Positions 1 to 64,000 of a stretch of 64,000 nt of DNA are shown here, piece after piece. Origin of the DNA: Zasmidium citrigriseum (lineage: Eukaryota; Ascomycota; Dothideomycetes; Mycosphaerellales; Mycosphaerellaceae). Position 1 is the stretch's first letter, and the number at the start of each line of letters is the position of its first letter. The notes beneath the pieces are model-generated. The model worked only from the letters and a program-made list of their open reading frames with translations. It was not told the DNA's origin and made no database searches. The DNA is taken from assembly GCA_002786025.1 (NCBI GenBank), contig NHNW01000042.1, forward strand, positions 62,001 through 126,000. The letters run 5' to 3'. Position numbers and translations under genes: made by a program.

Positions 1-603
1 TAGACCGCCTCTCAGCCGCACTGGCTGTGCTGTGAAGCTGCATTAGCACCAAGCGGAGCAGCCATTAGTTACTTCCATTCCAGTATCGCAAGTGAGGTCT
101 TTCCATCCTCTGACGCCGTTGCTGACTGCCCCAAGTAGCTTTCAAACAGTTATGTCCAGTGGTCTGACAGAACTTGGTGAACGACCGCCAGGCCGCCAAG
201 AGCGTGGAACGCCATTCTGTCACCTGTTCTCCGCGGACTTATGGTAGTCGTCGCTTTTGCGTTAACAACTTCGAATCAATTTCAATATCAAGATTCCTGA
301 ACGACAATGTAAAAAGCGAGACATGTCGAAGGAGAGAGAAAGGAGATCATCGCGTGAGGTCTGCACGGAGGTTCGGGCCGAAATGTTCCGACGATCGATG
401 ACGGAAGGAACGATGCGATCTTCAAGCTTCAAGGGCAGCTCAGACCTCAAGCTAGGAATCTTCATCCATCCAACTCAACATCTGTTTCGAATCCAAAGGG
501 AAGCATTGTCGACAGCCAAACGATACAGCCCTTGAACGAAGACCACCTCCAACGAAACCGATACCGAGAAAAGCATTAAGATTCAAAGCTCGAGGGAGAC
601 ATC
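1..603. other. Intergenic / upstream region of the Coq11-like gene
   Basis: No convincing gene. The open frames here are under 80 codons, overlap each other on both strands and resemble no family I know. The stretch just before position 604 probably holds the promoter and 5' leader of the Coq11-like gene. Confidence 0.5.
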
Positions 604-1557
604 ATGTCTGGCCCAGCAGCAGCTACAGCAGTCAAGAAGAAGCTGGTTGTATGCGGAGGAAATGGGTTCCTTGGAAGCAGGATATGTAAAGCTGCGGTAG
701 CAAGAGACTGGGATGTGGTTTCAATAAGGTGAGTGACTTTCTTCACAACACTCCTTGACAATCCCTCTTGGGACTGACATTTCTCCAGTCGATCAGGCGA
801 ACCCAACTGGCCCTCCGTCTCCTCCCATCAAACCGCCCCTCCCTGGTCAAAATCCGTTACCTGGCGCTCAGCCAATATCCTCCACCCCGAAACCTACAAA
901 GCCGATCTCGAAGGAGCAAACGCAGTCGTCCACTCGATGGGAATCCTGCTCGAAGCAGACTACAAAGGTGTCCTCACAGGAAAAGAGTCGCCAATCTCAG
1001 GGCTTAGAAGAGCGTTCTCTGCAACAAAGCAAGGCGGAGACACCAATCCCATGGAGCGGAAGCCAGGACAACAGATCGAGCCTGGGGAGAAAGATGGACA
1101 GTTGACGTATGAGTTGATGAACCGGGATTCGGCGATTACGTTAGCAAGAGAGGCCAATGATGCGGGTGTGAAGAGTTTTGCGTATATCTCTGCGGCTGCT
1201 GGAGCACCGATCTTACCTGCGAGGTACATCAATACGAAGCGGGAGGCTGAGAGTACCATTGCGTCGGCGTTCCCCAAGATGAGGAATCTGTTCATCCGGC
1301 CCGGCTTCTTGTTCGACTCCTCGCGGACCTTCACCATGCCAATGGCTGCCGTGACTTACGGTGGCTTCATCGCGAACTCGCTCACGGGAGGTAACTTAAC
1401 CTGGTTGATGGGTGCTGGCGGCGCGAAGCCATTGAAGGCGGACTTGGTAGCCGAAGCTGTCGTTGAAGCACTCTCTGACGACGCTGTCAAGGGGCCAGTC
1501 GAGGTCAAGGAAATCGAAGAGCTCGCTAACAGAGCATGGAGGAGAGGTATGTTGTAA
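604..1557 (+). CDS. coq11: Coq11-like mitochondrial NAD(P)-binding protein (YLR290C family)
   Basis: Atypical short-chain dehydrogenase family protein of the yeast Coq11 (YLR290C) type. In yeast Coq11 belongs to the mitochondrial inner-membrane CoQ synthome that makes ubiquinone. Two exons, 604..728 and 789..1557, with a GT-AG intron at 729..788, join in frame to a protein of 297 residues. The N-terminus carries the Rossmann glycine motif GGNGFLG after a beta strand (LVV). A region HSMGILLEADYKGVL follows the splice, and the 3' half contains FAYISAAAGAP and YINTKREAES, which match the conserved strand and the Y-x3-K-type helix region of the family. The start at 604 is chosen because it places the Rossmann strand close to the N-terminus; no clear long presequence is visible. 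It converges on the DUF1769 gene, whose stop lies about 180 bp downstream. Assignment to the family is good; the role in CoQ synthesis is transferred from yeast. Confidence 0.85.
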
Positions 1558-1738
1558 TGATGAAGTCCAAGTGAGATCATATGACTCTGCTCAGTCTCAA
1601 TCCGAAAGCGTTCAAGCGGCTGTAAAATCATGTACAACAATGTCCAAAGAAAAGAAGATCTATCCATCAAACACGCTTTTTGGGTATCTCTGATCCAACA
1701 TGATAACCGAGAGTCGTCAATGCGCTTTAACGCTTGCA

Positions 1739-2980
1739 TCATTGCGTTCCGTTCAATAAGGGGCCGCTCCTCTGCTGTGATGTCGACGTGTTCCTCAGCA
1801 GCTCATCAATCTCGTCGATGCTGGCCTCTGACACCAAGTGCTCCGCTGCTGCTTCATGGTCGCCAGGATGTATCTGCATGGTCGATGGCACTGGATTTAC
1901 CTGCTCTGGAGACTTCGACACGGCCTCTTCCTCATGTATCGAGTGATAATCATCGTCGTCGCTGTTGTCGCTGTCATCCTCGATTTTGCTTTCCTCAACC
2001 TCATCAGCACCCCCAACAGCCTGGTCCTGATCCTTAGCATACCCAGCCATAGTCGCCCTCAAAGTCCCCTCCCGATCCTGCTTCAACGCCCTCTTCAACT
2101 GCTCCCCCCAAAGCAATGTAAAATTCACATTAAAATAAACATCCCCCGTCTCCTGATTCTTAAACACATACCTCAAACAATGCGTCTTCTCCCCCGTATA
2201 TTTCAACACCTTCAGACTGAAACCCGGCAATTTCAACGAGAACTGACTAAAAGAAATGTAAGGGTTGTAGAAGTCGCCTTGGTACAGACGGCCTTTTTCG
2301 AAGATGAACGGGGAGCGGTTGGCAGGGGAGAGGAAGTGTTTGCGGCGCTTTTCGTTGTTTTCGGGGAGGGAGTGTTTGTAGCGGATTTCGCGACCTGTGC
2401 CGTCGGCACCCTCGGTCAAAACTCCTGGGCCATCGAAGTCCTCTTCGTCAGAGACTTTTTCTCCTATCCTGAGGGCGAACCAGCAGGAGAGGGAGGGGCC
2501 GTAGAGCCAGGGTTCGTCGGCGTAGACGTCGCAAGATAAGCCTGGGTCGATAAACTCCTTTACAATCCGGAAAGCCGTGTTGAACCCTGGGGGAATCTTA
2601 TCCCTTATCGGATGGTCGAGATCGTTGCCCCAGACTGTCTGCAAACTGGGCAGATCCTGTTTGGGAACGAAGCTGAAGCCGAGGGAGTATTGGTCGCGTT
2701 CGTGGATGGGGTCGTCGAAGTATTCCGCATGAGAAGGACAAGAGGAGGGAAGACCGTTGAAACCTCGCACGCGGACGTTGATTTTCGCGCGTATGAAGTC
2801 GTTTTCTACGTAGACTGCTTCTTCGGTGTTGACGGGGACGATCTTGTGGTCTTGGAGGTTGTACGAGGGGCCTGCTGTGACGAGGAGGCGGTATTTTTCT
2901 GCTTCTTCTGTCCTTGGAGGGCTGGTGCTGGTGCCCCTTGAGGCTGCTTGGGAGATTTTGTTTCTCATGTAGGAGGTCAT
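1739..2980 (-). CDS. DUF1769 family protein
   Basis: A single-exon protein of 413 residues belonging to the fungal DUF1769 (UPF0590) family, of which fission yeast Duc1 is a member linked to the cell cortex. Its biochemical activity is not known to me. The conserved core covers roughly residues 45-320 and includes the family signatures YSLGFSFVPK, WGNDLDHPIRDKIPPGFNTA, FIDPGL, VYADEPWLYGP and NPYISFSQFSLKLPGFSL. After about residue 320 comes an acidic, low-complexity tail (DDSDNSDDDDYHS) that looks disordered. The ATG at 2980 opens a short basic, serine-rich leader before the conserved core. The 3' end faces the Coq11-like gene; the 5' side opens onto about 890 bp of intergenic DNA bordering the transferred sugar-nucleotide island. 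No introns are needed. Confidence 0.85.
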   Translation of the reverse strand: MTSYMRNKISQAASRGTSTSPPRTEEAEKYRLLVTAGPSYNLQDHKIVPVNTEEAVYVENDFIRAKINVRVRGFNGLPSSCPSHAEYFDDPIHERDQYSLGFSFVPKQDLPSLQTVWGNDLDHPIRDKIPPGFNTAFRIVKEFIDPGLSCDVYADEPWLYGPSLSCWFALRIGEKVSDEEDFDGPGVLTEGADGTGREIRYKHSLPENNEKRRKHFLSPANRSPFIFEKGRLYQGDFYNPYISFSQFSLKLPGFSLKVLKYTGEKTHCLRYVFKNQETGDVYFNVNFTLLWGEQLKRALKQDREGTLRATMAGYAKDQDQAVGGADEVEESKIEDDSDNSDDDDYHSIHEEEAVSKSPEQVNPVPSTMQIHPGDHEAAAEHLVSEASIDEIDELLRNTSTSQQRSGPLLNGTQ

Positions 2981-3869
2981 GGTTGGGTCTCTGGTCGGGA
3001 ATCTCTTGGTGTGATGGTCTGGTCCCGACTGGCCATCAGAGACGTTTTGTATGATGTGTTTCCATCAGGTTTAAATGATCCTTCGATTAGGTGTCGGTAG
3101 GAATGGTATTCTTCGGGTATATGATGGCTTGACTGCGCACATGTGGTGACGTAAGATTTCGATGAGCGCCTGGAATAGGCAACCTATCATGTGAATGCGG
3201 AGAAGGATGCTAGAGACCAATGGTGATTGGCTGAGAACGACGCTACTGCCACAGCCTCCAGATGTGAGACCCAATCTGGGGCCCTATAGGATCGTTTGCA
3301 AATGTACATTGAATACACTGTACTTTCTCATTTGGGTTGGTCGTCTTCAAGGAATGAAATCAACGGAAAGAAGGATTGACTCAAGGATAGATGCCTCAGG
3401 CAACAAGGTGCTGTCTGGCCCGTGCGCCCGGCCAAGATGACAACTTCAGCTTGACAGCGTAGATGGCTTCTTGCATTGACAAGCACCCTTCTCTGTCGTG
3501 CTGTTTGAGATGTGGATTCTGCTCGCCGACTCTCACCTTCAGGACGATGGCATCCCAATTATCAACCTACCAACAAGCCGGGGGGCCTGTGTCGTCTGAA
3601 AACCTGCCACTCTGTCGTCACCTTCCCTGCAAACGACCGCACCCCAAAGACAATCATCTGGACCAAGGCGCCTTCGTCGCACGTCACGCAATGTCGCATG
3701 CTGCACTGCCCGCCTCGTTACCATGCAATCATTGCCGTACGGTGCTGGTCCAGGCGTTCTGATAATGCTGCCTGTGCAGTCAGATCCGCGCCACGCTCAG
3801 CATCGTGATCTGGACACTCATTTCCGGCAACTCTGCGACAGCTTGTTGCAGCCTCGTGGCAAGAACCCT
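2981..3869. other. Intergenic region between DUF1769 gene and rmlA
   Basis: Upstream region of the DUF1769 gene and 3' flank of rmlA, forming one border of the bacterial-type island. Only short overlapping open frames (up to about 100 codons) are present. I see no transposase, target-site duplication or inverted repeat that would explain how the island was inserted. Confidence 0.5.
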
Positions 3870-4732
3870 TCAAATCAACAGAGAGGCAACAAACTTTGCA
3901 TATGCGCTTTGTTTCCCAATCTTTTCGGCGAGTATCGCAAGCTGGGCAATACTGATGGACCCTTGTTGAAAGCTGACAGCCTCTAGACATCCAACGATAG
4001 TCTCGCCATGGATTTGCAGCTCCGCCACGAGATTGCTTGCGGCCAACAATCTGTCCGGTGTTCCCATATCGATCCACGTACATGACGCAGGGAGTCGTTC
4101 AACGACAAGCCGGCCGCGGCGAAGGTATTCTCGATTGATATCGGTAATCTCCAACTCCCCACGCGAGGATGGCTGGACGGTCGCGGCGATGTCGAGCACT
4201 TCGTTGTCATACAGATATAATCCTGTGACGGCAAGCGACGAATTCGGACACGCCGGTTTTTCTTCGATCGCAATCGCTCGACCCTCGGCCTCCTCCACGA
4301 TACCGAAGTTGCTGGGATCCGAGACCGGAATTGCAAAGACAGTAGCCTTGTCCAGGCAGGCAATGGCACGCTTCAACTGCGTATCGAAGTCCGATCCTAT
4401 GAAAAGATTGTCACCCAATATGAGACACGATGTATCCGAGCCAATAAACCCGGCCGCTATACGAAAGGCTTCAGCTACACCATTGGGCTTGGTCTGGATC
4501 GCATATGATAGGCAAATTCCGAGCTGTGATCCATCCCCAAGCAAGTTTTGAAAACGGACCTTATCCTCCGGCGTGGTAATGATGAGTATCTCGCCAAGTC
4601 CCGCTTGCATGAGAGTCGCCAGCGGGTAGTAGATCATCGGCTTGTCGTATACCGGAAGCAGATATTATTCGACGCCACTGTCGCAGGCATGAGACGCGAG
4701 CCAAAGCCGCCGGCAAGAATGATAGCCTTCAT
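3870..4732 (-). pseudogene. rmlA: Glucose-1-phosphate thymidylyltransferase (RmlA/RffH type), frameshifted
   Basis: RmlA-type nucleotidyltransferase: alpha-D-glucose-1-phosphate + dTTP gives dTDP-glucose, the first step of bacterial deoxysugar pathways. The ATG at 4732 starts the family N-terminus with the nucleotide-binding loop LAGGFGSRL (residues 6-14). The frame then breaks near 4664-4668, and the zero frame hits TGA at 4634-4636. One missing base, in the lysine codon of the expected K-x-LLP motif, would join it to the long second frame from 4637: DKPMIYYPL, GDNLFIG, the ITDIN-REYL region, WIDMGTPD and a complete family C-terminus. The two frames together come to about 287 residues, the usual RmlA length. 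No GT-AG intron explains the break. The TGA overlaps the next ATG (ATGA), but a protein starting at 4637 would lack the dTTP-binding loop. Either a one-base sequence error or true decay. Intronless, divergent from wecE across 476 bp. Confidence 0.88.
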
Positions 4733-5208
4733 CGCAAGCGTTCACAGAGGCAGCAGCTGTAGGGAAACAGAGGGGTGAAAGCAATCAGTGAGTCGTGTAT
4801 GCAGTTCTGAAAGTTGCAGAAGCTGATCTGGCGGCAGTTCCCAAGCACTTATCGTGTCGGGTGTCACAAGAATCAGGTTCACGATGTGAGATGCCGTGTG
4901 CAACACACCAGCGCGGACCATAATGTATTTGGTGTAACTCCGTGAACTAGTAGACACGGCCAGGACCTTTGAGGCAAACGCAGACAGTCTTGAACGTATG
5001 CCAGCAAGGGATTGACTGGCATACACGCTAGGATCTTTAAGGCAACCGCAGACAACTTGGAACGCATGACGACAGTGGTTGACTCGGCTTTTTAGTGGTG
5101 TCCGACTACGGATTTGGGTCATAATACGGACCATGAGCCTGTGAATCTCCAAGACGTTGAGTCCTCCTCGCGATTCGCCTGCGTCACTTTCCCGCAATCG
5201 GCTCAGAC
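4733..5208. promoter_or_regulatory. Bidirectional promoter region between rmlA and wecE
   Basis: A 476-bp non-coding spacer separates the divergent rmlA and wecE starts, so it must hold both promoters. It contains an imperfect direct repeat described separately. An antisense open frame of 158 codons crosses most of it, but it begins inside the wecE start region and resembles no protein family I know, so I treat it as chance. Confidence 0.5.
4962..5087. repeat. Imperfect 58-bp direct repeat in the rmlA-wecE promoter
   Basis: Two copies, 4962..5019 and 5030..5087, align over 58 bp without gaps at roughly three quarters identity. Both begin AGGAyCTTTrAGGCAA and end in ATTGACTGG or GTTGACTCGG-like sequence, with a 68-bp period. 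The short spacer before each copy also shares ACACG. It could be an old local duplication or a duplicated protein-binding region. Confidence 0.6.
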
Positions 5209-6360
5209 ATGATACCATTCAACATACCTCTTGTCACGGCAGATGACTGCAAGAACGTGGCAATAGCCTTGAACAATCCGGCAAGCTTGAAAGGTGGCGG
5301 CCAGTTCAGTGTGGAATGCACCAAGCAGATGAATAAAGCCGCTCCGGACAGCAAGGTGTATCTCACGACGTCTGGTACTTCCGCTCTGGAGTTCGCGGCA
5401 ATTCTGGTCGACGTCAAATCCGGAGACGATGTAATCGTTCCAAGCTACACATACGTCTCCACAATCAACGCCTTCATCTTGAGAGGCGCGACAATAGTCT
5501 ACGTCGATGTCGATCCTGCAACCATGAACATGAACGTCGAGCTCCTTGAGCAAGCCATCACGTGCAAGACAAAGGCCATTGTTCCAGTACACTATGGTGG
5601 CATCGCCTGCGACATGGATCGAATACTAGCAGTCGCTGCTGACAGGGATGTGTTTGTCATTGAAGACGCCGCACACGCATATAGCGCTACCTACAAAGGA
5701 TCAGCGCTCGGATCCATCGGCCACATTGGATGCTTCAGCTTTCATGCGACCAAGAACTACACCTCAGGGGGCCAAGGCGGCGCCATCTTGGTCAACGACC
5801 CCCATCTGCAAAATCGAGCCGACGTTGTGTACGAGAACGGTACAAACAGGAGACAGTTTGCCAGAGGCGAAGTGTCGAAATACGAATGGCAAGACATCGG
5901 GTCTAACTTCCAGATGAGCGAGATAGCCGCGGCCTGTCTCGCAGCACAGCTCAGCCTTGTCCCAAAAGTCAACGTCGAACGAAGGGGAATATGGGACAAG
6001 TACTATGAGTCTCTCGCTCCCCTACAGGAAAGGAGTCTCGTCCAGCTGCCACACGTCCCGGTCTACGCGGTCCACAACTCTCACGTGTTCTGGCTCAAAT
6101 GGCGCGATGTGATCTTGCGAGACAAGTTCATAAGTTTTATGGAGTCGGCTGGGATTTCAGTGGTCTTCCACTATGTGCCATTACATTCGACTCCCATTGG
6201 ATCTGCTACTGGTCGATTCAATGGCTCGGACGTTCACACTAGCATCGGGGCTGGCAGATTGGTTCGTCTGCCATTGTACTACGGGCTATCTGATACCGCG
6301 CAAGTAAAGGTCATCTCAAAGACAATGGATTTCGCACAGGCCTTCGCGAGTGGGCCGTAG
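5209..6360 (+). CDS. wecE: dTDP-4-amino-4,6-dideoxygalactose transaminase (WecE/RffA)
   Basis: PLP-dependent sugar aminotransferase of the DegT/DnrJ/EryC1/StrS family. WecE converts dTDP-4-keto-6-deoxyglucose to dTDP-4-amino-4,6-dideoxy-D-galactose using glutamate. The 383-residue product runs colinear with enterobacterial WecE from the opening MIPFN to the C-terminus: SGTSALE, VIVPSYTYVST, IVPVHYGG, the PLP-contact EDAAH (152-156), CFSFHATKNYTSGG with the Schiff-base lysine at residue 182, ENGTNRRQF, YEWQDIGS, VFHYVPLHSTP and RLVRLPLYY. Only DegT-family members of the WecE branch share this set, so the 4-keto-sugar specificity is a good inference. No intron. The ATG at 5209 is fixed by the family N-terminus. 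It diverges from rmlA and converges on wecD, with only 8 bp between the two stop codons. All catalytic residues I can identify are intact. Confidence 0.93.
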   Translation: MIPFNIPLVTADDCKNVAIALNNPASLKGGGQFSVECTKQMNKAAPDSKVYLTTSGTSALEFAAILVDVKSGDDVIVPSYTYVSTINAFILRGATIVYVDVDPATMNMNVELLEQAITCKTKAIVPVHYGGIACDMDRILAVAADRDVFVIEDAAHAYSATYKGSALGSIGHIGCFSFHATKNYTSGGQGGAILVNDPHLQNRADVVYENGTNRRQFARGEVSKYEWQDIGSNFQMSEIAAACLAAQLSLVPKVNVERRGIWDKYYESLAPLQERSLVQLPHVPVYAVHNSHVFWLKWRDVILRDKFISFMESAGISVVFHYVPLHSTPIGSATGRFNGSDVHTSIGAGRLVRLPLYYGLSDTAQVKVISKTMDFAQAFASGP

Positions 6361-6368
6361 TCGACAGC

Positions 6369-7097
6369 TCACTTATACAACCAATACGACGTTCCGATGG
6401 GCATGGCTCCCGCATTGATGTACAGACGCAAAGCCTCCATGTTGCTGATCTGTGTTGCTATGCGCAAACGATTCCTATCGCGCGAAAGTGTCCAATCAGT
6501 AGCCGCACTCAACAGCATTTTGCCCAGGCCTTGCCTCCTAGCCTCTTCTCGGACTGCTAGAAGTCCTATGCGTACGCAAGCGACAGGTTCCTGCACTTCA
6601 CGTAGCGTAACGAACGCGAGTATCCCTCCCTCACCATCCTCCAGTACTAGGCAGACGTCGTCGAATTTGCCGCGGACTGCCTTGCTCGTCCATGTTGAGT
6701 ACATGAGTCGGGCTTCCTCGTTGGTATACCAAGGTTGACGAAATCTTGTCTTGTTCTCAAAGGAGAGCGCAGCAAGGTGACATAGCTCGGGGATATCGTC
6801 AGAGATGGCATGGCGATACTGCATTGACGACATCTGATGGCGATCGGACATCGCTCCATGGGTAGTCTGAGTGTCCAGGGCGATCTCCAAATCAATCTCA
6901 GCCTCGCACAATCTGAAGTCTGCGGATGTAAGGCTGTCGATGGCAAATCTGTCCGAAGATGACACCTTCGCATGCACCAAGTCGAATTGAGCATAGGCCG
7001 AGGCCGGTGGTAGTGTTGTGTCTGGTTGAGGCGGCTCGATTGTCCCAATTGGCCTCTTGAAAAGACTCGACTCGAAGGGCTGTGGCTGAAGGGTCAT
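6369..7097 (-). CDS. wecD: dTDP-fucosamine (4-amino-4,6-dideoxygalactose) N-acetyltransferase, WecD/RffC-like
   Basis: GNAT-fold acetyltransferase of 242 residues. WecD transfers acetyl from acetyl-CoA to the 4-amino group of dTDP-Fuc4N to give dTDP-Fuc4NAc. Similarity to enterobacterial WecD extends over the whole chain: the N-terminal FESSLFKRPIG half-domain, TRFRQPWY (117-124), YSTWTSKAVRGKFDDVCLV, RIGLLAV, and the C-terminal LRIATQISNMEALRLYINAG followed by YWLYK. The acetyl-CoA loop RRQGLG lies at 187-192, and Tyr226 sits where the family has its general-acid tyrosine. The N-terminal non-GNAT half, typical of WecD and absent from generic GNATs, is what makes this call specific. No intron. 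It diverges from rmlB across 440 bp and is tail-to-tail with wecE. A linker at about residues 75-92 is longer than I expect for bacterial WecD. Confidence 0.9.
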   Translation of the reverse strand: MTLQPQPFESSLFKRPIGTIEPPQPDTTLPPASAYAQFDLVHAKVSSSDRFAIDSLTSADFRLCEAEIDLEIALDTQTTHGAMSDRHQMSSMQYRHAISDDIPELCHLAALSFENKTRFRQPWYTNEEARLMYSTWTSKAVRGKFDDVCLVLEDGEGGILAFVTLREVQEPVACVRIGLLAVREEARRQGLGKMLLSAATDWTLSRDRNRLRIATQISNMEALRLYINAGAMPIGTSYWLYK

Positions 7098-7537
7098 TGC
7101 GGGCTAGGTAGTTGCGGTAACCTCGCAGAGCACAACAGATCGGAGTGATCTAAATCAGTAGTCTTCAAAGTCGAAGACGATATGAGTAGTCTGATTCAAA
7201 TGTGTCACGGGTGCCGCGACCCTGGCGAGAAGTCTGAAGCTACTCGCAATGCAGTCAACGCAGAGCAGCACGAGACTGACGTCTAGTCTGCATTAGTCTT
7301 GTTGAATGTGTAACCACATCATGTGTTCACCGTGATTGAAAGGGTTCCACAACACTGGTCTGAATGCCCAAGCACCATTCTTATCAGTCGAGCATTTCTC
7401 GGGACTGCAGTAGTGTTTGGAGTGCCCTCCTCGATCGAGTTTCGAAGCAGAGGAACGCAAAGATCACGACCCAAGCAACAAATTGACTCACCACCTCCCA
7501 CGCTCTTGTCCAACAGTCTCTACTTACGACACATGCG
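7098..7537. promoter_or_regulatory. Bidirectional promoter region between wecD and rmlB
   Basis: A 440-bp spacer between divergent starts. It contains four copies of TAGTCT on the + strand, at 7159, 7187, 7284 and 7294, which is more than chance would give in about 140 bp. No TATA or CCAAT element stands out to me. Confidence 0.45.
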
Positions 7538-8590
7538 ATGACACATCGAGTGCTCGTCACAGGCGGAGCAGGATTCATCGGGTCGGCCGTCGTGCGCAAG
7601 CTCCTAGAGGACAAAAATGAGGTCCTCACAGTGGACAGCCTGACGTACGCTGGTAACATCTCGTCGCTGCCACAAAATGCCTTACACACCTTCATACATG
7701 CCGACATCTGTGACAAAGACCGGGTGGCCGGCATCTTGGCCCAATTCCGTCCAGATTGGATAATGCATCTAGCGGCGGAGAGCCATGTCGACCGATCGAT
7801 TAGTGCGCCAAATACATTCATCGAAACAAACATCATCGGTACATTCAACATGCTAGAAGTCGCCAGAGAGTACTGGAAAGAGCTCTCAGAACCCGATCGA
7901 GGACGGTTCCGCTTCCTCCATGTATCGACGGACGAAGTCTATGGATCAGCAGGTGCTGATACATATTTCACCGAAACGACCCCGTACAATCCTTCCTCGC
8001 CATACGCAGCGTCCAAAGCCGCGGCGGATCACCTCGCTCGGTCCTGGTATAAGACCTTTGGCCTGCCCGTCATCGTTTCGAACTGCTCCAACAACTACGG
8101 TCCCTTCCAGTTCCCGGAGAAATTGATTCCTCTTACGATCACCAACCTTATCCAACGCAAACCTGTCCCGATCTATGGGACAGGAACTCAAGTCCGGGAC
8201 TGGCTGTTCGTTGAAGACCACGCTTGCGCCCTACACGCTGTGATCGCGAGGGGGCGCATCGGAGAGACGTACGTGATCGGAGGACATAGTGACTATCGTA
8301 ACATCGATTTGGTGAATATGATCTGCGAAGTGATGGATCGAGTTCGTCCTGACGGCAAGCCGCATGCCAAGTTATTGAGCTTCGTGGTCGACAGGCCTGG
8401 GCACGATCAGCGATATGCAATCATACCCCAAAAGGTGGAAAGTGAGCTGGGCTGGAAGCCCTTACATGATTTGAATACTAGCCTTGAGATGACTGTTCAG
8501 TGGTACTTGAGTCATGAATGGTGGTGGCAGCCGCTCCTGGAGGGAAACCTCAAAGTCGACTACAGTAATGACGATATTCAACAGCGTTAG
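7538..8590 (+). CDS. rmlB: dTDP-glucose 4,6-dehydratase (RmlB/RffG)
   Basis: Extended short-chain dehydrogenase of 350 residues that converts dTDP-glucose to dTDP-4-keto-6-deoxyglucose with bound NAD+. The Rossmann loop GGAGFIG lies at residues 9-15, DSLTYAGN at 33-40, AAESHVDRSI at 79-88, and the dehydratase catalytic triad Thr131-Asp132-Glu133 within STDEVYG. Tyr156 and Lys160 form YAASK, followed by NNYGPFQFPEKLIPL and the substrate-binding VRDW and DRPGHDQRYAI segments. All marks of an active RmlB are present. No intron. The ATG at 7538 places the nucleotide-binding strand at the N-terminus as usual. Fungal and plant UDP-glucose 4,6-dehydratases share the fold, but the RmlB-type segments and the neighbours favour a dTDP-sugar enzyme. 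It supplies the substrate of WecE. Confidence 0.93.
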   Translation: MTHRVLVTGGAGFIGSAVVRKLLEDKNEVLTVDSLTYAGNISSLPQNALHTFIHADICDKDRVAGILAQFRPDWIMHLAAESHVDRSISAPNTFIETNIIGTFNMLEVAREYWKELSEPDRGRFRFLHVSTDEVYGSAGADTYFTETTPYNPSSPYAASKAAADHLARSWYKTFGLPVIVSNCSNNYGPFQFPEKLIPLTITNLIQRKPVPIYGTGTQVRDWLFVEDHACALHAVIARGRIGETYVIGGHSDYRNIDLVNMICEVMDRVRPDGKPHAKLLSFVVDRPGHDQRYAIIPQKVESELGWKPLHDLNTSLEMTVQWYLSHEWWWQPLLEGNLKVDYSNDDIQQR

Positions 8591-11371
8591 ATATCTCGAA
8601 GTCATTGCAGGACTTGCCGCTACATCGCGTTGGAACCCCGTATTGAAAAGTCTGTTCGGACTATCTGCTGCACTCCGGCGCCAGACGGTAGGTTCATTCA
8701 CTTACCTCTACGGCCATAGCCAAATGTAGACGACATCGGAAGAAGCATTGGCAGCGTTCGTGCAAAGAAGCATCCCAGTGACAACTTCTGAGTCTCGTAC
8801 CGTTCGCCGCAGATCTTTCCACGTTGATCGAACCTCCCATGTGCGTGATAGGGATCCAAAGCAATCACATATCCGCAAATAGCTGATACATGCCCCACGG
8901 GAAACTCTCTATCTTCGCACTGAGGCGAGTGGAGAACCAGTGTGATGGTGAATGTAGCTCCTGCCCCTCCACGAGTCAACACTCGTAGTCTCGTACAAGA
9001 CCGAACAAAGTAAGAGAGCCATAAGGGGCAAGAAGAGGACATAAGACAAATGAGGGCTTATGTCTTTTTCTGTCAACAACGAACCACAAGCTCATGGTCA
9101 GGGTAAGCCGGAGAGATTCATGTATGTGATAGGAAAGTGCCATCCCTGTCAAGTCTTAGGGCGAAAGAGAACCTAGAGGAAGCCTATTGACGATTTGAAA
9201 ATTCGCCAACAGAGTCAAAGAAGATAGGAAGCGAAGTAAATGCGAGCGAGGACTCACTATTGATCATACAGCATCTCAAACGATAGGACGCGGTTGCTGC
9301 GGCGGTTATCAGACCACAGATGCTGAACAAGGCGACGTCGTGACACTTGCGAAGGCATCCTGTTGCTGGTGATACGGCGGCCGCCGAACGTGAAAGACAA
9401 TGTTGCTGGTTGGAACCTCAACCGTGATAGGGTCTAATGGCCGAGTTCACTAGGGAGAAGGTTACGTCCGCTTAGGTCCGAAGCGCAGTTGCGAAGGGTG
9501 ACTCTCAGTGTTCTGGCCAGTCTGGACAACTTGCGACTTCTTTGAGGTGAAACCACTCTCAACTTTTGAAGTTCTCTCAAAGGGTCCAAAGCCGTCTAGA
9601 TTCTCGGGAATAGCTTGGAACGGAAGCATCTCAAGCTGGTCCAAAGAGGGCAGATTCACCGATTTCCCAAACGACCAGCTTGGCCGCGGCTGCATAAACA
9701 TGGATGGGTTGATCGGTAGAGCGGTGCGTTGTCAACCTGCAAAGAAGCGAGAGTAGGGCTTTTGCGCCAGTCAGGGTGAGTCCCTCAAGAATGTGGAGCA
9801 AAATCAGGTCCAGGTTGTGGAGTAATCGAAGCTTGGTTGTCGCCACAACCTCGCGGTGACCATGAATCTGATCTCAGCCTACAATCTGTGGGGATGCTTT
9901 GCTAGGGTCAAGCAAAGGCAGATTCGATGAATGTTCGTCTCCAGAAACATCGTCCGAAGATGGGAACGCCGTATCGAACTCGCCAAGAATAGAGCCGTGA
10001 TTGCGCGTGAATGTGATCTTCTTAAACCCGTGTGCTATTCGCGTTCAGGAGGTGTGTTTCCATTGTGTCTGAGAACATCGTGACCGCAAGGATCGATACG
10101 CGCTGAGGTGGTGGAGATGGAGAAGAGGCAGAACTGGGAGAGTCCTTGTTCAAGACTTAGCTGGTGGTATGCAGGTCACTGACTCTCGGTGGCGCTGATC
10201 TTGAACAAGGTGAAGACACTCGGGCCAAGCTCCCCGTGGGATGAGAATGCCGACGGCTAAACCGGCTTCAATCTGCAATACCAGTCATGTCGCCCGAACG
10301 TTGCTCCGGAAATGCGGTCTGTATTCCTGCCTGAGGAGCCTGACACCCTGACGTCCAGATGGCAGATGTCATGGCTCGTGCCGGCATGTCCTTGGTGCGG
10401 CCATGACACGTCCAGACGGAAGGCTAACGCCACAGTGGAGGACGTTTGGTGTAGGCTGGAGGACTTTCCTCGGAGCATTGTTTCGACCACGCGCGGTGAC
10501 GGTTGGCCTTGTTGAGATCCAGATCTGCTCGTTCGCGTGGCGTCTTCATTGTGGTGTCATAGCCTTCCGACGCTCGTAACTCGGCCCTTCGTACAGTCGG
10601 GTGGCGGTCAATCGCGAACGGGATATCGAGCGGTAAATCAGCTGCTAAGGGCATGGAATCTGAATCGTCAACAGCTCAGAACCAAGCGGTAGGAGCACGT
10701 CTGTCAAAGTGGTCAGCCGCCTGCAGCAGACAAACAAAAGAAAGAGACGCACGGCGTGTCAGATAGAAACGCGGTGGGCAGTTCTATTTTCAGGGCTCCC
10801 TTGTCCACGTTTCATCGGCGCCTGGTTGCTGCGGCTGACGGGCAGGGCGGCTGTGGCTGGGGACTCCCAACTCCCGCCCGCACAAAGAGAAACTCTCTTC
10901 GACGACACCTCGTCCGCATCACCACGTCGTCCGGTGACCGCCTCGTTTGTCGCCAACTCTTTGTGCGGACAGCTCACCTCCAATGGAAATACCAAGCACG
11001 ATGATGGAATCGACGGCGGTTTCGCAGAGGCAAAGGAGCCATTGCGCGTCGCCATGGATTATTTTAGCCCATCGGGCGGCTGCTGACGAGTACTGCACAC
11101 ACGAACTGCTCCTTCTTGCACAGCCCGGCGGAGGTAGCAGAGGAAAGACGTCTGGTGTGTGGTCCAAGGCAAGACTGTTTACGACAGTGTCTCTTTCTTT
11201 TCCTTGTCCACTGCTTCTTTCTTCATAACAAACTTCTCGCATCCAGACCCTCTCCTACATCTTTACTGCATTTTTGGCGTTGTTGGTTTGGTCACGCTCG
11301 CTCCACGATATCAGACGACGACTCGAAAACAGTAGACCAACGACAGACTCACCTTTCACCTGGCGTTAGCG
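8591..11371. other. Intergenic region, 2.8 kb, no supported gene
   Basis: Right border of the transferred island and upstream region of the PI-PLC-like gene. Open frames are short and overlapping. The longest, 8698..9042 on the - strand (114 codons), starts with ATG but has no recognisable domain. I see no glycosyltransferase, flippase or transposase remnant, although highly decayed copies could escape reading by eye. Just upstream of 11372 there are pyrimidine-rich tracts typical of fungal promoters. Confidence 0.5.
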
Positions 11372-12451
11372 ATGCTTTTCAAATCTCTCCGAACCCTGGC
11401 ACTCTTCTCCGCCGGTCTGCAGGCAGTCTCGGCACAGAACTCAACGACAGCGTGCAACAACAGCCCGTCCCTTTGCTCGAGACAGTACAACAATGTCACC
11501 TATCTAGGAGCTCACGACCAGCCCTTCCTACGAAATGACGAGACCGACTTCACAACATCTGGCAACCAGTTCTACAACACCACGCAACAGCTTGCATATG
11601 GCGTAAGACTGGTTACCGGCCAAGTCCAAAACCCCAGCAACTCGAGCGAACTCCACATGTGCCATACGAGCTGCGACCTGCTGGACGCTGGTACCCTAGA
11701 GTCGTGGTTGAGCGAGATCAAGACGTGGATGGATGCCAACCCGAACGATGTCGTCACCATTCTGCTCGTCAACGGTGCTGATGCAACAGCTAGCGAATTG
11801 GCCGCTGCATACACGTCGTCTGGCATGTCGCAATACGCGTACACCCCAGCAACGAGCGGCGCGACAAGCACTTGGCCGACTCTGGAGTCTATGATCAGCA
11901 ATGGCACGCGGGCAGTCAACTTTGTCTCGACGTTGAGTGACAACTCGGGGGCTACGTACCTCATGAACGAGTTCGATTACGTCTTTGAGAACAGCTATGA
12001 GAACTACAATGCCAGCGACTTCTCTTGCGAGCCGAATCGGCCTTCGAACTTGGCGAACCAGACATCGACGGCCATCAGCAGCGGTTACTTGAGCCTCATG
12101 AACCACTTCTTGTACCTCCAGCAGGCATTCGGCATCTCTTCACCAAACGAAGACGCAATCCAGACGACTAACGCAGCCAGCGGTGGCGGCTCCGGTAATC
12201 TCGGCGACCATGCCTCGAGATGCGCAGCACAGTATGGCAAAGCGCCGAACTTCCTGCTGGTCGACTTTGCCAACGTCGGTCCCGCCATCGACACCGCCGA
12301 TTCTCTCAACGCAGTCTCCAACCCAACAGGCCGCACCGCCCTGCCATCAGTCCCTCTGACCGAAACTTCTGCTGCCACCATTGCGCTCCCCCAGACGTGG
12401 ACGCTGTGCCTAGGCCTCGGTACGGCCTTGCTTGCGATGGTATTATTGTGA
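11372..12451 (+). CDS. GPI-anchored PI-PLC X-domain-like phosphodiesterase
   Basis: Secreted protein of 359 residues with the TIM-barrel fold of phosphatidylinositol-specific phospholipase C. Residues 1-21 form a signal peptide ending in AVSA. The first catalytic-type histidine is His48 in LGAHDQPF. The second lies in HMCHTSC (His95 or His98), followed by the barrel strand PNDVVTILLVNG (127-138). Many Asn-x-Ser/Thr sites and paired cysteines fit an extracellular location. The C-terminus ends in a hydrophobic stretch (about 340-359) after a Ser/Thr-rich segment, as in GPI-anchored proteins. It is a single exon. In fungi these proteins are common at the cell surface and their substrates are mostly unknown, so the enzymatic role is inferred from the fold. 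Confidence 0.85.
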   Translation: MLFKSLRTLALFSAGLQAVSAQNSTTACNNSPSLCSRQYNNVTYLGAHDQPFLRNDETDFTTSGNQFYNTTQQLAYGVRLVTGQVQNPSNSSELHMCHTSCDLLDAGTLESWLSEIKTWMDANPNDVVTILLVNGADATASELAAAYTSSGMSQYAYTPATSGATSTWPTLESMISNGTRAVNFVSTLSDNSGATYLMNEFDYVFENSYENYNASDFSCEPNRPSNLANQTSTAISSGYLSLMNHFLYLQQAFGISSPNEDAIQTTNAASGGGSGNLGDHASRCAAQYGKAPNFLLVDFANVGPAIDTADSLNAVSNPTGRTALPSVPLTETSAATIALPQTWTLCLGLGTALLAMVLL

Positions 12452-15400
12452 AACGGGCAACCGTTTCGTGTGGCAGGAGACCTGTAGAATGTTACGCTTG
12501 ATGATCACGAAAACAGAATGATTGGGAATTTAGCATAGCGTGGGAGTTTGGGAATGGGAAAGAGTCGGTCAGCAACAGGATACGACCCTGAGTAGACCTG
12601 ATATGTAGTCGTAGGGGCACAAACAGTTGCTCTAATAGTATTCATCCTGGCATTGCCCCGCGCTTGATTGGATCCAGACTCTCGTCCGTCACCAATGCAC
12701 TGGGAGTGATGTCGCCTCGTGAATCCCACGGTTCGCCTTGTCCCACCTTGACGTAACATGGCCTTCATGTCCGTCGACCAAGAGCGACAGAAATGACAAG
12801 GCGCGACGTGTGACGGCGTGTGAAGCGAGTGGGTGCACAAGGAGCTGCAAGGACCGGGAGGGGGCTCCAGTGCCGCGACAATGGTAACCGGTAAACAGGA
12901 CAGGACGGGGCTCGGAAACGACTTACAACCAAAACGCCCCTGGTTCTTGGGTTCAGATGACAGCCTGAAGCAGTTCCTCCGACCCAAGATGTGCGATGCG
13001 AGCACGCAGGATGCATGTCACTCGCCCTGCCGGATAGATTAAACGCAATTATCGTGGTACATATATTGCAACATCGATCTTGCTTCAAAAGGGTATACGC
13101 AGTCGTTTACGAACCCATGCGAGCGCTTGCGGCCAGCCAGACAGACGTCGATGTGTGTCCCTCGGCGCGAATGAGCTCTGCTCCTCGGTCAGTCTAGTGT
13201 ATTGTTGCAGGCGCGCACCGTATTGCATAACACATGACGTTCCCCGTAGATGGGCAGCAGGAATTAATTATCAGGCAGCAAAGCAGAAGGGGTGTTTTCA
13301 GCCACTCTGGCACACAGCATGTGGGAGCGGTGGCATTTTCGTTCCCAACAGCGTGGGAGGGCTAGGGATGCAATTCACGTTCCCGCATCTCGCAGATGCT
13401 CGGTCGAGATCTTGTTGGTCGAACCAGGCTCGGGAATGGACCCGGTCGCTCGTCGTGTTGGATTCCTGTGCTCAGGTTTGGGGAGTGGTATGGCAGAGGG
13501 CCTCGTGACATGCCATGGGTAGACGACAGCAAGCCGCACGCCAGGCACAGCGGGGGACGGGTGCGGGAGCAGAGCCACGTTGGCGCCGGGCCCAAGTGAG
13601 GGAGGGCGCAAGCAGGTGCAGGCACGGCAAGATCGTGATGGAGCCCCATATCTCGTCTCGTCTGGCGAGGTGGACCGTGGAATTGGGAATGCGACGGGCG
13701 CCGCGATCCTTGCGGCCATCAATTGGGGGGTTCTACCGACGACAGGCGGGCGTCGCGCAGCGTAGCACAGAGGCGTCTGCGATCGCCACCGACAGGGCCG
13801 TCCCATGCCGCACGCCCATTGCTCTATAGTGCGTCGACTGCACGCTCGGTGTGCCGGTGACGGGCTGGTCCAATGGCTGCACGGCGCCGCACTCCCTCCT
13901 GGAGATTCCGACCTGACAGGCACGCGTTGTGTCCTGTCAACAGCAGTAGTGCCGGGCGGGAGGTGGTGCGGCGCTGCAGAGGAGGAGTTCAGGTCGCGGT
14001 GGCTGTCTGCGTCCTACGGCGGCAATTTCTCCGAGTCACGCTCTGGAACGGCGCGGCGCGGCGGTGAGCGCGCGGTGGTGCCCGCTGCGAGGGACGACGT
14101 GCAGAAGACGTGAGCGTTTGGGCGGGAGAAATTGGTCGCGTCCGCGGTGGGATGATGGATGTCTGCGGTAGGCGGCGGTGGTGTGCGATGCTGCAACGAG
14201 AGCAGTGAGCCAGGAACCCGGTCTGCGCTCGGCGGCGATCGGGACGACAGGGATTGGCGTGGCGTGGCGACAGCGCCAGCACCTGGAACCGCACCGCACT
14301 CGACCTGGATATTGCAGACTGCAGCGCGCATCCATTCATCGCCGCCCTCACAGCGTCACGAGCGTCAATCTGCAACGCCGCGCCGAAGGGGCAAAAGGGC
14401 CCACCGTCGTCCCAGATTGCGCGCAGACAGGCTGATATTAGGAATTTGCAGCACGTCCGCCTCACCGCCTGCAGCGCGTGCTTGTCGTTCATCGACGAGA
14501 GGAGCCTGGCCGAGTCGTGTCAACGGCTGCAGAGATGCAGAGAGGACGAGGGCGGGCTGCCGATTTGCTGCTGCTGCCGTCGAGTCGCCGAGAGGTGCGA
14601 GTCGCTGCGACAGCCCAAGATAGACGGCGGCTCCTCTAAAGAGCACGCGAGCAAAGCATGTCGCCGCTGATCCAGCCCGCTTGCAGCAGCCGATTACCCA
14701 GCGGAGCCCGGCCGAGCAAGACACACTCGCAGCCGCCGACCTGTCAGCGCATTAAGGTTAGGCTCAGCGATGCTGTCTGCGAGACGGCTGGCATGGGGTC
14801 GTGCAAACCCCCCGCCCGGGCATCGTGGTCTTGTGCGTGGTGGGCGGAGTCGAGCACTGCACGCTTTCATTCACTTACCAGCAGCGCCGTTCCTGCCCCA
14901 TGATGCTGATGCTTCTGCCATGCCGCTGCTGCTACCGCTACAACGTAGATATGCAAGCTTGTCATGCTGGCCGGCTCGCGCTACGCCGAAGAGCACTATT
15001 GCAATACCCCAATCTGGCATCGAGCCGGGCTGGCGGGACCACCACCAGGGAAGCCCGAGCGTGTGTCAAAAGACTCGCTTGACTGGATACGGCAGCAGTG
15101 TATGACGCTGGCCGCTGCATGGTGCATGCGCCATGCGGGCCGTTGGTGCTGGATGCTGGGTCTGTCCGGCATCAGGGCACACACGGGATCGCAGAGGGAG
15201 TCTATCTCAGCATCCTGGCCAGCGCTCCACCCTTGCCGCATTATATTTGCGCAATGTTTCGTTGCCGCATACGTGCAACAAGGAAAATCCGTCAGACGCT
15301 TCCTGATCATCTGCAGGACCCGCCTGTGCAGTCCCTGCACGCCTTGGACGCCAGTATCTCGGGTTTTGGCTCCATCTCAATGGCCTGCACCCTCCCACCC

Positions 15401-15793
15401 GTCTGCCCCATTGTGTGCTCCCAGTCATATCCCAGACGGCCATCAATTAATAGCCCCTCAAACATCGGCCCTGGTTGCTCCTCAACGTCGAGGTATTTCT
15501 GTTCTTAACAACGACTGATGCGCCCCTCCTCCCGGCAACGATCGCAGCAACCTTAAGGCTGGAGGATCCTGAGCTAGCGGCAACGCCTTGGTGTGATTCA
15601 AAAGCTGCTTTTCTCCTTGCATTCTTGGTTTCTGGAATTTGCTACCGTCGGCACACTCCAACACCGATTCTCCCACTGCTTGCCTATTCGATGCTATCGA
15701 CCCACCTGATACACTTCGACATCTCAGACGATTGCAGGCTGGCTTGCCGCTGAGTTGACTGAACACTTGACGTCGAGACTGCGTCGGTCCACC
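12452..15793. other. 3.3-kb non-coding region upstream of the homeodomain gene
   Basis: The part from about 13.3 to 14.8 kb is notably GC-rich. Many open frames occur on all strands, as expected from high GC, but none resembles a protein family and they overlap heavily. I expect this region to hold the 3' end of the PI-PLC-like gene and a long promoter and 5' leader of the transcription factor gene. Confidence 0.5.
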
Positions 15794-17303
15794 ATGGAGA
15801 GCCTTTCATTGAACGAACGACACTCTTATCATCGATATGGCGGCCACTACCACACCAAGGAACGGAGACACCGCTCTCCTCGATTGCCAACGCCAGAGGA
15901 CTCGCGGAGTAGCAATGAGACAATCGATGCTCAGAGCCCTCGTGAGGCTGCGCCGCCTGTTCGCGACCTCTTGCGTTCGGGCGTAGGGGACAGGAACGCC
16001 TCTTTAGGCCTTCCTAGCTCGAATGGTCATTATCGACGCGATAGTGGTAACGCCAACACGCCACATTCTCCTCCCTATCGCCTGGCCGACGAACAAAAGC
16101 CGTCTCTTCCTCCGCTCAAGACTGTTGGTATCCCGCTCCTAGCATGTATTCCGTCTTCTCATTGTTCACAGGTACTTGGCGACAACATCAGCAGTCCACC
16201 CAGGACTCCAAGCCCTCATGAATCTGCACTTCAGCCGTCGCCGCGAGAGCCATCCTACACCGCCTTGACTTATAAGCCTCCAGCATTGTACCCGAACAAG
16301 AAGCAGAGGACAGAACCAGCCCTCAACTCAGCACCAGCGCATCTGGGCCCCAGTGGCCTCAAATCGACATTCCCACCGTCAGCGACTCTCGAACCACGAC
16401 CCTATAGCTCATCTTTACGCCCGCACGTTCAGTTCCCACCTTTGTCTGCTCCAGTCGATCGTTTGAGCTCACGACGACAGTCAAGCGCGGCCACCAGTCC
16501 ACCATGGGGAGCACAGTACCCAACACAGGCACAGCAAGCAAGTTCCAGTATCGATGCGCCAGCAAATCATTATCAGACCCCAGAACAGACACCTACCTCT
16601 TCGATGGCTGAGCCATCATTCCCCAGAATGAACTCGTTCGCCGGACCAGTGCAAGATCCATTCGCAAGAGAAATGCGCGAAAGCTTTGGGCATCCTGGCG
16701 ACCGACCAAATTCACGAAGAGGCTCTTCCAGCAATTATGCCTTGTACGCGTCGCGGCCATATGATCGCGAGCCGCCTCGGGCCATGTCCTATCAGCAAGG
16801 AGCGCGTCACTCGCTTCCTGTCAGAGGCGGCTACCCAGATGCATATGAGAACGCTCGGTATGGCCGGCCAGACGAGCTGACGCGTCCAATGGGTGGCTAT
16901 GGACAACCCCCCTACCAAGGCAATATGCCCGCCTTCTTCATGCCTAGCCATTACGAATATCAGCACGGCAAAGCACGAAAGAGAAGCAATCTGCCAAAGC
17001 AATCGACAGAAATCATGAAGACTTGGTTTGATCAGGTTCGTCGTCCGTTGCCACGCTGACGAGGTCCACAATACTTACTTGCATGCAGAATATCACCAAT
17101 CCATATCCCAGCGAGGAGCAAAAGGCTATCTTCTCTAACGTAAGTTGCCAGTAGCTTATGTATCGACATTAGTGCTGACTTGACTGGAGGCTACCGGAAT
17201 CAGCATGACGCAAGTCAGCAACTGGTTCATCAACCACCGTCGACGCTGTCCGGAACTCCGGGACAAGCGCGATAAGGGACGCATGCGAGATGTTGATGTT
17301 TAA
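15794..17303 (+). CDS. TALE-type homeodomain transcription factor
   Basis: Nuclear DNA-binding protein. A long Ser/Pro/Tyr-rich disordered N-terminal part is followed by a C-terminal homeodomain of the atypical TALE class. Exons 15794..17035, 17089..17139 and 17190..17303 join to ARKRSNLPKQST, IMKTWFDQ-NITNPYP-SEEQK and the recognition helix SNWFINHRRR, ending RDVDV. Introns are 17036..17088 and 17140..17189; both interrupt the homeodomain, so no single open frame shows it. The ATG at 15794 has a strong Kozak context (CCACCATGG); an in-frame ATG at 15755 is less likely. An in-frame 48-nt stretch, 16124..16171, bounded by GT and AG, is probably a further intron: removing it yields LPPLKTVLGD, a phrase seen in related fungal regulators. 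Length is 468 residues with that stretch or 452 without. Targets are unknown. Confidence 0.88.
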
Positions 17304-19286
17304 CGACGATGATGATGATTTAATCTTCCTTCCATGTATGACTACTACTTAAAAAGAAAAGGCTGAAGATGGATAGATCAGCTGCAAAACTATGCGTTGG
17401 TGATGGATAGACATGAGATCTGAGTACGGCAGGGAAACCAAAACCCAGGGGCAAAACATCTGGAGCAGGCTGGGAGAGGCAAAACAATGATTGACCCCAA
17501 GAGGGAGTAATTCTGCTACGACGAACAAGATATCAAGTCTCAAAGCATGTTCTAGACGAGAACCGGCATGTGGGCTTGAAGGAAAAGCCAGCATCAACCT
17601 TCACGAAGGAATTTCACCGAACAAGGCAATTGCGCCGACGTGTTCGTGTTCTGATCACGCTGTGAAGTTTCATCACACGGTTTGAGAGCGCCCAAAACGA
17701 ACATGTTCTACATGTTGCAGCCATCGAATGGAGTCGAGGATTCGAGGCTGATTCAAACGACGATGTTAGAGGGTTATTTTCGGCGAGAGAGCAAGAGCAC
17801 CTTCGACACTGTTCTTCCGGTCTCAGGAGGAAACATCGAGACTCCACAACAAGTGTGGAGATGATGTGCCGTCGTACGACGTTCCATCCAGCAAAACCTG
17901 GCCTTCAGCACAACAGCCTGAGCCTGAGGGCCTTGGGCGAGTCGAGAACAACGGGAGAGCAAGGTTTCCACAACGCGCTAATCGCAAGCCACTTCCAGAG
18001 TACTTTTCTGTCAAATGCATGTGTCGGCGGCAACATGCCGATCCGTCTGCCTTACGATGCACCTAGCCAACCTTGAAAACATCTCGCTATTCCAAACACA
18101 GGCCCTGTAGAGAGAACACGGTTGGCACGGCGTTCACAATTGATCGTCACGGCTGTCAACAAGTCTACCTTGAGGTCGAATTAAAGACCCTCGGGGGCTC
18201 GAGCGGGCGGTGTCCCATCGACCAGGTTTGCCACCAATCCACCCCCTCTTCCGACCTGGTCAGCGATTGTGCTGCCCCAAGACAGGGAATGCCAGCACTA
18301 ACAAGGCGTGCCAAAGCAGGGTAATTGCCATGCACACACAGCTCGGCCCGACGTTCAGATGCCTGCAAACTTTCGAATCTGTGTCAGACTTCAGCGCAGC
18401 GCAACGGCCGCTTGCGGTGCCTTTTCTCCCGGCTGCAAGTCATCAACCCAGTCAGATTGCTTGTGCACACACAGAACGTCATGTGACTGTCTGAGCCGAC
18501 TACAGCCTCCTTCTTTCAAGACCTTGATGGTGTCGAATTTGGACTTCACATAACATTCAAGTCGGGACAAATCTCCCTCCAGGAGTCCTTCGTCACACAC
18601 ATCTCGCGTGCACACGGCACGGGTCGCCGGAAGTCTCCAAGATCTTGGAAGGAGAATCTTGGAAGCGGAAAACGCAGAGTCCTGTGGGCACCCGTTCTCG
18701 GCAACGCTCTTCGATTTGAATGATCGAATGAAAGCGCTGGATTTGCCTTCCACGGCGAATACAAGGTCAACGGCCAACGTGATGAGCACGTTGGAGTCGG
18801 CGCGAGCCTATTCCTCCTGATGACCTCCTTGATGATGAATCTGAGATTTCGACGTTGTCAAATTCCACGAAGATCGGCTGATACATGACCGACACGTTGC
18901 ACAAGAAATGAGGGCTGATCTTCGAGAAGACTTTCCCGAGAGGACCTCAACTGCCGAAAGACTTCACCACGACTCCTCTTGCTCCTGCCATGGCGGGGTC
19001 ATCAGCTACATGCCGATGGCGAGCTCAATGGCAGAGCTGACCGCGAGACACGCCGAAAAGCAAAGAAAACCTCGGACACCAGGAACCATCTAATGCACCT
19101 CTCCTCTCTCGTGAGCCCTACATACGGCAACGATGGATCTTCGTACTCTCATAATCCTCCGCTACTTCGATGACATCTGTCAAATCCGCACTTGCGCACA
19201 CCACCAACGGTCAATCACATTGACAAACACCTGAAACATACCGTCCGCCATCGAATCAACGCCCTCTGCCTCGGAACACCACTGCC
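17304..19286. other. Intergenic region, 2 kb, no supported gene
   Basis: 3' flank of the homeodomain gene, opening with a GAT/GAC-rich low-complexity stretch near 17304, and the promoter side of the metallo-beta-lactamase gene. Only short overlapping open frames with no family resemblance. Confidence 0.5.
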
Positions 19287-20472
19287 ATGCCTCTCCAAAC
19301 ACACACCCTCAGCTCGAGCGAGAAGGGGTTGTCAAGTGTCACAACGCTGATCGTGGGCTCAAAAGCTGCCGCCATCATCGACCCACCGTTTCTCATCCCG
19401 GATGCGAACGCCGTAGTCTCATGGGCGAAAGAGAAGCTCAGCGTGCCCGTCAAGGCCGTCTTCGTCACGCACCACCATCCCGATCACTACTTCTCCGCGA
19501 ATCCGATTCTGGATGCGTTTCCTGAGTCGAGGTTGTATGCGGCACCGTATGGTGGGTTTTGGCCTTTGCGTATGCCGAATAGGGGACTCTGTTTGCTTAT
19601 TGGGTGTTAGTCTGCGCCGGGATCGATCGGGAATATGATGAAAAAGTGAAGGTGAGCTGCTTTAACGACATGTCTTCGATGTGCTCCCGATGAGAACGAC
19701 AATCTGTAGTACTGGCCTTCGGTCTTCGGCGAGGAGAATGTGCCCACCAAGCCAACGAAGCCGACGCCTTTCCATCATAGCTTGTTCGTGCTTGATGGGA
19801 ATGTGGATTCACCTGTCTTGCTGCTGGGACCGCTGCAGGGAGATTCAGTAGACCATACGCTGTTCTGGCTCCCAACCGAGCGAACGATCATCTGTGGAGA
19901 TGCCGTGTACGCTCGGAGTACCCATGTCTGGTGAGTACTACAGCCGACATCCAAGATCTGATATTGAATTCGAATCTCCAGGGTCGAAGAAGTAGAAACG
20001 CCACAGCTACTCAGCGCTTGGTACAAGGTAAAGACCCCAGCAACTGAGGGCCTCGATCATAAGCTGACAATATCAGACCTTAGACCTCATCGAAGCCTTT
20101 CAACCGCAAAAGGTCATCCCCGGCCATATCGAACAAGGCTGGGATATGGACGCCAAAGCTGACCTAGAACACTGCCGCAAATATCTCGATCTGTTCAACG
20201 ATAAGATTGCAAAAGCGTCGAAGAAGCCTACTGTCGATGAGATCTTTCAGACGTTCAAGGAGGCTTTTCCTCAGGTATGTTCTACTTCGGTTGAATTTGG
20301 CGAAGGTCATGTTCGTTGACGGTCGATGTAGGCTTCCAAGAACCTGGACTTCTTCCTCGGCCATCTGAGCAATCATTACGGGAAGGGAGGTCAGGTCTGG
20401 GAGGAGAATCGACATCACAACGTCGGCGCGAGGACGAAGGAGGAGTTGGAGGCTTTCTACTTCACAGCTTAA
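19287..20472 (+). CDS. Metallo-beta-lactamase-fold hydrolase
   Basis: Soluble enzyme of 303 residues with the zinc-binding MBL fold. Six exons are needed: 19287..19551, 19611..19651, 19710..19930, 19982..20027, 20077..20274 and 20332..20472. All five introns are GT-AG and 50-59 nt long, and every junction keeps phase. The zinc-ligand motif THHHPDH is at residues 61-67. Later ligand positions are DHTLFWLP, TIICGDAVY and VIPGHIEQGWD, in the order expected for the fold. The second exon codes for only about 14 residues, so a gene predictor could easily skip it. There is no signal peptide. The substrate cannot be read from the sequence; fungal members of this group include detoxifying hydrolases and enzymes in secondary metabolism, but no biosynthetic cluster surrounds this gene. 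Confidence 0.85.
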
Positions 20473-21087
20473 GGGACGGATGATACGAACTTCGAGCACG
20501 ACACTGGTATCTGCAGCTGTCCAAACATGAACATCTCAAGCGCAGTGGAGGTGTTGACTTGACCAACTGGATCTGTGACATGCCTTTTGGGCCCAGATCC
20601 CAGAATCGAATATCAAGGCTATGAACCTACCTATCGGGAGATAAAAAGGGCAATGCCTGCACCCAGTTGGTAGTCCAAGAAACCCTCATTGGAAGTAGGC
20701 TCAATGTAAACATTTGCCTTTCAACAGACTTCCAGAAGGATCACGTTTACACTTCGTTGTCTTTCTAACAAGCACGCTCGAAGTAGGCATCGGTCTCCAA
20801 CTTGTTTCAAAGTTGACTTTCGCATCTTGCTTTGCGTCAATTGAGTCAAGATTTCGTCTCTCTTGACTTCACTCCCGACTTTATTCAGAATCCACCGAAG
20901 CGTGCATCTCGCAATTCGTTCAGGCTTCCTACAATCATGGAGTGGCCTACGACTTACGAAAGCTTCCAAATATTACAACCCAAGTTCAATGTTCAGGATC
21001 CTGACTTGTACTCATTGCTTTTAGTGACATGCAAGCATTTACATCGTTGTTCTACAGCATTTCGTCTCTCATAGCCTAATCCATCAT
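20473..21087. other. Convergent 3' intergenic region
   Basis: Spacer between the stops of the metallo-beta-lactamase gene and the purple acid phosphatase gene. Moderately AT-rich, with short open frames only; nothing recognisable. Confidence 0.5.
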
Positions 21088-23143
21088 TTACCAACCTCCG
21101 TGGTGACCACCCCAACCCCAGTGAGGTGGATGGTGTGGGTAACCACCAGCCTTCCCCTTCTTAACTAAAGTCAACTCATCACCAACACCCGAGCCGTCGC
21201 CCTTGATGAACTGCCAGGTAAGCCTGTTGGCATCATGGAAAGTCATCTTGCTGAAACCGTAGTCCTGAGCGTTAAGCACGGCAGAGATGTTCAGGCGTGG
21301 CTGATTAGACGACAGAGTGCTGTGGCTTTCGATGTTGCCTGCCATGCCGTTGATCAAGTGGGTGAGCGAGACGCCGGGGTTGGTGGTATAGGTGTTGTTG
21401 TTGACGACAGAGCCCGTGTCGATGCTGCCGTTGGACATGAGAGGGTATAGACGCTCGTACCAATGAATGTGACCGGCAAGGTAAGCGTCCACACCGTTGT
21501 CGATCAAGAGGTCCTGGAATGCGTTGCGGATGTTCTTCTGGTAGGAAGACGTCTGCGAAGAGTACATCGGACGATGGGACATGGCGATGATCCATGGGGT
21601 CTTCTTGCGGTCGACGGATTCGAGATCCTTCTTCAACCACTGGTAATGCTGGTAGGCCTCGTTGCTCTTCCAGTCGTTGCCCTCAATGGCGCCGAAGGGA
21701 CCGCTGTCGGTGGAGTAGGTCTTGTTCTCAGCCGGCTTGCCGGATGGGTCGTCACGGATGAATGGCCACTCGGGGCTGTATGGGAAGTCGGTCTCTCCGT
21801 CGATTGAAACAAAGTGAGCCATGCCGTAGTCGAACGAGTACCAGAAGTTGCCAACGCCACCAGACTCCTCTCCTGGCATACGGAAGCGATGCTGGTAGGT
21901 GGTGAAGTTTCGCTGGGAAGGTGGGCAGCTGTAGTAGGTCAACTTGTCTGTGGTGGAAGAGTTGGATTTGTGGTCGTTGAGGTAGGCAGCGAGGATGTTG
22001 CCCTGCCCGTCGAACTCGGCGCAGGAAGCCTCGTGGTTTCCTGGAAGCACCATGTAGGGAACCTTGGTAGAGACCTCGTTTTGCCACTGCTGCCAGAGAT
22101 CCCAATTGGACTCGTAGATCACGTTCATGTCACCTCCCTGGGGACCGCCCTGGTTGGGAATCTCGCCAGCTGGGAGAGGCTGCTCATACTCTGGTGGGAA
22201 CGGAGCTGGTGGAGTTCCAGGCAACTCTGTCTCCGATCCGTTGTAGCACAGGGGCCATGAGTCCTCGCAGGGGAGAATGCCAGAGTACCAATCATCAGCA
22301 TCTAGACATTGCCGTCAGTTGTGGGCCCCGATAGATCATTGAGTCCTACTTACAGCTGATGTCGCCACCATGCCAGGCAAAAGCAGCACCGTCGTTGACA
22401 GCACTGACCAGCTGCTTGTGAGTACCGTGAGCATTCGTGTAGCCCATATCGTTGAGCACAGCAACGGTGAAAGATTCTCTATCGCCAGCAGCACGGGCAG
22501 TCTTGAAGCTCATGACACGGGATGCGGTAGTGCCATTGGCAGCTGGGATCTGGTAGAAGTAGGTCGTATCTGGCCTGAGACCCTTGAGCTGGACATTGTG
22601 GAAGTACTGCGAGCAGAGCGTGACATCGACGAGCGAGCATGGTGGAGTTCGGTCGTAACTGGATCATATCAGAGACGTATTTCATTCTCGAACGAACGTT
22701 ACACTTACGTATCAGTGACACCGGTGGCCACGCTGTGAAGCTGCCAAGGTCGGCTGCCCCAGTGAACGGTTGGGTTTGCGCCAAGTCCGAACGGCGTCTG
22801 GAAGTGAATGTTCATGGCACTGGGTCCGGCATATGCCAACGAGATGACATTGACATTGTTCTTTGGATTCCTGGATCTTGGCTGGACGGCCGGTGGCTCA
22901 ACAAGGCGAGGGAAGCCTTTGCCATTGCCCTTCACGGTTGGGTCGACCCAGTCTGCAACTGGAATGGCGGGACCAGTCTATGCAATCTGTCAGTCGAAAG
23001 ATCATGTAGGAGATTGAGTTGGCTTTACTCACATATGGGAAGCGAGTGTCAACGTCCCTCGCATCAAGCTTCTTGAACGGAGGCGCGGCCTCAGTAGTAA
23101 CAAACAGTGCTCCCAAGAGCGCCGACGTTGTCGTGGCCTTCAT
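21088..23143 (-). CDS. Secreted purple acid phosphatase
   Basis: Extracellular binuclear metallophosphatase that releases phosphate from organic esters at low pH. Exons on the - strand are 23143..23033, 22977..22709, 22658..22354 and 22301..21088, with introns of 50-55 nt; together they encode 632 residues. A signal peptide (about 1-20, ending TEAA) is followed by a fibronectin-like N-terminal domain and the catalytic domain. The five metal-ligand blocks appear in order: LNDMGYT, GGDISYADDWY (assembled across the last splice), PGNHE, MSHRP and AGHIHWYERLYP. The C-terminus ends in a Gly/His/Trp-rich tail after YPHHPPHW. Numerous Asn-x-Ser/Thr sites fit secretion. The start is fixed by the signal peptide. 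The long last exon alone looks like an intact 378-codon frame, but it lacks the first two metal-binding blocks. Confidence 0.93.
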
Positions 23144-23749
23144 CTTGAACAAGTGAAGCAATAGATGATATGAAAGCAAGTCTTACCACCACACAACAAC
23201 TGATAGGCTCTCCCTCAGCCAAGATCTGGACGAGCGAGCATCAATTTGTACTCGTCCCACCTCCACGCGGCGTTCGCCTCAACACGGCCATTTTCCTCCA
23301 TCCAGCACGCCCGTCCTTCCAGAATACATTTCTACTCGGCGGGAGATGAGCAGGACTGCAGCTGTAGCCAACGAGCCAACGTCCACGCCAAAGCACGTGT
23401 AGACAAACCTGTCCGGCAATCGGCATGGGCGGCCAACTGCGAGATAACAGAGCAGCACGTGTGCGGCAAAGGGTCTTTCGGAGAGGACGAAGGATTGAAG
23501 CACCTTCTGCTTAGAGTTTGGCGGGCATGCAGGTACGGCAATGCTTGTGTGTCTTCGCGAGCTTAATCCTGGGGATCGTCGTCATGGTGTCGATGTGGCC
23601 GGCCAGTGAGGGGAGAGCTGTTGGTCATTGAATGTTTTATCTTTTGGAATCGATGTTGGCTGTTGATACAGAGCCGGTCGTGATCATGCCTTTGCTATTT
23701 GTACAAGTCGAGAGAAGTCGTCTATCGAGAATCTCATCTATCGCTGTCG
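23144..23749. other. Promoter side of the phosphatase gene, 3' flank of the ABC transporter
   Basis: About 600 bp between two genes on the same strand. Short open frames only; nothing recognisable beyond the expected promoter and terminator functions. Confidence 0.45.
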
Positions 23750-26700
23750 TTATGCTTGATCCAAAGACTGTGCCAGCACCATCGCAAAGTACCGCCCACG
23801 TAAAGCCTGCAACTCCTCATGAGTGCCTTGTTCTACGATCCTGCCGTTCGCCACCACGAAGATGACGCTGGCATGTCGAATAGTGCTCAATCGATGAGCG
23901 ACCGCAATCGTAGTTCGACTCGAAGCCGCCTCGTCCAGCGCTTTCTGAACAATCCGCTCGCTCTGGGTATCAAGAGCAGATGTAGCTTCATCCAGCAGTA
24001 AGAGACGGGGTTTTCGAATCAACGCTCGGGCGACTGCGATTCTCTGCTTTTGCCCGCCGCTGAATTGGCCGCCCTTAGAACCGCAAGCTGTGTCGAGTCC
24101 CTCAGGAAGAGATGATACGAATTCGAGAGCGTTGGACTGTCGACAGGCTTCCTTGACTTCTTCGTCTGATGGCTCGTACTCCAAGCCGAGGGCGATGTTC
24201 TCGCGTACAGAGCCTTGGTATAAGGGTGGCTCTTGCCTAGTGAAAGGATTAGCAGACTCCTTTGACAATGAGATTTGAAGGAGTATACTCACTGAACCAT
24301 CGACATGTGCTGTCGGTAGAGCTTGGGGTTCATGTTGGCGATGTCATCGCTGTTAAGCGTCAGACAGCCCGAAATTGGGTCATAGAAACGCATGATGAGC
24401 GACACGAGTGTAGACTTGCCACACCCTGACGGCCCAACAAAGGCAACGTAGCTGCCAGGCTCGACTTTCATGCTGATCCCTCGCAGGACTCTTGACGCAT
24501 GCCGCTGGATATAGCGGAATTCGACGTCCTTCAACTCCATTGCACCGTCTCCGGAGGGACCTCTGTCTTTGTTCTCGGCCGTTTCTCTGATCTTTGGCTC
24601 CAGTGATCGCAACCAGAGAATGTAATTCGCGGCGAGCTTGGCCTTCGTGATCGAAGAGCTGTAACCGAAGAACTGTGCGGCTGCCTGTCCGCCGAAGACC
24701 ACGGCAATGAAGACAACGAAGAACTGTTCCGTGCTGTACTCGCCACTCGCAATCAACCGAGAGCCGTACCAGAAGCCAAGGGCCATGACGAGAAACTCCA
24801 GGGACTGGGACAGGGAGTAGGGGATCAAAGTGATGATAAATCCTCGAGTTGATTTGGTGACGATCCCGTTCATGGCTTGTGCATACTCCTTGATGATTTC
24901 TGCCTCGAGCGTAAGTGAAGAGATCGTCTTGATCGAGGTGACCGCTTCGGTGGCCAGGCCAGCACTATCGGCAAAGTGGTTTGCGTTGTCTTCTTCCAGC
25001 TTTTGATCCATTCGAATGCGCACGTATCCGGAGCCGAGCAAGACTGGCATCCCGCCAAATACAACAACTAAGCCCAGCTTCCAGCCATATGCGATTGCCA
25101 AGATGCTCGAAGCTGTAACGTTGACGATGACAATGATCAGGAGGGAAATGTTGGAGGAGATCATCTCCATCAGGGCTGTAGGAACCGAAGACAGTTTCGA
25201 GGTGAGGGAGCCACTCGAGTTCTCGGGCCTGTCGTGGAAGTCGACATCCAGCTGGAGTACCTGCTCAATCATCTCTTTTCGATAGCGATGGGTGACTGTT
25301 TGGCCAATGACGTTGCAGCACCATCTGCGCAGAGAACGTATTAGCTATAATGCCAGAAAGTGCCGTACAAAATGCCGCCCCGAGACTTACCCAATGGCAA
25401 AGTATCCAACCGCGTTGGCAAGAGCAAGTACGAAGAACATGAGTGCGTAGAAGTTGGCCTCGGATTGACCCTCGCTGGCGGGAAGAATGAAGACGTTGAT
25501 CAGACGGGAGAAGAGGATAGCTTGGGCAGGATATTGGCCGCCACCGAGCAGACAGCCGATGAAGGAAAGGATGTAGCACCAGTATAGCTTGGGGTTCTCC
25601 TTGAACATGATGTAGACGCACTTGATGAGGCCATAACCGAGAGTGCCAGATGTGAGCTTCTTCAATTCGGCTTCGGCGGTTGTCGAAGCAGCATCGGTTC
25701 GTGTTCTCTGGAGACTGAAAGCGTGGTCGAGTCGTTTCTCGTCATCTTCGTCGGCGATTTCGGCTTCTCCTTGCTGCGTGTCGAGATCTTGAGCTCTGAC
25801 CATGGCAGCGTAGTGTCCATCTCGCTCAACGAGCTCCTTGTGACTGCCCTGTTCGATCACGACGCCTTGTTGCATAACGACGATGTTGTCCGCAGACCTG
25901 ACAGTGGCAAGCTTGTGGGCGATCGTAAGCGTTGTCTTGTCCTTGGAGACATGGCTGAGAGCATCTTGAACGACTCTTTCCGCAGTTGGATCCAGAGCAC
26001 TGTTGAAGTGTTAGCCATGTTTCCCATGTTCCCTACAGTGTTCCTGTCCTCTGTACTGACCTGGTGGCTTCATCGAGCAGCAAGACCTTGGGATTAGAGA
26101 TGATGCTGCGCGCGATGGCAATACGCTGTCTCTGCCCACCTGAGAGCATGCTAGCGCGCTCTCCAACTTGCGTGTCGTAGCCTTCTGGTAGCTCCATGAT
26201 GAAGTCGTGAGCGTTGCTCTGCCGACAAGCGTCTTGGACGAGCTCCATCTTCTTCTCATGAGGCAGGTCAATCTGCTCGCCAACGAAGCCCTTGGATACA
26301 TTTTCAAACACAGTGCCACGAAAGAGGACTGGCTCTTGTTGGACCAGCCTGCTTGGAGGTTAGCAAGAGTGACTAGCGATACCCACATGTGAGGTGAACA
26401 TACCGAACATTGCTTCGAAGCCACTTGGTGTTGTAGTCAGACAGCTCGACGCCGTCCAAAAGTATTGAGCCAGCCCCTGGCTCATACCATCGCTCGAGTA
26501 AGCCGACCAGGGTAGACTTACCGCAACCACTGGGTCCAACCAGGGCCGTGGTCTTGCCAGCCGGGATCGATAACGTCAGATCTTTCAGCACCTGTGCCTG
26601 TGGCCGAGAGGGATAGGCGAATTGTAGATTGCGGATCTCGATCGCTCCTTCGCATGACGGTGGCTGCTTTCCTTCTGGGGACAGAGGGTCAAGCAGTGAC

Positions 26701-27933
26701 TTTTTGTTGATGACAGAAAGGAGCTCAGATGCCGCTGATGAGGCGTTTGCAATTGCCTGCTGCTGGGGCAGAATGAGACTGATGGAAGTGGTGCTTATGG
26801 TGATTGCTAGAATCACGGTCTGGAAGAGCACCACGTCAGTAGAAGATAGAGGAGCGCATGCTGCCGAAACTTACAAAGACTGTGCCAACGTCAGGAATTT
26901 CGTTGCTTCGAAACATCCTGTATCCTTGCCAAAAAGCGAGCGACGTTGCTGAAGTCACCAGGAAGTTCTGCGATGCAAACAAGACTCCATAGTTGGGTGA
27001 CTTCTTCTTGCCTTCTTTGTGCGCCGCAGAGAGGTACTCGTCGTATTTGGCAACAATCTTGTCCTGTGCACCAAAGGCGTGAACCGTCCGGATCGAGCTG
27101 ATAGCATCCTGGGCCAGCACAGCTCCTTGGGAGTAGAACTTTGTGATCCGGGCTTCCTGCACAGCATCAATCGGAATGATGATGCCCACCAGAAGGAACA
27201 AAGCCGGAATGATACTCGAGCAAATCAAGGCCAGCTTCCACTGTTTTACCAGCGCGATGATGAAGGACGAAAAGAAGAGCGAAATTCCTTGCACCAAAGT
27301 GGCCAGTTTCTCGGAGATGCCCTGGTTGACGCGATTTCCGTTGGTCGTGACTTGGGTAGCAGCTGATCCTTGATCCTTGCCATCAAAATGCCATACTTCT
27401 TGTCGTAGAGTTGCCTCGAGGAAAGCCTGTCGCAACGCCCTGGTGGTCCTGATGCCCGAAATGCTGATGGCGACGGTAGTGTAGTAAGTTAAGACGAAGC
27501 GTCCCACGAAAAGGTAAATGAACCAAAGCACGAAGCTGTCGACGCGGCTGCGGAACTCGTCAGGGGAGGATCGACCTGCAGTGAAGTTGTTGAAGTCGGT
27601 GGTAAATTGCCCAAAGACGAGCGTCATGAGAGGCAGGGCCGCGCCTGATCCTATTGCGCCTGCGAGGGCCGTGATGTAGAGAACAGCGTCGAGGCGATCG
27701 GAAAAGTGAAAGATCCTGATGTAGTCCTTGATTGAGCCCTCCGATTTCTTCTTCTTCTCGTCGCCCTTCTTCTCGGTCGAGGCATCTTCGCTGTCTGATC
27801 CAGATCCTTCCTTTTCGGTAGCACGTGCTGTTGCGTCGACATCGACAACTTGCTCGCCTGGCCCCATCGGCGCGTTGGCTGTAGCTGCAGAGGCCCCAAG
27901 AGCTTTTTCATCCAATTCTGTTGGCTCTTTCAT
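23750..27933 (-). CDS. ABCB-type multidrug transporter, full-length (TMD-NBD)x2
   Basis: Plasma-membrane ATP-driven exporter of the P-glycoprotein class, related to fungal Mdr1/Pmd1. Six exons (27933..26875, 26819..26404, 26348..26061, 25999..25391, 25324..24293, 24236..23750) give 1296 residues; the introns are 55-66 nt. An acidic/lysine-rich cytoplasmic N-terminus (1-90) precedes TMD1. NBD1 has Walker [11 protein letters not shown]-loop LVQQEPVLF, signature LSGGQRQR, Walker [13 protein letters not shown] and H-loop [11 protein letters not shown]2 begins near [17 protein letters not shown]2 repeats the set: [45 protein letters not shown]. Both ATP sites therefore look catalytically competent. 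The Q-loops and the NBD1 Walker B region are interrupted by introns. No biosynthetic cluster adjoins it, so export of toxicants or azoles is only a family-based suggestion. Confidence 0.95.
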
Positions 27934-28756
27934 GGTCCCGAAGGTGCTATCGCGTAGTTGAGGTGGTGGAAACAAAGAAACACATCAGTAGGAGTTACCG
28001 TGTTCAAGGTCGCAAAAAGTAGGCGTCGGTCTATATCAAGACTGCGCGATGAATCATGATGTGTTCCGCAGGCAAACACGCTGGGCGCCAATGTGGCAGT
28101 CGAATGAGGTTGAACGAGCTCGGGGGATAGCGAATGCGAAGGATGCGATCAATGAACGAGCCGGTCAGTCTTCGCCGTATTGTGCACAGGGCTGAGATCG
28201 AGCAGCCAGTCATCAAAGGAATAGAACTAGAACCGGACTTTGCAGAACCCGAAATGTCGCCAGCTTGCCACCTAGATGAAGTAGACAGCTATGTGGAACT
28301 GTTGATTGCTTTGCCAACAACAGTGTCGTTCGCGAGCCCCTCCACTCGTTTAACCCATCCAATGATGCTGCGATCGATGACGCCTCGCGCGCGTGCCGAT
28401 CTATGCATGTGGCTTTGGCACGGAATTCAGATGAGCGCCTATTGGATGGCATGAACGAACTCCGTATGTAGTTTTGATGATACCGTGCTAACAAACAGCA
28501 CGATTCCTATCGCCTTCAGGCTTCAGCATTTGTCGGCGCAGATGGATTCTCTTCGGCTGATTTTCTGTTTCACCGCATTCGTGGAGCCTGCTTGGCAAGT
28601 GAGGATAAGGGATGCCTCGCGCCGAATGGTATGTGCATTCGTATGCATCATCGTATTCGCGGATTTGCGAGGTGGCCAGGAAGGGCTGAGACATGTCACG
28701 TTTCGCACTTCTCAAGCATACTGAAGTGATTGCATCTCTCTCATTATTGTCATGAC
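27934..28756. other. Upstream region of the ABC transporter gene
   Basis: About 820 bp containing the ABC transporter promoter and the 3' flank of SYF2. Short open frames on both strands without family resemblance. No clear drug-response element could be picked out by eye. Confidence 0.45.
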
Positions 28757-29701
28757 TCATATCGCTGTCCCTCTCTCGAAGCTGTCCCGGATATCTGCGG
28801 TGTACTTGTTGTAGAACCGCGCCAGCTTCATGTTGAACTGCTTGTTCTTCTCGTTGATGTAGGTCACATCGCCGCCGTCGTCATCAGCCCGGCCACGCTC
28901 CCTCCGCTTCTTCAATCGTGCCTCCTCTGCCTTCTTGATATCGCCGACCAGTCTGTCCACGGCCGCTCGTGAGGGCTTGTTCTCCGAGAACGATCCGCTG
29001 TCGGCGGTAGAGATGAAGCTTCCATCCTTATCGACAGCTATGAGTTCCCCATCTGGAGTCTCAACAATCTCCAGCCCACCACTCTGTACCGCTCTGTTGA
29101 TTGCATCGCGTTTGTCCTGCTCGTACGCTTCCAGCCGCTCGTCAAAGCCCTCCTTCTGCATCTGCCCCAGCTGTCGCTTGTAGACTTTCCCAGCTTCTTT
29201 TGAGTAATCCTGGAAGGCGTTGTTCTCACGATTTCGCTCTTTCTTTGCCATCCTCTTGTCCCACTTCTCGCTCTCATCCACAGTCCAGTCCCATGCACGT
29301 TTGCGCTCGAAGTCCTCGCCAGCTTCTTCGACCTCGGCCTTGAGCAGTTTGTGATTGGCGACCTCCTTCTTGCGGTTCAGTGCGTTGATCTGTGAGACAT
29401 CCACTGAAGCGCGTTGTGCTTCGTGTTTGGTCTCTTGCAGATTCGACTTGCGACTGGCAGCATTTCGAGCTCGCAGGGCAGCGAAGCGAGCAGCGCGATC
29501 GTTTCCAGGCGCTTCGGCAGGCGCAGATGTCGCAGAGGATTCTGCATCTGCTTGCGCTTCTGCTGTCGTTGATTCCGCAGTCTCATCTTGCGCGGTCGCA
29601 TCGTCGTTTGCGATTTGTTCTGTTTCTGCGAATCGACGTTTCGATGATTCCTCTGCCTCTTCAAGGCCGGGAGAGCCCTTTCGCTTCCGTGTCGCCGGCA
29701 T
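28757..29701 (-). CDS. syf2: Pre-mRNA splicing factor SYF2
   Basis: Component of the NineTeen complex of the spliceosome in the nucleus, acting with Prp19 and Cdc5-type factors. The protein has 314 residues in one exon. The first 100 residues are Ala/Glu-rich and disordered, with a basic cluster RKRKGSP at the start. The SYF2 domain covers roughly 140-314 and includes KRAWDWTVDESEKWDKR, AKKERNRENNAFQDYSKEAGKVYKRQ, the IVETPDGELIAVDKDGS hairpin, KPSRAAVDRLVGDI and the closing YINEKNKQFNMKLARFYNKYTADI. The start at 29701 gives the natural MPATRKRKGSP beginning; the upstream in-frame ATG at 29737 adds an unlikely leader. Complete and unremarkable. Confidence 0.93.
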   Translation of the reverse strand: MPATRKRKGSPGLEEAEESSKRRFAETEQIANDDATAQDETAESTTAEAQADAESSATSAPAEAPGNDRAARFAALRARNAASRKSNLQETKHEAQRASVDVSQINALNRKKEVANHKLLKAEVEEAGEDFERKRAWDWTVDESEKWDKRMAKKERNRENNAFQDYSKEAGKVYKRQLGQMQKEGFDERLEAYEQDKRDAINRAVQSGGLEIVETPDGELIAVDKDGSFISTADSGSFSENKPSRAAVDRLVGDIKKAEEARLKKRRERGRADDDGGDVTYINEKNKQFNMKLARFYNKYTADIRDSFERGTAI

Positions 29702-31087
29702 GGTGTGTGGGTGATAGAGTGAAGTCTGAAGCCTCACGAAGATTTGGCGACTTGGGATCCTTGCACGTGATGCTCAAGTCTTACTAAGCCGAGCACGTGA
29801 TCGAGCTCGCTCTCGGGTTCAGAAGATTCACTTGCCTCTTGCTCTCTCTTTCCTGCTCCGCCAAAGCACACCTTTTCATCAAAAGCGACATGACGCTTGA
29901 CCGCACTGGCACCACGATCACCCACCTACTTAAGACTACCGGTATTGAACGCTTCTCTAGCACGACGCACGTTGGCGGCGCAGTTGATGTGATCTGCGCT
30001 CACCTCCCGGGACCGAAGACAGTGAGCTTCAGGACGCAGGCCTTGCCGACTTCCTGCAATGAACACCCGGAAGGAACATCTTGCTCTTTTGACAGCATCC
30101 TGCTTGCGCAATCTGAGACGGCTGACCTGCGAGATTGTGTGAGCTGCCGCCGGCAGAGCTCGAGGTGCGCGATGTCGAGCGAATAGAGGCTCTTCAACTG
30201 GGCGCTTCCAACGACCAGGGAGCTCGAAGCGAGTCCACTCAGCGTTCAGTCCTCGGCCCGCCTCGACTTCACCACTTTGTACCGGCAGCATTGTACCGCT
30301 GCCTCTTTGCCTAATGCTACCCAGCGCCAATATGTTGCGTTGCGGCGTTTGCTGACCTGGTTTAACAACCTTCCTCTTTGCGATCGAGGCCGCCAGCTGT
30401 GGCAAGGCGTTGATTGGACAACAGCAGACCCAAAACACGACCCATGAACACATGCTCAGTGCTCTCTCTGGTTGTATCCAATGAGAGGCCCAGGGCGACT
30501 GGTCTGACCTGTTGAAAGCGTGGTATTTCAGCTGAAACCAAATCCCAGAACACATGCACTGCGTAGCCATGATGAACCTCGAGGGTCATCGGTGATGACG
30601 AGGCTTGTCAACCACCAACCTAGCGCGCAGGTGTTGGTGACTCCGGTGTGCCTCGCGCAGGTTGCCTGGATTGACCCGGCTGTGCCTGCTGGTCGCGTGC
30701 ACCAGATGCTAATATCCTTGTTGTGGGCCAGGTCGAACTGCAGTGCAACCTTTCAGCCTTTGGGCGTCTCTTGCGCTTTGCTTGTTTAGTGGAGCGCCAA
30801 AATCTTGTCTCATGTTTCCTTCATCTTTCATGACCTTTACAAGAGGTGGAAAAAGACATTGAAGTGGCCTTGGGCGGCGCATATGAATGAAGGTACTCAC
30901 AGACTTCGTTGCATGTCCAATACCAACACCTGCAGGTCAGGTACACTAGGCTGCGGGTCCACGAAACTTACAGGGGACGATCAGTTCGACTGCGCCGCAC
31001 TGGTGCACTTGCTACCTCAGAAGGCCGATATTTCACTGCTGTCGAATCCTTCGCAGTGCAGTATCCGGCCTCGACGTGAAGACCACC
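29702..31087. other. Divergent intergenic region, SYF2 / small conserved protein
   Basis: About 1.4 kb between divergent genes. It holds two CACGTGA elements close to SYF2, described separately. A 98-codon frame beginning with ATG at 29890 reads across part of it but resembles no known protein and I do not call it. Confidence 0.45.
29764..29799. promoter_or_regulatory. Pair of CACGTGA elements upstream of SYF2
   Basis: GCACGTGA-type palindromic cores at 29764..29769 and 29794..29799, spaced 30 bp apart and lying about 63 and 93 bp upstream of the SYF2 start. This core is bound by Cbf1-like bHLH factors in fungi. That these copies are bound is inference. Confidence 0.4.
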
Positions 31088-31765
31088 ATGGATCGCACAA
31101 GGGCCGCCTCGACAAACAGCAGGCGCGAATCCGCTCGACATAATGATTCAGAACCATCACCACCGTGGGAACAGCGACACATGGCTCAAGTCCCGTACAT
31201 GACACCAGACTCGCCACCATTGACACAAGCCGAACGACATGGCCTGCCGTCCTTCTGGGCAGCTCGAGACAATGGCACACACGAGCGGTCCAAATCATAC
31301 TCTCATAGCCACGAGCATTACAACTACGAACACAATGATGGGCCCGCCAGGACGCCATCGACAGCACCGCTCAATGGACCGCCAGCGCCAATGCCATACG
31401 AATCGACCATTGTTCCTGGCCCCAAGTCAGCGCCGCAGCATCCGACTTATGTCAAAGGTCCACCATCACCACCGGACAGCGCTCGGCTATCCGCGTGCTC
31501 AACTTCCAAGTCGCCATCTCCACATCACTCTCCTCGCCTTGGAAGTGGACCGACCATCACAGCAATGCCTGGGACCATGTCAGCTCGAGAGAGAAGTCAA
31601 TCTCGGCATCGGACGCAGGTCTCGCAAGACCAGCCAGTCAAACAAGAACATGACCATGTACCACTTGGCAGACGTGTCAAGCATGCAATCAAAGATATGT
31701 TCAAGAGGAATCCGGTGGATGAGACGAACTTTGAACGGATCGAAGATCGGCATTGGGCGGACTAG
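31088..31765 (+). CDS. Conserved ascomycete protein of unknown function
   Basis: Single-exon protein of 225 residues, mostly disordered and rich in Ser, Pro and His. The C-terminal 35 residues, GRRVKHAIKDMFKRNPV followed by DETNFERIEDRHWAD, form the only ordered-looking part: a basic amphipathic helix followed by an acidic end. I recall closely similar endings in hypothetical proteins of other ascomycetes, but I know no function. Nearby repeats of SPSPHHSP and ARERSQSRHR could be phosphorylation sites. The ATG at 31088 has a good Kozak context (CACCATGG). The gene is tail-to-tail with the epoxide hydrolase gene 300 bp downstream. Confidence 0.75.
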   Translation: MDRTRAASTNSRRESARHNDSEPSPPWEQRHMAQVPYMTPDSPPLTQAERHGLPSFWAARDNGTHERSKSYSHSHEHYNYEHNDGPARTPSTAPLNGPPAPMPYESTIVPGPKSAPQHPTYVKGPPSPPDSARLSACSTSKSPSPHHSPRLGSGPTITAMPGTMSARERSQSRHRTQVSQDQPVKQEHDHVPLGRRVKHAIKDMFKRNPVDETNFERIEDRHWAD

Positions 31766-32065
31766 TAATCGCAATCGATCCACCCTCAACGGTACCACAT
31801 AAAACCGTTTTACTTCTGGAACGATCTGGAGTTGTGCGGACGGAGAATAGACTGGAGAGGGATGGGTATGTTTCAACGGTGCTAAAAGGTGGTGGCCATC
31901 TGTTCTTGTTCGCCATGTCGATGTCCTTCACGACTATCATTAACGATCATGATGATGTTGGCTTGTTGCATTACGGTCGTTCGAAACAGCGTAGGATACC
32001 CTTTTGGCGCAACCAAGTGAATTTAAACACCCGCGTGAAATTCTGTTTGCCGAGTGATATAGTCT
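31766..32065. other. Convergent 3' spacer
   Basis: 300 bp between two converging stops. Nothing recognised. Confidence 0.45.
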
Positions 32066-33226
32066 CTACAACTTCTTCAGAAACTCCAACACCGCCTTCG
32101 TCACTGTCTCCGATTGCTCCTGCTGCACCCAATGCCCAGCATGATCAACCATCGTCGTCCCCTTAAAACACCCCGTCTTAACACTCTTCTCATCCTTATA
32201 AGCCTCCAAAGCCCCGGGCTGCTGATAATTTCCCCAATCCTGCTTCCCACTAATGAACGCACAAGGCACCTCCAACCTCCTTCCCGCATACAGAAACATA
32301 TCCTTCTTCGACTGCGGCGTCGAAGCCGTCTGCGCTCGATACCAGTTCAAAGCACCCTGGAAGCCCGTCCGACTCCATTCTTGGACGTAGATGGCGAGTT
32401 CGTCGGGTTTGAGCCAGCGTTCGGTTTTGGAGAAGTCTTCGCCGGCCATGTTGGCTTCGACGCTTTGGGGGAAGGTGTGTTCTTTGCGCATGATGTAGTA
32501 TTCGGGCATTATGGCGATGTCTTTGGCGCCCCAGGCGGGGAGAGGGTGGGGTTTGTTGTGTTCCCAGTCGGCGGATTTGAGGTGGAAGTAGCCTCGGAGG
32601 TAGGTTTCGAGGCCTTGGGGTGGGTTGTTCCAGTCGTTGGCGGCGCTTGGGGAGGAATTGTACCATTTGTAGTGTTTTCGTGGGGGGTCGAGTCTGGCTA
32701 GTTCAGCTTGGATGTCGACTGCTGGCTTTTGAGGCTGTTCGGCGAATTGGGGTGTTGGAGGCGGATGATGTGGATGGCTCATCTGAATGGTCGCTTTGAA
32801 GATGTCTGGCCGCATCAAAGCTGCCATGGCAGATGACACAGCGCCAAAGTCGTGGCCAATGATGCATGCGACTTCTGTGTATCCAAGCTTGTAGACTAGA
32901 CACACCAGGTCTCGCACAAGGTTCGTCATTGTGTACTGCGTCAAGTCGACTTCATGGTAAGGCTTGTCTTCCCAGCCAGTCGTTCGTCCGTAGCCTCTTT
33001 GGTCCATTGCCACGCAATAGTATCCAGCATCTGCGATTTTGGGCATGACATGTCTCCAGGAGTAGGCCAGCTCAGGGTATCCATGGCAGAAGAGGACTAA
33101 CGGGTTCCCAGGCTTTCCGGCCTTCAAGATGTGGTATTTCAACCCGCACGACGAAGTGCAGTCCGCGTAGTCTTCGGATATGCCTGCTGGCAGTGGCAAT
33201 GGCTTAAGGTCTTTCATATTCGACAT
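32066..33226 (-). CDS. Soluble epoxide hydrolase family alpha/beta hydrolase
   Basis: Alpha/beta hydrolase of 386 residues that probably opens epoxides to diols in the cytosol or peroxisome. The oxyanion-hole motif HGYPE is at residues 48-52, followed by MDQRGYGRT. The nucleophile elbow GHDFGA contains Asp126, which marks epoxide hydrolases and dehalogenases rather than Ser-dependent esterases. A lid region with several tyrosines (including MPEYYIMR) follows, then the acid-residue region GKQDWGN and the catalytic histidine in DHAGHWVQQEQ. The chain ends in LEFLKKL, with no clear peroxisomal signal. The start at 33226 (MSNMKDL) is preferred over an earlier ATG at 33295, which adds a leader without family similarity. 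Single exon. Confidence 0.88.
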   Translation of the reverse strand: MSNMKDLKPLPLPAGISEDYADCTSSCGLKYHILKAGKPGNPLVLFCHGYPELAYSWRHVMPKIADAGYYCVAMDQRGYGRTTGWEDKPYHEVDLTQYTMTNLVRDLVCLVYKLGYTEVACIIGHDFGAVSSAMAALMRPDIFKATIQMSHPHHPPPTPQFAEQPQKPAVDIQAELARLDPPRKHYKWYNSSPSAANDWNNPPQGLETYLRGYFHLKSADWEHNKPHPLPAWGAKDIAIMPEYYIMRKEHTFPQSVEANMAGEDFSKTERWLKPDELAIYVQEWSRTGFQGALNWYRAQTASTPQSKKDMFLYAGRRLEVPCAFISGKQDWGNYQQPGALEAYKDEKSVKTGCFKGTTMVDHAGHWVQQEQSETVTKAVLEFLKKL

Positions 33227-34454
33227 CCTAAACAGTATTTGGCAGCAAGATGGATTTGCAAATGATTCATGCAAATTTGGACTCCTTCGGAGCATGTATT
33301 CTTGTCATAACCTACTGAGTATGATCTCACAGGGACAACGTTTAGCCTGTTCCATAGCTACTCGAGCTTGCGATGAAGCTCTCAAGCTGACGCCCCATGG
33401 CCGAGGTAAGCAATCATAGCCTGTGTGGTGTACCTTTCTCGCAAAATCGAGCGCTACGTTCGGCGTTGGCCCGTCGGTGACATGCGATTCAGCGTCGGTG
33501 GACTCCCGTACGCTCAAACCGCGGCGAAAGGCCTTCAATATATCGATTCTTGGCTGTACGGCAGGCGGCTACGCCGCTTCGGCTGGCGTCGATTGCTTCG
33601 CCGAACTGAGATACATGGCCGGCCGGGTGAGATAGACGCCTGGTCAACAGCCTGATGGCAACCTCTCTTCTTTCTGATGATGGCGATATGTTCAAGATGA
33701 GCGATTGCTGATGTTGTACAGATGGAAGTTGAACAGAGACGGAAGTTCCAGACCTTCCTCCTTCATCTCGGCAGACACCTTGCCGAAGGTCGAATGCGCT
33801 AGCGCCGAGATCCCTGCTCACGATCAAGCATTGAGCGGTTCGTGCCGGCGCCGTGGCGCCTTCCATGAGCCGCTCGCCGACGAAAGCCAAAGCAGATCTT
33901 TTACCATGGAAGACCCTCACAAAACGAACAACGCTCACTTCACCTCATGGTAACATTGTAAACCTCGAGCAGCTCCCACCCAGCAAGTTCTATCGCCTAC
34001 AGTCTGGGCCCAGACAGCACGCAGCGACTCGAGATACGCTCTTGGACTGACAGGGGTTGCGGCACCAATGCACCATTTCCACGAATCTTAAACGAGCCGC
34101 CGAGCCGCTGGCCGTCTTCAGGAATCACCACCACTGCAAACAGACACGGCCGCTTAATTTAGGTGAGGTCACGACAGAAAACCGTGCTATCATATCGAAA
34201 GCGACAGGCCAGCCCTGTCGCCCCGTGTTTGTGGGACCTGCCTACTTCATCCGCCTGCTTCGCCGTTTCGCTGCGTTCTTCTCTTTTCTTCTTTCCTTCC
34301 CGTTGTTTGCTAACCCCAGCTCAGCCAGTCAGTCGTTTCTGTTTATCTGCTACACGCCTTCAGCGCAGTCGCTCGCTTTTCTGTACAGCTGCTTCTCTTC
34401 GCCTGATACCCACTTTTGATAACGACAGACTTGACTTTCGACACGGCAAACAAA
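33227..34454. other. Divergent promoter region, epoxide hydrolase / GPI-anchored protein
   Basis: 1.2 kb of non-coding DNA. A strong pyrimidine tract (TTCTTCTCTTTTCTTC-like) at about 34276-34300 lies 150 bp before the start of the secreted-protein gene, the usual layout of highly expressed fungal promoters. No other gene seen. Confidence 0.5.
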
Positions 34455-35448
34455 ATGCAGTCTTTCGCAAAGAGATGCGCCTTGGTGCTTGCCACCCTGA
34501 CGGCTGCCACAACAGCTCTCGATGGCATCGTTGCGCCCAGCCAGGTTGAGGCCGGGTCAGAGATCGAGGTCACTTTCCAAGACAGCAATGAGGACCAATA
34601 CCGTGTCTATCTTGCCGCTTCTCTGGCCGGATCCAATGGTCCTACTTGTAAGCAAAACTTTACACTACTCTAGTTGTCCCAAGCTCATATAATCTCCAGG
34701 CTACCTCATCAACTCTACCGAACTTACCGACTCCGTCAACGTGACCATCCCTCCCGGTGTTGGACCATCTGCCGACTACTACAGCATCGCCATCGCCGAC
34801 TTGACGACCGGCCAGCGCGCGACGTATAGCAACCGTTTCAATCTGACCGGAGCCAACGGCGAGTACTCTGACTACGAAGATGCCCTCGGAGGTAGTCCCT
34901 TCTGGAGCGCAGACGACCTTCCTTGCAGCGCGTACTCTTGCGCTAGAGACTGTGCACAAGCCTCTTACCCAGAGGACCTGACCGATGTCGACGCCTACAA
35001 CAACATGAAGCAGTGCATCCTCAAGTGCAACGGCGTCACCCCGGCTACCAGCCAGACCGCACCAGCACATGCCACTTCGACAGTTGCACAAGCCTCGACC
35101 CTGACCGGCAACATGGCCATCATCACCGCCTCTGGAACTACCTTGACCGCAATTGAGACCGAGCGAGTCCAACACGGCAGCACCATCACCGAAGCCATCG
35201 TCGGCGACATGACCATCACTCTCGGCGGCGCCGCTAGAACCGTCGCCAGCGTGGGAGTGAGTCTCGCAACCAACGGTGTCGAAGTCGGCGGCAGCACGAC
35301 GGTCGAGTTCTCCAGCACCACCGCTACCATCGGTGGTCCGACTGCAACCGACGCACAGCTTGCCTCCGAATCCAGTGGAAGCGCAGCCAGCAACAAGTTC
35401 TTCGCCGGTGCGGCAGCAGGTTTCGCCGGTCTGGCCTTCTTCCTGTAA
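34455..35448 (+). CDS. GPI-anchored, Ser/Thr-rich secreted protein
   Basis: Cell-wall or surface protein of 313 residues. Exons 34455..34647 and 34700..35448 are joined across a 52-nt intron that restores the phrase TCYLINSTELTDSV. A signal peptide (1-21, ending TTA) precedes a beta-rich domain starting DGIVAPSQVEAGSEIEVTF, which resembles the N-terminal module of Kre9/Knh1-type wall proteins. A small cysteine-rich block follows, CSAYSCARDCAQ and MKQCILKCNG. The remainder is Ser/Thr/Ala-rich, and the last 17 residues are hydrophobic (FFAGAAAGFAGLAFF), typical of GPI addition after a small-residue site. The strong C+T-rich upstream region suggests high expression. Function beyond wall structure is not evident. 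Confidence 0.85.
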
Positions 35449-36256
35449 ATAATACTCCGCCACAACTTTCATCGCGACAGAATCATCAAACGCAGAAACA
35501 GAAACGATTTCACGAGGGAGCTAGGACGAAGGCTTGGAATTGCTGCTTGTTCTTGGGTTTCGCTTGCGCTTTGTGGATGCAAATGCATGTACTTAACCTG
35601 TGCAGAAAGACAAAAGTACAATATAGATTTACGAATGTAAGATGGACAAAGTATAGTGTATAGACTAATAGATCGAATCTGATTTTAACAAGACAATCTC
35701 CTCCATCTCTGAGATACATGATCCTTGACCGTCTTCATGTGAAGACCGGAAGATGCCGATCGAGATGAACGTGAAATCAAGCTTCAAGCCTCGCGGCTCT
35801 TCCTCCCTAACGGCCGCCACACCCTTCAAGCCTATCTCCAGCCCAAAGCCTTACATTACGCGTCGAACAAGCCAAGAGGTGGAACGTCTGGTCTGGAAGA
35901 CGCCACCATCGAATACCCAACCTTCACGCGAGACTTTGCATCATCACCTCCTTTGATGTTTTTAGCGGTGTGCTTCAGGACGCAGAACAAACCATTCGTT
36001 CAATCGATTCCTACTCTTCTCATGCTTCTTCAACATCAACTAAATTCATCTCCGTAGTCCAGAGGTTATCTGATTCACCTGATGAGAGAGCAGAAAGGGG
36101 AGTCTGGAAATGAAAGAGTACGTCTATTGACAATATTACAAGACCCGTTAATCGACCTGGACAGCAAAACGCCCCTGCTTTCGCTAATGCATGTGAAGAC
36201 TGCAAGATGGATCGGAAATCGAGCTTCGACCTCGTAACGACTGTCGCCTTTCAAGT
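35449..36256. other. Convergent intergenic region with a degenerate repeat
   Basis: 808 bp between converging genes. AT-richer than its surroundings, with short open frames only. Contains the imperfect repeat described separately. Confidence 0.45.
35736..36234. repeat. Two degenerate copies of a short dispersed repeat
   Basis: Copy 1 (35736..35793) and copy 2 (36190..36234) share CATGTGAAGAC followed by AAGATG, and GAAATC-AGCTTC-A-CCTCG with one-base differences. Copy 2 lacks about 12 bp in the middle. They lie about 450 bp apart in the same orientation, and copy 2 sits just beyond the HET gene stop. Origin unknown. Confidence 0.5.
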
Positions 36257-38466
36257 TCAAACAATCCAAATCTTCTTCCTCCGACACATCGCCCGACCAG
36301 TCCTCGTCCTACCCATAATAATATTCCCCACCCCAAAACGTCGCCAATCAGACCCCGCGGGCTCAAGCAAGAGGCAAGTGGCATTCCACCACATCGTCCT
36401 GTCCGGGTCCTCAGTGAGCAGGGCGACAGTACAGCGCTTCTTCATCTTGACACCCTCGTCCATGTCGTCGAGATCCGTTCTCATGTAGATTCGCCGAAAA
36501 GGGAAACCATCGATGGACAGGTAATCGCGGTCCCAGAACCGCGCCCCGATCCCGGACCAGTTGTCGCGGATGTGCAGCGTTCCTTTGGCGACGCGGGTCG
36601 CGATTTGGAGTCTTCCGATCTTGCGGATGTCTGGCTCGATGGTGTCTGTTGAAGATGGCAGGACGAAGATTTGCCCGACAGTTTCCTCCTCGTCTGGCGC
36701 GGACGGCATTCGCACGCCTTTGCTCATCGACGTCCACGACCATGAAGGGGCCAGATGGTCAGGATTGCGGCCTTTGTGCCACTTTTTCCACGTAAGGGAG
36801 CGACAGAAGTCCGTCTTCCAATGCCCATACAGGTGGGTATCACCGTACTGTCTTTCGAAGGCACGCACGAGGCCTGAAAATGCAGCGAGGCGGTCCGTGG
36901 CTCTGGTCAAGTCACAAAATGAATAGTCCCGCATCACCTTGTACCAAGCATCTCTGGCCTCGTCGGCGTTGACGGAGGTGGGGCTTTCTTGAGGCCCACT
37001 GGTTACGCCATCCTCGGTGCAGGTCTTCTCATGGCATTGCCAAATCATGCGGGCTGAAGTGAAGTGAATAACTCGCCGGGAAAGCAGCCTCTCTTGGACT
37101 GTCCAACCTCTTGATGTAAGTGGTTCTCCCGTCAGGTGACCTCCTCGAGCGTTGGAGTGGTTGCTAGTGAGGTCCGTTATCCCGTGGTAGGCAGGCCCTG
37201 ACAAATAGACTGGATATTGAGTCCCTTCGTGAGAGATACTGCCACAGCATGCTCGCATGATGCATGGCAGTTCCCTCTTCGACAAAAAGCCCTGTGTAGT
37301 GTCCGTTGCATTGGAGGCGCTGATCGTTAAGATGGCGTTGCCATAAACCTGGTCCATTTTCGCACTTTCGACTCGCCAGTCCGCCAGACTGTCCTGGAGG
37401 ATACACAATGCGTCTATCCAGAGATATTGAATTCCGAGTCTCCGTGCGAGGAAGATGGCATCTTTGTACGTCTGTGGCAGCGAGCTTTCGTCGAGTCCCT
37501 GTCGAAACACTTCAAGCAGAGGTTGCGTAAGTTTGAAGCCTGTGTATTTTCCCCAACAGTAACTCAGCGCTATGTAATGCCCTGACTTGACAGGCTCTTC
37601 CGACGTGACATGCAGGCGAAGAGTTGGAGTCTTGTCTGTACCGACGTCGAGGACACGAGTGGGGAGTCGTTCAAAGGACTGACTAGCGCATCGAGGGTGA
37701 TCTGCGCACTCGCGAAGCCATCTACCCATGATCGAGAGTGCCTCATCATCTCTGGGGCTTCTTTGCGCGAATCTGATACTGGCCGGATAGGTACCGTCAA
37801 CATCATCTACAAGATCGTCAGCGGATATGCAATATTGTCCCAAAGGAATAACGGCAGCGAACCAATCAACGGCGTCAGCGCAAACGAGGCGAGATACGCA
37901 AAAGCAGGTGACCCAGAAGGAGAGCGTTTCCCAGCCATGAGTTGAATCGTGTCATGATCTGTAGCCCCACGAAAGTACAGCTGCTCAGCCACGCCAAAAA
38001 ATTCCAATTGAACGACCCCATCCAGAGCAGTCGCCAGGTCGGCCTCTTCCCGTGTGTTTCTGTGATATCCATGGCGGGCGTGCCATCGAAGAATGTTACA
38101 TATATGACATCTCGAATCCGCCGATAGAAACTCCATGACGGGACGCCTGCTGTCGCTGCTAACGTCCCATCCGGACTCATTGCCCCCGAAGTGAGGCGAG
38201 CCACCATCTCCACGTGCACGCGCGATGACAGTGGCGAGGAAGTCTTTACAGATGCAATTCTCATCAGTCGCTGGGGATTCCTCAAAGGCGACTTTGGATG
38301 TTTCGGAAAGACGCCGCAGAGGCGGCTCGAATTGCTCTGGCGTACGGTCAAACAGGGCGACGAAGTCGGATACCGTGTCGTCAACTGGTAGCCAGTCGTA
38401 TGGAAGTTTTCTTCCTCGCGCCGTTTCGCGTTGTTGGCGCTCGAGAGCCTTGCTAGGGAAGGGCAT
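36257..38466 (-). CDS. HET-domain protein (heterokaryon incompatibility family)
   Basis: Protein of the HET family, several members of which trigger cell death when incompatible hyphae fuse. Two frames join across an intron at 37807..37862 (56 nt, donor GTTCGC, branch-like GCTGAC, acceptor TTGTAG), giving about 717 residues. The N-terminal part has a possible metal-binding cluster (CICKD, then CHICNILRWHA), common ahead of HET domains. The HET domain spans roughly residues 278-420, with YIALSYCWG, LPQTYKDAI, LGIQYLWIDALCILQD and YGNAILTISAS. The C-terminal half contains RGWTVQERLLSRRVIHF and WSWTSMSKGV, also usual for the family. The start at 38466 is the first ATG of the frame; an upstream exon cannot be excluded. 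Which allele or partner it responds to cannot be told. Confidence 0.85.
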
Positions 38467-38937
38467 CGGCGCTCGAGTTGTATCAACTTGAACGTCCTTC
38501 CATGCCGCTTGCAAGGAGCGACGTCGTACTTTCTCAGCTGCAAAGCCAAGGACCAAGCGAAGACAACTGCACTAAATCAGCAGGGGCGACTGGATGCTGT
38601 GGATACCTTTGCTCCGTGTTGCACGGCGGTGAGGATAGGCCAAAGGCCATTGAACCAATTGTTGCTCTTCTCATTCTAAAAGTCACTACATCTCAACTCT
38701 GTTCTGTAATCTCAGCCAATCTAGAAAAAAGCGGTGGACGGAAGGGGGTATACTTTCGATCTTCCAACAAACAATGCACACAAAAGACAATCCACCTCGA
38801 ACTTTTCACCTCGTGTCAGCGAGGCACAATCCTCACTCATGCACTCCTGTTCCGTGCATCTTTGTCATCCGTAATAATATTACACATTACCTTTCTCTTC
38901 TGTTCTTCTCTCTTCAAACATATTAGACGTCGCCCGA
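38467..38937. other. Intergenic region upstream of the HET gene
   Basis: 471 bp, containing the HET gene promoter side and the 3' flank of the large disordered-protein gene. The last 100 bp before 38938 are pyrimidine-rich on the + strand. Nothing else recognised. Confidence 0.45.
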
Positions 38938-41900
38938 TCAGTCGTTCAACCCAAAAGCCCTCCTCAACATCCCAAACTTCTTCTTCTTGCCCGTCCGACG
39001 GCTGTACACGGCGCCTCGTTGAGGTGCCTCGCCGTCCATCCCTTCGTCACCGGCGACGTCGAAGCGTACGACACTATTGTTGGCGCCATCGCTGGTTGTC
39101 GGTCGATCAGCGCCACCGGCTAAATGGTCAGGGATCTTGGGGACGGCAGGCGGCAGTGGCCAGTTGTCTCGATCGGAGGCAGAGAAGGGCTCGCTCGTGG
39201 CGGGCGGAGCTGTTGCATTAGAATAGTTCGAATCGCCACGCTTCATGCGAGTTCGCTGCGGAACTTGTTGGCCAGATGTGCGTCGCATGAGCTTCCCATT
39301 CGGGCTCGCGATTGGGCTTTGTGGCCTTGCGTCGGTGTTTGTCGTCGGACTCGAAGCGACATTGACTTCGCTAGCTGCGGTTGGAATCTGGGGCACAGAC
39401 GCAGTACTATTGCGGTTCCGACGGAGAATGCTGCCCATGAAGCTGCGCTTCCTCTTCTCAGGTGTAGCCTCCATGTCTTCAACCTTTGACTTGGGTTCTG
39501 CGGCGTCTTGTCGAAGGCTTCCGTTACGTAGGGCTGAACCTTGGTTGCTGTCTTGGCTGGTTGGTTCGGCAATACCAAGCTTCTTGCGAGCAGCCTCCAT
39601 TGCCTTGTCAACATCAGCCGAGTTGGGAACCAGCGGCGTGCTCATCTTTTCACGTCTCCGTGACGCCTTGCGTGGATCGTCTTCATCTTCTTCGTCTTCC
39701 AGATCAGTGGAGTCGCCGTCGTTCTGGCCCTGCCTGCGGGGAATGCCACGGACAGGGGTGAGGTCGGCTGGTATGAAAACGTCATCGTCCTCATCGTCCG
39801 AATCAGTGAAGCGACTCTTGAAGAATCCTCGCTTGGGTCGTTCATTCTCGTCCTCGTCGTCAGAATCTGCAAATCGCGACTTGAACTTCGATCCTGTCGA
39901 AGGCTGCGTGCTTGCAGGCCTGCCACCCATGCGCTGCGGTGGTCCGTTGCGCATCGTCATTCGAGGCCCGGCATCAACGGACGATCCACGAATTGATTGT
40001 CTTACTTCTTCCCCTCGCTTCTTCCGGCCAAACAGAGATCCTGTAGGAGATAACGATCGAATGCTGAAAGAGTCGCGGCCTTTACCACGTGGCGGCTCAG
40101 GTGACGTTGGACGCTGACTTCTCATGGGCGGAGCCGGCTCTGCTTCGACAGGTCCGCCACGCATACTGCGCTTCATGGTATACCTGCCGGCATCTGCCTT
40201 CGAACGACGCTTCTTCTTGAAGCTGCTTTCTGAGTCAGAGTCGTGAGAGAGCTCTTTCTGCAGCTTGGCAGACATGACCGGAGCCTGCTGTGCTTTGGGT
40301 TTTGGTGGTGGAGGCTTTGGTTGCGTCGTGGTCGGTGGCATCTTAGGAAAGGCCGAATCTTGTGGACCAGATCCAGGCATCCCAGACATACTCAGCTGCC
40401 CCGATGATCCCGGCCTCATGGTGCCCTTCTGGAGGATGCCTTTCGGTTGAGCAGGTTGCTGTTGTTGCGAGCGCGCTGGTGAGGCGTTGCCACGAAGCGA
40501 CGAGGCCATTCCACCACCAGCTCCCCCATTACGCATCGACCGTCGCATATGGACTTCACCATCAGCTGGGGCAGGGGCAGGAGTCGGCTCCGGTTGTGCA
40601 CGCATGGTCTTCTTCAGAGCCGGCTTGGCAGGTTGCGGTGGTGGCTTTGCGGCTGCAACAGCTGGAGCAGTTGTCGTCGTCTTCTTCTTTGGTTTCCTCA
40701 CAGGTGCAGGCCGAGCCTCGTCGTCAGAGGAAAGATGGTCACGCTCAATCTGCTCGCGTTGTTGTTGACTGAGCTTGGACCAATATGCGGTTGCTTCGCT
40801 CCAGTCGCCACTTCCCTTGCCTTCATTCTCGCCCACCTTTTCCATTCTCTTCGAAGCCCGTTGAGCGGTCGGACTCTCCGGTGGAGACGTCACCGCGTCT
40901 TTGGATTTCCCAGCTGCGGAGGAGCTAATAACGGGGCTGACGGCAATAGCGTCAAGAGAAGCGAACCCGCCGTTGTCCATTTCGGACAGGTCTTCGGCCG
41001 CGTCGCTGAACTCTGCGCTGTCGTCACTGTTGTCTTCGTCGATAGCATCGAGAGCAGGAGAAGCTGGCTGTGGGCTCGAGTAGATGACTGGCTCGTCCGG
41101 CACGGTAGCAAGCTTATCCTGGCTTTCAATGGTGGCAGCTGTTGCAGTAGCAGCTCCAGCTGACGTAGCCTCGGCCTCGTTCTCGTCGTCGCCATCCCAT
41201 CCGCCGGGCACATTGATCTCAAAGGAGGCTTTTGGTTTAGGTGATTGCTCGCCGTCGTCAGACAGGGTCTTGCGCTCTTCTTCTGCTCCTGGAGTTGGAG
41301 GCAGCAAGTTAATGGCAGGTACATCGGAATCGTCGTTTTTGTCTGCCTCTGGTCCTGCGGCAAAGTCCCTGACCTTTGTCTGTTGATTCTGTTCAGCGGT
41401 AGCATCAGGCTTCACCTCGTTGAGGGTCGTTGGCTGGGCAGGCGTGCCGGTAGCCATGGGTTCCCCTAAATCGTCGCTGTCGTCGCTCACGTAGCCTGCA
41501 GCTTCTGAAGTCTCTTTACTCGTCACCTCAGGGGCGATTGGTTGCGACTTCGCTTCGTCGGCATTCTTGAGGATGCCGCCAATGGCATGATCATTGCTCA
41601 CGTCGTGTCTTTCCGGGGCCATTTCCGTCACCTTCTCTGGCACGTCGTGAGTCACTCTTTGATTGCGAACACTTCCAAAACTCGGTAGGGCAGGTCGCGG
41701 TCTCATCAACTCGTCGTCGTCCACGTCATCGACGATCGGTCGCATAATCGACTTCGGTGTAGCGGCCGCAGTCGGCGGGTCAATCTCATGCGGCTGCTCA
41801 TCAAAGCTGACCCTCACAGACTTCTTCTTCCTGCCAGTGAATGCATCCTGCGAGGCTTGAGATGTGTTGTCGGACGTCTCACTGATCGGCGATTTGGGCG

Positions 41901-43491
41901 CAGGCGAAAAGTTGGCGAGGGGAGAGTTTGTACGAATCGAAGACACTGGAGAGTGCGAATGCTTCAGCGCGGGCTTAGCAGGCGAAACATCACGTGGCGG
42001 TGGATCGTGTCGTGTGGCCTCGATCACAGGAGAGGGTGAGAAGTGGATGCGGCTTGGGCTGGGAGATGTGGACTTCCCAGTGCCACCTCTACCTCTCGAT
42101 GCGCTGTCAAGAGCACCTCGTGGAATGTCGAGGCTTGATGATCGTTGTTTGGAGCTGGCTGGTGCAACGTACGACTTGGCGGGACCAGCGGATTTTTGGG
42201 TTGTGGCACCCAGATCGGAGCCTGCAACACTGCCATCTTCGTCTTCTGGCTCTTCACGTACTACAGACGGCTGTTTGTGTAAGCCGCCTTTGGAAGCCCC
42301 TATCGTTGGGGACAAGCGAGCAGGATTTCGTGGAGGAGGCTGCAAGTCGGTGTCCAGACCCAAACGCTGATTCTGAGATGGAGCTTTTGGAGTTGCTAAC
42401 GGGACAATGGTCCGAGTGTGAGGGTCATAGGTACCAGGCGTGGGAGCAGCAGGTTGCCATGTGGTGGGAGAAGGAGGCTCAGGCGATGTGGTAGCAACAG
42501 GCTGGGCTCTCGGCTTCGCAACGAACGTTCTGCTGTTCGGATCGTAGACCATGATAGCGTCTGCAGCTTCATATGACGCTCCAGACGTTCCAGCAGCTGC
42601 CGGCTGTTGATTCGATCGATTCAAAAAGCTTCCCTGCGCAGAAGTCGCGCTGTTATCCTTCTTCACAGGTTGGCCTGCAGCAGCCTGTATTCTCGCAATC
42701 TTTTGCTCAAGAGCTAGCTCTTTCGGCGTCTTCTGCGGCTCGCTTGGTACTGGGATGGATTCTGAGAACCAATTACCGGGACCATGTGTATATTGCTTGT
42801 CCGTTGTCGGCGATACCGGACTACTAGGCTGCGAGTTTATGGGGCGTGAAAAGTTCACATTGCGGTTGCTGTCTGTTCGTTCCAACTCTTCATTGACGTT
42901 CGATAGCCGCTTGCCGGTTCGAGAGCTCGATGGTGGAGGCATGCTGTTTCGGTCCATACTGGCAGCTCTGCCGGCACCACGGCCTGCGGGAGTTGGGGAG
43001 ATGACTCGCTGTGGCGGATCCATGCTTGAAGACCGTTGATGCTGCTTCGGTATTGATTTTGGGATAGCTGGGACTGGTGGTGCGTCGACGGCTGGAGAGG
43101 CGGCGCCATTTGCTCTGCCTGGTGATGGCGACCTAAAGGTACGCTCGCTCATCGACCCTCCACTATCGCGTCGTTGCAGGCCACCTCGGGCAGGTACTCC
43201 TCCTCTGCCATTTGTAACGATAGAGCCACTGCCGATGGAAGATACAGAGCCTCGTCTAACCATACGCTTTGTCTGGACGGTGCCGACAGGCTCGGGGGTA
43301 GTGGTCATAGATCGCAGGGCGGCAGCGGCGGCAGCTGAGGATAACGAGCCACTGGAAGGCGGTCTCTTGAGAAATGCTTGACTGGCAGCGACGGCGGCAT
43401 TGGAGGTGGTATTTCGGTCGAGGGGCGCCTGGGAGTGGATGCTCGCGCGGCTGGCGCTGCTCCCGCGGCGACGCGAGAACATGCTGGGCAT
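38938..43491 (-). CDS. Large disordered protein with basic C-terminal end, SEG1-like candidate
   Basis: One exon of 1517 codons encoding an almost wholly low-complexity protein rich in Ser, Pro, Ala and acidic runs. Ordered-looking islands are few: the N-terminus MPSMFSRRRGSSASRASIHS, FLKRPPSSGSL, GPGNWFSESIPVPSEP with KTPKELALEQKIARIQAAA, and WSEATAYWSKLSQQQREQIERDHL. The C-terminal region carries two copies of an SRFADSDDEDE / SRFTDSDDEDD motif, KAMEAARKKLGIAE, then RRNRNS and finally RRTGKKKKFGMLRRAFGLND. A basic amphipathic end could bind membrane. The overall plan reminds me of filamentous-fungal SEG1/SegA eisosome proteins, but this is from memory of their general character and is uncertain. 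A second in-frame ATG lies 3 codons downstream (43482) and may be the true start. Confidence 0.7.
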   Translation of the reverse strand: MPSMFSRRRGSSASRASIHSQAPLDRNTTSNAAVAASQAFLKRPPSSGSLSSAAAAAALRSMTTTPEPVGTVQTKRMVRRGSVSSIGSGSIVTNGRGGVPARGGLQRRDSGGSMSERTFRSPSPGRANGAASPAVDAPPVPAIPKSIPKQHQRSSSMDPPQRVISPTPAGRGAGRAASMDRNSMPPPSSSRTGKRLSNVNEELERTDSNRNVNFSRPINSQPSSPVSPTTDKQYTHGPGNWFSESIPVPSEPQKTPKELALEQKIARIQAAAGQPVKKDNSATSAQGSFLNRSNQQPAAAGTSGASYEAADAIMVYDPNSRTFVAKPRAQPVATTSPEPPSPTTWQPAAPTPGTYDPHTRTIVPLATPKAPSQNQRLGLDTDLQPPPRNPARLSPTIGASKGGLHKQPSVVREEPEDEDGSVAGSDLGATTQKSAGPAKSYVAPASSKQRSSSLDIPRGALDSASRGRGGTGKSTSPSPSRIHFSPSPVIEATRHDPPPRDVSPAKPALKHSHSPVSSIRTNSPLANFSPAPKSPISETSDNTSQASQDAFTGRKKKSVRVSFDEQPHEIDPPTAAATPKSIMRPIVDDVDDDELMRPRPALPSFGSVRNQRVTHDVPEKVTEMAPERHDVSNDHAIGGILKNADEAKSQPIAPEVTSKETSEAAGYVSDDSDDLGEPMATGTPAQPTTLNEVKPDATAEQNQQTKVRDFAAGPEADKNDDSDVPAINLLPPTPGAEEERKTLSDDGEQSPKPKASFEINVPGGWDGDDENEAEATSAGAATATAATIESQDKLATVPDEPVIYSSPQPASPALDAIDEDNSDDSAEFSDAAEDLSEMDNGGFASLDAIAVSPVISSSAAGKSKDAVTSPPESPTAQRASKRMEKVGENEGKGSGDWSEATAYWSKLSQQQREQIERDHLSSDDEARPAPVRKPKKKTTTTAPAVAAAKPPPQPAKPALKKTMRAQPEPTPAPAPADGEVHMRRSMRNGGAGGGMASSLRGNASPARSQQQQPAQPKGILQKGTMRPGSSGQLSMSGMPGSGPQDSAFPKMPPTTTQPKPPPPKPKAQQAPVMSAKLQKELSHDSDSESSFKKKRRSKADAGRYTMKRSMRGGPVEAEPAPPMRSQRPTSPEPPRGKGRDSFSIRSLSPTGSLFGRKKRGEEVRQSIRGSSVDAGPRMTMRNGPPQRMGGRPASTQPSTGSKFKSRFADSDDEDENERPKRGFFKSRFTDSDDEDDDVFIPADLTPVRGIPRRQGQNDGDSTDLEDEEDEDDPRKASRRREKMSTPLVPNSADVDKAMEAARKKLGIAEPTSQDSNQGSALRNGSLRQDAAEPKSKVEDMEATPEKRKRSFMGSILRRNRNSTASVPQIPTAASEVNVASSPTTNTDARPQSPIASPNGKLMRRTSGQQVPQRTRMKRGDSNYSNATAPPATSEPFSASDRDNWPLPPAVPKIPDHLAGGADRPTTSDGANNSVVRFDVAGDEGMDGEAPQRGAVYSRRTGKKKKFGMLRRAFGLND

Positions 43492-44778
43492 ATTGATGGA
43501 CAGCGACGGCGAGGCCTGTCGCCAGGACAGGGAGCTGGCGGAGGAGATGGGCTCGATATCAAGGCTGCGGCGGTCGGACGGTCGCGGATATGCGGCTTAG
43601 AAGAGGTGTCAAAGCATGCTGTCGGTGGTGATGCAGGATCTGGGCGCAAGGCGTGTGATTGGAGAAACGAGCAACACGACGCAGCACACCAAAATAGAGA
43701 ATAAATGGACAGTGAATCGTGAAATGCAGATCAAGGAGTGACGAGATTACGGGCGGTCTGGGGCGGCGCGCAGCAAGAAGGAGGAGCTGTACCAGAGCAA
43801 AGCACAGGGCGAGGTGGTTGATGATGCTGAGTTGGGATGCCGCGGAGAGAGCACCCATGTTTGTTCGCCCTCGTCGCCGACCGTGCTCTGGAGCTACGAA
43901 ATAGCCTTTGCGCCATTTGGAAAAGCAGGATTCGGTGGAATGACTTCAATACTGCCACAGGCCAGCACATCGATTATCTTTTCATCCATCAAGCAGTACA
44001 GCAGTCTCCAGCATGCGCATGTGAGACAGGGACGAGTGGTGGTGATGTGGTCAATGTCTCAATCCCTGTTCGCCATGCCGGACCGTGGTCCTCGCTCGCA
44101 TTGCCCCAAGCCGTGCACCGCGCAAATGACAATCAACAAGTCCGCCATCCCGGGTTCCTCAAAGCTCTGTTTCGACCTCACCTCCTGCTTGTCCTGCTTG
44201 CTCATCACTGGTACATACCTTGATACCACAGAGCTCCCGCGCTCCATATGCCCGTCTGGCGGATAGACTTCCACGGTCACCGAGGCCATCTCGACCCCAC
44301 GCCGCAGCAGCAGAAAGTGGGAATCTGGAGCTCCAACCTGTCGCGTGCATGAACGACTTCTCATCAAGCACCACACAACCTGCTGCTAGGTGAAGGATCA
44401 CAGCTTGCGATACTCCTTCACGTCAGCCACACCAGAGGATCCGCGCCTCACTCCATGGACTTCCGCTGACTGTCGACATTGGCCTGATGACCCATCCCTC
44501 GCCATGTACTTGTACTTGCCGCCCGCAGCCTTCGTGCAGACCATTGACAAAACCAGCACGCAGTGTGTATTGTTCAGTCACCAATCACGCAATCAACACC
44601 GCACTCACGCGCCTGCCAAGCTGAGCGTGACCATAATGGAGGACTGGTGGGTAGGTGGTCATTAAGGTGACCATCAAAGTCGCTTCGGCTTTCCATCAAC
44701 ATCATCATATGTTCTTTCTCATCATTATGCATTCCTACACCAACCCCTCACCCCTCAATCAAGCAGAAAACCCTCAAG
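43492..44778. other. Divergent promoter region, disordered protein / F-box gene
   Basis: 1.29 kb of non-coding DNA between divergent starts. Short open frames on both strands without family resemblance. Confidence 0.5.
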
Positions 44779-45789
44779 ATGCTCGCCCTTCAGCCCCTAC
44801 CAACTCCGGACAAGTCTTTCAACAACCTACCGGCAGAAGTCCTGCTTGAAATCATCCCCTACATCCCATTCTCTCCCCACACTCTTTCCTGCCTCTGCCT
44901 GACCTGCGGCCGATTAAACGGCCTCATCAAAGCCCACGAGCAATCCCTCGTGTCCGACATCAAACACACCCAGATCCCGCGAAACGCCCTTCACCTCTTC
45001 CCGAGTCTAGACACCTCGACCTTCGACGGCCTATCGATCCTTCACAAGCGCCTTTCGACCCTCTCCGATCTACACGACCAATGGCTGCACATAACTTCTC
45101 ACGGCCCCGAACTGGACTGGCTCAAAGGCCGCTGGGAAACGATCCACAAGACCGGCTTGCTCCTCCTCTATCGACTTCAAGACAGCGGCAGCTACTGCAA
45201 CAAAGTCGCCATGCTTAATGGTCTACCGGCTACGAGTCTCGCATGTCTCCTCTTCAAGCTCATATCCTCAATCAAGATTTTGAGAATCTACGGTCCGGAG
45301 CCGATCAATGGCAACTGGTCAGCAGGAGATATCATGGCACGGAGCGACGTCGAGCTAGCTTTCGAAGAGATGTTGCTGCAGTATGGCCCAGACTTCTTCG
45401 TGGCAATGCTCAGAGCCGGTGGCAGGCAGAAGAAAGGCAGTGAAGCGAGCACTACGAATGACCAAGATCAATGGGCAATCGAGTAAGTTCACGACACCTC
45501 AATACTTTTGTCAACACACTGACCCTCTCCTCGCAGCGCCTTAGAACGCGAAGTCGAAGGCATGCTCGAACGCCAAATGCCCTCAGCCGACGGCTGGCCA
45601 AAACCACCGACCCTCACCTCCTGCATGCGCCGAGCCTTTGCCGCGCGGTGCGGCTGCCACATCTCGCAGAACGTGGGCAAGATGTGGGAAGTTTTGTCCT
45701 CGACGTCTTTTGACGAGGTCGACGAGGCGAAGATGATTCAGGTGGTCAAGGGCGAGGAGTTGGTCGGAGGCATGAAGAGGATCTTTTGA
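44779..45789 (+). CDS. F-box protein
   Basis: Probable substrate-recognition subunit of an SCF ubiquitin ligase. Exons 44779..45482 and 45537..45789 join over a 54-nt intron to give 318 residues. The F-box lies at about residues 13-55 (FNNLPAEVLLEIIPYIPF, then LSCLCLTCGRLNGLI). The rest is helical and shows no leucine-rich or WD repeats, so the target-binding part is of the undefined type common in fungi. The region WAIDALEREVEGML is created by the splice. The start at 44779 is preferred to the ATG at 44655, which lies in another frame. It is tail-to-tail with the MFS transporter gene. Confidence 0.82.
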
Positions 45790-46100
45790 CTATATACTTT
45801 GCCGTGGGGCTTTGTGATTGGGCTGGGGGATGTGGAGCAGCATCAGTAGTAGGGCTGTGAGATGGGATTGGGGCTTTAGGGATGTGTATACGACAGAAGT
45901 AGAGCTCTTGTGAGCTCGGTGGGCTGGTGTGATACCAGGCATTTGGAGAAAGTATTATGAATGAGAAAAGCTCAAATTCATTCCCTTTCGTATTCTTGCA
46001 TTTCGTCATCTGTTATGTTGAGTTGGGTATCATCGCTATCTCTGTACATTCGCCACAAGATCTCTTCCTTGCGTTCCGTCTTCCAAAAAGTACTGTCGTT
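45790..46100. other. Convergent 3' spacer
   Basis: 311 bp between the F-box and MFS stop codons. Nothing recognised. Confidence 0.4.
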
Positions 46101-47938
46101 CTAAACCTTCTCTTCGGCTTCAGCCTTCTTCTCCTCTCCGCCCTCCTTCACCTCCGTATTACTCGACTTCGTCGTCGGTCCTTGCTTCCCCTTCACGCTC
46201 CTCCACTCCAACGCAAAAGATCCCAAAGCCGAAAGACAAGCCATCACCAACCCAACAACAAATACCTGCCTCACAGCACGATTATACACAACCAAAACCT
46301 CCCTCAGATCAGCCGCCGGCACCGCACTCTTGAGATCCGTAGCCCCCGTCTTAGTCGGATCAAAACCGGGCAACACACCTCTCAGTCCTTGAACGAGCTT
46401 TTGGTCGAAGGAGTTCTGCCCAACAGAGACGAAGATGGCACCGCCGAGTTGCTGGACGAAGAACATGAGCGAGACGCCGAGAGGGACGTCTTTCCGTTTG
46501 AGGACGGTTTGAGCAGCGAGAGTCCCCTGCTGCATCCCCACTCCAATCCCAAACCCAAGCAAAATCTGATAGCCAATCCACATTCCACTGGACGTCTCAA
46601 GGTTGAAAGTGGTGATGAGACCAGCACCAACCGGCATCAAAACCGACGACAGTATAGCAAAAGGCGTATAATACCCTATCCTCGCGACCGTCTGACCAGC
46701 AAAAATACTCCCAACAACAAGGGACAGGATCAAGGGGAGCGTGTCGATTCCCGATTTCACAGCTGAGACGCCTTTGATGGCCTGGAACCAGATGGGCAGG
46801 AAATAGACCATGATCATCATTGCGGAGGCCATGCAGAAGGTGTAGAGCATCGCAGCTACAACGGAGCGATTTTGGACGAGTCGAGGGGAGATTGTTGCGG
46901 TCTCAGGCCGGAGGATCTGGACGATTATGAAAGCGATGAGGGTGAGTCCGAAGACGACCAGGAGAGCGATGATTCGGCCGTCGGACCAGGCGTATTGTGC
47001 GCCGCCCCACTGCAAGGCGAGCAGGAGACAGATGATACTCGGCAGGAGGAAGAACTCCCCCAGCAAATCCAACCGCGCGAGCTGTTCTCGAATTTTCAGG
47101 CCCGGCATCGCGGGGACTGTCGGTTTGAGGATGAAGAGGATGATCACCCAGGCCACGCCGCCGATGGGGAGGTTGATGTAGAAGCACCAGCGCCAGCTAA
47201 CGTTCGTCGTAAAAGCCCCTCCGAGCAAAGGTCCAATAACAGACGCAATCCCAAAAACCGCCCCAAAAAGCCCCATATACTTCGGCCTCTTGCTCAGCGG
47301 AATAATACTCACCATGAGCACCACACTTCCCGCCTGCGTCCCCGCCGTCCCGACACCCGCCAGCGCTCGTCCGATAATAAACGCCACGGAGTTGGGCGCC
47401 GCTCCACAAACCACACTCCCGACTTCAAAGACCACGATCATGGTCAGGAAGATATACTTCGGAGAGTTGAAAGTGTAGATTTTCCCGAATAAGGGCTGGA
47501 AGGCTGAGGCTGTGAGGGAGAAGGCGCTGGCGTACCAGCCTACGTCGTCGAGGGAGTGGAATTCGTTTGTGATTTGGGGGATTGCGGTTGCGACGATTGT
47601 GCGGTCGAGGGCCATTAGGAAGAGGGCGAGGAGGATTGCTGTCTGTTCTCATCAAAAGGGAAGGGTTAGCGGCTGTTGAGGGTGGGTGTGGGTGTTTGGA
47701 GAGGGTTGGGTTAATGGAGACTTACGAAGACGATGATCCGTTCTTTCGTGCCAGGGTATTCGATCTCTGAGGGAGCGGCGGATTTTTGGCGGGTGAGGTC
47801 GTCATTTTGTTGTTGTTGTGTTTGCTGATCGTTGGTCTCAGGTTGGTGTTGCTTTTCGATTTCTGTATCGCTGGACGCAAGACTCTCAGCCCGGTGGTGA
47901 GTGTCTTCCGGCTTCTCGATTGACATTGTTGAAGCCAT
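46101..47938 (-). CDS. MFS multidrug efflux transporter, DHA2 type (14 TM)
   Basis: Plasma-membrane proton antiporter of the drug:H+ antiporter-2 group. Exons 47938..47726 and 47642..46101 join over an 83-nt intron to give 584 residues. The first 60 residues are a Gln/Glu/Asp-rich cytoplasmic leader. TM1 is assembled across the splice ([29 protein letters not shown]), which contains the D-R/T-I-V motif of the group. Motif A-like FGKIYTF, motif B/C-like [13 protein letters not shown] and [12 protein letters not shown] follow, then further membrane spans to the last at [20 protein letters not shown] charged tail rich in Lys and Glu closes the chain. Related pumps export mycotoxins or antifungals, but no biosynthetic genes are next to it, so the cargo is unknown. 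Confidence 0.92.
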
Positions 47939-48661
47939 GCCGTCAAGTCAATGTTGAGTACCGTTCGGTAGAACGTCGTGTTCGAGATGTTTCTTGAGTT
48001 CCTTTCGTCCAAACCGCGACATCCCCTTCATTATATCCTCCCCTCCTCCATATGCACCTCAAAACGCCTTCTCGCATTGACTCAACGACCATCGGCACCT
48101 ACCATCCGGACAAATACCAACAGCTGATTCGCCAGAACTCAATCTCAAGAACTTGCATGTGCAAGCGAGCAACGGGCTCGGCGAGCCAGCACCGATGATG
48201 CCGGCGTTTGAGCCAATGGCAGGGTGTTGCTGCTCGGTCGGACGGCAAGGATGAGGCCGAGTGTTGACTTCAGGTCTTCTTTGTCCGTGATGCCTGGTAC
48301 GGGTTGTGCTTTGTTTTTTTTTATTGTTGTTGTGAACGAGATGCAAAGGTGAATGCGAAGGTACGAGAGTTGGGAAGGAACGATGCGAGGATGGAAGTTT
48401 CTGGGTTTTGGGAAAGCACGAGATCATGTTGAAATAGAGAGAAGGAAGGGACTAACAAGAAGCAAGGTTTGGATAAAATGCATAACATTGCTGCGAAATA
48501 TCACAGGACTCCATACGCCGTATCCCTCAGCAATGTGCATCATTCGGTGTCATCATACCCCTCAATCACCATCCGTTAAATCCACTGCAAATGCATCCTA
48601 TACCTCCCATCACAACCCGTGAATACCCATCGTAACTCCTCGCAAAAACAAACAGAAAACA
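47939..48661. other. Upstream region of the MFS gene
   Basis: About 720 bp with a T-rich run and TTG repeats near 48312-48330. Short overlapping frames only. It holds the MFS promoter and the 3' flank of the next gene. Confidence 0.45.
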
Positions 48662-49477
48662 TCAACGTCCCATCACCTCAAGATGTGCCGCCAGCGAAGC
48701 AATCTCCCTCTCCCTTCCCCTCCTCGCCCTATTCGTATCCTGCAAAGCCTTCTCCCTAAAAATCCGATCGAGCCTCCTTCCCCACGTCTCCCTCAGATCA
48801 ATCTGCCTGAGCAACTCCTTCACCGTCGCCTCCACTTGGGTCCAACGCTCCTCTCCAACGTCCTGACGAACATTTCGTGTGACAATTTTCGCCATCATCG
48901 CTTTATACTGATCTATCTCCCAGCGATTCTTATCGGCAGTAAGAGTGGCGGATTGCCGCAGAGCCCAGCTGCCGGTGATCCAGCTCCATTCGTCGGTGTT
49001 CTTGAAGCGGCAAAAGCGGCAGTTGCCGCTCTCGCAGTGGTAGCGCTTGTTCATGTCGCCCGTGTGGATTTCGGCGGCTTGGGGCGCCGTGCCACGCGCA
49101 GGAGCTGGGGCGTTGACGGTAGGGTGGTCGGCGGTGGTGAGGTAGTGCCTCTTGCGCTGGTTGAGGAGGCAGACGAGAGGCATCACCGCCGGGGCTTGTG
49201 GTCCTTCGGTGAGTGAAGGCTCACCAGCGACCGCCAGTTTGGCGGGCTTGTGAGGGACTTCACGAGCGGCGCTCGGTGCGCGCTCGAATTTCTTCCTTGG
49301 TGGGAAGGGGATAACTTCCGGCTCTGCGGAGTCCGGGACGAGAGGCGCTTGTTGCGTGAGGCCCTCTTCCGTGGCCTTGCTTTCAACGGAAGTGGTATTG
49401 CCCCCCAGCCTGATCACAGGGGCCGGCTCGAGAGTTGGGTGAACACTCTCGAAGCGGCCAGCAATCCCCGAACCCAT
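48662..49477 (-). CDS. Hypothetical protein with CxxxxCxxC motif
   Basis: Single-exon frame of 271 codons from an ATG at 49477. I do not recognise a family. Residues 1-140 are Pro/Ala-rich and probably disordered. A short cysteine motif, YHCESGNCRFCRFKNTDEWSW, lies at about 146-166 and could bind a metal. The rest is strongly helical and basic, with WEIDQYKAMMAKIV, WTQVEATVKELLRQIDLRE and FREKALQDTNRARRGREREI, suggesting a coiled coil or RNA/DNA contact. It diverges from the gene at 50219 across 741 bp. The frame is long, with a sensible amino acid pattern, so I believe it is real, but the function is unknown. Confidence 0.6.
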   Translation of the reverse strand: MGSGIAGRFESVHPTLEPAPVIRLGGNTTSVESKATEEGLTQQAPLVPDSAEPEVIPFPPRKKFERAPSAAREVPHKPAKLAVAGEPSLTEGPQAPAVMPLVCLLNQRKRHYLTTADHPTVNAPAPARGTAPQAAEIHTGDMNKRYHCESGNCRFCRFKNTDEWSWITGSWALRQSATLTADKNRWEIDQYKAMMAKIVTRNVRQDVGEERWTQVEATVKELLRQIDLRETWGRRLDRIFREKALQDTNRARRGREREIASLAAHLEVMGR

Positions 49478-50218
49478 CTCGAACGCTTGATGTCTCTTCG
49501 GCCTGTTGAGTGGCAGGATCGAACGTCGAGAAACGGAGATAGATGCGCGAGAGCGATAAAGTTGTTGTGTTATGTTTCTGTGCTTGAGGGCAGCGTTTGT
49601 GAGTGAAGGGAATTCGTCTGCAATGAGTGCGAGGGCGCAATACGAGAGATCGAGATTGGCTTTTAATACCTATTGTATGTGTGCGCGGGTGCTGACCAGC
49701 TCTGCAATCTCACACGCTCAGATAATTCGAGAATATCTAGCTCATGGCAGCGCACAGTGGTCAGTCCATTTTGGGGTAATTCTCTTTTCTCCGTTCGACC
49801 AGTCTAGGAAATGGCAGGTGTAAATTTGGGACGTACCATACTTTGAGGTCCGGTATTAGGTGACCAGCTTTCCAACAGTCCAATCGTCGTCTCTGGAATG
49901 GTATGGTCGAGGTAGTCAGATCTCTCAATTCGACAATTTTCTGCAATTTTGCTGGGCAGTCCACCATGTCGTCGCTAGATCATGGTGCGTATTCACGGTG
50001 GGAAATTCGCCAAATGCTGAATTTCGGCCATCTTGCAGGTATAAGAGACACGCCAGAGACCGCCTCTACCTCTGGATTTCTTCTTCACAACCATCTGTTC
50101 ACACATCAGTTCGCCCAATTTTCAACACAACTGCTCATACAGTCCCAACACATACAAGACCTCGGTCACCTCACTCACCTTCACAACACGTCTTTGGACC
50201 CACCAACAAAGAGTCCCG
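49478..50218. other. Divergent promoter region
   Basis: 741 bp between two divergent unrecognised genes. Short open frames on both strands; nothing recognised. Confidence 0.45.
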
Positions 50219-51225
50219 ATGTCGAACTGGCACCGCTGGATCTTCCACGATATTTTGCATAGCAAGGTCGTCAACTCGTCGCCCTCCATAGCCCACGAAC
50301 ATCGTCTACCGCAACTTTCTGCTGTGCCTCTCCTGCCCCAAGCTGCTGCTGCGTCCGCACCAGAAATGGGTCCACGAGGCTGCACATCTCCAGCGTCAGG
50401 CTCGCTGAAGGACCTACGCAAAGACCGCAAGGTGCAACGCAATGGACACGTTCCCTTCTATCTCTCCAAGGCCGTCTGGAAGGAGAAGGCAACCGGAATT
50501 CTCGCCAAAAGAAACGGCAAGAAGTCGTGGAGCCATTGGGAGCATAAAGAACAAGTGGAGAGAATTCATGACTTCTTGAAAGCGAAAGGCAATCCACACG
50601 ACGAGTGGAGGCTGCTCACGGCCCGTAGCGACAGCAGCGCCGGTCAATACGCCAGAAGACTCGACGCACTCCGGTATGTCAACAGCCTGGAACGCACTCC
50701 AGAAGGCAGGTTGAAGAAGCCACCGACGGCGGAGGCTCTCGAGGAGGGACTGGAGCTTCGTTACCAGATCTTGGTTTCCAAAGCCAACCGGCATGCCATG
50801 ACGGTGGACAGATTCGTAAGTTCTCTCGAGTGATCATCCCTTGTGCTAAAGACGTAAAGCTGACATTCTTTTAGGGATCCGAGGAGTCCACTTCCGTTTC
50901 CGCAAGTTCCAGAAAGGCCACCTTTGACGGCAGCGACCTCGAGATGCGTGACCTCGAGGACATTTACGACGCAGCTCCTATTGACAGCGATCCTATGTCT
51001 GACCTCGAGAAGCTGGATACCGATTATGAATTGCCCGACAGCTGGGATGATGTGTACAACACCGACGAGGCCATGGACACCGACGACACCGACTCTGAAA
51101 AGCAGTCCGAAAGCGACTCTCAGATGGAGCTTTCTGTCACGGACTCATCGTACTCGGACGACCCATTCGCCCTCGATCCTACCAGTGATGATTCCGACGA
51201 GGGAGATGAAATCATCGCGGCTTGA
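50219..51225 (+). CDS. Hypothetical protein with basic core and acidic tail
   Basis: Exons 50219..50815 and 50875..51225 join over a 59-nt intron with a canonical branch (GCTGAC) to give 315 residues. I do not recognise a family. Residues 60-200 form a basic, Trp- and Lys-rich helical core (FYLSKAVWKEKATGILAKRNGKKSWSHW as successive blocks, ending SKANRHAMTVDRF). The second exon is extremely acidic (DLEDIYDAAPIDSD, DSDEGDEII) and Ser-rich and is probably disordered, as in histone-binding or chromatin proteins; that comparison is speculation. The start at 50219 is the first ATG of the frame and lies in a pyrimidine-rich context. Confidence 0.65.
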
Positions 51226-52003
51226 AGAAACAATGGTCGAAACAGCAGGCGCCTCGACAATGGTGTATCGCCGAGCACAACATGCCGTGGTCGTCTCAAA
51301 TGTAACGTCTCACGCAAAGCGAGGCGCAGTTGCCATATACAATGAACATGATGAAGGAGGATGATGAACAGATTGTGATAATGATGGATGATCAAAGAAG
51401 ATTGATGGTATCGAGGAAGGAAGGTGATGTGAAGACAGATCCAACGCGATTGGACATTTTGGCAGACCCTTGGCAGTTTCTATTTTTGTAGCCTCGAAAT
51501 CATGCAAGTGGAGCCGATCAACCTCGCCTCACTTCCTCACACCGCAAAGCACCTTTCCCTCTTGCACACTCCCACAAAGCCTGCATGTATATCTCTCCCA
51601 TGTCCCACTCGCCACTGCCGCTACCCGACTCTACCCCAGCTTTTCAACATGATCAGCAAAAGATTTGCGAAGAGATCGTCCGTGTGAATGCACCACCTGC
51701 CACTGTGGGATCTCGCCGCGGGCATGAAGGCCAGGAATAGTAGCAGGGCAGAGGCAAAATGTCACCTCGCCAAGGTCGTGAATCCTTCGCAGAGATATGC
51801 GTTTCATCTTGGGCGTTCGTCACGCTGTTGTCAGACTACTGAACGCCTCTTCTAGCACAGCCTCCTACGAGTTCTATGAGGTGGAGGTAAGTCTGACTTC
51901 TTTCTCCTCAAAGATATCTCACAGACTTAGTCTCGCAACGACGAGGACTGCTTCGTCAATCTTGACTTCCAAGAGATCCGCCATGCTTTGAGAAATTAGG
52001 TGG
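51226..52003. other. Intergenic region between hypothetical gene and BTB gene 1
   Basis: About 780 bp, 3' flank of the preceding gene and promoter of the BTB gene. Short frames such as 51120..51395 (-) overlap the acidic exon and are shadows. Nothing else recognised. Confidence 0.45.
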
Positions 52004-53019
52004 ATGCGGAAGATTCGTTCCTTCGCCATGGGGGAACGCCCACGACTGGAGCTGTTCAATGGCTTGGCCTCTCTGTACCAATCGCGAGAATTCACAGATC
52101 TTGTCTTGTTTGGTCGAGAGGGCTCTCGACATCCTGTGCATCGAGCGATAGTCTGTCCAAGATCTGAGTACCTCTACAAAGCTGTCAAGGAAGAGAGATG
52201 GAGGGTAAGCTCAAACAAGACCCATTCATGTGCATAGCACTTACAGTTTACTAGGACGGCATATCAGGCCAAATCACCCTCCCTGACGACGATGAAGTCG
52301 TCCGCCTAATGGTCGAATACCTCTACCTCCTCGACTACGACCCCATCGTCCCCGGCCAAACACCCTCCACCCAATCCCACCACAGTAGCAGCAATGAAGA
52401 CCACCACAGCCGCGACAGCAGCGACACCCTCTCCATCCGCACCCAAGCAGGCGAGTACGGCCACGTCTACGGCACCTCCGCCGTGTCAGCCTTCGGCGGC
52501 CCCCAACACCACCAGCTCCCGTTCAATGCACCCTTCCAACGTACGAGGACAGACTCCTCCTTGACCGTCCACGCCGCCCCGGATTACTCCAATTTCGGTA
52601 CAGGACCCTCCATCCCTCCCCTGCGACGGCGTAAGACCAGTCGTGGGGGCATGGTGACAGCTGCTCCGGAACCTTCTCCTCTGGCGACTAAAGAACCGCA
52701 TCTCGTTCTCCATGCTAGGATGTACAGCGCCGCGGACACTTACGGGATTGGAGGCCTGAAGGCGCTTAGTCTGGACAAATTCAAAATTCAGCTAACTCGG
52801 CACTGGGATTCCGTCGAATTCTCAGAGGCGATACATATCGTCTACACGTCAACACCAGCTTCCGACAAAGACATGCGAGAAGCAGTCGCCGATACGCTGG
52901 ACTGGCATAGTCGCTTACTCGACAAGCCAGAGATCGAGATCGCCGTGATGTCCATCGATGGACTGGCATATGAACTGTTGAAACGAAGCAGGAGAGCAGA
53001 ACCAGAGTATATGGGATGA
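52004..53019 (+). CDS. BTB/POZ-domain protein 1
   Basis: Exons 52004..52204 and 52255..53019 join over a 50-nt intron; 321 residues from the ATG at 52004, or 313 from the ATG at 52028. The BTB fold occupies about residues 16-95 and is split by the intron: LFNGLASLYQSREFTDLVLF, HPVHRAIVCPRSEYLYKAV, then ISGQITLPDDDEVVRLMVEYLYLLDY. A Ser/His/Gln-rich disordered insert follows, then a C-terminal helical region LHARMYSAADTYGIGGLKAL and IHIVYTSTPASDKDMREAV. BTB proteins of this kind often act as Cul3 adaptors, but fungal ones with this layout are mostly uncharacterised. It shares architecture with the gene at 59102, on the other side of doa1. Confidence 0.83.
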
Positions 53020-53314
53020 ACAGGACGTGGAGTGAGCGACATAACATACCCCATTCGTTTTGACTGTCTGTATCTGAGAGTATCATCTATCGTGCTTATC
53101 ATACAGCATGCTTTTGTTTCGTGTCATGTTTCGTCATGTCCGACGCCCACGCTATGCAATGCGAAAGCCCCTAGAGGCTGCGATGCAGGACTGCACGATG
53201 GTGTGAGTCGAAGGCGCAAAGGATGCCGTTCTCGGTCAGCAAAATGATCGGCTTGATGTTGAGGATGCCTTGCCCAACACGAATGATATCACAATCGGCG
53301 AGGGCACCTCATCA

Positions 53315-56094
53315 TCAGCGCAGCTCATCCCTGATCTCCTGAATGAGCTCCTTGGTGTTGGGTAGTTGCGAGGCCGGCTTCACCGACACAAAGTGCAAGG
53401 TTCCCGAAATGCCACTCTTGAGAGAGTTTCTGAAGTCGTCGCCGAGAGATAGCAGCGTACCGAGCGCAGCCAGTGTGCGGTAGAGAGCGTCATTATCTGC
53501 GGCATGCGGGCTCTCACATTCCAAAAGGTTGGCAATGTCAGTAAGCAGTGTCTTGGCTCTGGCCTCGCGCATTGCAGCCTCGCCAGCAGGTGCGCCACTG
53601 GTAAGCAAGACGGCATAGTTGAGGTACAGAGTCGCCAATGCTTTGGCTTGAGCGGGTGACTCTGGTTCGGCTGCGAAAGGTCGGACAAGTCGCAGTGTCG
53701 CGTCATAAGTACCATCGACGATCAGGCGACCAGACTCGCTCTTGAACAAGTTCACCAGCAGTCGGATCGCATGTACGACGTTGTTGGCAGTCTCCTGCCG
53801 CTGGTCGAAAAGCCCGGCTGCGCCGAGAGTCTCAACGATAGTCTTGTCCCCTGCGCTTGTAGCACTGACGAACGACGGTGACACCGCAAGCAACGCCAGA
53901 ACTCCCACTGCAGGCACCCTGCTCTTGCATGGCCATTGTGATGCAACCTTCAGTAACGCAAAAGTTTGTGACTCGGTTGGGTGTGGGTCTTGCTTGTTCT
54001 GCAGCTGCGTGGGGAGAGCTTTGAGAGCTGCGAGCTCATCCGGCTGCAGTGCCTGCTCTGGAGTAATGCCCCCAGATTTGCTCAGTTCCTCCGTCTTCTG
54101 CGAGATGATGTTGAGGGCATTGGCAGGGTTGCCCTCGATGATGTCGAGGTACGTCCGCTGCGGTATCTTCCGCTGGCCTGAAACGGATGAGGAGCCGACG
54201 TCTCCAGGCCGATATCTCCTGTCCGAACCCCAGGGATCACGCGCTTGCTGTGGAGGCGGGTTTGCAGCGCCAGATTCCTGTCCAATTCGCGCACCCTTCG
54301 TATTGTCCGATATCCAGTTTGCGACCTGCTCGTAATAGGAAAATGGCAGCTCGTTCTTCTCCAGGAACTTGCGAGCGGCATCCCACGGGCTTTCAGTGAG
54401 GTTGTATGGCAACTTGAGCGGCGGCTTGCCATCTTCGATATCAATGTCGAACACGAAATCGTACTCTTTGCCATCATGCACCTTCTTCGATGCACCTGTG
54501 CCTTCGCCTGCGACTACGGTTCCGATCTTAAGGTGCAATAACGTCAGTCATATGCAAAGTCAGGACTCGACAGAAAGAGAGCATACCAGGTTCCACTGAT
54601 TCGTAGAGGTGGACCACAAATGAGCTGTGACGCTGCCATCGTTTTCGCGAATGAAGAGCTGTTGTCCGTCTTTGTGACCGACCTGCGTCTGAAGTGCATC
54701 TGTTGAAACATCGGTTAGTTTGACGCAATCCTATATGCAATCCTTCGGCGAACGCTGCGAATGATATGCACCGTCACAGCCCCTGCAGGGCCGCGAGCAT
54801 TCTGCAGCAAGACGGACGTCAAGCGGAGCGCAGTCCATCATGGAGGCCATGAATGTTGCAGCATGCGAGATAAGACTTACCTGGACCTGGAAGGTTCTCC
54901 TTCTCGAATGGCTGGCCTTGGCTTGCGGTCTCGGCTGGAATCGCATACATGCGATTGCTCTCTTCGAAGGATTTGATGGCCTGCGATGACACGTCAGTTT
55001 TGTGGGATCCATTTTCCGTAGCTTCAGAACACCTGCCTCTGGATCTGCCTGTCTTTCCGGATCTCGTGAGAAGACCCTGATGATGTTGTCACTGGCGCCA
55101 CTGACAATGTCGCCCGTCTCTGGGCAAGCAGCCACAGACCATATACTGACCGCAGGATGTGTAATGGTCTGTACACACTTCCCTTGCCGCCATATGCGCA
55201 CGGTGCGATCCTCTGAAGAGCTCACAATGTCTCCATTGGGTAGTATTGCCAGGTTGTAGATGTAGGCGTTGTGGCCTTCAAGCGCACCCATTTGTTGTCC
55301 GTCCAATGTCCAGAGCCGGATCACTTCATCGTTGCCTGCTGCGGCGAAAGCAGCACCTGACCAGTGGTCTTCAGGGAGCTTGCAAAAGCACCGGACAACA
55401 TCGGTATGTCCTTTGATCGCGCCAAGGGTCTTGCCATTGATGTCGAAGACTCGAATGATCTTATCGGCGCAAGCGGTCAATACAATCTTCCGATCGTAGA
55501 CCATAACGCCCCAGACAGGCCCACCGTGTCCCGTCAACTCTGCAGTGACGCTCCCAGCTTCTACATCCCACACGAAAGCCTGGCTGTCCCAGCCGCCGCT
55601 GACGACCTTGCTGCCATCTTCGCTGAACGCCAAGCAGGTGATGTTGCCGGCGTGCCCTATCAGTAGTCGATGAGGATCCTCTTCAGGCGGCTGGCCGACC
55701 TGCTTCACGAAGACAAAGGTCTCCCTCCCGCCAGCAGCGACTAGGCCGTTGGGGTGCTCTTTCGACGGTGGTGCATAGGCGATGCCGTTGAACCAGTTGG
55801 AGCCTTGCACGGCGATCGTGTCATCGTAGACCGGGGGCTTGGGTGAGGTGAGGCTCCATTGTCTGACTGTGTTGTCTCGCGAGGCGGAAAAGATGAGCTT
55901 TCTGGTGGGAAAGACGACGGCTCGAACCTTGGAACCGCGTCGTTAGCTAGACATGGTCGCAAAGGGCATGACATGGCAGCCAAGAATAGCCGGCCGCGCA
56001 TACAAAGGAAAGTAGCGATAGGAAAACGCGATCACATGCTTACATCTTCTTCATGCCCGCGAAGGGTAGCGGCCAGCTTGAAGTCGCTGGCCAT
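53315..56094 (-). CDS. doa1: Ubiquitin-binding WD40-PFU-PUL protein Doa1/Ufd3
   Basis: Cdc48/p97 cofactor that controls ubiquitin turnover and sorting in cytosol and nucleus. Five exons (56094..56044, 55927..55031, 54980..54881, 54699..54587, 54526..53315) encode 790 residues; introns are 116, 50, 181 and 60 nt. The first exon gives MASDFKLAATLRGHEED. Seven WD40-type blades follow (about 10-300), with repeats such as LIGHAGNITCLAFSEDG, LTGHGGPVWGVM and LEGHNAYIYNLAILPNG. The PFU ubiquitin-binding domain (about 350-470) is assembled from three exons, including LFIRENDGSVTAHLWS and SPWDAARKFLEKNELPFSYYEQVANWI. The PUL armadillo-like domain (about 530-790) closes the protein. Each junction is fixed by phase and by family similarity. 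The intron at 54981..55030 has the unusual donor GTTCTG. Confidence 0.93.
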
Positions 56095-59000
56095 GGTCGA
56101 GGCAGTGCTACTTGGCGACGCCCAGAGGTATTCCTAGTCTGCGCCGCCGAGGATATCCGGAGTCTCTCGCGATGGCGTCGGCGATGATGGGCAGGGCTGG
56201 GCGGTGTGTGAGAGTTGTTGTCGTTGGAGATGCGATCGCAGCGGCGGCGAGGGCTGCGGTGCTGAGCTCCGAGCGGAAGATGTGGCGGTGCGGTTTCGGT
56301 GGCGTCGGCGTTGGCCAGCGCCTTGACCGTCTGGCGACGCGCGCTCTGCGAACAACATTCACTTGCCTTGACACGCTTCCAGAATGCCTCCGAGACAGGT
56401 TCATCCCATCACCCACCACGTTGATTCATCTCGCGCTTGGCGATTACGGCCGCTAATCTAGACACCGGGTAAGAATAGCTGCTATCCGACCGGGACGACC
56501 TTGCGAGACAGACAAAGAGGACACGGCCCCAACAATATCCGACCCGGAGCCCATCTCAACAGCCGATTTTGCTGTCCAAGACATGGCCGAAGCACAAGGA
56601 TAGCGCATTGAGTTTGGCCTCTCGGACCTCGACACACTGCATCGCAAAGGAGCGGCAGCTGCTGGCTCCTGGACCGATGCCCATCTCGGCCACGGAGTTG
56701 GGGCTCCATGCTGCGTCGTGTCCACTCTCGGTGAACACCGCTCCAGCGTCCTAAAATCTTTATGCGGCGAGAGACAGTGAGGATCTGGCCTTCCTTTGGC
56801 TTGTCGGGCTACACGCCACCAAGCAAATCCTGTCCTGCACCTCAACGTCTGCGGCCAAAGTGCAGCATGTTGGACGGAGACTGGTCACGTCGTACAGAGC
56901 TGCCACACTGGTCCCTAGAGCGGCACTGTTCAACGACTTGAAACGGGCGTGCTTTTCGGCGCAGTCGAGTACCGTGGCTTCATCGCCACCCATGTGCCTG
57001 GATTGCAGTTGGGCAGACCGCCCCCAAACGCGGATTATTCCTATGGATACTTCCCGGGCTCCTACTGTCTGCCAGCCTAACTATCAATGCCATGGTAGCA
57101 GGTAGTTAACAGCATTCTGACATTCGGGAAGTCCATCTTCTCTACTTGCCCAGGCTCTGGCCCATGTTCTTTATTCGTCAGTTCCAGCAAGTCGCAAATC
57201 ACGGCGCCAACCTTCATCATTCTGCAGGACACCCTGCTGATAGGGCCGCGATAGGGTCGATCTTGCCCTTCCCCTGGTCTGCTTGAGGTTGCACGACCGC
57301 CGAAACGAGTGGAGATTCGCATGGTAAGTGGCATTGGCGCTGTGGAGTGTTGGTGACGCCAAACGCTTGCACTGCGTGGCTGCAGATGGACCTGTCTCCA
57401 CCTTTGCCTGCCTGCAGCCATGTGTGAACGCCGATGTATGCTTCTGCCAATTTCGATTCACCACGAGCAATTACGAGGAGACTGCCGTCCTTGCAGCGGA
57501 AAACGTGGCAGTCACACTGCAATACCAAAGGATCCAGGGTTTAACAGGACAACAAATATTGGATGCCAAGCGAGTATTGAGCATGGAATGCTAGATGCGC
57601 AGTATTTGGGTGCTGACATGTTGGCTTGCGGCGCTAGGCCAATCACTAACTTGAGAACTCGGTGCATGGCAACAAAATTCGCATAGCATGCCGGCAATAT
57701 CTGAGAGGCGAGTTCCTGCCGTCGTTCAATTTTCCTCCCCCGGAGCTTCATGCGACCAATAGGACGGGATACCAGAAATCTTTGTCGACTTTCAGCACTT
57801 GCTCTCGTGGCCGTGGGTCTACCAGACAGCGTTGGACTGATAATGCAGTAGTCGCTGTATGACAGCACCGCGGAGCACGGCCGTTTCTGTCGTGTCAGTA
57901 TCGTCCCTCGCTCCCACATGGAATTGACAAGGGCGGACCGGGTTCTGTACGGCTTCAGGGACCTCAATCGTGCGACAATCTGCAAGGATGGGATCATTCG
58001 GATGCCCAAAGATTGCTTCTCCAGCATCTTGTGAAGGCGTTTGACCCAACGAGGCAAGACAGATTGCAATGGGTGTTGCCGATCTGCACCAACAGGCAAC
58101 ATCGTTGCTTTGTTGTCGGTGCAGCCGTCTCGCCCAGAGATTCGATATAATAGTGTACTTTCCAGCTCAGCACAGCAACGGCAACTCCTTTGGCATCTTC
58201 TTTGTTGTTGCTCTTGCTACTACTCGTTCAAGCTAGCCGCCTCACAGACGCTTACACCAGAAGTAAGACCAGAAAGCATAATCGCCTTCAGCTGCCTCAG
58301 ATCCACGCCGTATTCGCCTGTTCTAGCTGGTGATTTGTCGCAACACCATTTCATCTCACCAATACTCGTTACCACAATCCGGAATTCAGCTTGTCAGGGC
58401 AGGCGCCTCTCCTCAGACGGTGTTTGACAGCGGGATCCGTGAGTGAGACGTCTGGATTCATCTCGCCAATTCGCCCGACAATCTACGCAGTCGTCCAATA
58501 GCCAACCTCCCGAAGAGAGAGGCTGTACTGAGCCACGTGCATTTGAGACGTGCGCCACTGCCACCACCACCGGTGCAGCCGTGGAGTCAAACACCAACGG
58601 CCAGGCTCGCAGGCTCGTGCAGCGGGCAGCGGAAGCCCTTTCAAGCGTGCTGCTGCGTGCGCGTCCTGTGGTCGGCCAAGCGACACTCTAGCGGAAAGTC
58701 AAGCCTGGACCAGCACAGAGTCACGCGTGGGTGGTCCCCGTTCCCTCTAGGCTGTGGTGGGCGAGATGTGGTCATGCTCTGATTGATTCGGCCGCCGCCG
58801 CTCGCTCTCCGATCCCAGGGCTAGGCTGATGATGTATATTATACAGGTGCCCGCGCATACCCGTCTGAGCTTGCCAGGACCTCTCTGCTCTGCCCAGCGC
58901 ACACAACAACGACGACGATAATATAACCAGCCAGCATATTTATCGACGACCCCAATCGACTCCGGCGCGTTCTCGACCGTTGACGCGGGTTAGCCTTTCC

Positions 59001-59101
59001 TTTAAGCTTGCTTCACAGGTGGGACTGTGCGTCGTCGGACTCGCAACGGCTCTCCACCATCTCCCCTCGCCGACCGAGACGTGACGCAAAGTTTGGCCGC
59101 A
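56095..59101. other. 3-kb divergent intergenic region, doa1 / BTB gene 2
   Basis: Non-coding region between divergent starts. The frame 56108..56419 (-) ends only 14 bp before the doa1 start and is Pro/Arg-rich; I regard it as part of the leader. A 196-codon frame on the - strand at 57512..58102 has no recognisable domain. CT-rich tracts and a TATATTATA-like sequence at about 58832 precede the BTB gene. Confidence 0.5.
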
Positions 59102-60127
59102 ATGGCTCTGTCGCCAATCACTCCCCACGAGCCCACCGCTCAAAATGAGTTGATGACCGCACTCTCGGCGTGAGTATTGATCCTTGTACCGGATTCTTCA
59201 CCATGGGCGTCGCTCACGTCAGGTACAGGCTGCATCTCGGCGGAAAATACAGCGACCTCACGATTACTTGCAACTACAGACAATGGGCTTGTCACCGAGC
59301 CATTGTGTGCTCCAGGAGCGGTTTCTTCGATGGCGCCTGTTCGCATCAATTCCGTGAGAGCCAGACGGGCGTTATCGATCTCAGCGAAGACGATGAAGAG
59401 GCTGTGGAACAAATGATACACTGTGCGTCGATAACATGCAAACGATTGTCTAGGAGCAAGCATTGACAATGGCTATACAGACTTCTACCACCTCGACTAC
59501 CTCAATGAGCAACCCCAGCAAGCACCGTCGGCGATGTTCAGGCACCGCGCATATTCTGATGCACGAAAGAAGGCTACCAAGAAACTCGACTTGACCCAGA
59601 TTCAAGACCCTCTCCTCGCTCAAGCCGGTTTCTACAATACGCCAGACCCTCCAATGACCCCGCCAGGTTCATCGCACGGCGAGGGACGATCGAGCTTCGA
59701 CTTTGAGGGCAAAGCACCACGATCGCCGACAAAGCGCTCGGGCACTCCACCGCTGGAGGCAGATCTCGGCAGTGAAGATGAAGAGTACGATGAGGACTAC
59801 GAATCGACCGAGTCGGAATCACACCTTCTCCTGCACACGCAAGTCTACGCATTGGCAGAGAAATACGACATCCCAACGCTCAAACAACTTGCAAAGCGAA
59901 AGTTTGAAATGGCCGTCGCATGCTACTACGATGCGCCCGAACTTGCAGACGCTATAGAATTCGTCTACACTTCAACGATCGATTCCGACCGAGGATTGCG
60001 AGACGTGGTACTGCAACTGTTCAGAAGCCACCCACAACTGGCAAACACCCAGGACATTTACGCAGTGATCAAAGAGACGCCTACGCTCGCTCTAGACCTG
60101 TGGAAGGTCGAGAGGGGACTGCTCTGA
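59102..60127 (+). CDS. BTB/POZ-domain protein 2
   Basis: Three exons (59102..59169, 59223..59422, 59481..60127) encode 304 residues; introns are 53 and 58 nt. The first intron joins TALSA to YRLHLGGKYSDLTITC. The second joins EQMIH to YFYHLDYLNE, so the BTB fold (about 20-100) is complete only after splicing; it includes WACHRAIVCSRSGFFDGAC. A Pro/Ser-rich linker with an acidic run (SEDEEYDEDYESTESES) leads to a C-terminal helical domain VYALAEKYDIPTLKQLAKRKF and DAIEFVYTSTIDSDRGLRD. This region is common to many fungal BTB proteins of unknown role. Cul3 adaptor function is possible but untested. No ordered third domain is present. Confidence 0.85.
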
Positions 60128-62135
60128 GGGAGCCAAACCGAGGACCGAGTTCATAATCTCGATCAATCGCCACATGAAAATGGCCCCCAATCAACGCCCC
60201 GAGCAGGTCTCCAAGGGCAGAAGCGAGAAAACGCTTGGACGCCCGGCATGCGAGCCGCGCCCATCGTCACCCACCATTACAAACCCCGAGTAAGAAACGA
60301 GAGGCGTTCGGCTTCTGACACGGGCGGGGTGACACGGCAACCACTCGAGGAGGCAATGCTGCATAAGGATGGATTCTGCCAAGGAGCGCATTCACAAAGC
60401 ACTCTGCAATTTGATCGAAGCGATGCGGCGTTTCTCTTCCGGATGTTTTCAAAATGGTGTGGAAGGGAAAGGAGATACCCAGCGATGCGCGGACTCGTAC
60501 GCGTTTAGACGGATTTGAAGGATTCTTGTACCTTGTTGAAACGACATCTTTTGTTGCTCTTTGATCTGATACTGGTCTAGGCTTGCGAGCATGGAGGGTC
60601 GCGTTCTTGCCTTGCATGTTGCGAACCTGCCGTATGTGGAATTACCATCATATCTTCCGATTGGCATCCTGCCTTCCTACGTCCCTTCCTCTTCGCTTCC
60701 CTCTCGCGCTTCCGTTGCCCTGGGCTCTCGTCAGATTTCTTACTGAGAGCGAAGACTGATGAGCAAGCATCACGAAGCCGCCGTGGCGTACGTGAGATCG
60801 ACTGAAGGAAGCAGCGATGGAAGCACTGCACTGCACGGTGACTTCGCACAATCATCCTATCCCTAGCCCATGACGACCGCGTAAGGAATGGATGAACAGT
60901 TTTTGCGCTCAACCATCAGCTCGGCCATCCCCCACGGAAAGCGAGAGACGGAGGCGAAGATGACAGGCGCAACTCTTCGACCCATTTTGACGTTTTTTGT
61001 CTCAGGCGACCCATCGAGAACATATGCAGCACTATACCGATTCATCCGGCATGTGGGTAACTTAGAGCTGACAGGCATCGGGCATGCCAGCCAGCTTCCA
61101 GGTCGCAGGACGCAGGACGCAGGATGGGCGGGTCCATGTGGGCAGCCTCAGCAAGAGGGCAAGCACGCTGACTGCATGAACGCCACGCAGTCGAAAATGT
61201 TTCATGATCCGCCCCGCGGATGCCCCTCGTCGTCGACATCAGCCGGCCGTTTATGATTCGCAAGACCGTTTGACTGTTGCGCGACTCGTTGCTCGCGCGC
61301 TGCGAAGGATGCACAGAGTTTCACGTGGCGTGCCACCTGGACGATTGACTTTGCGCTTCCTCTGGCAGGCGATGGGATTGAGGGTTTGCCTTTCTCAGGA
61401 TGGCCTCTCACTTCTGGCTATGGACTTCCTCATACGGATGTCGCTTGATGGACGATGAGGGCTTCGGCTACTTGTCAGTTCGTCTGGGGGGATAAAGAAT
61501 CCTGCTTTAGGACTGTTCGAGTTGGAGGCGGCTGTTATTGACCAGCAACGGCTGGTGATGCCTCACTTGGCACAACACTTGGCTGGTACCTGCCAGCTCA
61601 GCCTCTTTGCTCACCTCCCGTCGAGACTATCGAAACCTTACGATCAGAAATACTCCGACTGCTTCTGAGGGTGTGAGCACGAGGTGTTGTCACTTGCTAT
61701 GAAAATAAGAATCTATCGACGTGGCCTGACTGGATTCCATATTGGAGCGGCCGCCACGAGACGTAGGGCTGGCTGGAGATCACGGCTAGATCTGTCGTGG
61801 CTGGGCTGAGTACGAGACAAAAAAGCATGCCAGAAGCTCTGGATTGTCTTGGCTTACAGCGTGATTGAGTGCCAACGTGGGAGACCACTCACGCACGACA
61901 TCTACCATCTGCTTGCCACATGGCCCGTCGAACACGGCGTTGCTGCGTTGACCAGATCAGCAGGCACGGATTGGATGTCTCAGGCGAGTACCATGGTCTC
62001 TATCTTCAACGCCAAGACTCTCCTCGGGTCTATTGGACCCCATTCATCGACTCGTTGCTCGACAACCTCGTGCTCTTGATGCACTCGATCGAATCTGCCT
62101 GACCCTCTCTACCTTGGTCCTTCCTGCGAAACCAC
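60128..62135. other. 2-kb convergent intergenic region
   Basis: Lies between the stops of BTB gene 2 and the GNAT gene. It contains a short run of the unit CAGGACG (three imperfect copies near 61105-61125). Open frames are short and overlapping. Nothing supported. Confidence 0.5.
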
Positions 62136-62663
62136 TCAAGCCTGGTACTGATCCAAATCGAGCTGGAAAATAATCACATCGACAAGCGTTCCCAACTTGT
62201 ATCCCACTTTCAACATACGTCCGACCTCCCTGCCACCCAACGACGTATGCAGCCTGCACGTTGCCATGTCCTCAGCTCGTACATCCGGCTGGATAGACAT
62301 CTTAGCGATAACGACTTTCTTCCCGGCCGCCTTCAGCCTTGCAAAGACCTCTTTCAAGAGCAGCTTGCCGATGCCTCGGCCCGTATAGTCGGGATGAATG
62401 TACACCGAGTCCTCAACGGTGTGCTTGTAGCCGGATCGTTCGTTGAAGATATCCCCGTAGGCATACCCTGAAATCTGGCCACTCGATTGGTCGATGGCTA
62501 CCACGAAGGGCATGTCGATTGACTTCAGTCTGGCGATGTTGTTGCGGATGTATTCAACTGTCGGTAAGTCTTCTTGCAATGTTGCGACTGAAGTTCTGAC
62601 ATAGTGGTCGTAGATTGCGTGGATCGCTTCTGCGTCCTTTGAGTCCACGTCTCGGAGATCCAT
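62136..62663 (-). CDS. GNAT acetyltransferase, phosphinothricin-acetyltransferase-like
   Basis: N-acetyltransferase of the GNAT fold, of the small-molecule (PAT/BAR-like) type. From the ATG at 62663 the protein has 175 residues and starts MDLRDVDSKDAEAIHAIYDHYV, the expected first strand and helix. VATLQEDLP and MPFVVAIDQSSGQISGYAYGDIF follow. The acetyl-CoA motif GRGIGKLLL is at about 107-115, preceded by SVYIHPDYTG. The end FQLDL is normal for the family. The frame stays open upstream to about 62777 without another ATG, so an upstream exon with extra N-terminal residues is possible. Substrate unknown; an amine of natural or synthetic origin is likely. It diverges from the RBR-type gene at the window end. 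Confidence 0.8.
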   Translation of the reverse strand: MDLRDVDSKDAEAIHAIYDHYVRTSVATLQEDLPTVEYIRNNIARLKSIDMPFVVAIDQSSGQISGYAYGDIFNERSGYKHTVEDSVYIHPDYTGRGIGKLLLKEVFARLKAAGKKVVIAKMSIQPDVRAEDMATCRLHTSLGGREVGRMLKVGYKLGTLVDVIIFQLDLDQYQA

Positions 62664-63435
62664 GGCGTTAACGAAGTATTGTCCCGGACCGATCTCCTTG
62701 TGTCTCTCGAATCGATCAGGAAGTCTGAGCTCTCTTAAATTGTCCGTCTGTGTTGTTGACCGAAGACATTGACTCACTGTCTACAGATTCTGAATTGACT
62801 TTGGGCATGGATGCGAGTGCGACCACATTCGGCGTTTCTTCGGATGAATTGGGCTCTCACATAGGGGGTGACTTCACCTCATCAAGGAATCGACTTCAAC
62901 ACCTGCTCTGTCGCTATCGAACACTATGCCGAGGTCACTGGCGATAGTAAGAATCAAAAGAATCGATTCTGTTGCAACGTCAATGCAATTGTGTCAGGTC
63001 ATTCCTGAAGGACCTTCGGATGAAACACCAAACCAACTCAGGAGCCTGCCTCTGCAGAGTCTGCATATGTTCGTCCATCATACACCATGGTCTCGCTCAT
63101 CAGTCTTGATGGTACTCGCCATTCATCGGGTCGATATGGAAAGTCCTTGGCGAGATTTTCTGATATCAATTCAGGTATGGATCTCTCTCGCCCCTTTTCC
63201 CGCACATATCCATGCTTCTACAACCTATTCCATTTTCTCCTCCAGATTTCCTTCTTTGACTCCACAGTCTTGATGATCCGGCAGCCTTTTAGATCTTGCT
63301 ATTGTCTGCCAAATCCGGCGACATCACTGTTCTCAGCAGAACCAAGTCCCCACCCTTTGTTCGACATGGCGGCATAACCTCGAACGCCACCTCGACCTTG
63401 ATGGCAGGCGTAGCATTCCGATACCAGCCGCTAAA
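62664..63435. other. Divergent region, GNAT / RBR-type gene
   Basis: 772 bp upstream of both genes. Part may belong to a missed 5' exon of the GNAT gene, whose frame remains open to about 62777. The rest shows only short frames. Confidence 0.4.
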
Positions 63436-64000
63436 ATGGCCAAATTCAGGTGCGGTGTCTGTGATATAGGTTAGTAACCAGCAAAACACAGGCTGTCGTG
63501 GAGGCTTGCTAATGCCCCCTTTTCAGAGAAAAAGACAGAGGAGGGCCGTCCATACTACATCTCGGACGAGGATGTCATATGCACGGAATGCGCAGAAGAC
63601 TGCCTTGGACCTATGTTCCAGAAGGCCCTTGAGAACGAGGGAGCCTATCCTCCACCGTGGGGTGAAGTTACGCTTGATGTGGCGCAGTTCGAAAATATAC
63701 TTGGCGAGGAATTTGTGAGGAAGTATAGAGAGCGGGAGAAGTTGTATGCTATTCCGTTGAAGAAGCGGAGGTACTGTAAGTTGTTTGACTATTGCTGGTT
63801 TGAGATCGTCGAGTTGATCGTTGATGCGCTACAGGCAAGCATGCCAAGGCTGGAGGCTCAGGGGAATGTGGATATTTTCTCCTCCCACGTCCAGAATTGC
63901 CACCAAACAACCGGAACTTCGTCTGCGAGGCATGCGGCGGACAATCTTGTCGAGTTTGCGAACTTCCCCTGACGGAACTCAAAGACGGCGTTCCGGTCCA
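63436..64000 (+). CDS. RBR/RING-like zinc-binding protein, 5' part (cut by window end)
   Basis: Partial gene. Exons 63436..63469, 63527..63775 and 63835 to beyond 64000 join over introns of 57 and 59 nt and keep phase. The reading begins MAKFRCGVCDIEKKTEE, then VICTECAEDCLGPMFQKAL, forming paired C-x2-C units like a reduced RING1. A helix ILGEEFVRKYREREKLYAIP leads to YCKHAKAGG, ECGYFLLPRP and NFVCEACGGQSCRVCELP, the spacing of an IBR (in-between-RING) zinc domain. RBR proteins are E3 ubiquitin ligases; the catalytic RING2 would lie beyond the window. The small first exon (34 nt) makes the start at 63436 likely to be missed by gene predictors. Confidence 0.75.

Follow-up and report, generated by a model that had tools for sequence, protein, structure and literature searches.

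A block of bacterial-type genes for a candidate Fuc4NAc nucleotide-sugar pathway in the fungus Zasmidium citrigriseum

Four intronless genes in one block of the Zasmidium citrigriseum genome encode RmlA-, WecE-, WecD- and RmlB-like enzymes, as identified by open reading frame listing and family profiles. With moderate confidence, we read the block as a resident fungal gene set, bacterial in ancestry, that would make nucleotide-linked 4-acetamido-4,6-dideoxy-D-galactose (Fuc4NAc). RmlA would form dTDP-glucose from glucose-1-phosphate and dTTP, and RmlB would remove water from it to give dTDP-4-keto-6-deoxyglucose. WecE, with PLP and glutamate, would then place an amino group on C4 in the galacto configuration, and WecD would acetylate the amino sugar with acetyl-CoA. 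Both the enzyme activities and the expression of the genes are predictions from sequence.

The block and its fungal surroundings

The window is the whole stretch of DNA analysed, 64,000 bases of contig NHNW01000042.1 (C86; assembly GCA_002786025.1, genome 44.4 Mb). The block lies at C86:65870-70590, ~66 kb inside this 387,412-base contig. In window coordinates the features are:

604..1557, + strand: left flank, intron-bearing gene, NAD-binding (splice test: 297-residue frame after removing 729-788)
1739..2980, – strand: left flank, Duc1-domain gene (Pfam PF08588, 216 bits)
3870..4637, – strand: rmlA-like (glucose-1-phosphate thymidylyltransferase family), C-terminal 255 residues (TIGR01207 292.8 bits, below cut-off 360.65)
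about 4665..4732, – strand: rmlA-like N-terminal nucleotide-binding segment, other frame (three-frame translation; main frame has a stop here)
4733..5208: rmlA/wecE divergent intergenic stretch, 476 bases
5209..6360, + strand: wecE-like, NDP-4-amino-4,6-dideoxygalactose transaminase (PLP) (PRK11706 and TIGR02379, both above cut-off)
6369..7097, – strand: wecD-like, NDP-fucosamine N-acetyltransferase (GNAT plus WecD N-terminal partial GNAT half; PRK10975 216 bits)
7098..7537: wecD/rmlB divergent intergenic stretch, 440 bases
7538..8590, + strand: rmlB-like, dTDP-glucose 4,6-dehydratase (TIGR01181 445.5 bits)

The genes form two divergent pairs, rmlA/wecE and wecD/rmlB, an arrangement unlike that of an operon. 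The rmlA/wecE intergenic stretch contains a 42-base direct repeat (4959-5000 and 5027-5068, 79% identical), and no tandem repeats were found at 4700-7600. Sigma-70-like promoters and terminators were about as frequent as in shuffled sequence (6 against 5.9 expected and 3 against 4.3 expected, respectively). The stretch that follows the block on the right (8650-10900) matches itself alone in the genome, so a repeated element there was rejected.

Since the genes are bacterial-type and intronless, bacterial contamination or misassembly has to be weighed, and we regard it as extremely improbable. The block sits deep within the contig with fungal genes on either side. The left flanking gene, which we take to be COQ11/NDUFA9-like, has a canonical 60-base intron (729-788, GTGAGT...CAG) whose removal joins the exons into one frame; its frame 778-1554 taken alone had no Pfam match. 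Domains of other window genes are Duc1, PUL/PFU, HET and SYF2. The GC of the block genes (0.52-0.53) and their GC3 are close to the values of other frames. Their nearest relatives are fungal-type, the 80 kept bacterial WecD loci being at most 42% identical, and the gene arrangement is not operon-like. Its place on the contig, its flanking genes and its base composition led us to reject contamination; the block is a genuine part of the fungal genome. The first-pass annotation had placed four adjacent intronless genes among ordinary intron-containing fungal genes. The intron and the fungal-type domains on the contig bear out that setting, and the four frames and their families also stand, except that rmlA is interrupted and is not one intact gene.

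Enzyme families, the interrupted rmlA and the sugar carrier

Matches to the curated families were beyond chance, with a best NCBIfam E-value per gene from 6e-64 (WecD) to 2e-147 (WecE). WecE passed both of its cut-offs (PRK11706, 490.6 bits against 375; TIGR02379, 478.8 against 434.85) and matched the solved E. coli WecE 4piw at 413 bits, the next chain of another kind reaching 161. K182, invariant in 16 of 16 alignment rows, occupies the family position of what is presumably the PLP-binding lysine. From the sequence we infer amino transfer to C4 of dTDP-4-keto-6-deoxyglucose, with a galacto product.

WecD scored under both curated cut-offs in NCBIfam (PRK10975, 216 bits against 219; TIGR02382, 171.2 against 195.1), yet it is full length despite the 3-bit shortfall at the nearest one, PRK10975. 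Its nearest relative, P0001, passed PRK10975 (223.3) and missed TIGR02382 (170.4). Residues 5-242 align to E. coli WecD (2fs5) across the two-part architecture of N-terminal partial GNAT and C-terminal GNAT. Two solved chains were matched, E. coli WecD alone over its full length and the other partially. The AlphaFold model (mean pLDDT 90) has 2fs5 as its best fold (TM 0.90 by target and 0.83 by query length; E=1.4e-21 over 241 alignment columns), and the next fold follows at 1.0e-10. Y208 of E. coli WecD lies near the acetyl-CoA thioester, according to the portion of PMC4964394 consulted; it aligns with Y226 of the window protein (PDB-tag offset counted by hand), which is invariant in 13 of 13 rows. 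The earlier claim that WecE and WecD match enzymes of the enterobacterial common antigen (ECA) over their whole length thus stood for WecE, above its cut-offs, and for the length and fold of WecD, but not for the WecD scores.

RmlB passed TIGR01181 (445.5 bits, cut-off 365.1) and matched the solved dTDP-glucose 4,6-dehydratases 1g1a and 1bxk at 427-428 bits (427.8 for 1g1a).

The rmlA gene is disrupted in this assembly. Its 255-residue frame is without the N-terminal GGxGxRLxPxT region; that region is encoded upstream in another frame (about 4665-4732), and a main-frame stop separates the two parts. Without a start, the main frame extends to 4664, so that the remainder is open over 264 codons. 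RmlA failed the TIGR01207 cut-off (292.8 against 360.65 bits), its frame not being intact and its N-terminal nucleotide-binding loop lying elsewhere, and it matched solved RmlA chains at up to 275.8 bits. An intron was rejected as the cause of the frame change, because by eye no plausible splice pair spares the conserved residues. The RmlA branch is very long (2.52 in the RmlA tree), and RmlA keeps 77 of 103 bacterially conserved columns compared to 137 of 153 for RmlB; it is possible that rmlA is under relaxed constraint. No second RmlA was found in the genome, the sole other match being 23% identical (E 2.8e-6). The disrupted frame means that the first step in this strain was either lost recently or mis-sequenced, and the codons still open indicate either recent damage or an artefact. 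As it stands, the set is incomplete. Because rmlA is interrupted, the first-pass statement that the set is exactly what is needed for TDP-Fuc4NAc would be valid only with an intact rmlA.

The state of rmlA also bears on whether the block is a decaying relic that yields no product in this strain, rmlA having broken first; we consider this quite unlikely. The disruption, the long branch and the fewer conserved columns retained agree with decay, as does the outcome for the transferase, which was not found by the single family tried (PF07429). This profile of the Fuc4NAc transferase WecF had 0 matches in the genome and, as a control, matched 1 of 14 genomes, E. coli. Beside the block, no transferase was found in the window frames scanned, which were 23 of the 34 listed with at least 230 residues (the four block genes, scanned separately, and 19 others). 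Decay is opposed by the wecE, wecD and rmlB frames, which are full length and without stops, by the conserved columns that RmlB keeps, and by the long open remainder of rmlA.

The kinship of RmlA and RmlB suggests dTDP rather than UDP as the carrier. In the portions consulted of PMC8987622 and PMC12488480, UDP-glucose, not dTDP-glucose, is named as the start in fungi, and the product of the fungal UDP-glucose 4,6-dehydratase is UDP-4-keto-6-deoxyglucose. The fungal UDP-rhamnose pathway consists of this dehydratase and NRS/ER (PMC8092308, PMC12488480, as far as consulted). On the same sources, it resembles the block in that a nucleotide-sugar 4,6-dehydratase yields a 4-keto-6-deoxy sugar, and differs in using UDP, not dTDP, and in being without aminotransferase or acetyltransferase. 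Its homologue in this genome, on C61, consists of dehydratase-like pieces only 35-38% identical to the block RmlB where matched.

It is unlikely, in our view, that the enzymes use UDP-sugars, with UDP-glucose, a sugar nucleotide present in fungi, dehydrated by RmlB or the C61 gene, WecE and WecD then working on UDP-4-keto-6-deoxyglucose, and rmlA dispensable and decaying. A disrupted and diverged rmlA beside three intact frames would fit such a route, as would the product of the fungal dehydratase and the UDP-glucuronate-decarboxylase-like gene that adjoins a WecD-WecE locus on C138. However, RmlB scores above the cut-off of a dTDP-glucose 4,6-dehydratase model and is far from the C61 pieces, and the block does contain an rmlA gene. 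Against the Fuc4NAc reading, which we prefer, we count the disruption and divergence of rmlA, the lack of a second RmlA and of WecF, the WecD scores, and the fungal start from UDP-glucose as given in the portions consulted.

Bacterial ancestry and fungal relatives

Two protein searches returned 7998 and 2675 proteins at E≤0.001, and 120 from each search (239 different proteins) were listed. For the WecE tree, 63 rows were picked for spread before the tree was seen: 51 of the 239 listed proteins, 10 of 80 bacterial loci, P0139 and the window, with fusions represented by the WecE half alone. A 100/99 branch sets apart 24 rows, which include all named-fungus rows and no bacterial-named row; 18 of the 24 are environmental and carry no organism label. 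The window shares this clade with Zasmidium cellare, Lambiella insularis and Glarea lozoyensis. Among the matches listed (120 of 7998), fungal-type rows are up to 73% identical to the window WecE, and Pseudoalteromonas, at 53%, is about as near as Enterobacterales. Across 398 Pseudomonadota genomes, identity to the window WecE reaches at most 51% for the best match, and 24 of the 398 match at E≤1e-112.

The WecD tree (39 rows: 15 of 18 search matches, the WecD half of three fusions, the window and 20 of 80 bacterial loci) separates 13 fungal-type rows from 26 others, 25 of them named bacteria, with 100/99 support and in 100% of 200 bootstrap trees. The 13 comprise five from this genome and named fungi and eight without an organism label, and the clade is common to the window, Zasmidium and Hirsutella minnesotensis.

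PF01041 has eight matches in the genome, two strong (C138, C86) and six partial at E 3e-9 or weaker. The second locus, on C138, encodes a fused WecD-WecE protein head-to-head with the UDP-glucuronate-decarboxylase-like gene. The WecD-WecE fusion also occurs in Zasmidium cellare. In bacteria, wecE adjoins wecD in all 80 kept wecD loci, at an aligned distance of 4 bases in 73 of these, and the order is that of the fungal fusion. Most likely, the fungal wecD and wecE derive from a bacterial wecD-wecE pair that was also the ancestor of the C138 fusion. Because the clades are shared with other fungi and the genome holds a second, fused copy, the block does not resemble a recent, isolated transfer; its genes appear to be old, fungus-resident and of bacterial ancestry. 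Horizontal transfer, as proposed at first pass, agrees with the bacterial ancestry seen in the trees, though not as an isolated or recent event. The first pass had also suggested looking for the same block in related species; WecE and WecD relatives were found in other fungi, including the Z. cellare fusion.

ECA genes rffG, rffH, wecD (rffC) and wecE (rffA) encode the same four enzyme families, and the window WecD and WecE are their kin. Differences are that the window host is fungal, that two divergent pairs replace one operon, that rmlA is disrupted, that RmlB is not of the RffG branch and that WecF was not found in the fungal genome. A single transfer of rffG-rffH-rffC-rffA from an enterobacterial ECA operon, shuffled later, we hold to be very unlikely. 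Such a segment, with every gene matched and ordered rmlB-rmlA-wecD-wecE, exists in 46 of the 80 kept bacterial wecD loci (one gene is unmatched in 15 of 80 and two in 19 of 80). Of the organism-named bacteria among the matches listed, Enterobacterales come closest by E-value for both WecD and WecE. RmlB, in contrast, falls outside a 31-row group (100/97) containing all eight RffG rows. Forcing it inside RffG-holding groups was rejected (p-AU 0.0131 for the 31 rows, 0.0055 for a 24-row group; both groups were chosen with the tree already known). RmlB with the RffG copies alone was rejected at p-AU 4e-39, a constraint that may be too strict as these copies need not be a clade. The best bacterial RmlB is 62% identical compared to 57% for the best RffG among eight genomes. 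A complete ECA operon segment is thus unsupported by RmlB, and the ECA kinship noted at first pass holds for WecD and WecE but not for RmlB.

Long branches weaken both sides of the ECA-segment question. The RmlB and RmlA trees used frames of >300 and >240 residues, respectively, and some genes enter them as two rows. The search for RmlA and RmlB relatives covered a single bacterial phylum (192 and 213 of 299 genomes matched), so closer relatives may exist in other phyla.

A giant-virus source was rejected, as single-protein scans of IMG/VR with WecD and WecE, which reach close relatives alone, gave no relatives. Giant viruses make a 4-amino-4,6-dideoxy sugar outside bacteria by a viosamine-type pathway, to which L136 presumably belongs; L136 matches the fungal WecE weakly (33 bits).

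Possible designs and significance

Relatives of the block also recall ArnA/ArnB synthesis of UDP-Ara4N, through an ArnA-type formyltransferase fused to a WecE-like half (P0142/P0143) and the decarboxylase-like gene on C138. The window block has neither feature, and its aminotransferase is of the WecE subfamily (413 bits against at most 151 for an ArnB-named chain).

A wider reading, which we offer tentatively and rate below even, is that filamentous ascomycetes are undescribed makers of 4-amino-sugar nucleotides that deploy one acquired wecD-wecE pair in at least three designs, giving amino sugars new to fungi. The first design would combine a dTDP-glucose dehydratase with unfused WecE and WecD (the window; Fuc4NAc). 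The second would be the WecD-WecE fusion beside a UDP-glucuronate decarboxylase (C138; the fusion alone in Zasmidium), perhaps making an N-acetylated UDP-4-amino-pentose or UDP-Fuc4NAc. The third would be the ArnA-type formyltransferase fused to WecE, from environmental sequences, perhaps making an N-formyl sugar. Such amino sugars would form part of the surface glycans or the secreted glycosides of these fungi.

No account of fungal dTDP-4-amino sugars emerged from the literature searched, in line with the first-pass remark that this sugar nucleotide is not known from them, and "dTDP" occurs 0 times in the main text, as far as consulted, of a survey of fungal nucleotide-sugar enzymes (PMC8092308). 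If the enzymes work, the fungus makes an amino-deoxy sugar nucleotide hitherto tied to bacterial surfaces, perhaps on dTDP, a carrier not known in fungal pathways. This would add a new sugar to the fungal glycan alphabet, one that cell-wall analyses would not seek, and would bear on how hosts and symbionts recognise fungi. It would also be a case of acquired bacterial genes re-wired in a eukaryote through divergent pairs, gene fusion and new partner enzymes.

The block and its fungal setting

Four intronless open reading frames were found at the positions given in the first-pass annotation (window 3870..8590). By NCBIfam and Pfam models, their products belong to the families of glucose-1-phosphate thymidylyltransferase (RmlA), dTDP-4-amino-4,6-dideoxygalactose transaminase (WecE), TDP-fucosamine acetyltransferase (WecD) and dTDP-glucose 4,6-dehydratase (RmlB). 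WecE and RmlB exceeded the curated cut-offs; WecD fell under both of its cut-offs, by 3 bits and by 24 bits, and RmlA under its own by 68 bits. The four genes are arranged as two divergent pairs, rmlA/wecE and wecD/rmlB, with these features (distances from ORF coordinates):

rmlA main frame: open from 4664, first methionine 4637, minus strand
rmlA N-terminal segment with nucleotide-binding loop: about 4665-4732, in a frame other than the main one
rmlA/wecE gap: 476 bases, start to start
wecD/rmlB gap: 440 bases, start to start
wecE-wecD junction of the two pairs: tail to tail, 8 bases apart

Within the rmlA/wecE gap lies a 42-base direct repeat (window 4959-5000 and 5027-5068, 79% identical, spacing 68 bases), whose copies are possible regulator sites. 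An inverted repeat, short and seen by eye only, lies between the two copies; the program listed none. Right of the block, ORFs were few and short over more than 2 kb (window 8650-10900), and a search of this stretch against the genome itself matched nothing but the stretch.

The contig bearing the block is fungal. This contig, C86, spans 387,412 bases in an assembly of 44.4 Mb in 148 contigs, and the window covers its positions 62001-126000. The ordinary fungal surroundings described in the first-pass annotation were borne out by a canonical intron in the left neighbour gene and by Duc1, PUL/PFU, HET and SYF2 domains in other window genes. The GC3 of the block genes (0.57-0.62; GC 0.52-0.53) was close to that of eight other long window frames (0.56-0.70). 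HET (heterokaryon-incompatibility) domains are typical of filamentous ascomycetes; the gene with this domain lies at window 36260-37951. Pieces of an ABC transporter occupy window 24292-27984 as two long frames ~1.5 kb apart, with PF00664 in both and PF00005 in one; they could belong to a single gene rich in introns, to two genes, or to one gene that has been split.

The rmlA defect and the predicted product

A stop in the main frame of rmlA separates the N-terminal segment from the remainder, and the open part scored 292.8 bits against the TIGR01207 cut-off of 360.65. The remaining 264 codons are open. Window RmlA was the longest branch in the RmlA tree (2.52). Of 103 columns conserved to 95% or more across 96 bacterial rows it retained 77, and RmlB retained 137 of 153 across 107 rows, some rows being the same gene fetched twice. 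WecE retained 152 of 229 and WecD 53 of 68 columns, relative to a much narrower set of 80 loci for enterobacterial common antigen (ECA) only. The frame shift with its stop, the 264 open codons, the long branch and the fewer conserved columns indicate either an assembly error or a recent break in rmlA, the latter perhaps preceded by relaxed constraint. Judged by long open frames elsewhere, a weak indicator (1552 codons at window 38941-43596; 1302, 1176 and 1027 codons on another contig, C138), there was no sign that base accuracy is generally poor. The sole further RmlA match in the genome was 23% identical. The four-gene set of the first-pass annotation is real, and weaker than claimed in respect of rmlA, whose frame is disrupted in the assembly, a defect overlooked there.

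From the known reactions of the RmlA, RmlB, WecE and WecD families, the gene set would most likely make dTDP-Fuc4NAc from glucose-1-phosphate, dTTP, glutamate and acetyl-CoA. Two checkable key residues, WecE K182 and WecD Y226, are retained. No member of the WecF (Fuc4NAc transferase) family was found in the genome, and no glycosyltransferase in the 19 window frames scanned besides the block. The WecD step of this predicted route is as given in an excerpt of PMC4964394. The main rival is a UDP-linked version of the sugar, since fungal 4,6-dehydratase work, in the excerpts of PMC8987622 and PMC12488480, starts from UDP-glucose; its weight grows while rmlA is broken.

A WecD-WecE fusion and its relatives

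WecE and WecD searches of the genome each led to one further place, and both hits were a single protein on C138:

C138:875740-877641 (652-2553 of locus L002): 634-residue frame, WecD half then WecE half

The WecE half scored above the PRK11706 cut-off (396.8 vs 375) and below that of TIGR02379 (371.9 vs 434.85); the WecD half was below both WecD cut-offs (200.6 vs 219; 168.9 vs 195.1). An AlphaFold model of the fusion (mean pLDDT 89.8, pTM 0.62) matched WecE structures with a TM of 0.96 by target length. Because all 50 structure matches listed concern the aminotransferase half, the WecD half rests on sequence. A further gene lies head-to-head with the fusion. Over its last 287 residues it scored 250 bits against UDP-glucuronate decarboxylase 1 and 80 against the second-best kind of enzyme; it reached the cut-off of no NCBIfam model. 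By our reading of the frames, this gene seems to have an intron in the NAD-binding loop, with the N-terminal NAD-binding segment in an upstream exon.

Two Zasmidium cellare hypothetical proteins matched the fusion over its full length (63-64% identical), relatives from Lambiella insularis and Glarea lozoyensis exceeded both WecE cut-offs, and Hirsutella minnesotensis has a shorter WecD-like protein (45% over 76%). In two environmental proteins (P0142, P0143) that share a clade with the fungal fusion, an ArnA-type formyltransferase is joined to a WecE-like half; P0144, a WecE-like row of their group, lacks the extra half. The nearest relatives of window WecD and WecE were P0001 (61%) and P0019 (73%), both listed as occurring on 6 contigs, the longest of 5254 bases, which suggests that their genes are neighbours there too.

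Ancestry and meaning of the family

In the WecE tree (63 rows), a 100/99 branch set apart 24 rows, none named as bacterial: the window, the C138 fusion, the Zasmidium, Lambiella and Glarea rows, the two formyltransferase fusions and a further 16 environmental rows without an organism name. The WecD tree divided 13 fungal-type rows (5 from the own genome and named fungi, 8 without an organism name) from 26 others (25 named bacteria) by a 100/99 branch present in 100% of 200 bootstrap trees. A WecD scan of GTDB species genomes gave 236 relatives. Among the best 80 of these, top segment identity to window WecD was 42%, and 79 carry Enterobacterales names by title, the remaining one (L076) being titled Martelella alba and filed under Aurantimonadaceae. 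The top WecE in 398 Pseudomonadota genomes was 51% identical. In all of these best 80 loci wecE follows wecD, with a gap of 4 bases by alignment in 73. The two halves of the fungal fusion stand in the same order, which would be expected had a bacterial wecD-wecE pair been acquired together and then fused.

RmlB was placed among Pseudomonadota RmlB (best match 62% identical), outside a 31-row group containing the ECA copies. Placement inside ECA-containing groups, named after the tree was seen, was rejected (p-AU 0.0055, 0.0131), as was a stricter form (4e-39). Because RmlB lies outside the ECA-holding group, it and RmlA, both long branches with relatives sampled in one bacterial phylum, may come from another bacterial source.

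A full-text search of open-licence papers, hence no proof, found among the papers listed none that reports fungal Fuc4NAc or dTDP-4-amino sugars, and the main text of a 2021 survey of fungal nucleotide-sugar enzymes, as far as covered, contains neither 'dTDP' nor 'aminotransferase' (PMC8092308). Each component is of a known kind. New, as far as we have seen, are their occurrence in a fungus, the altered gene arrangement and, most of all, the wider family that includes the fusions. The finding is real and interesting, and in one respect stronger than first described: the family appears to be an old one in fungi, having a second locus as well as members in several genera of ascomycetes.
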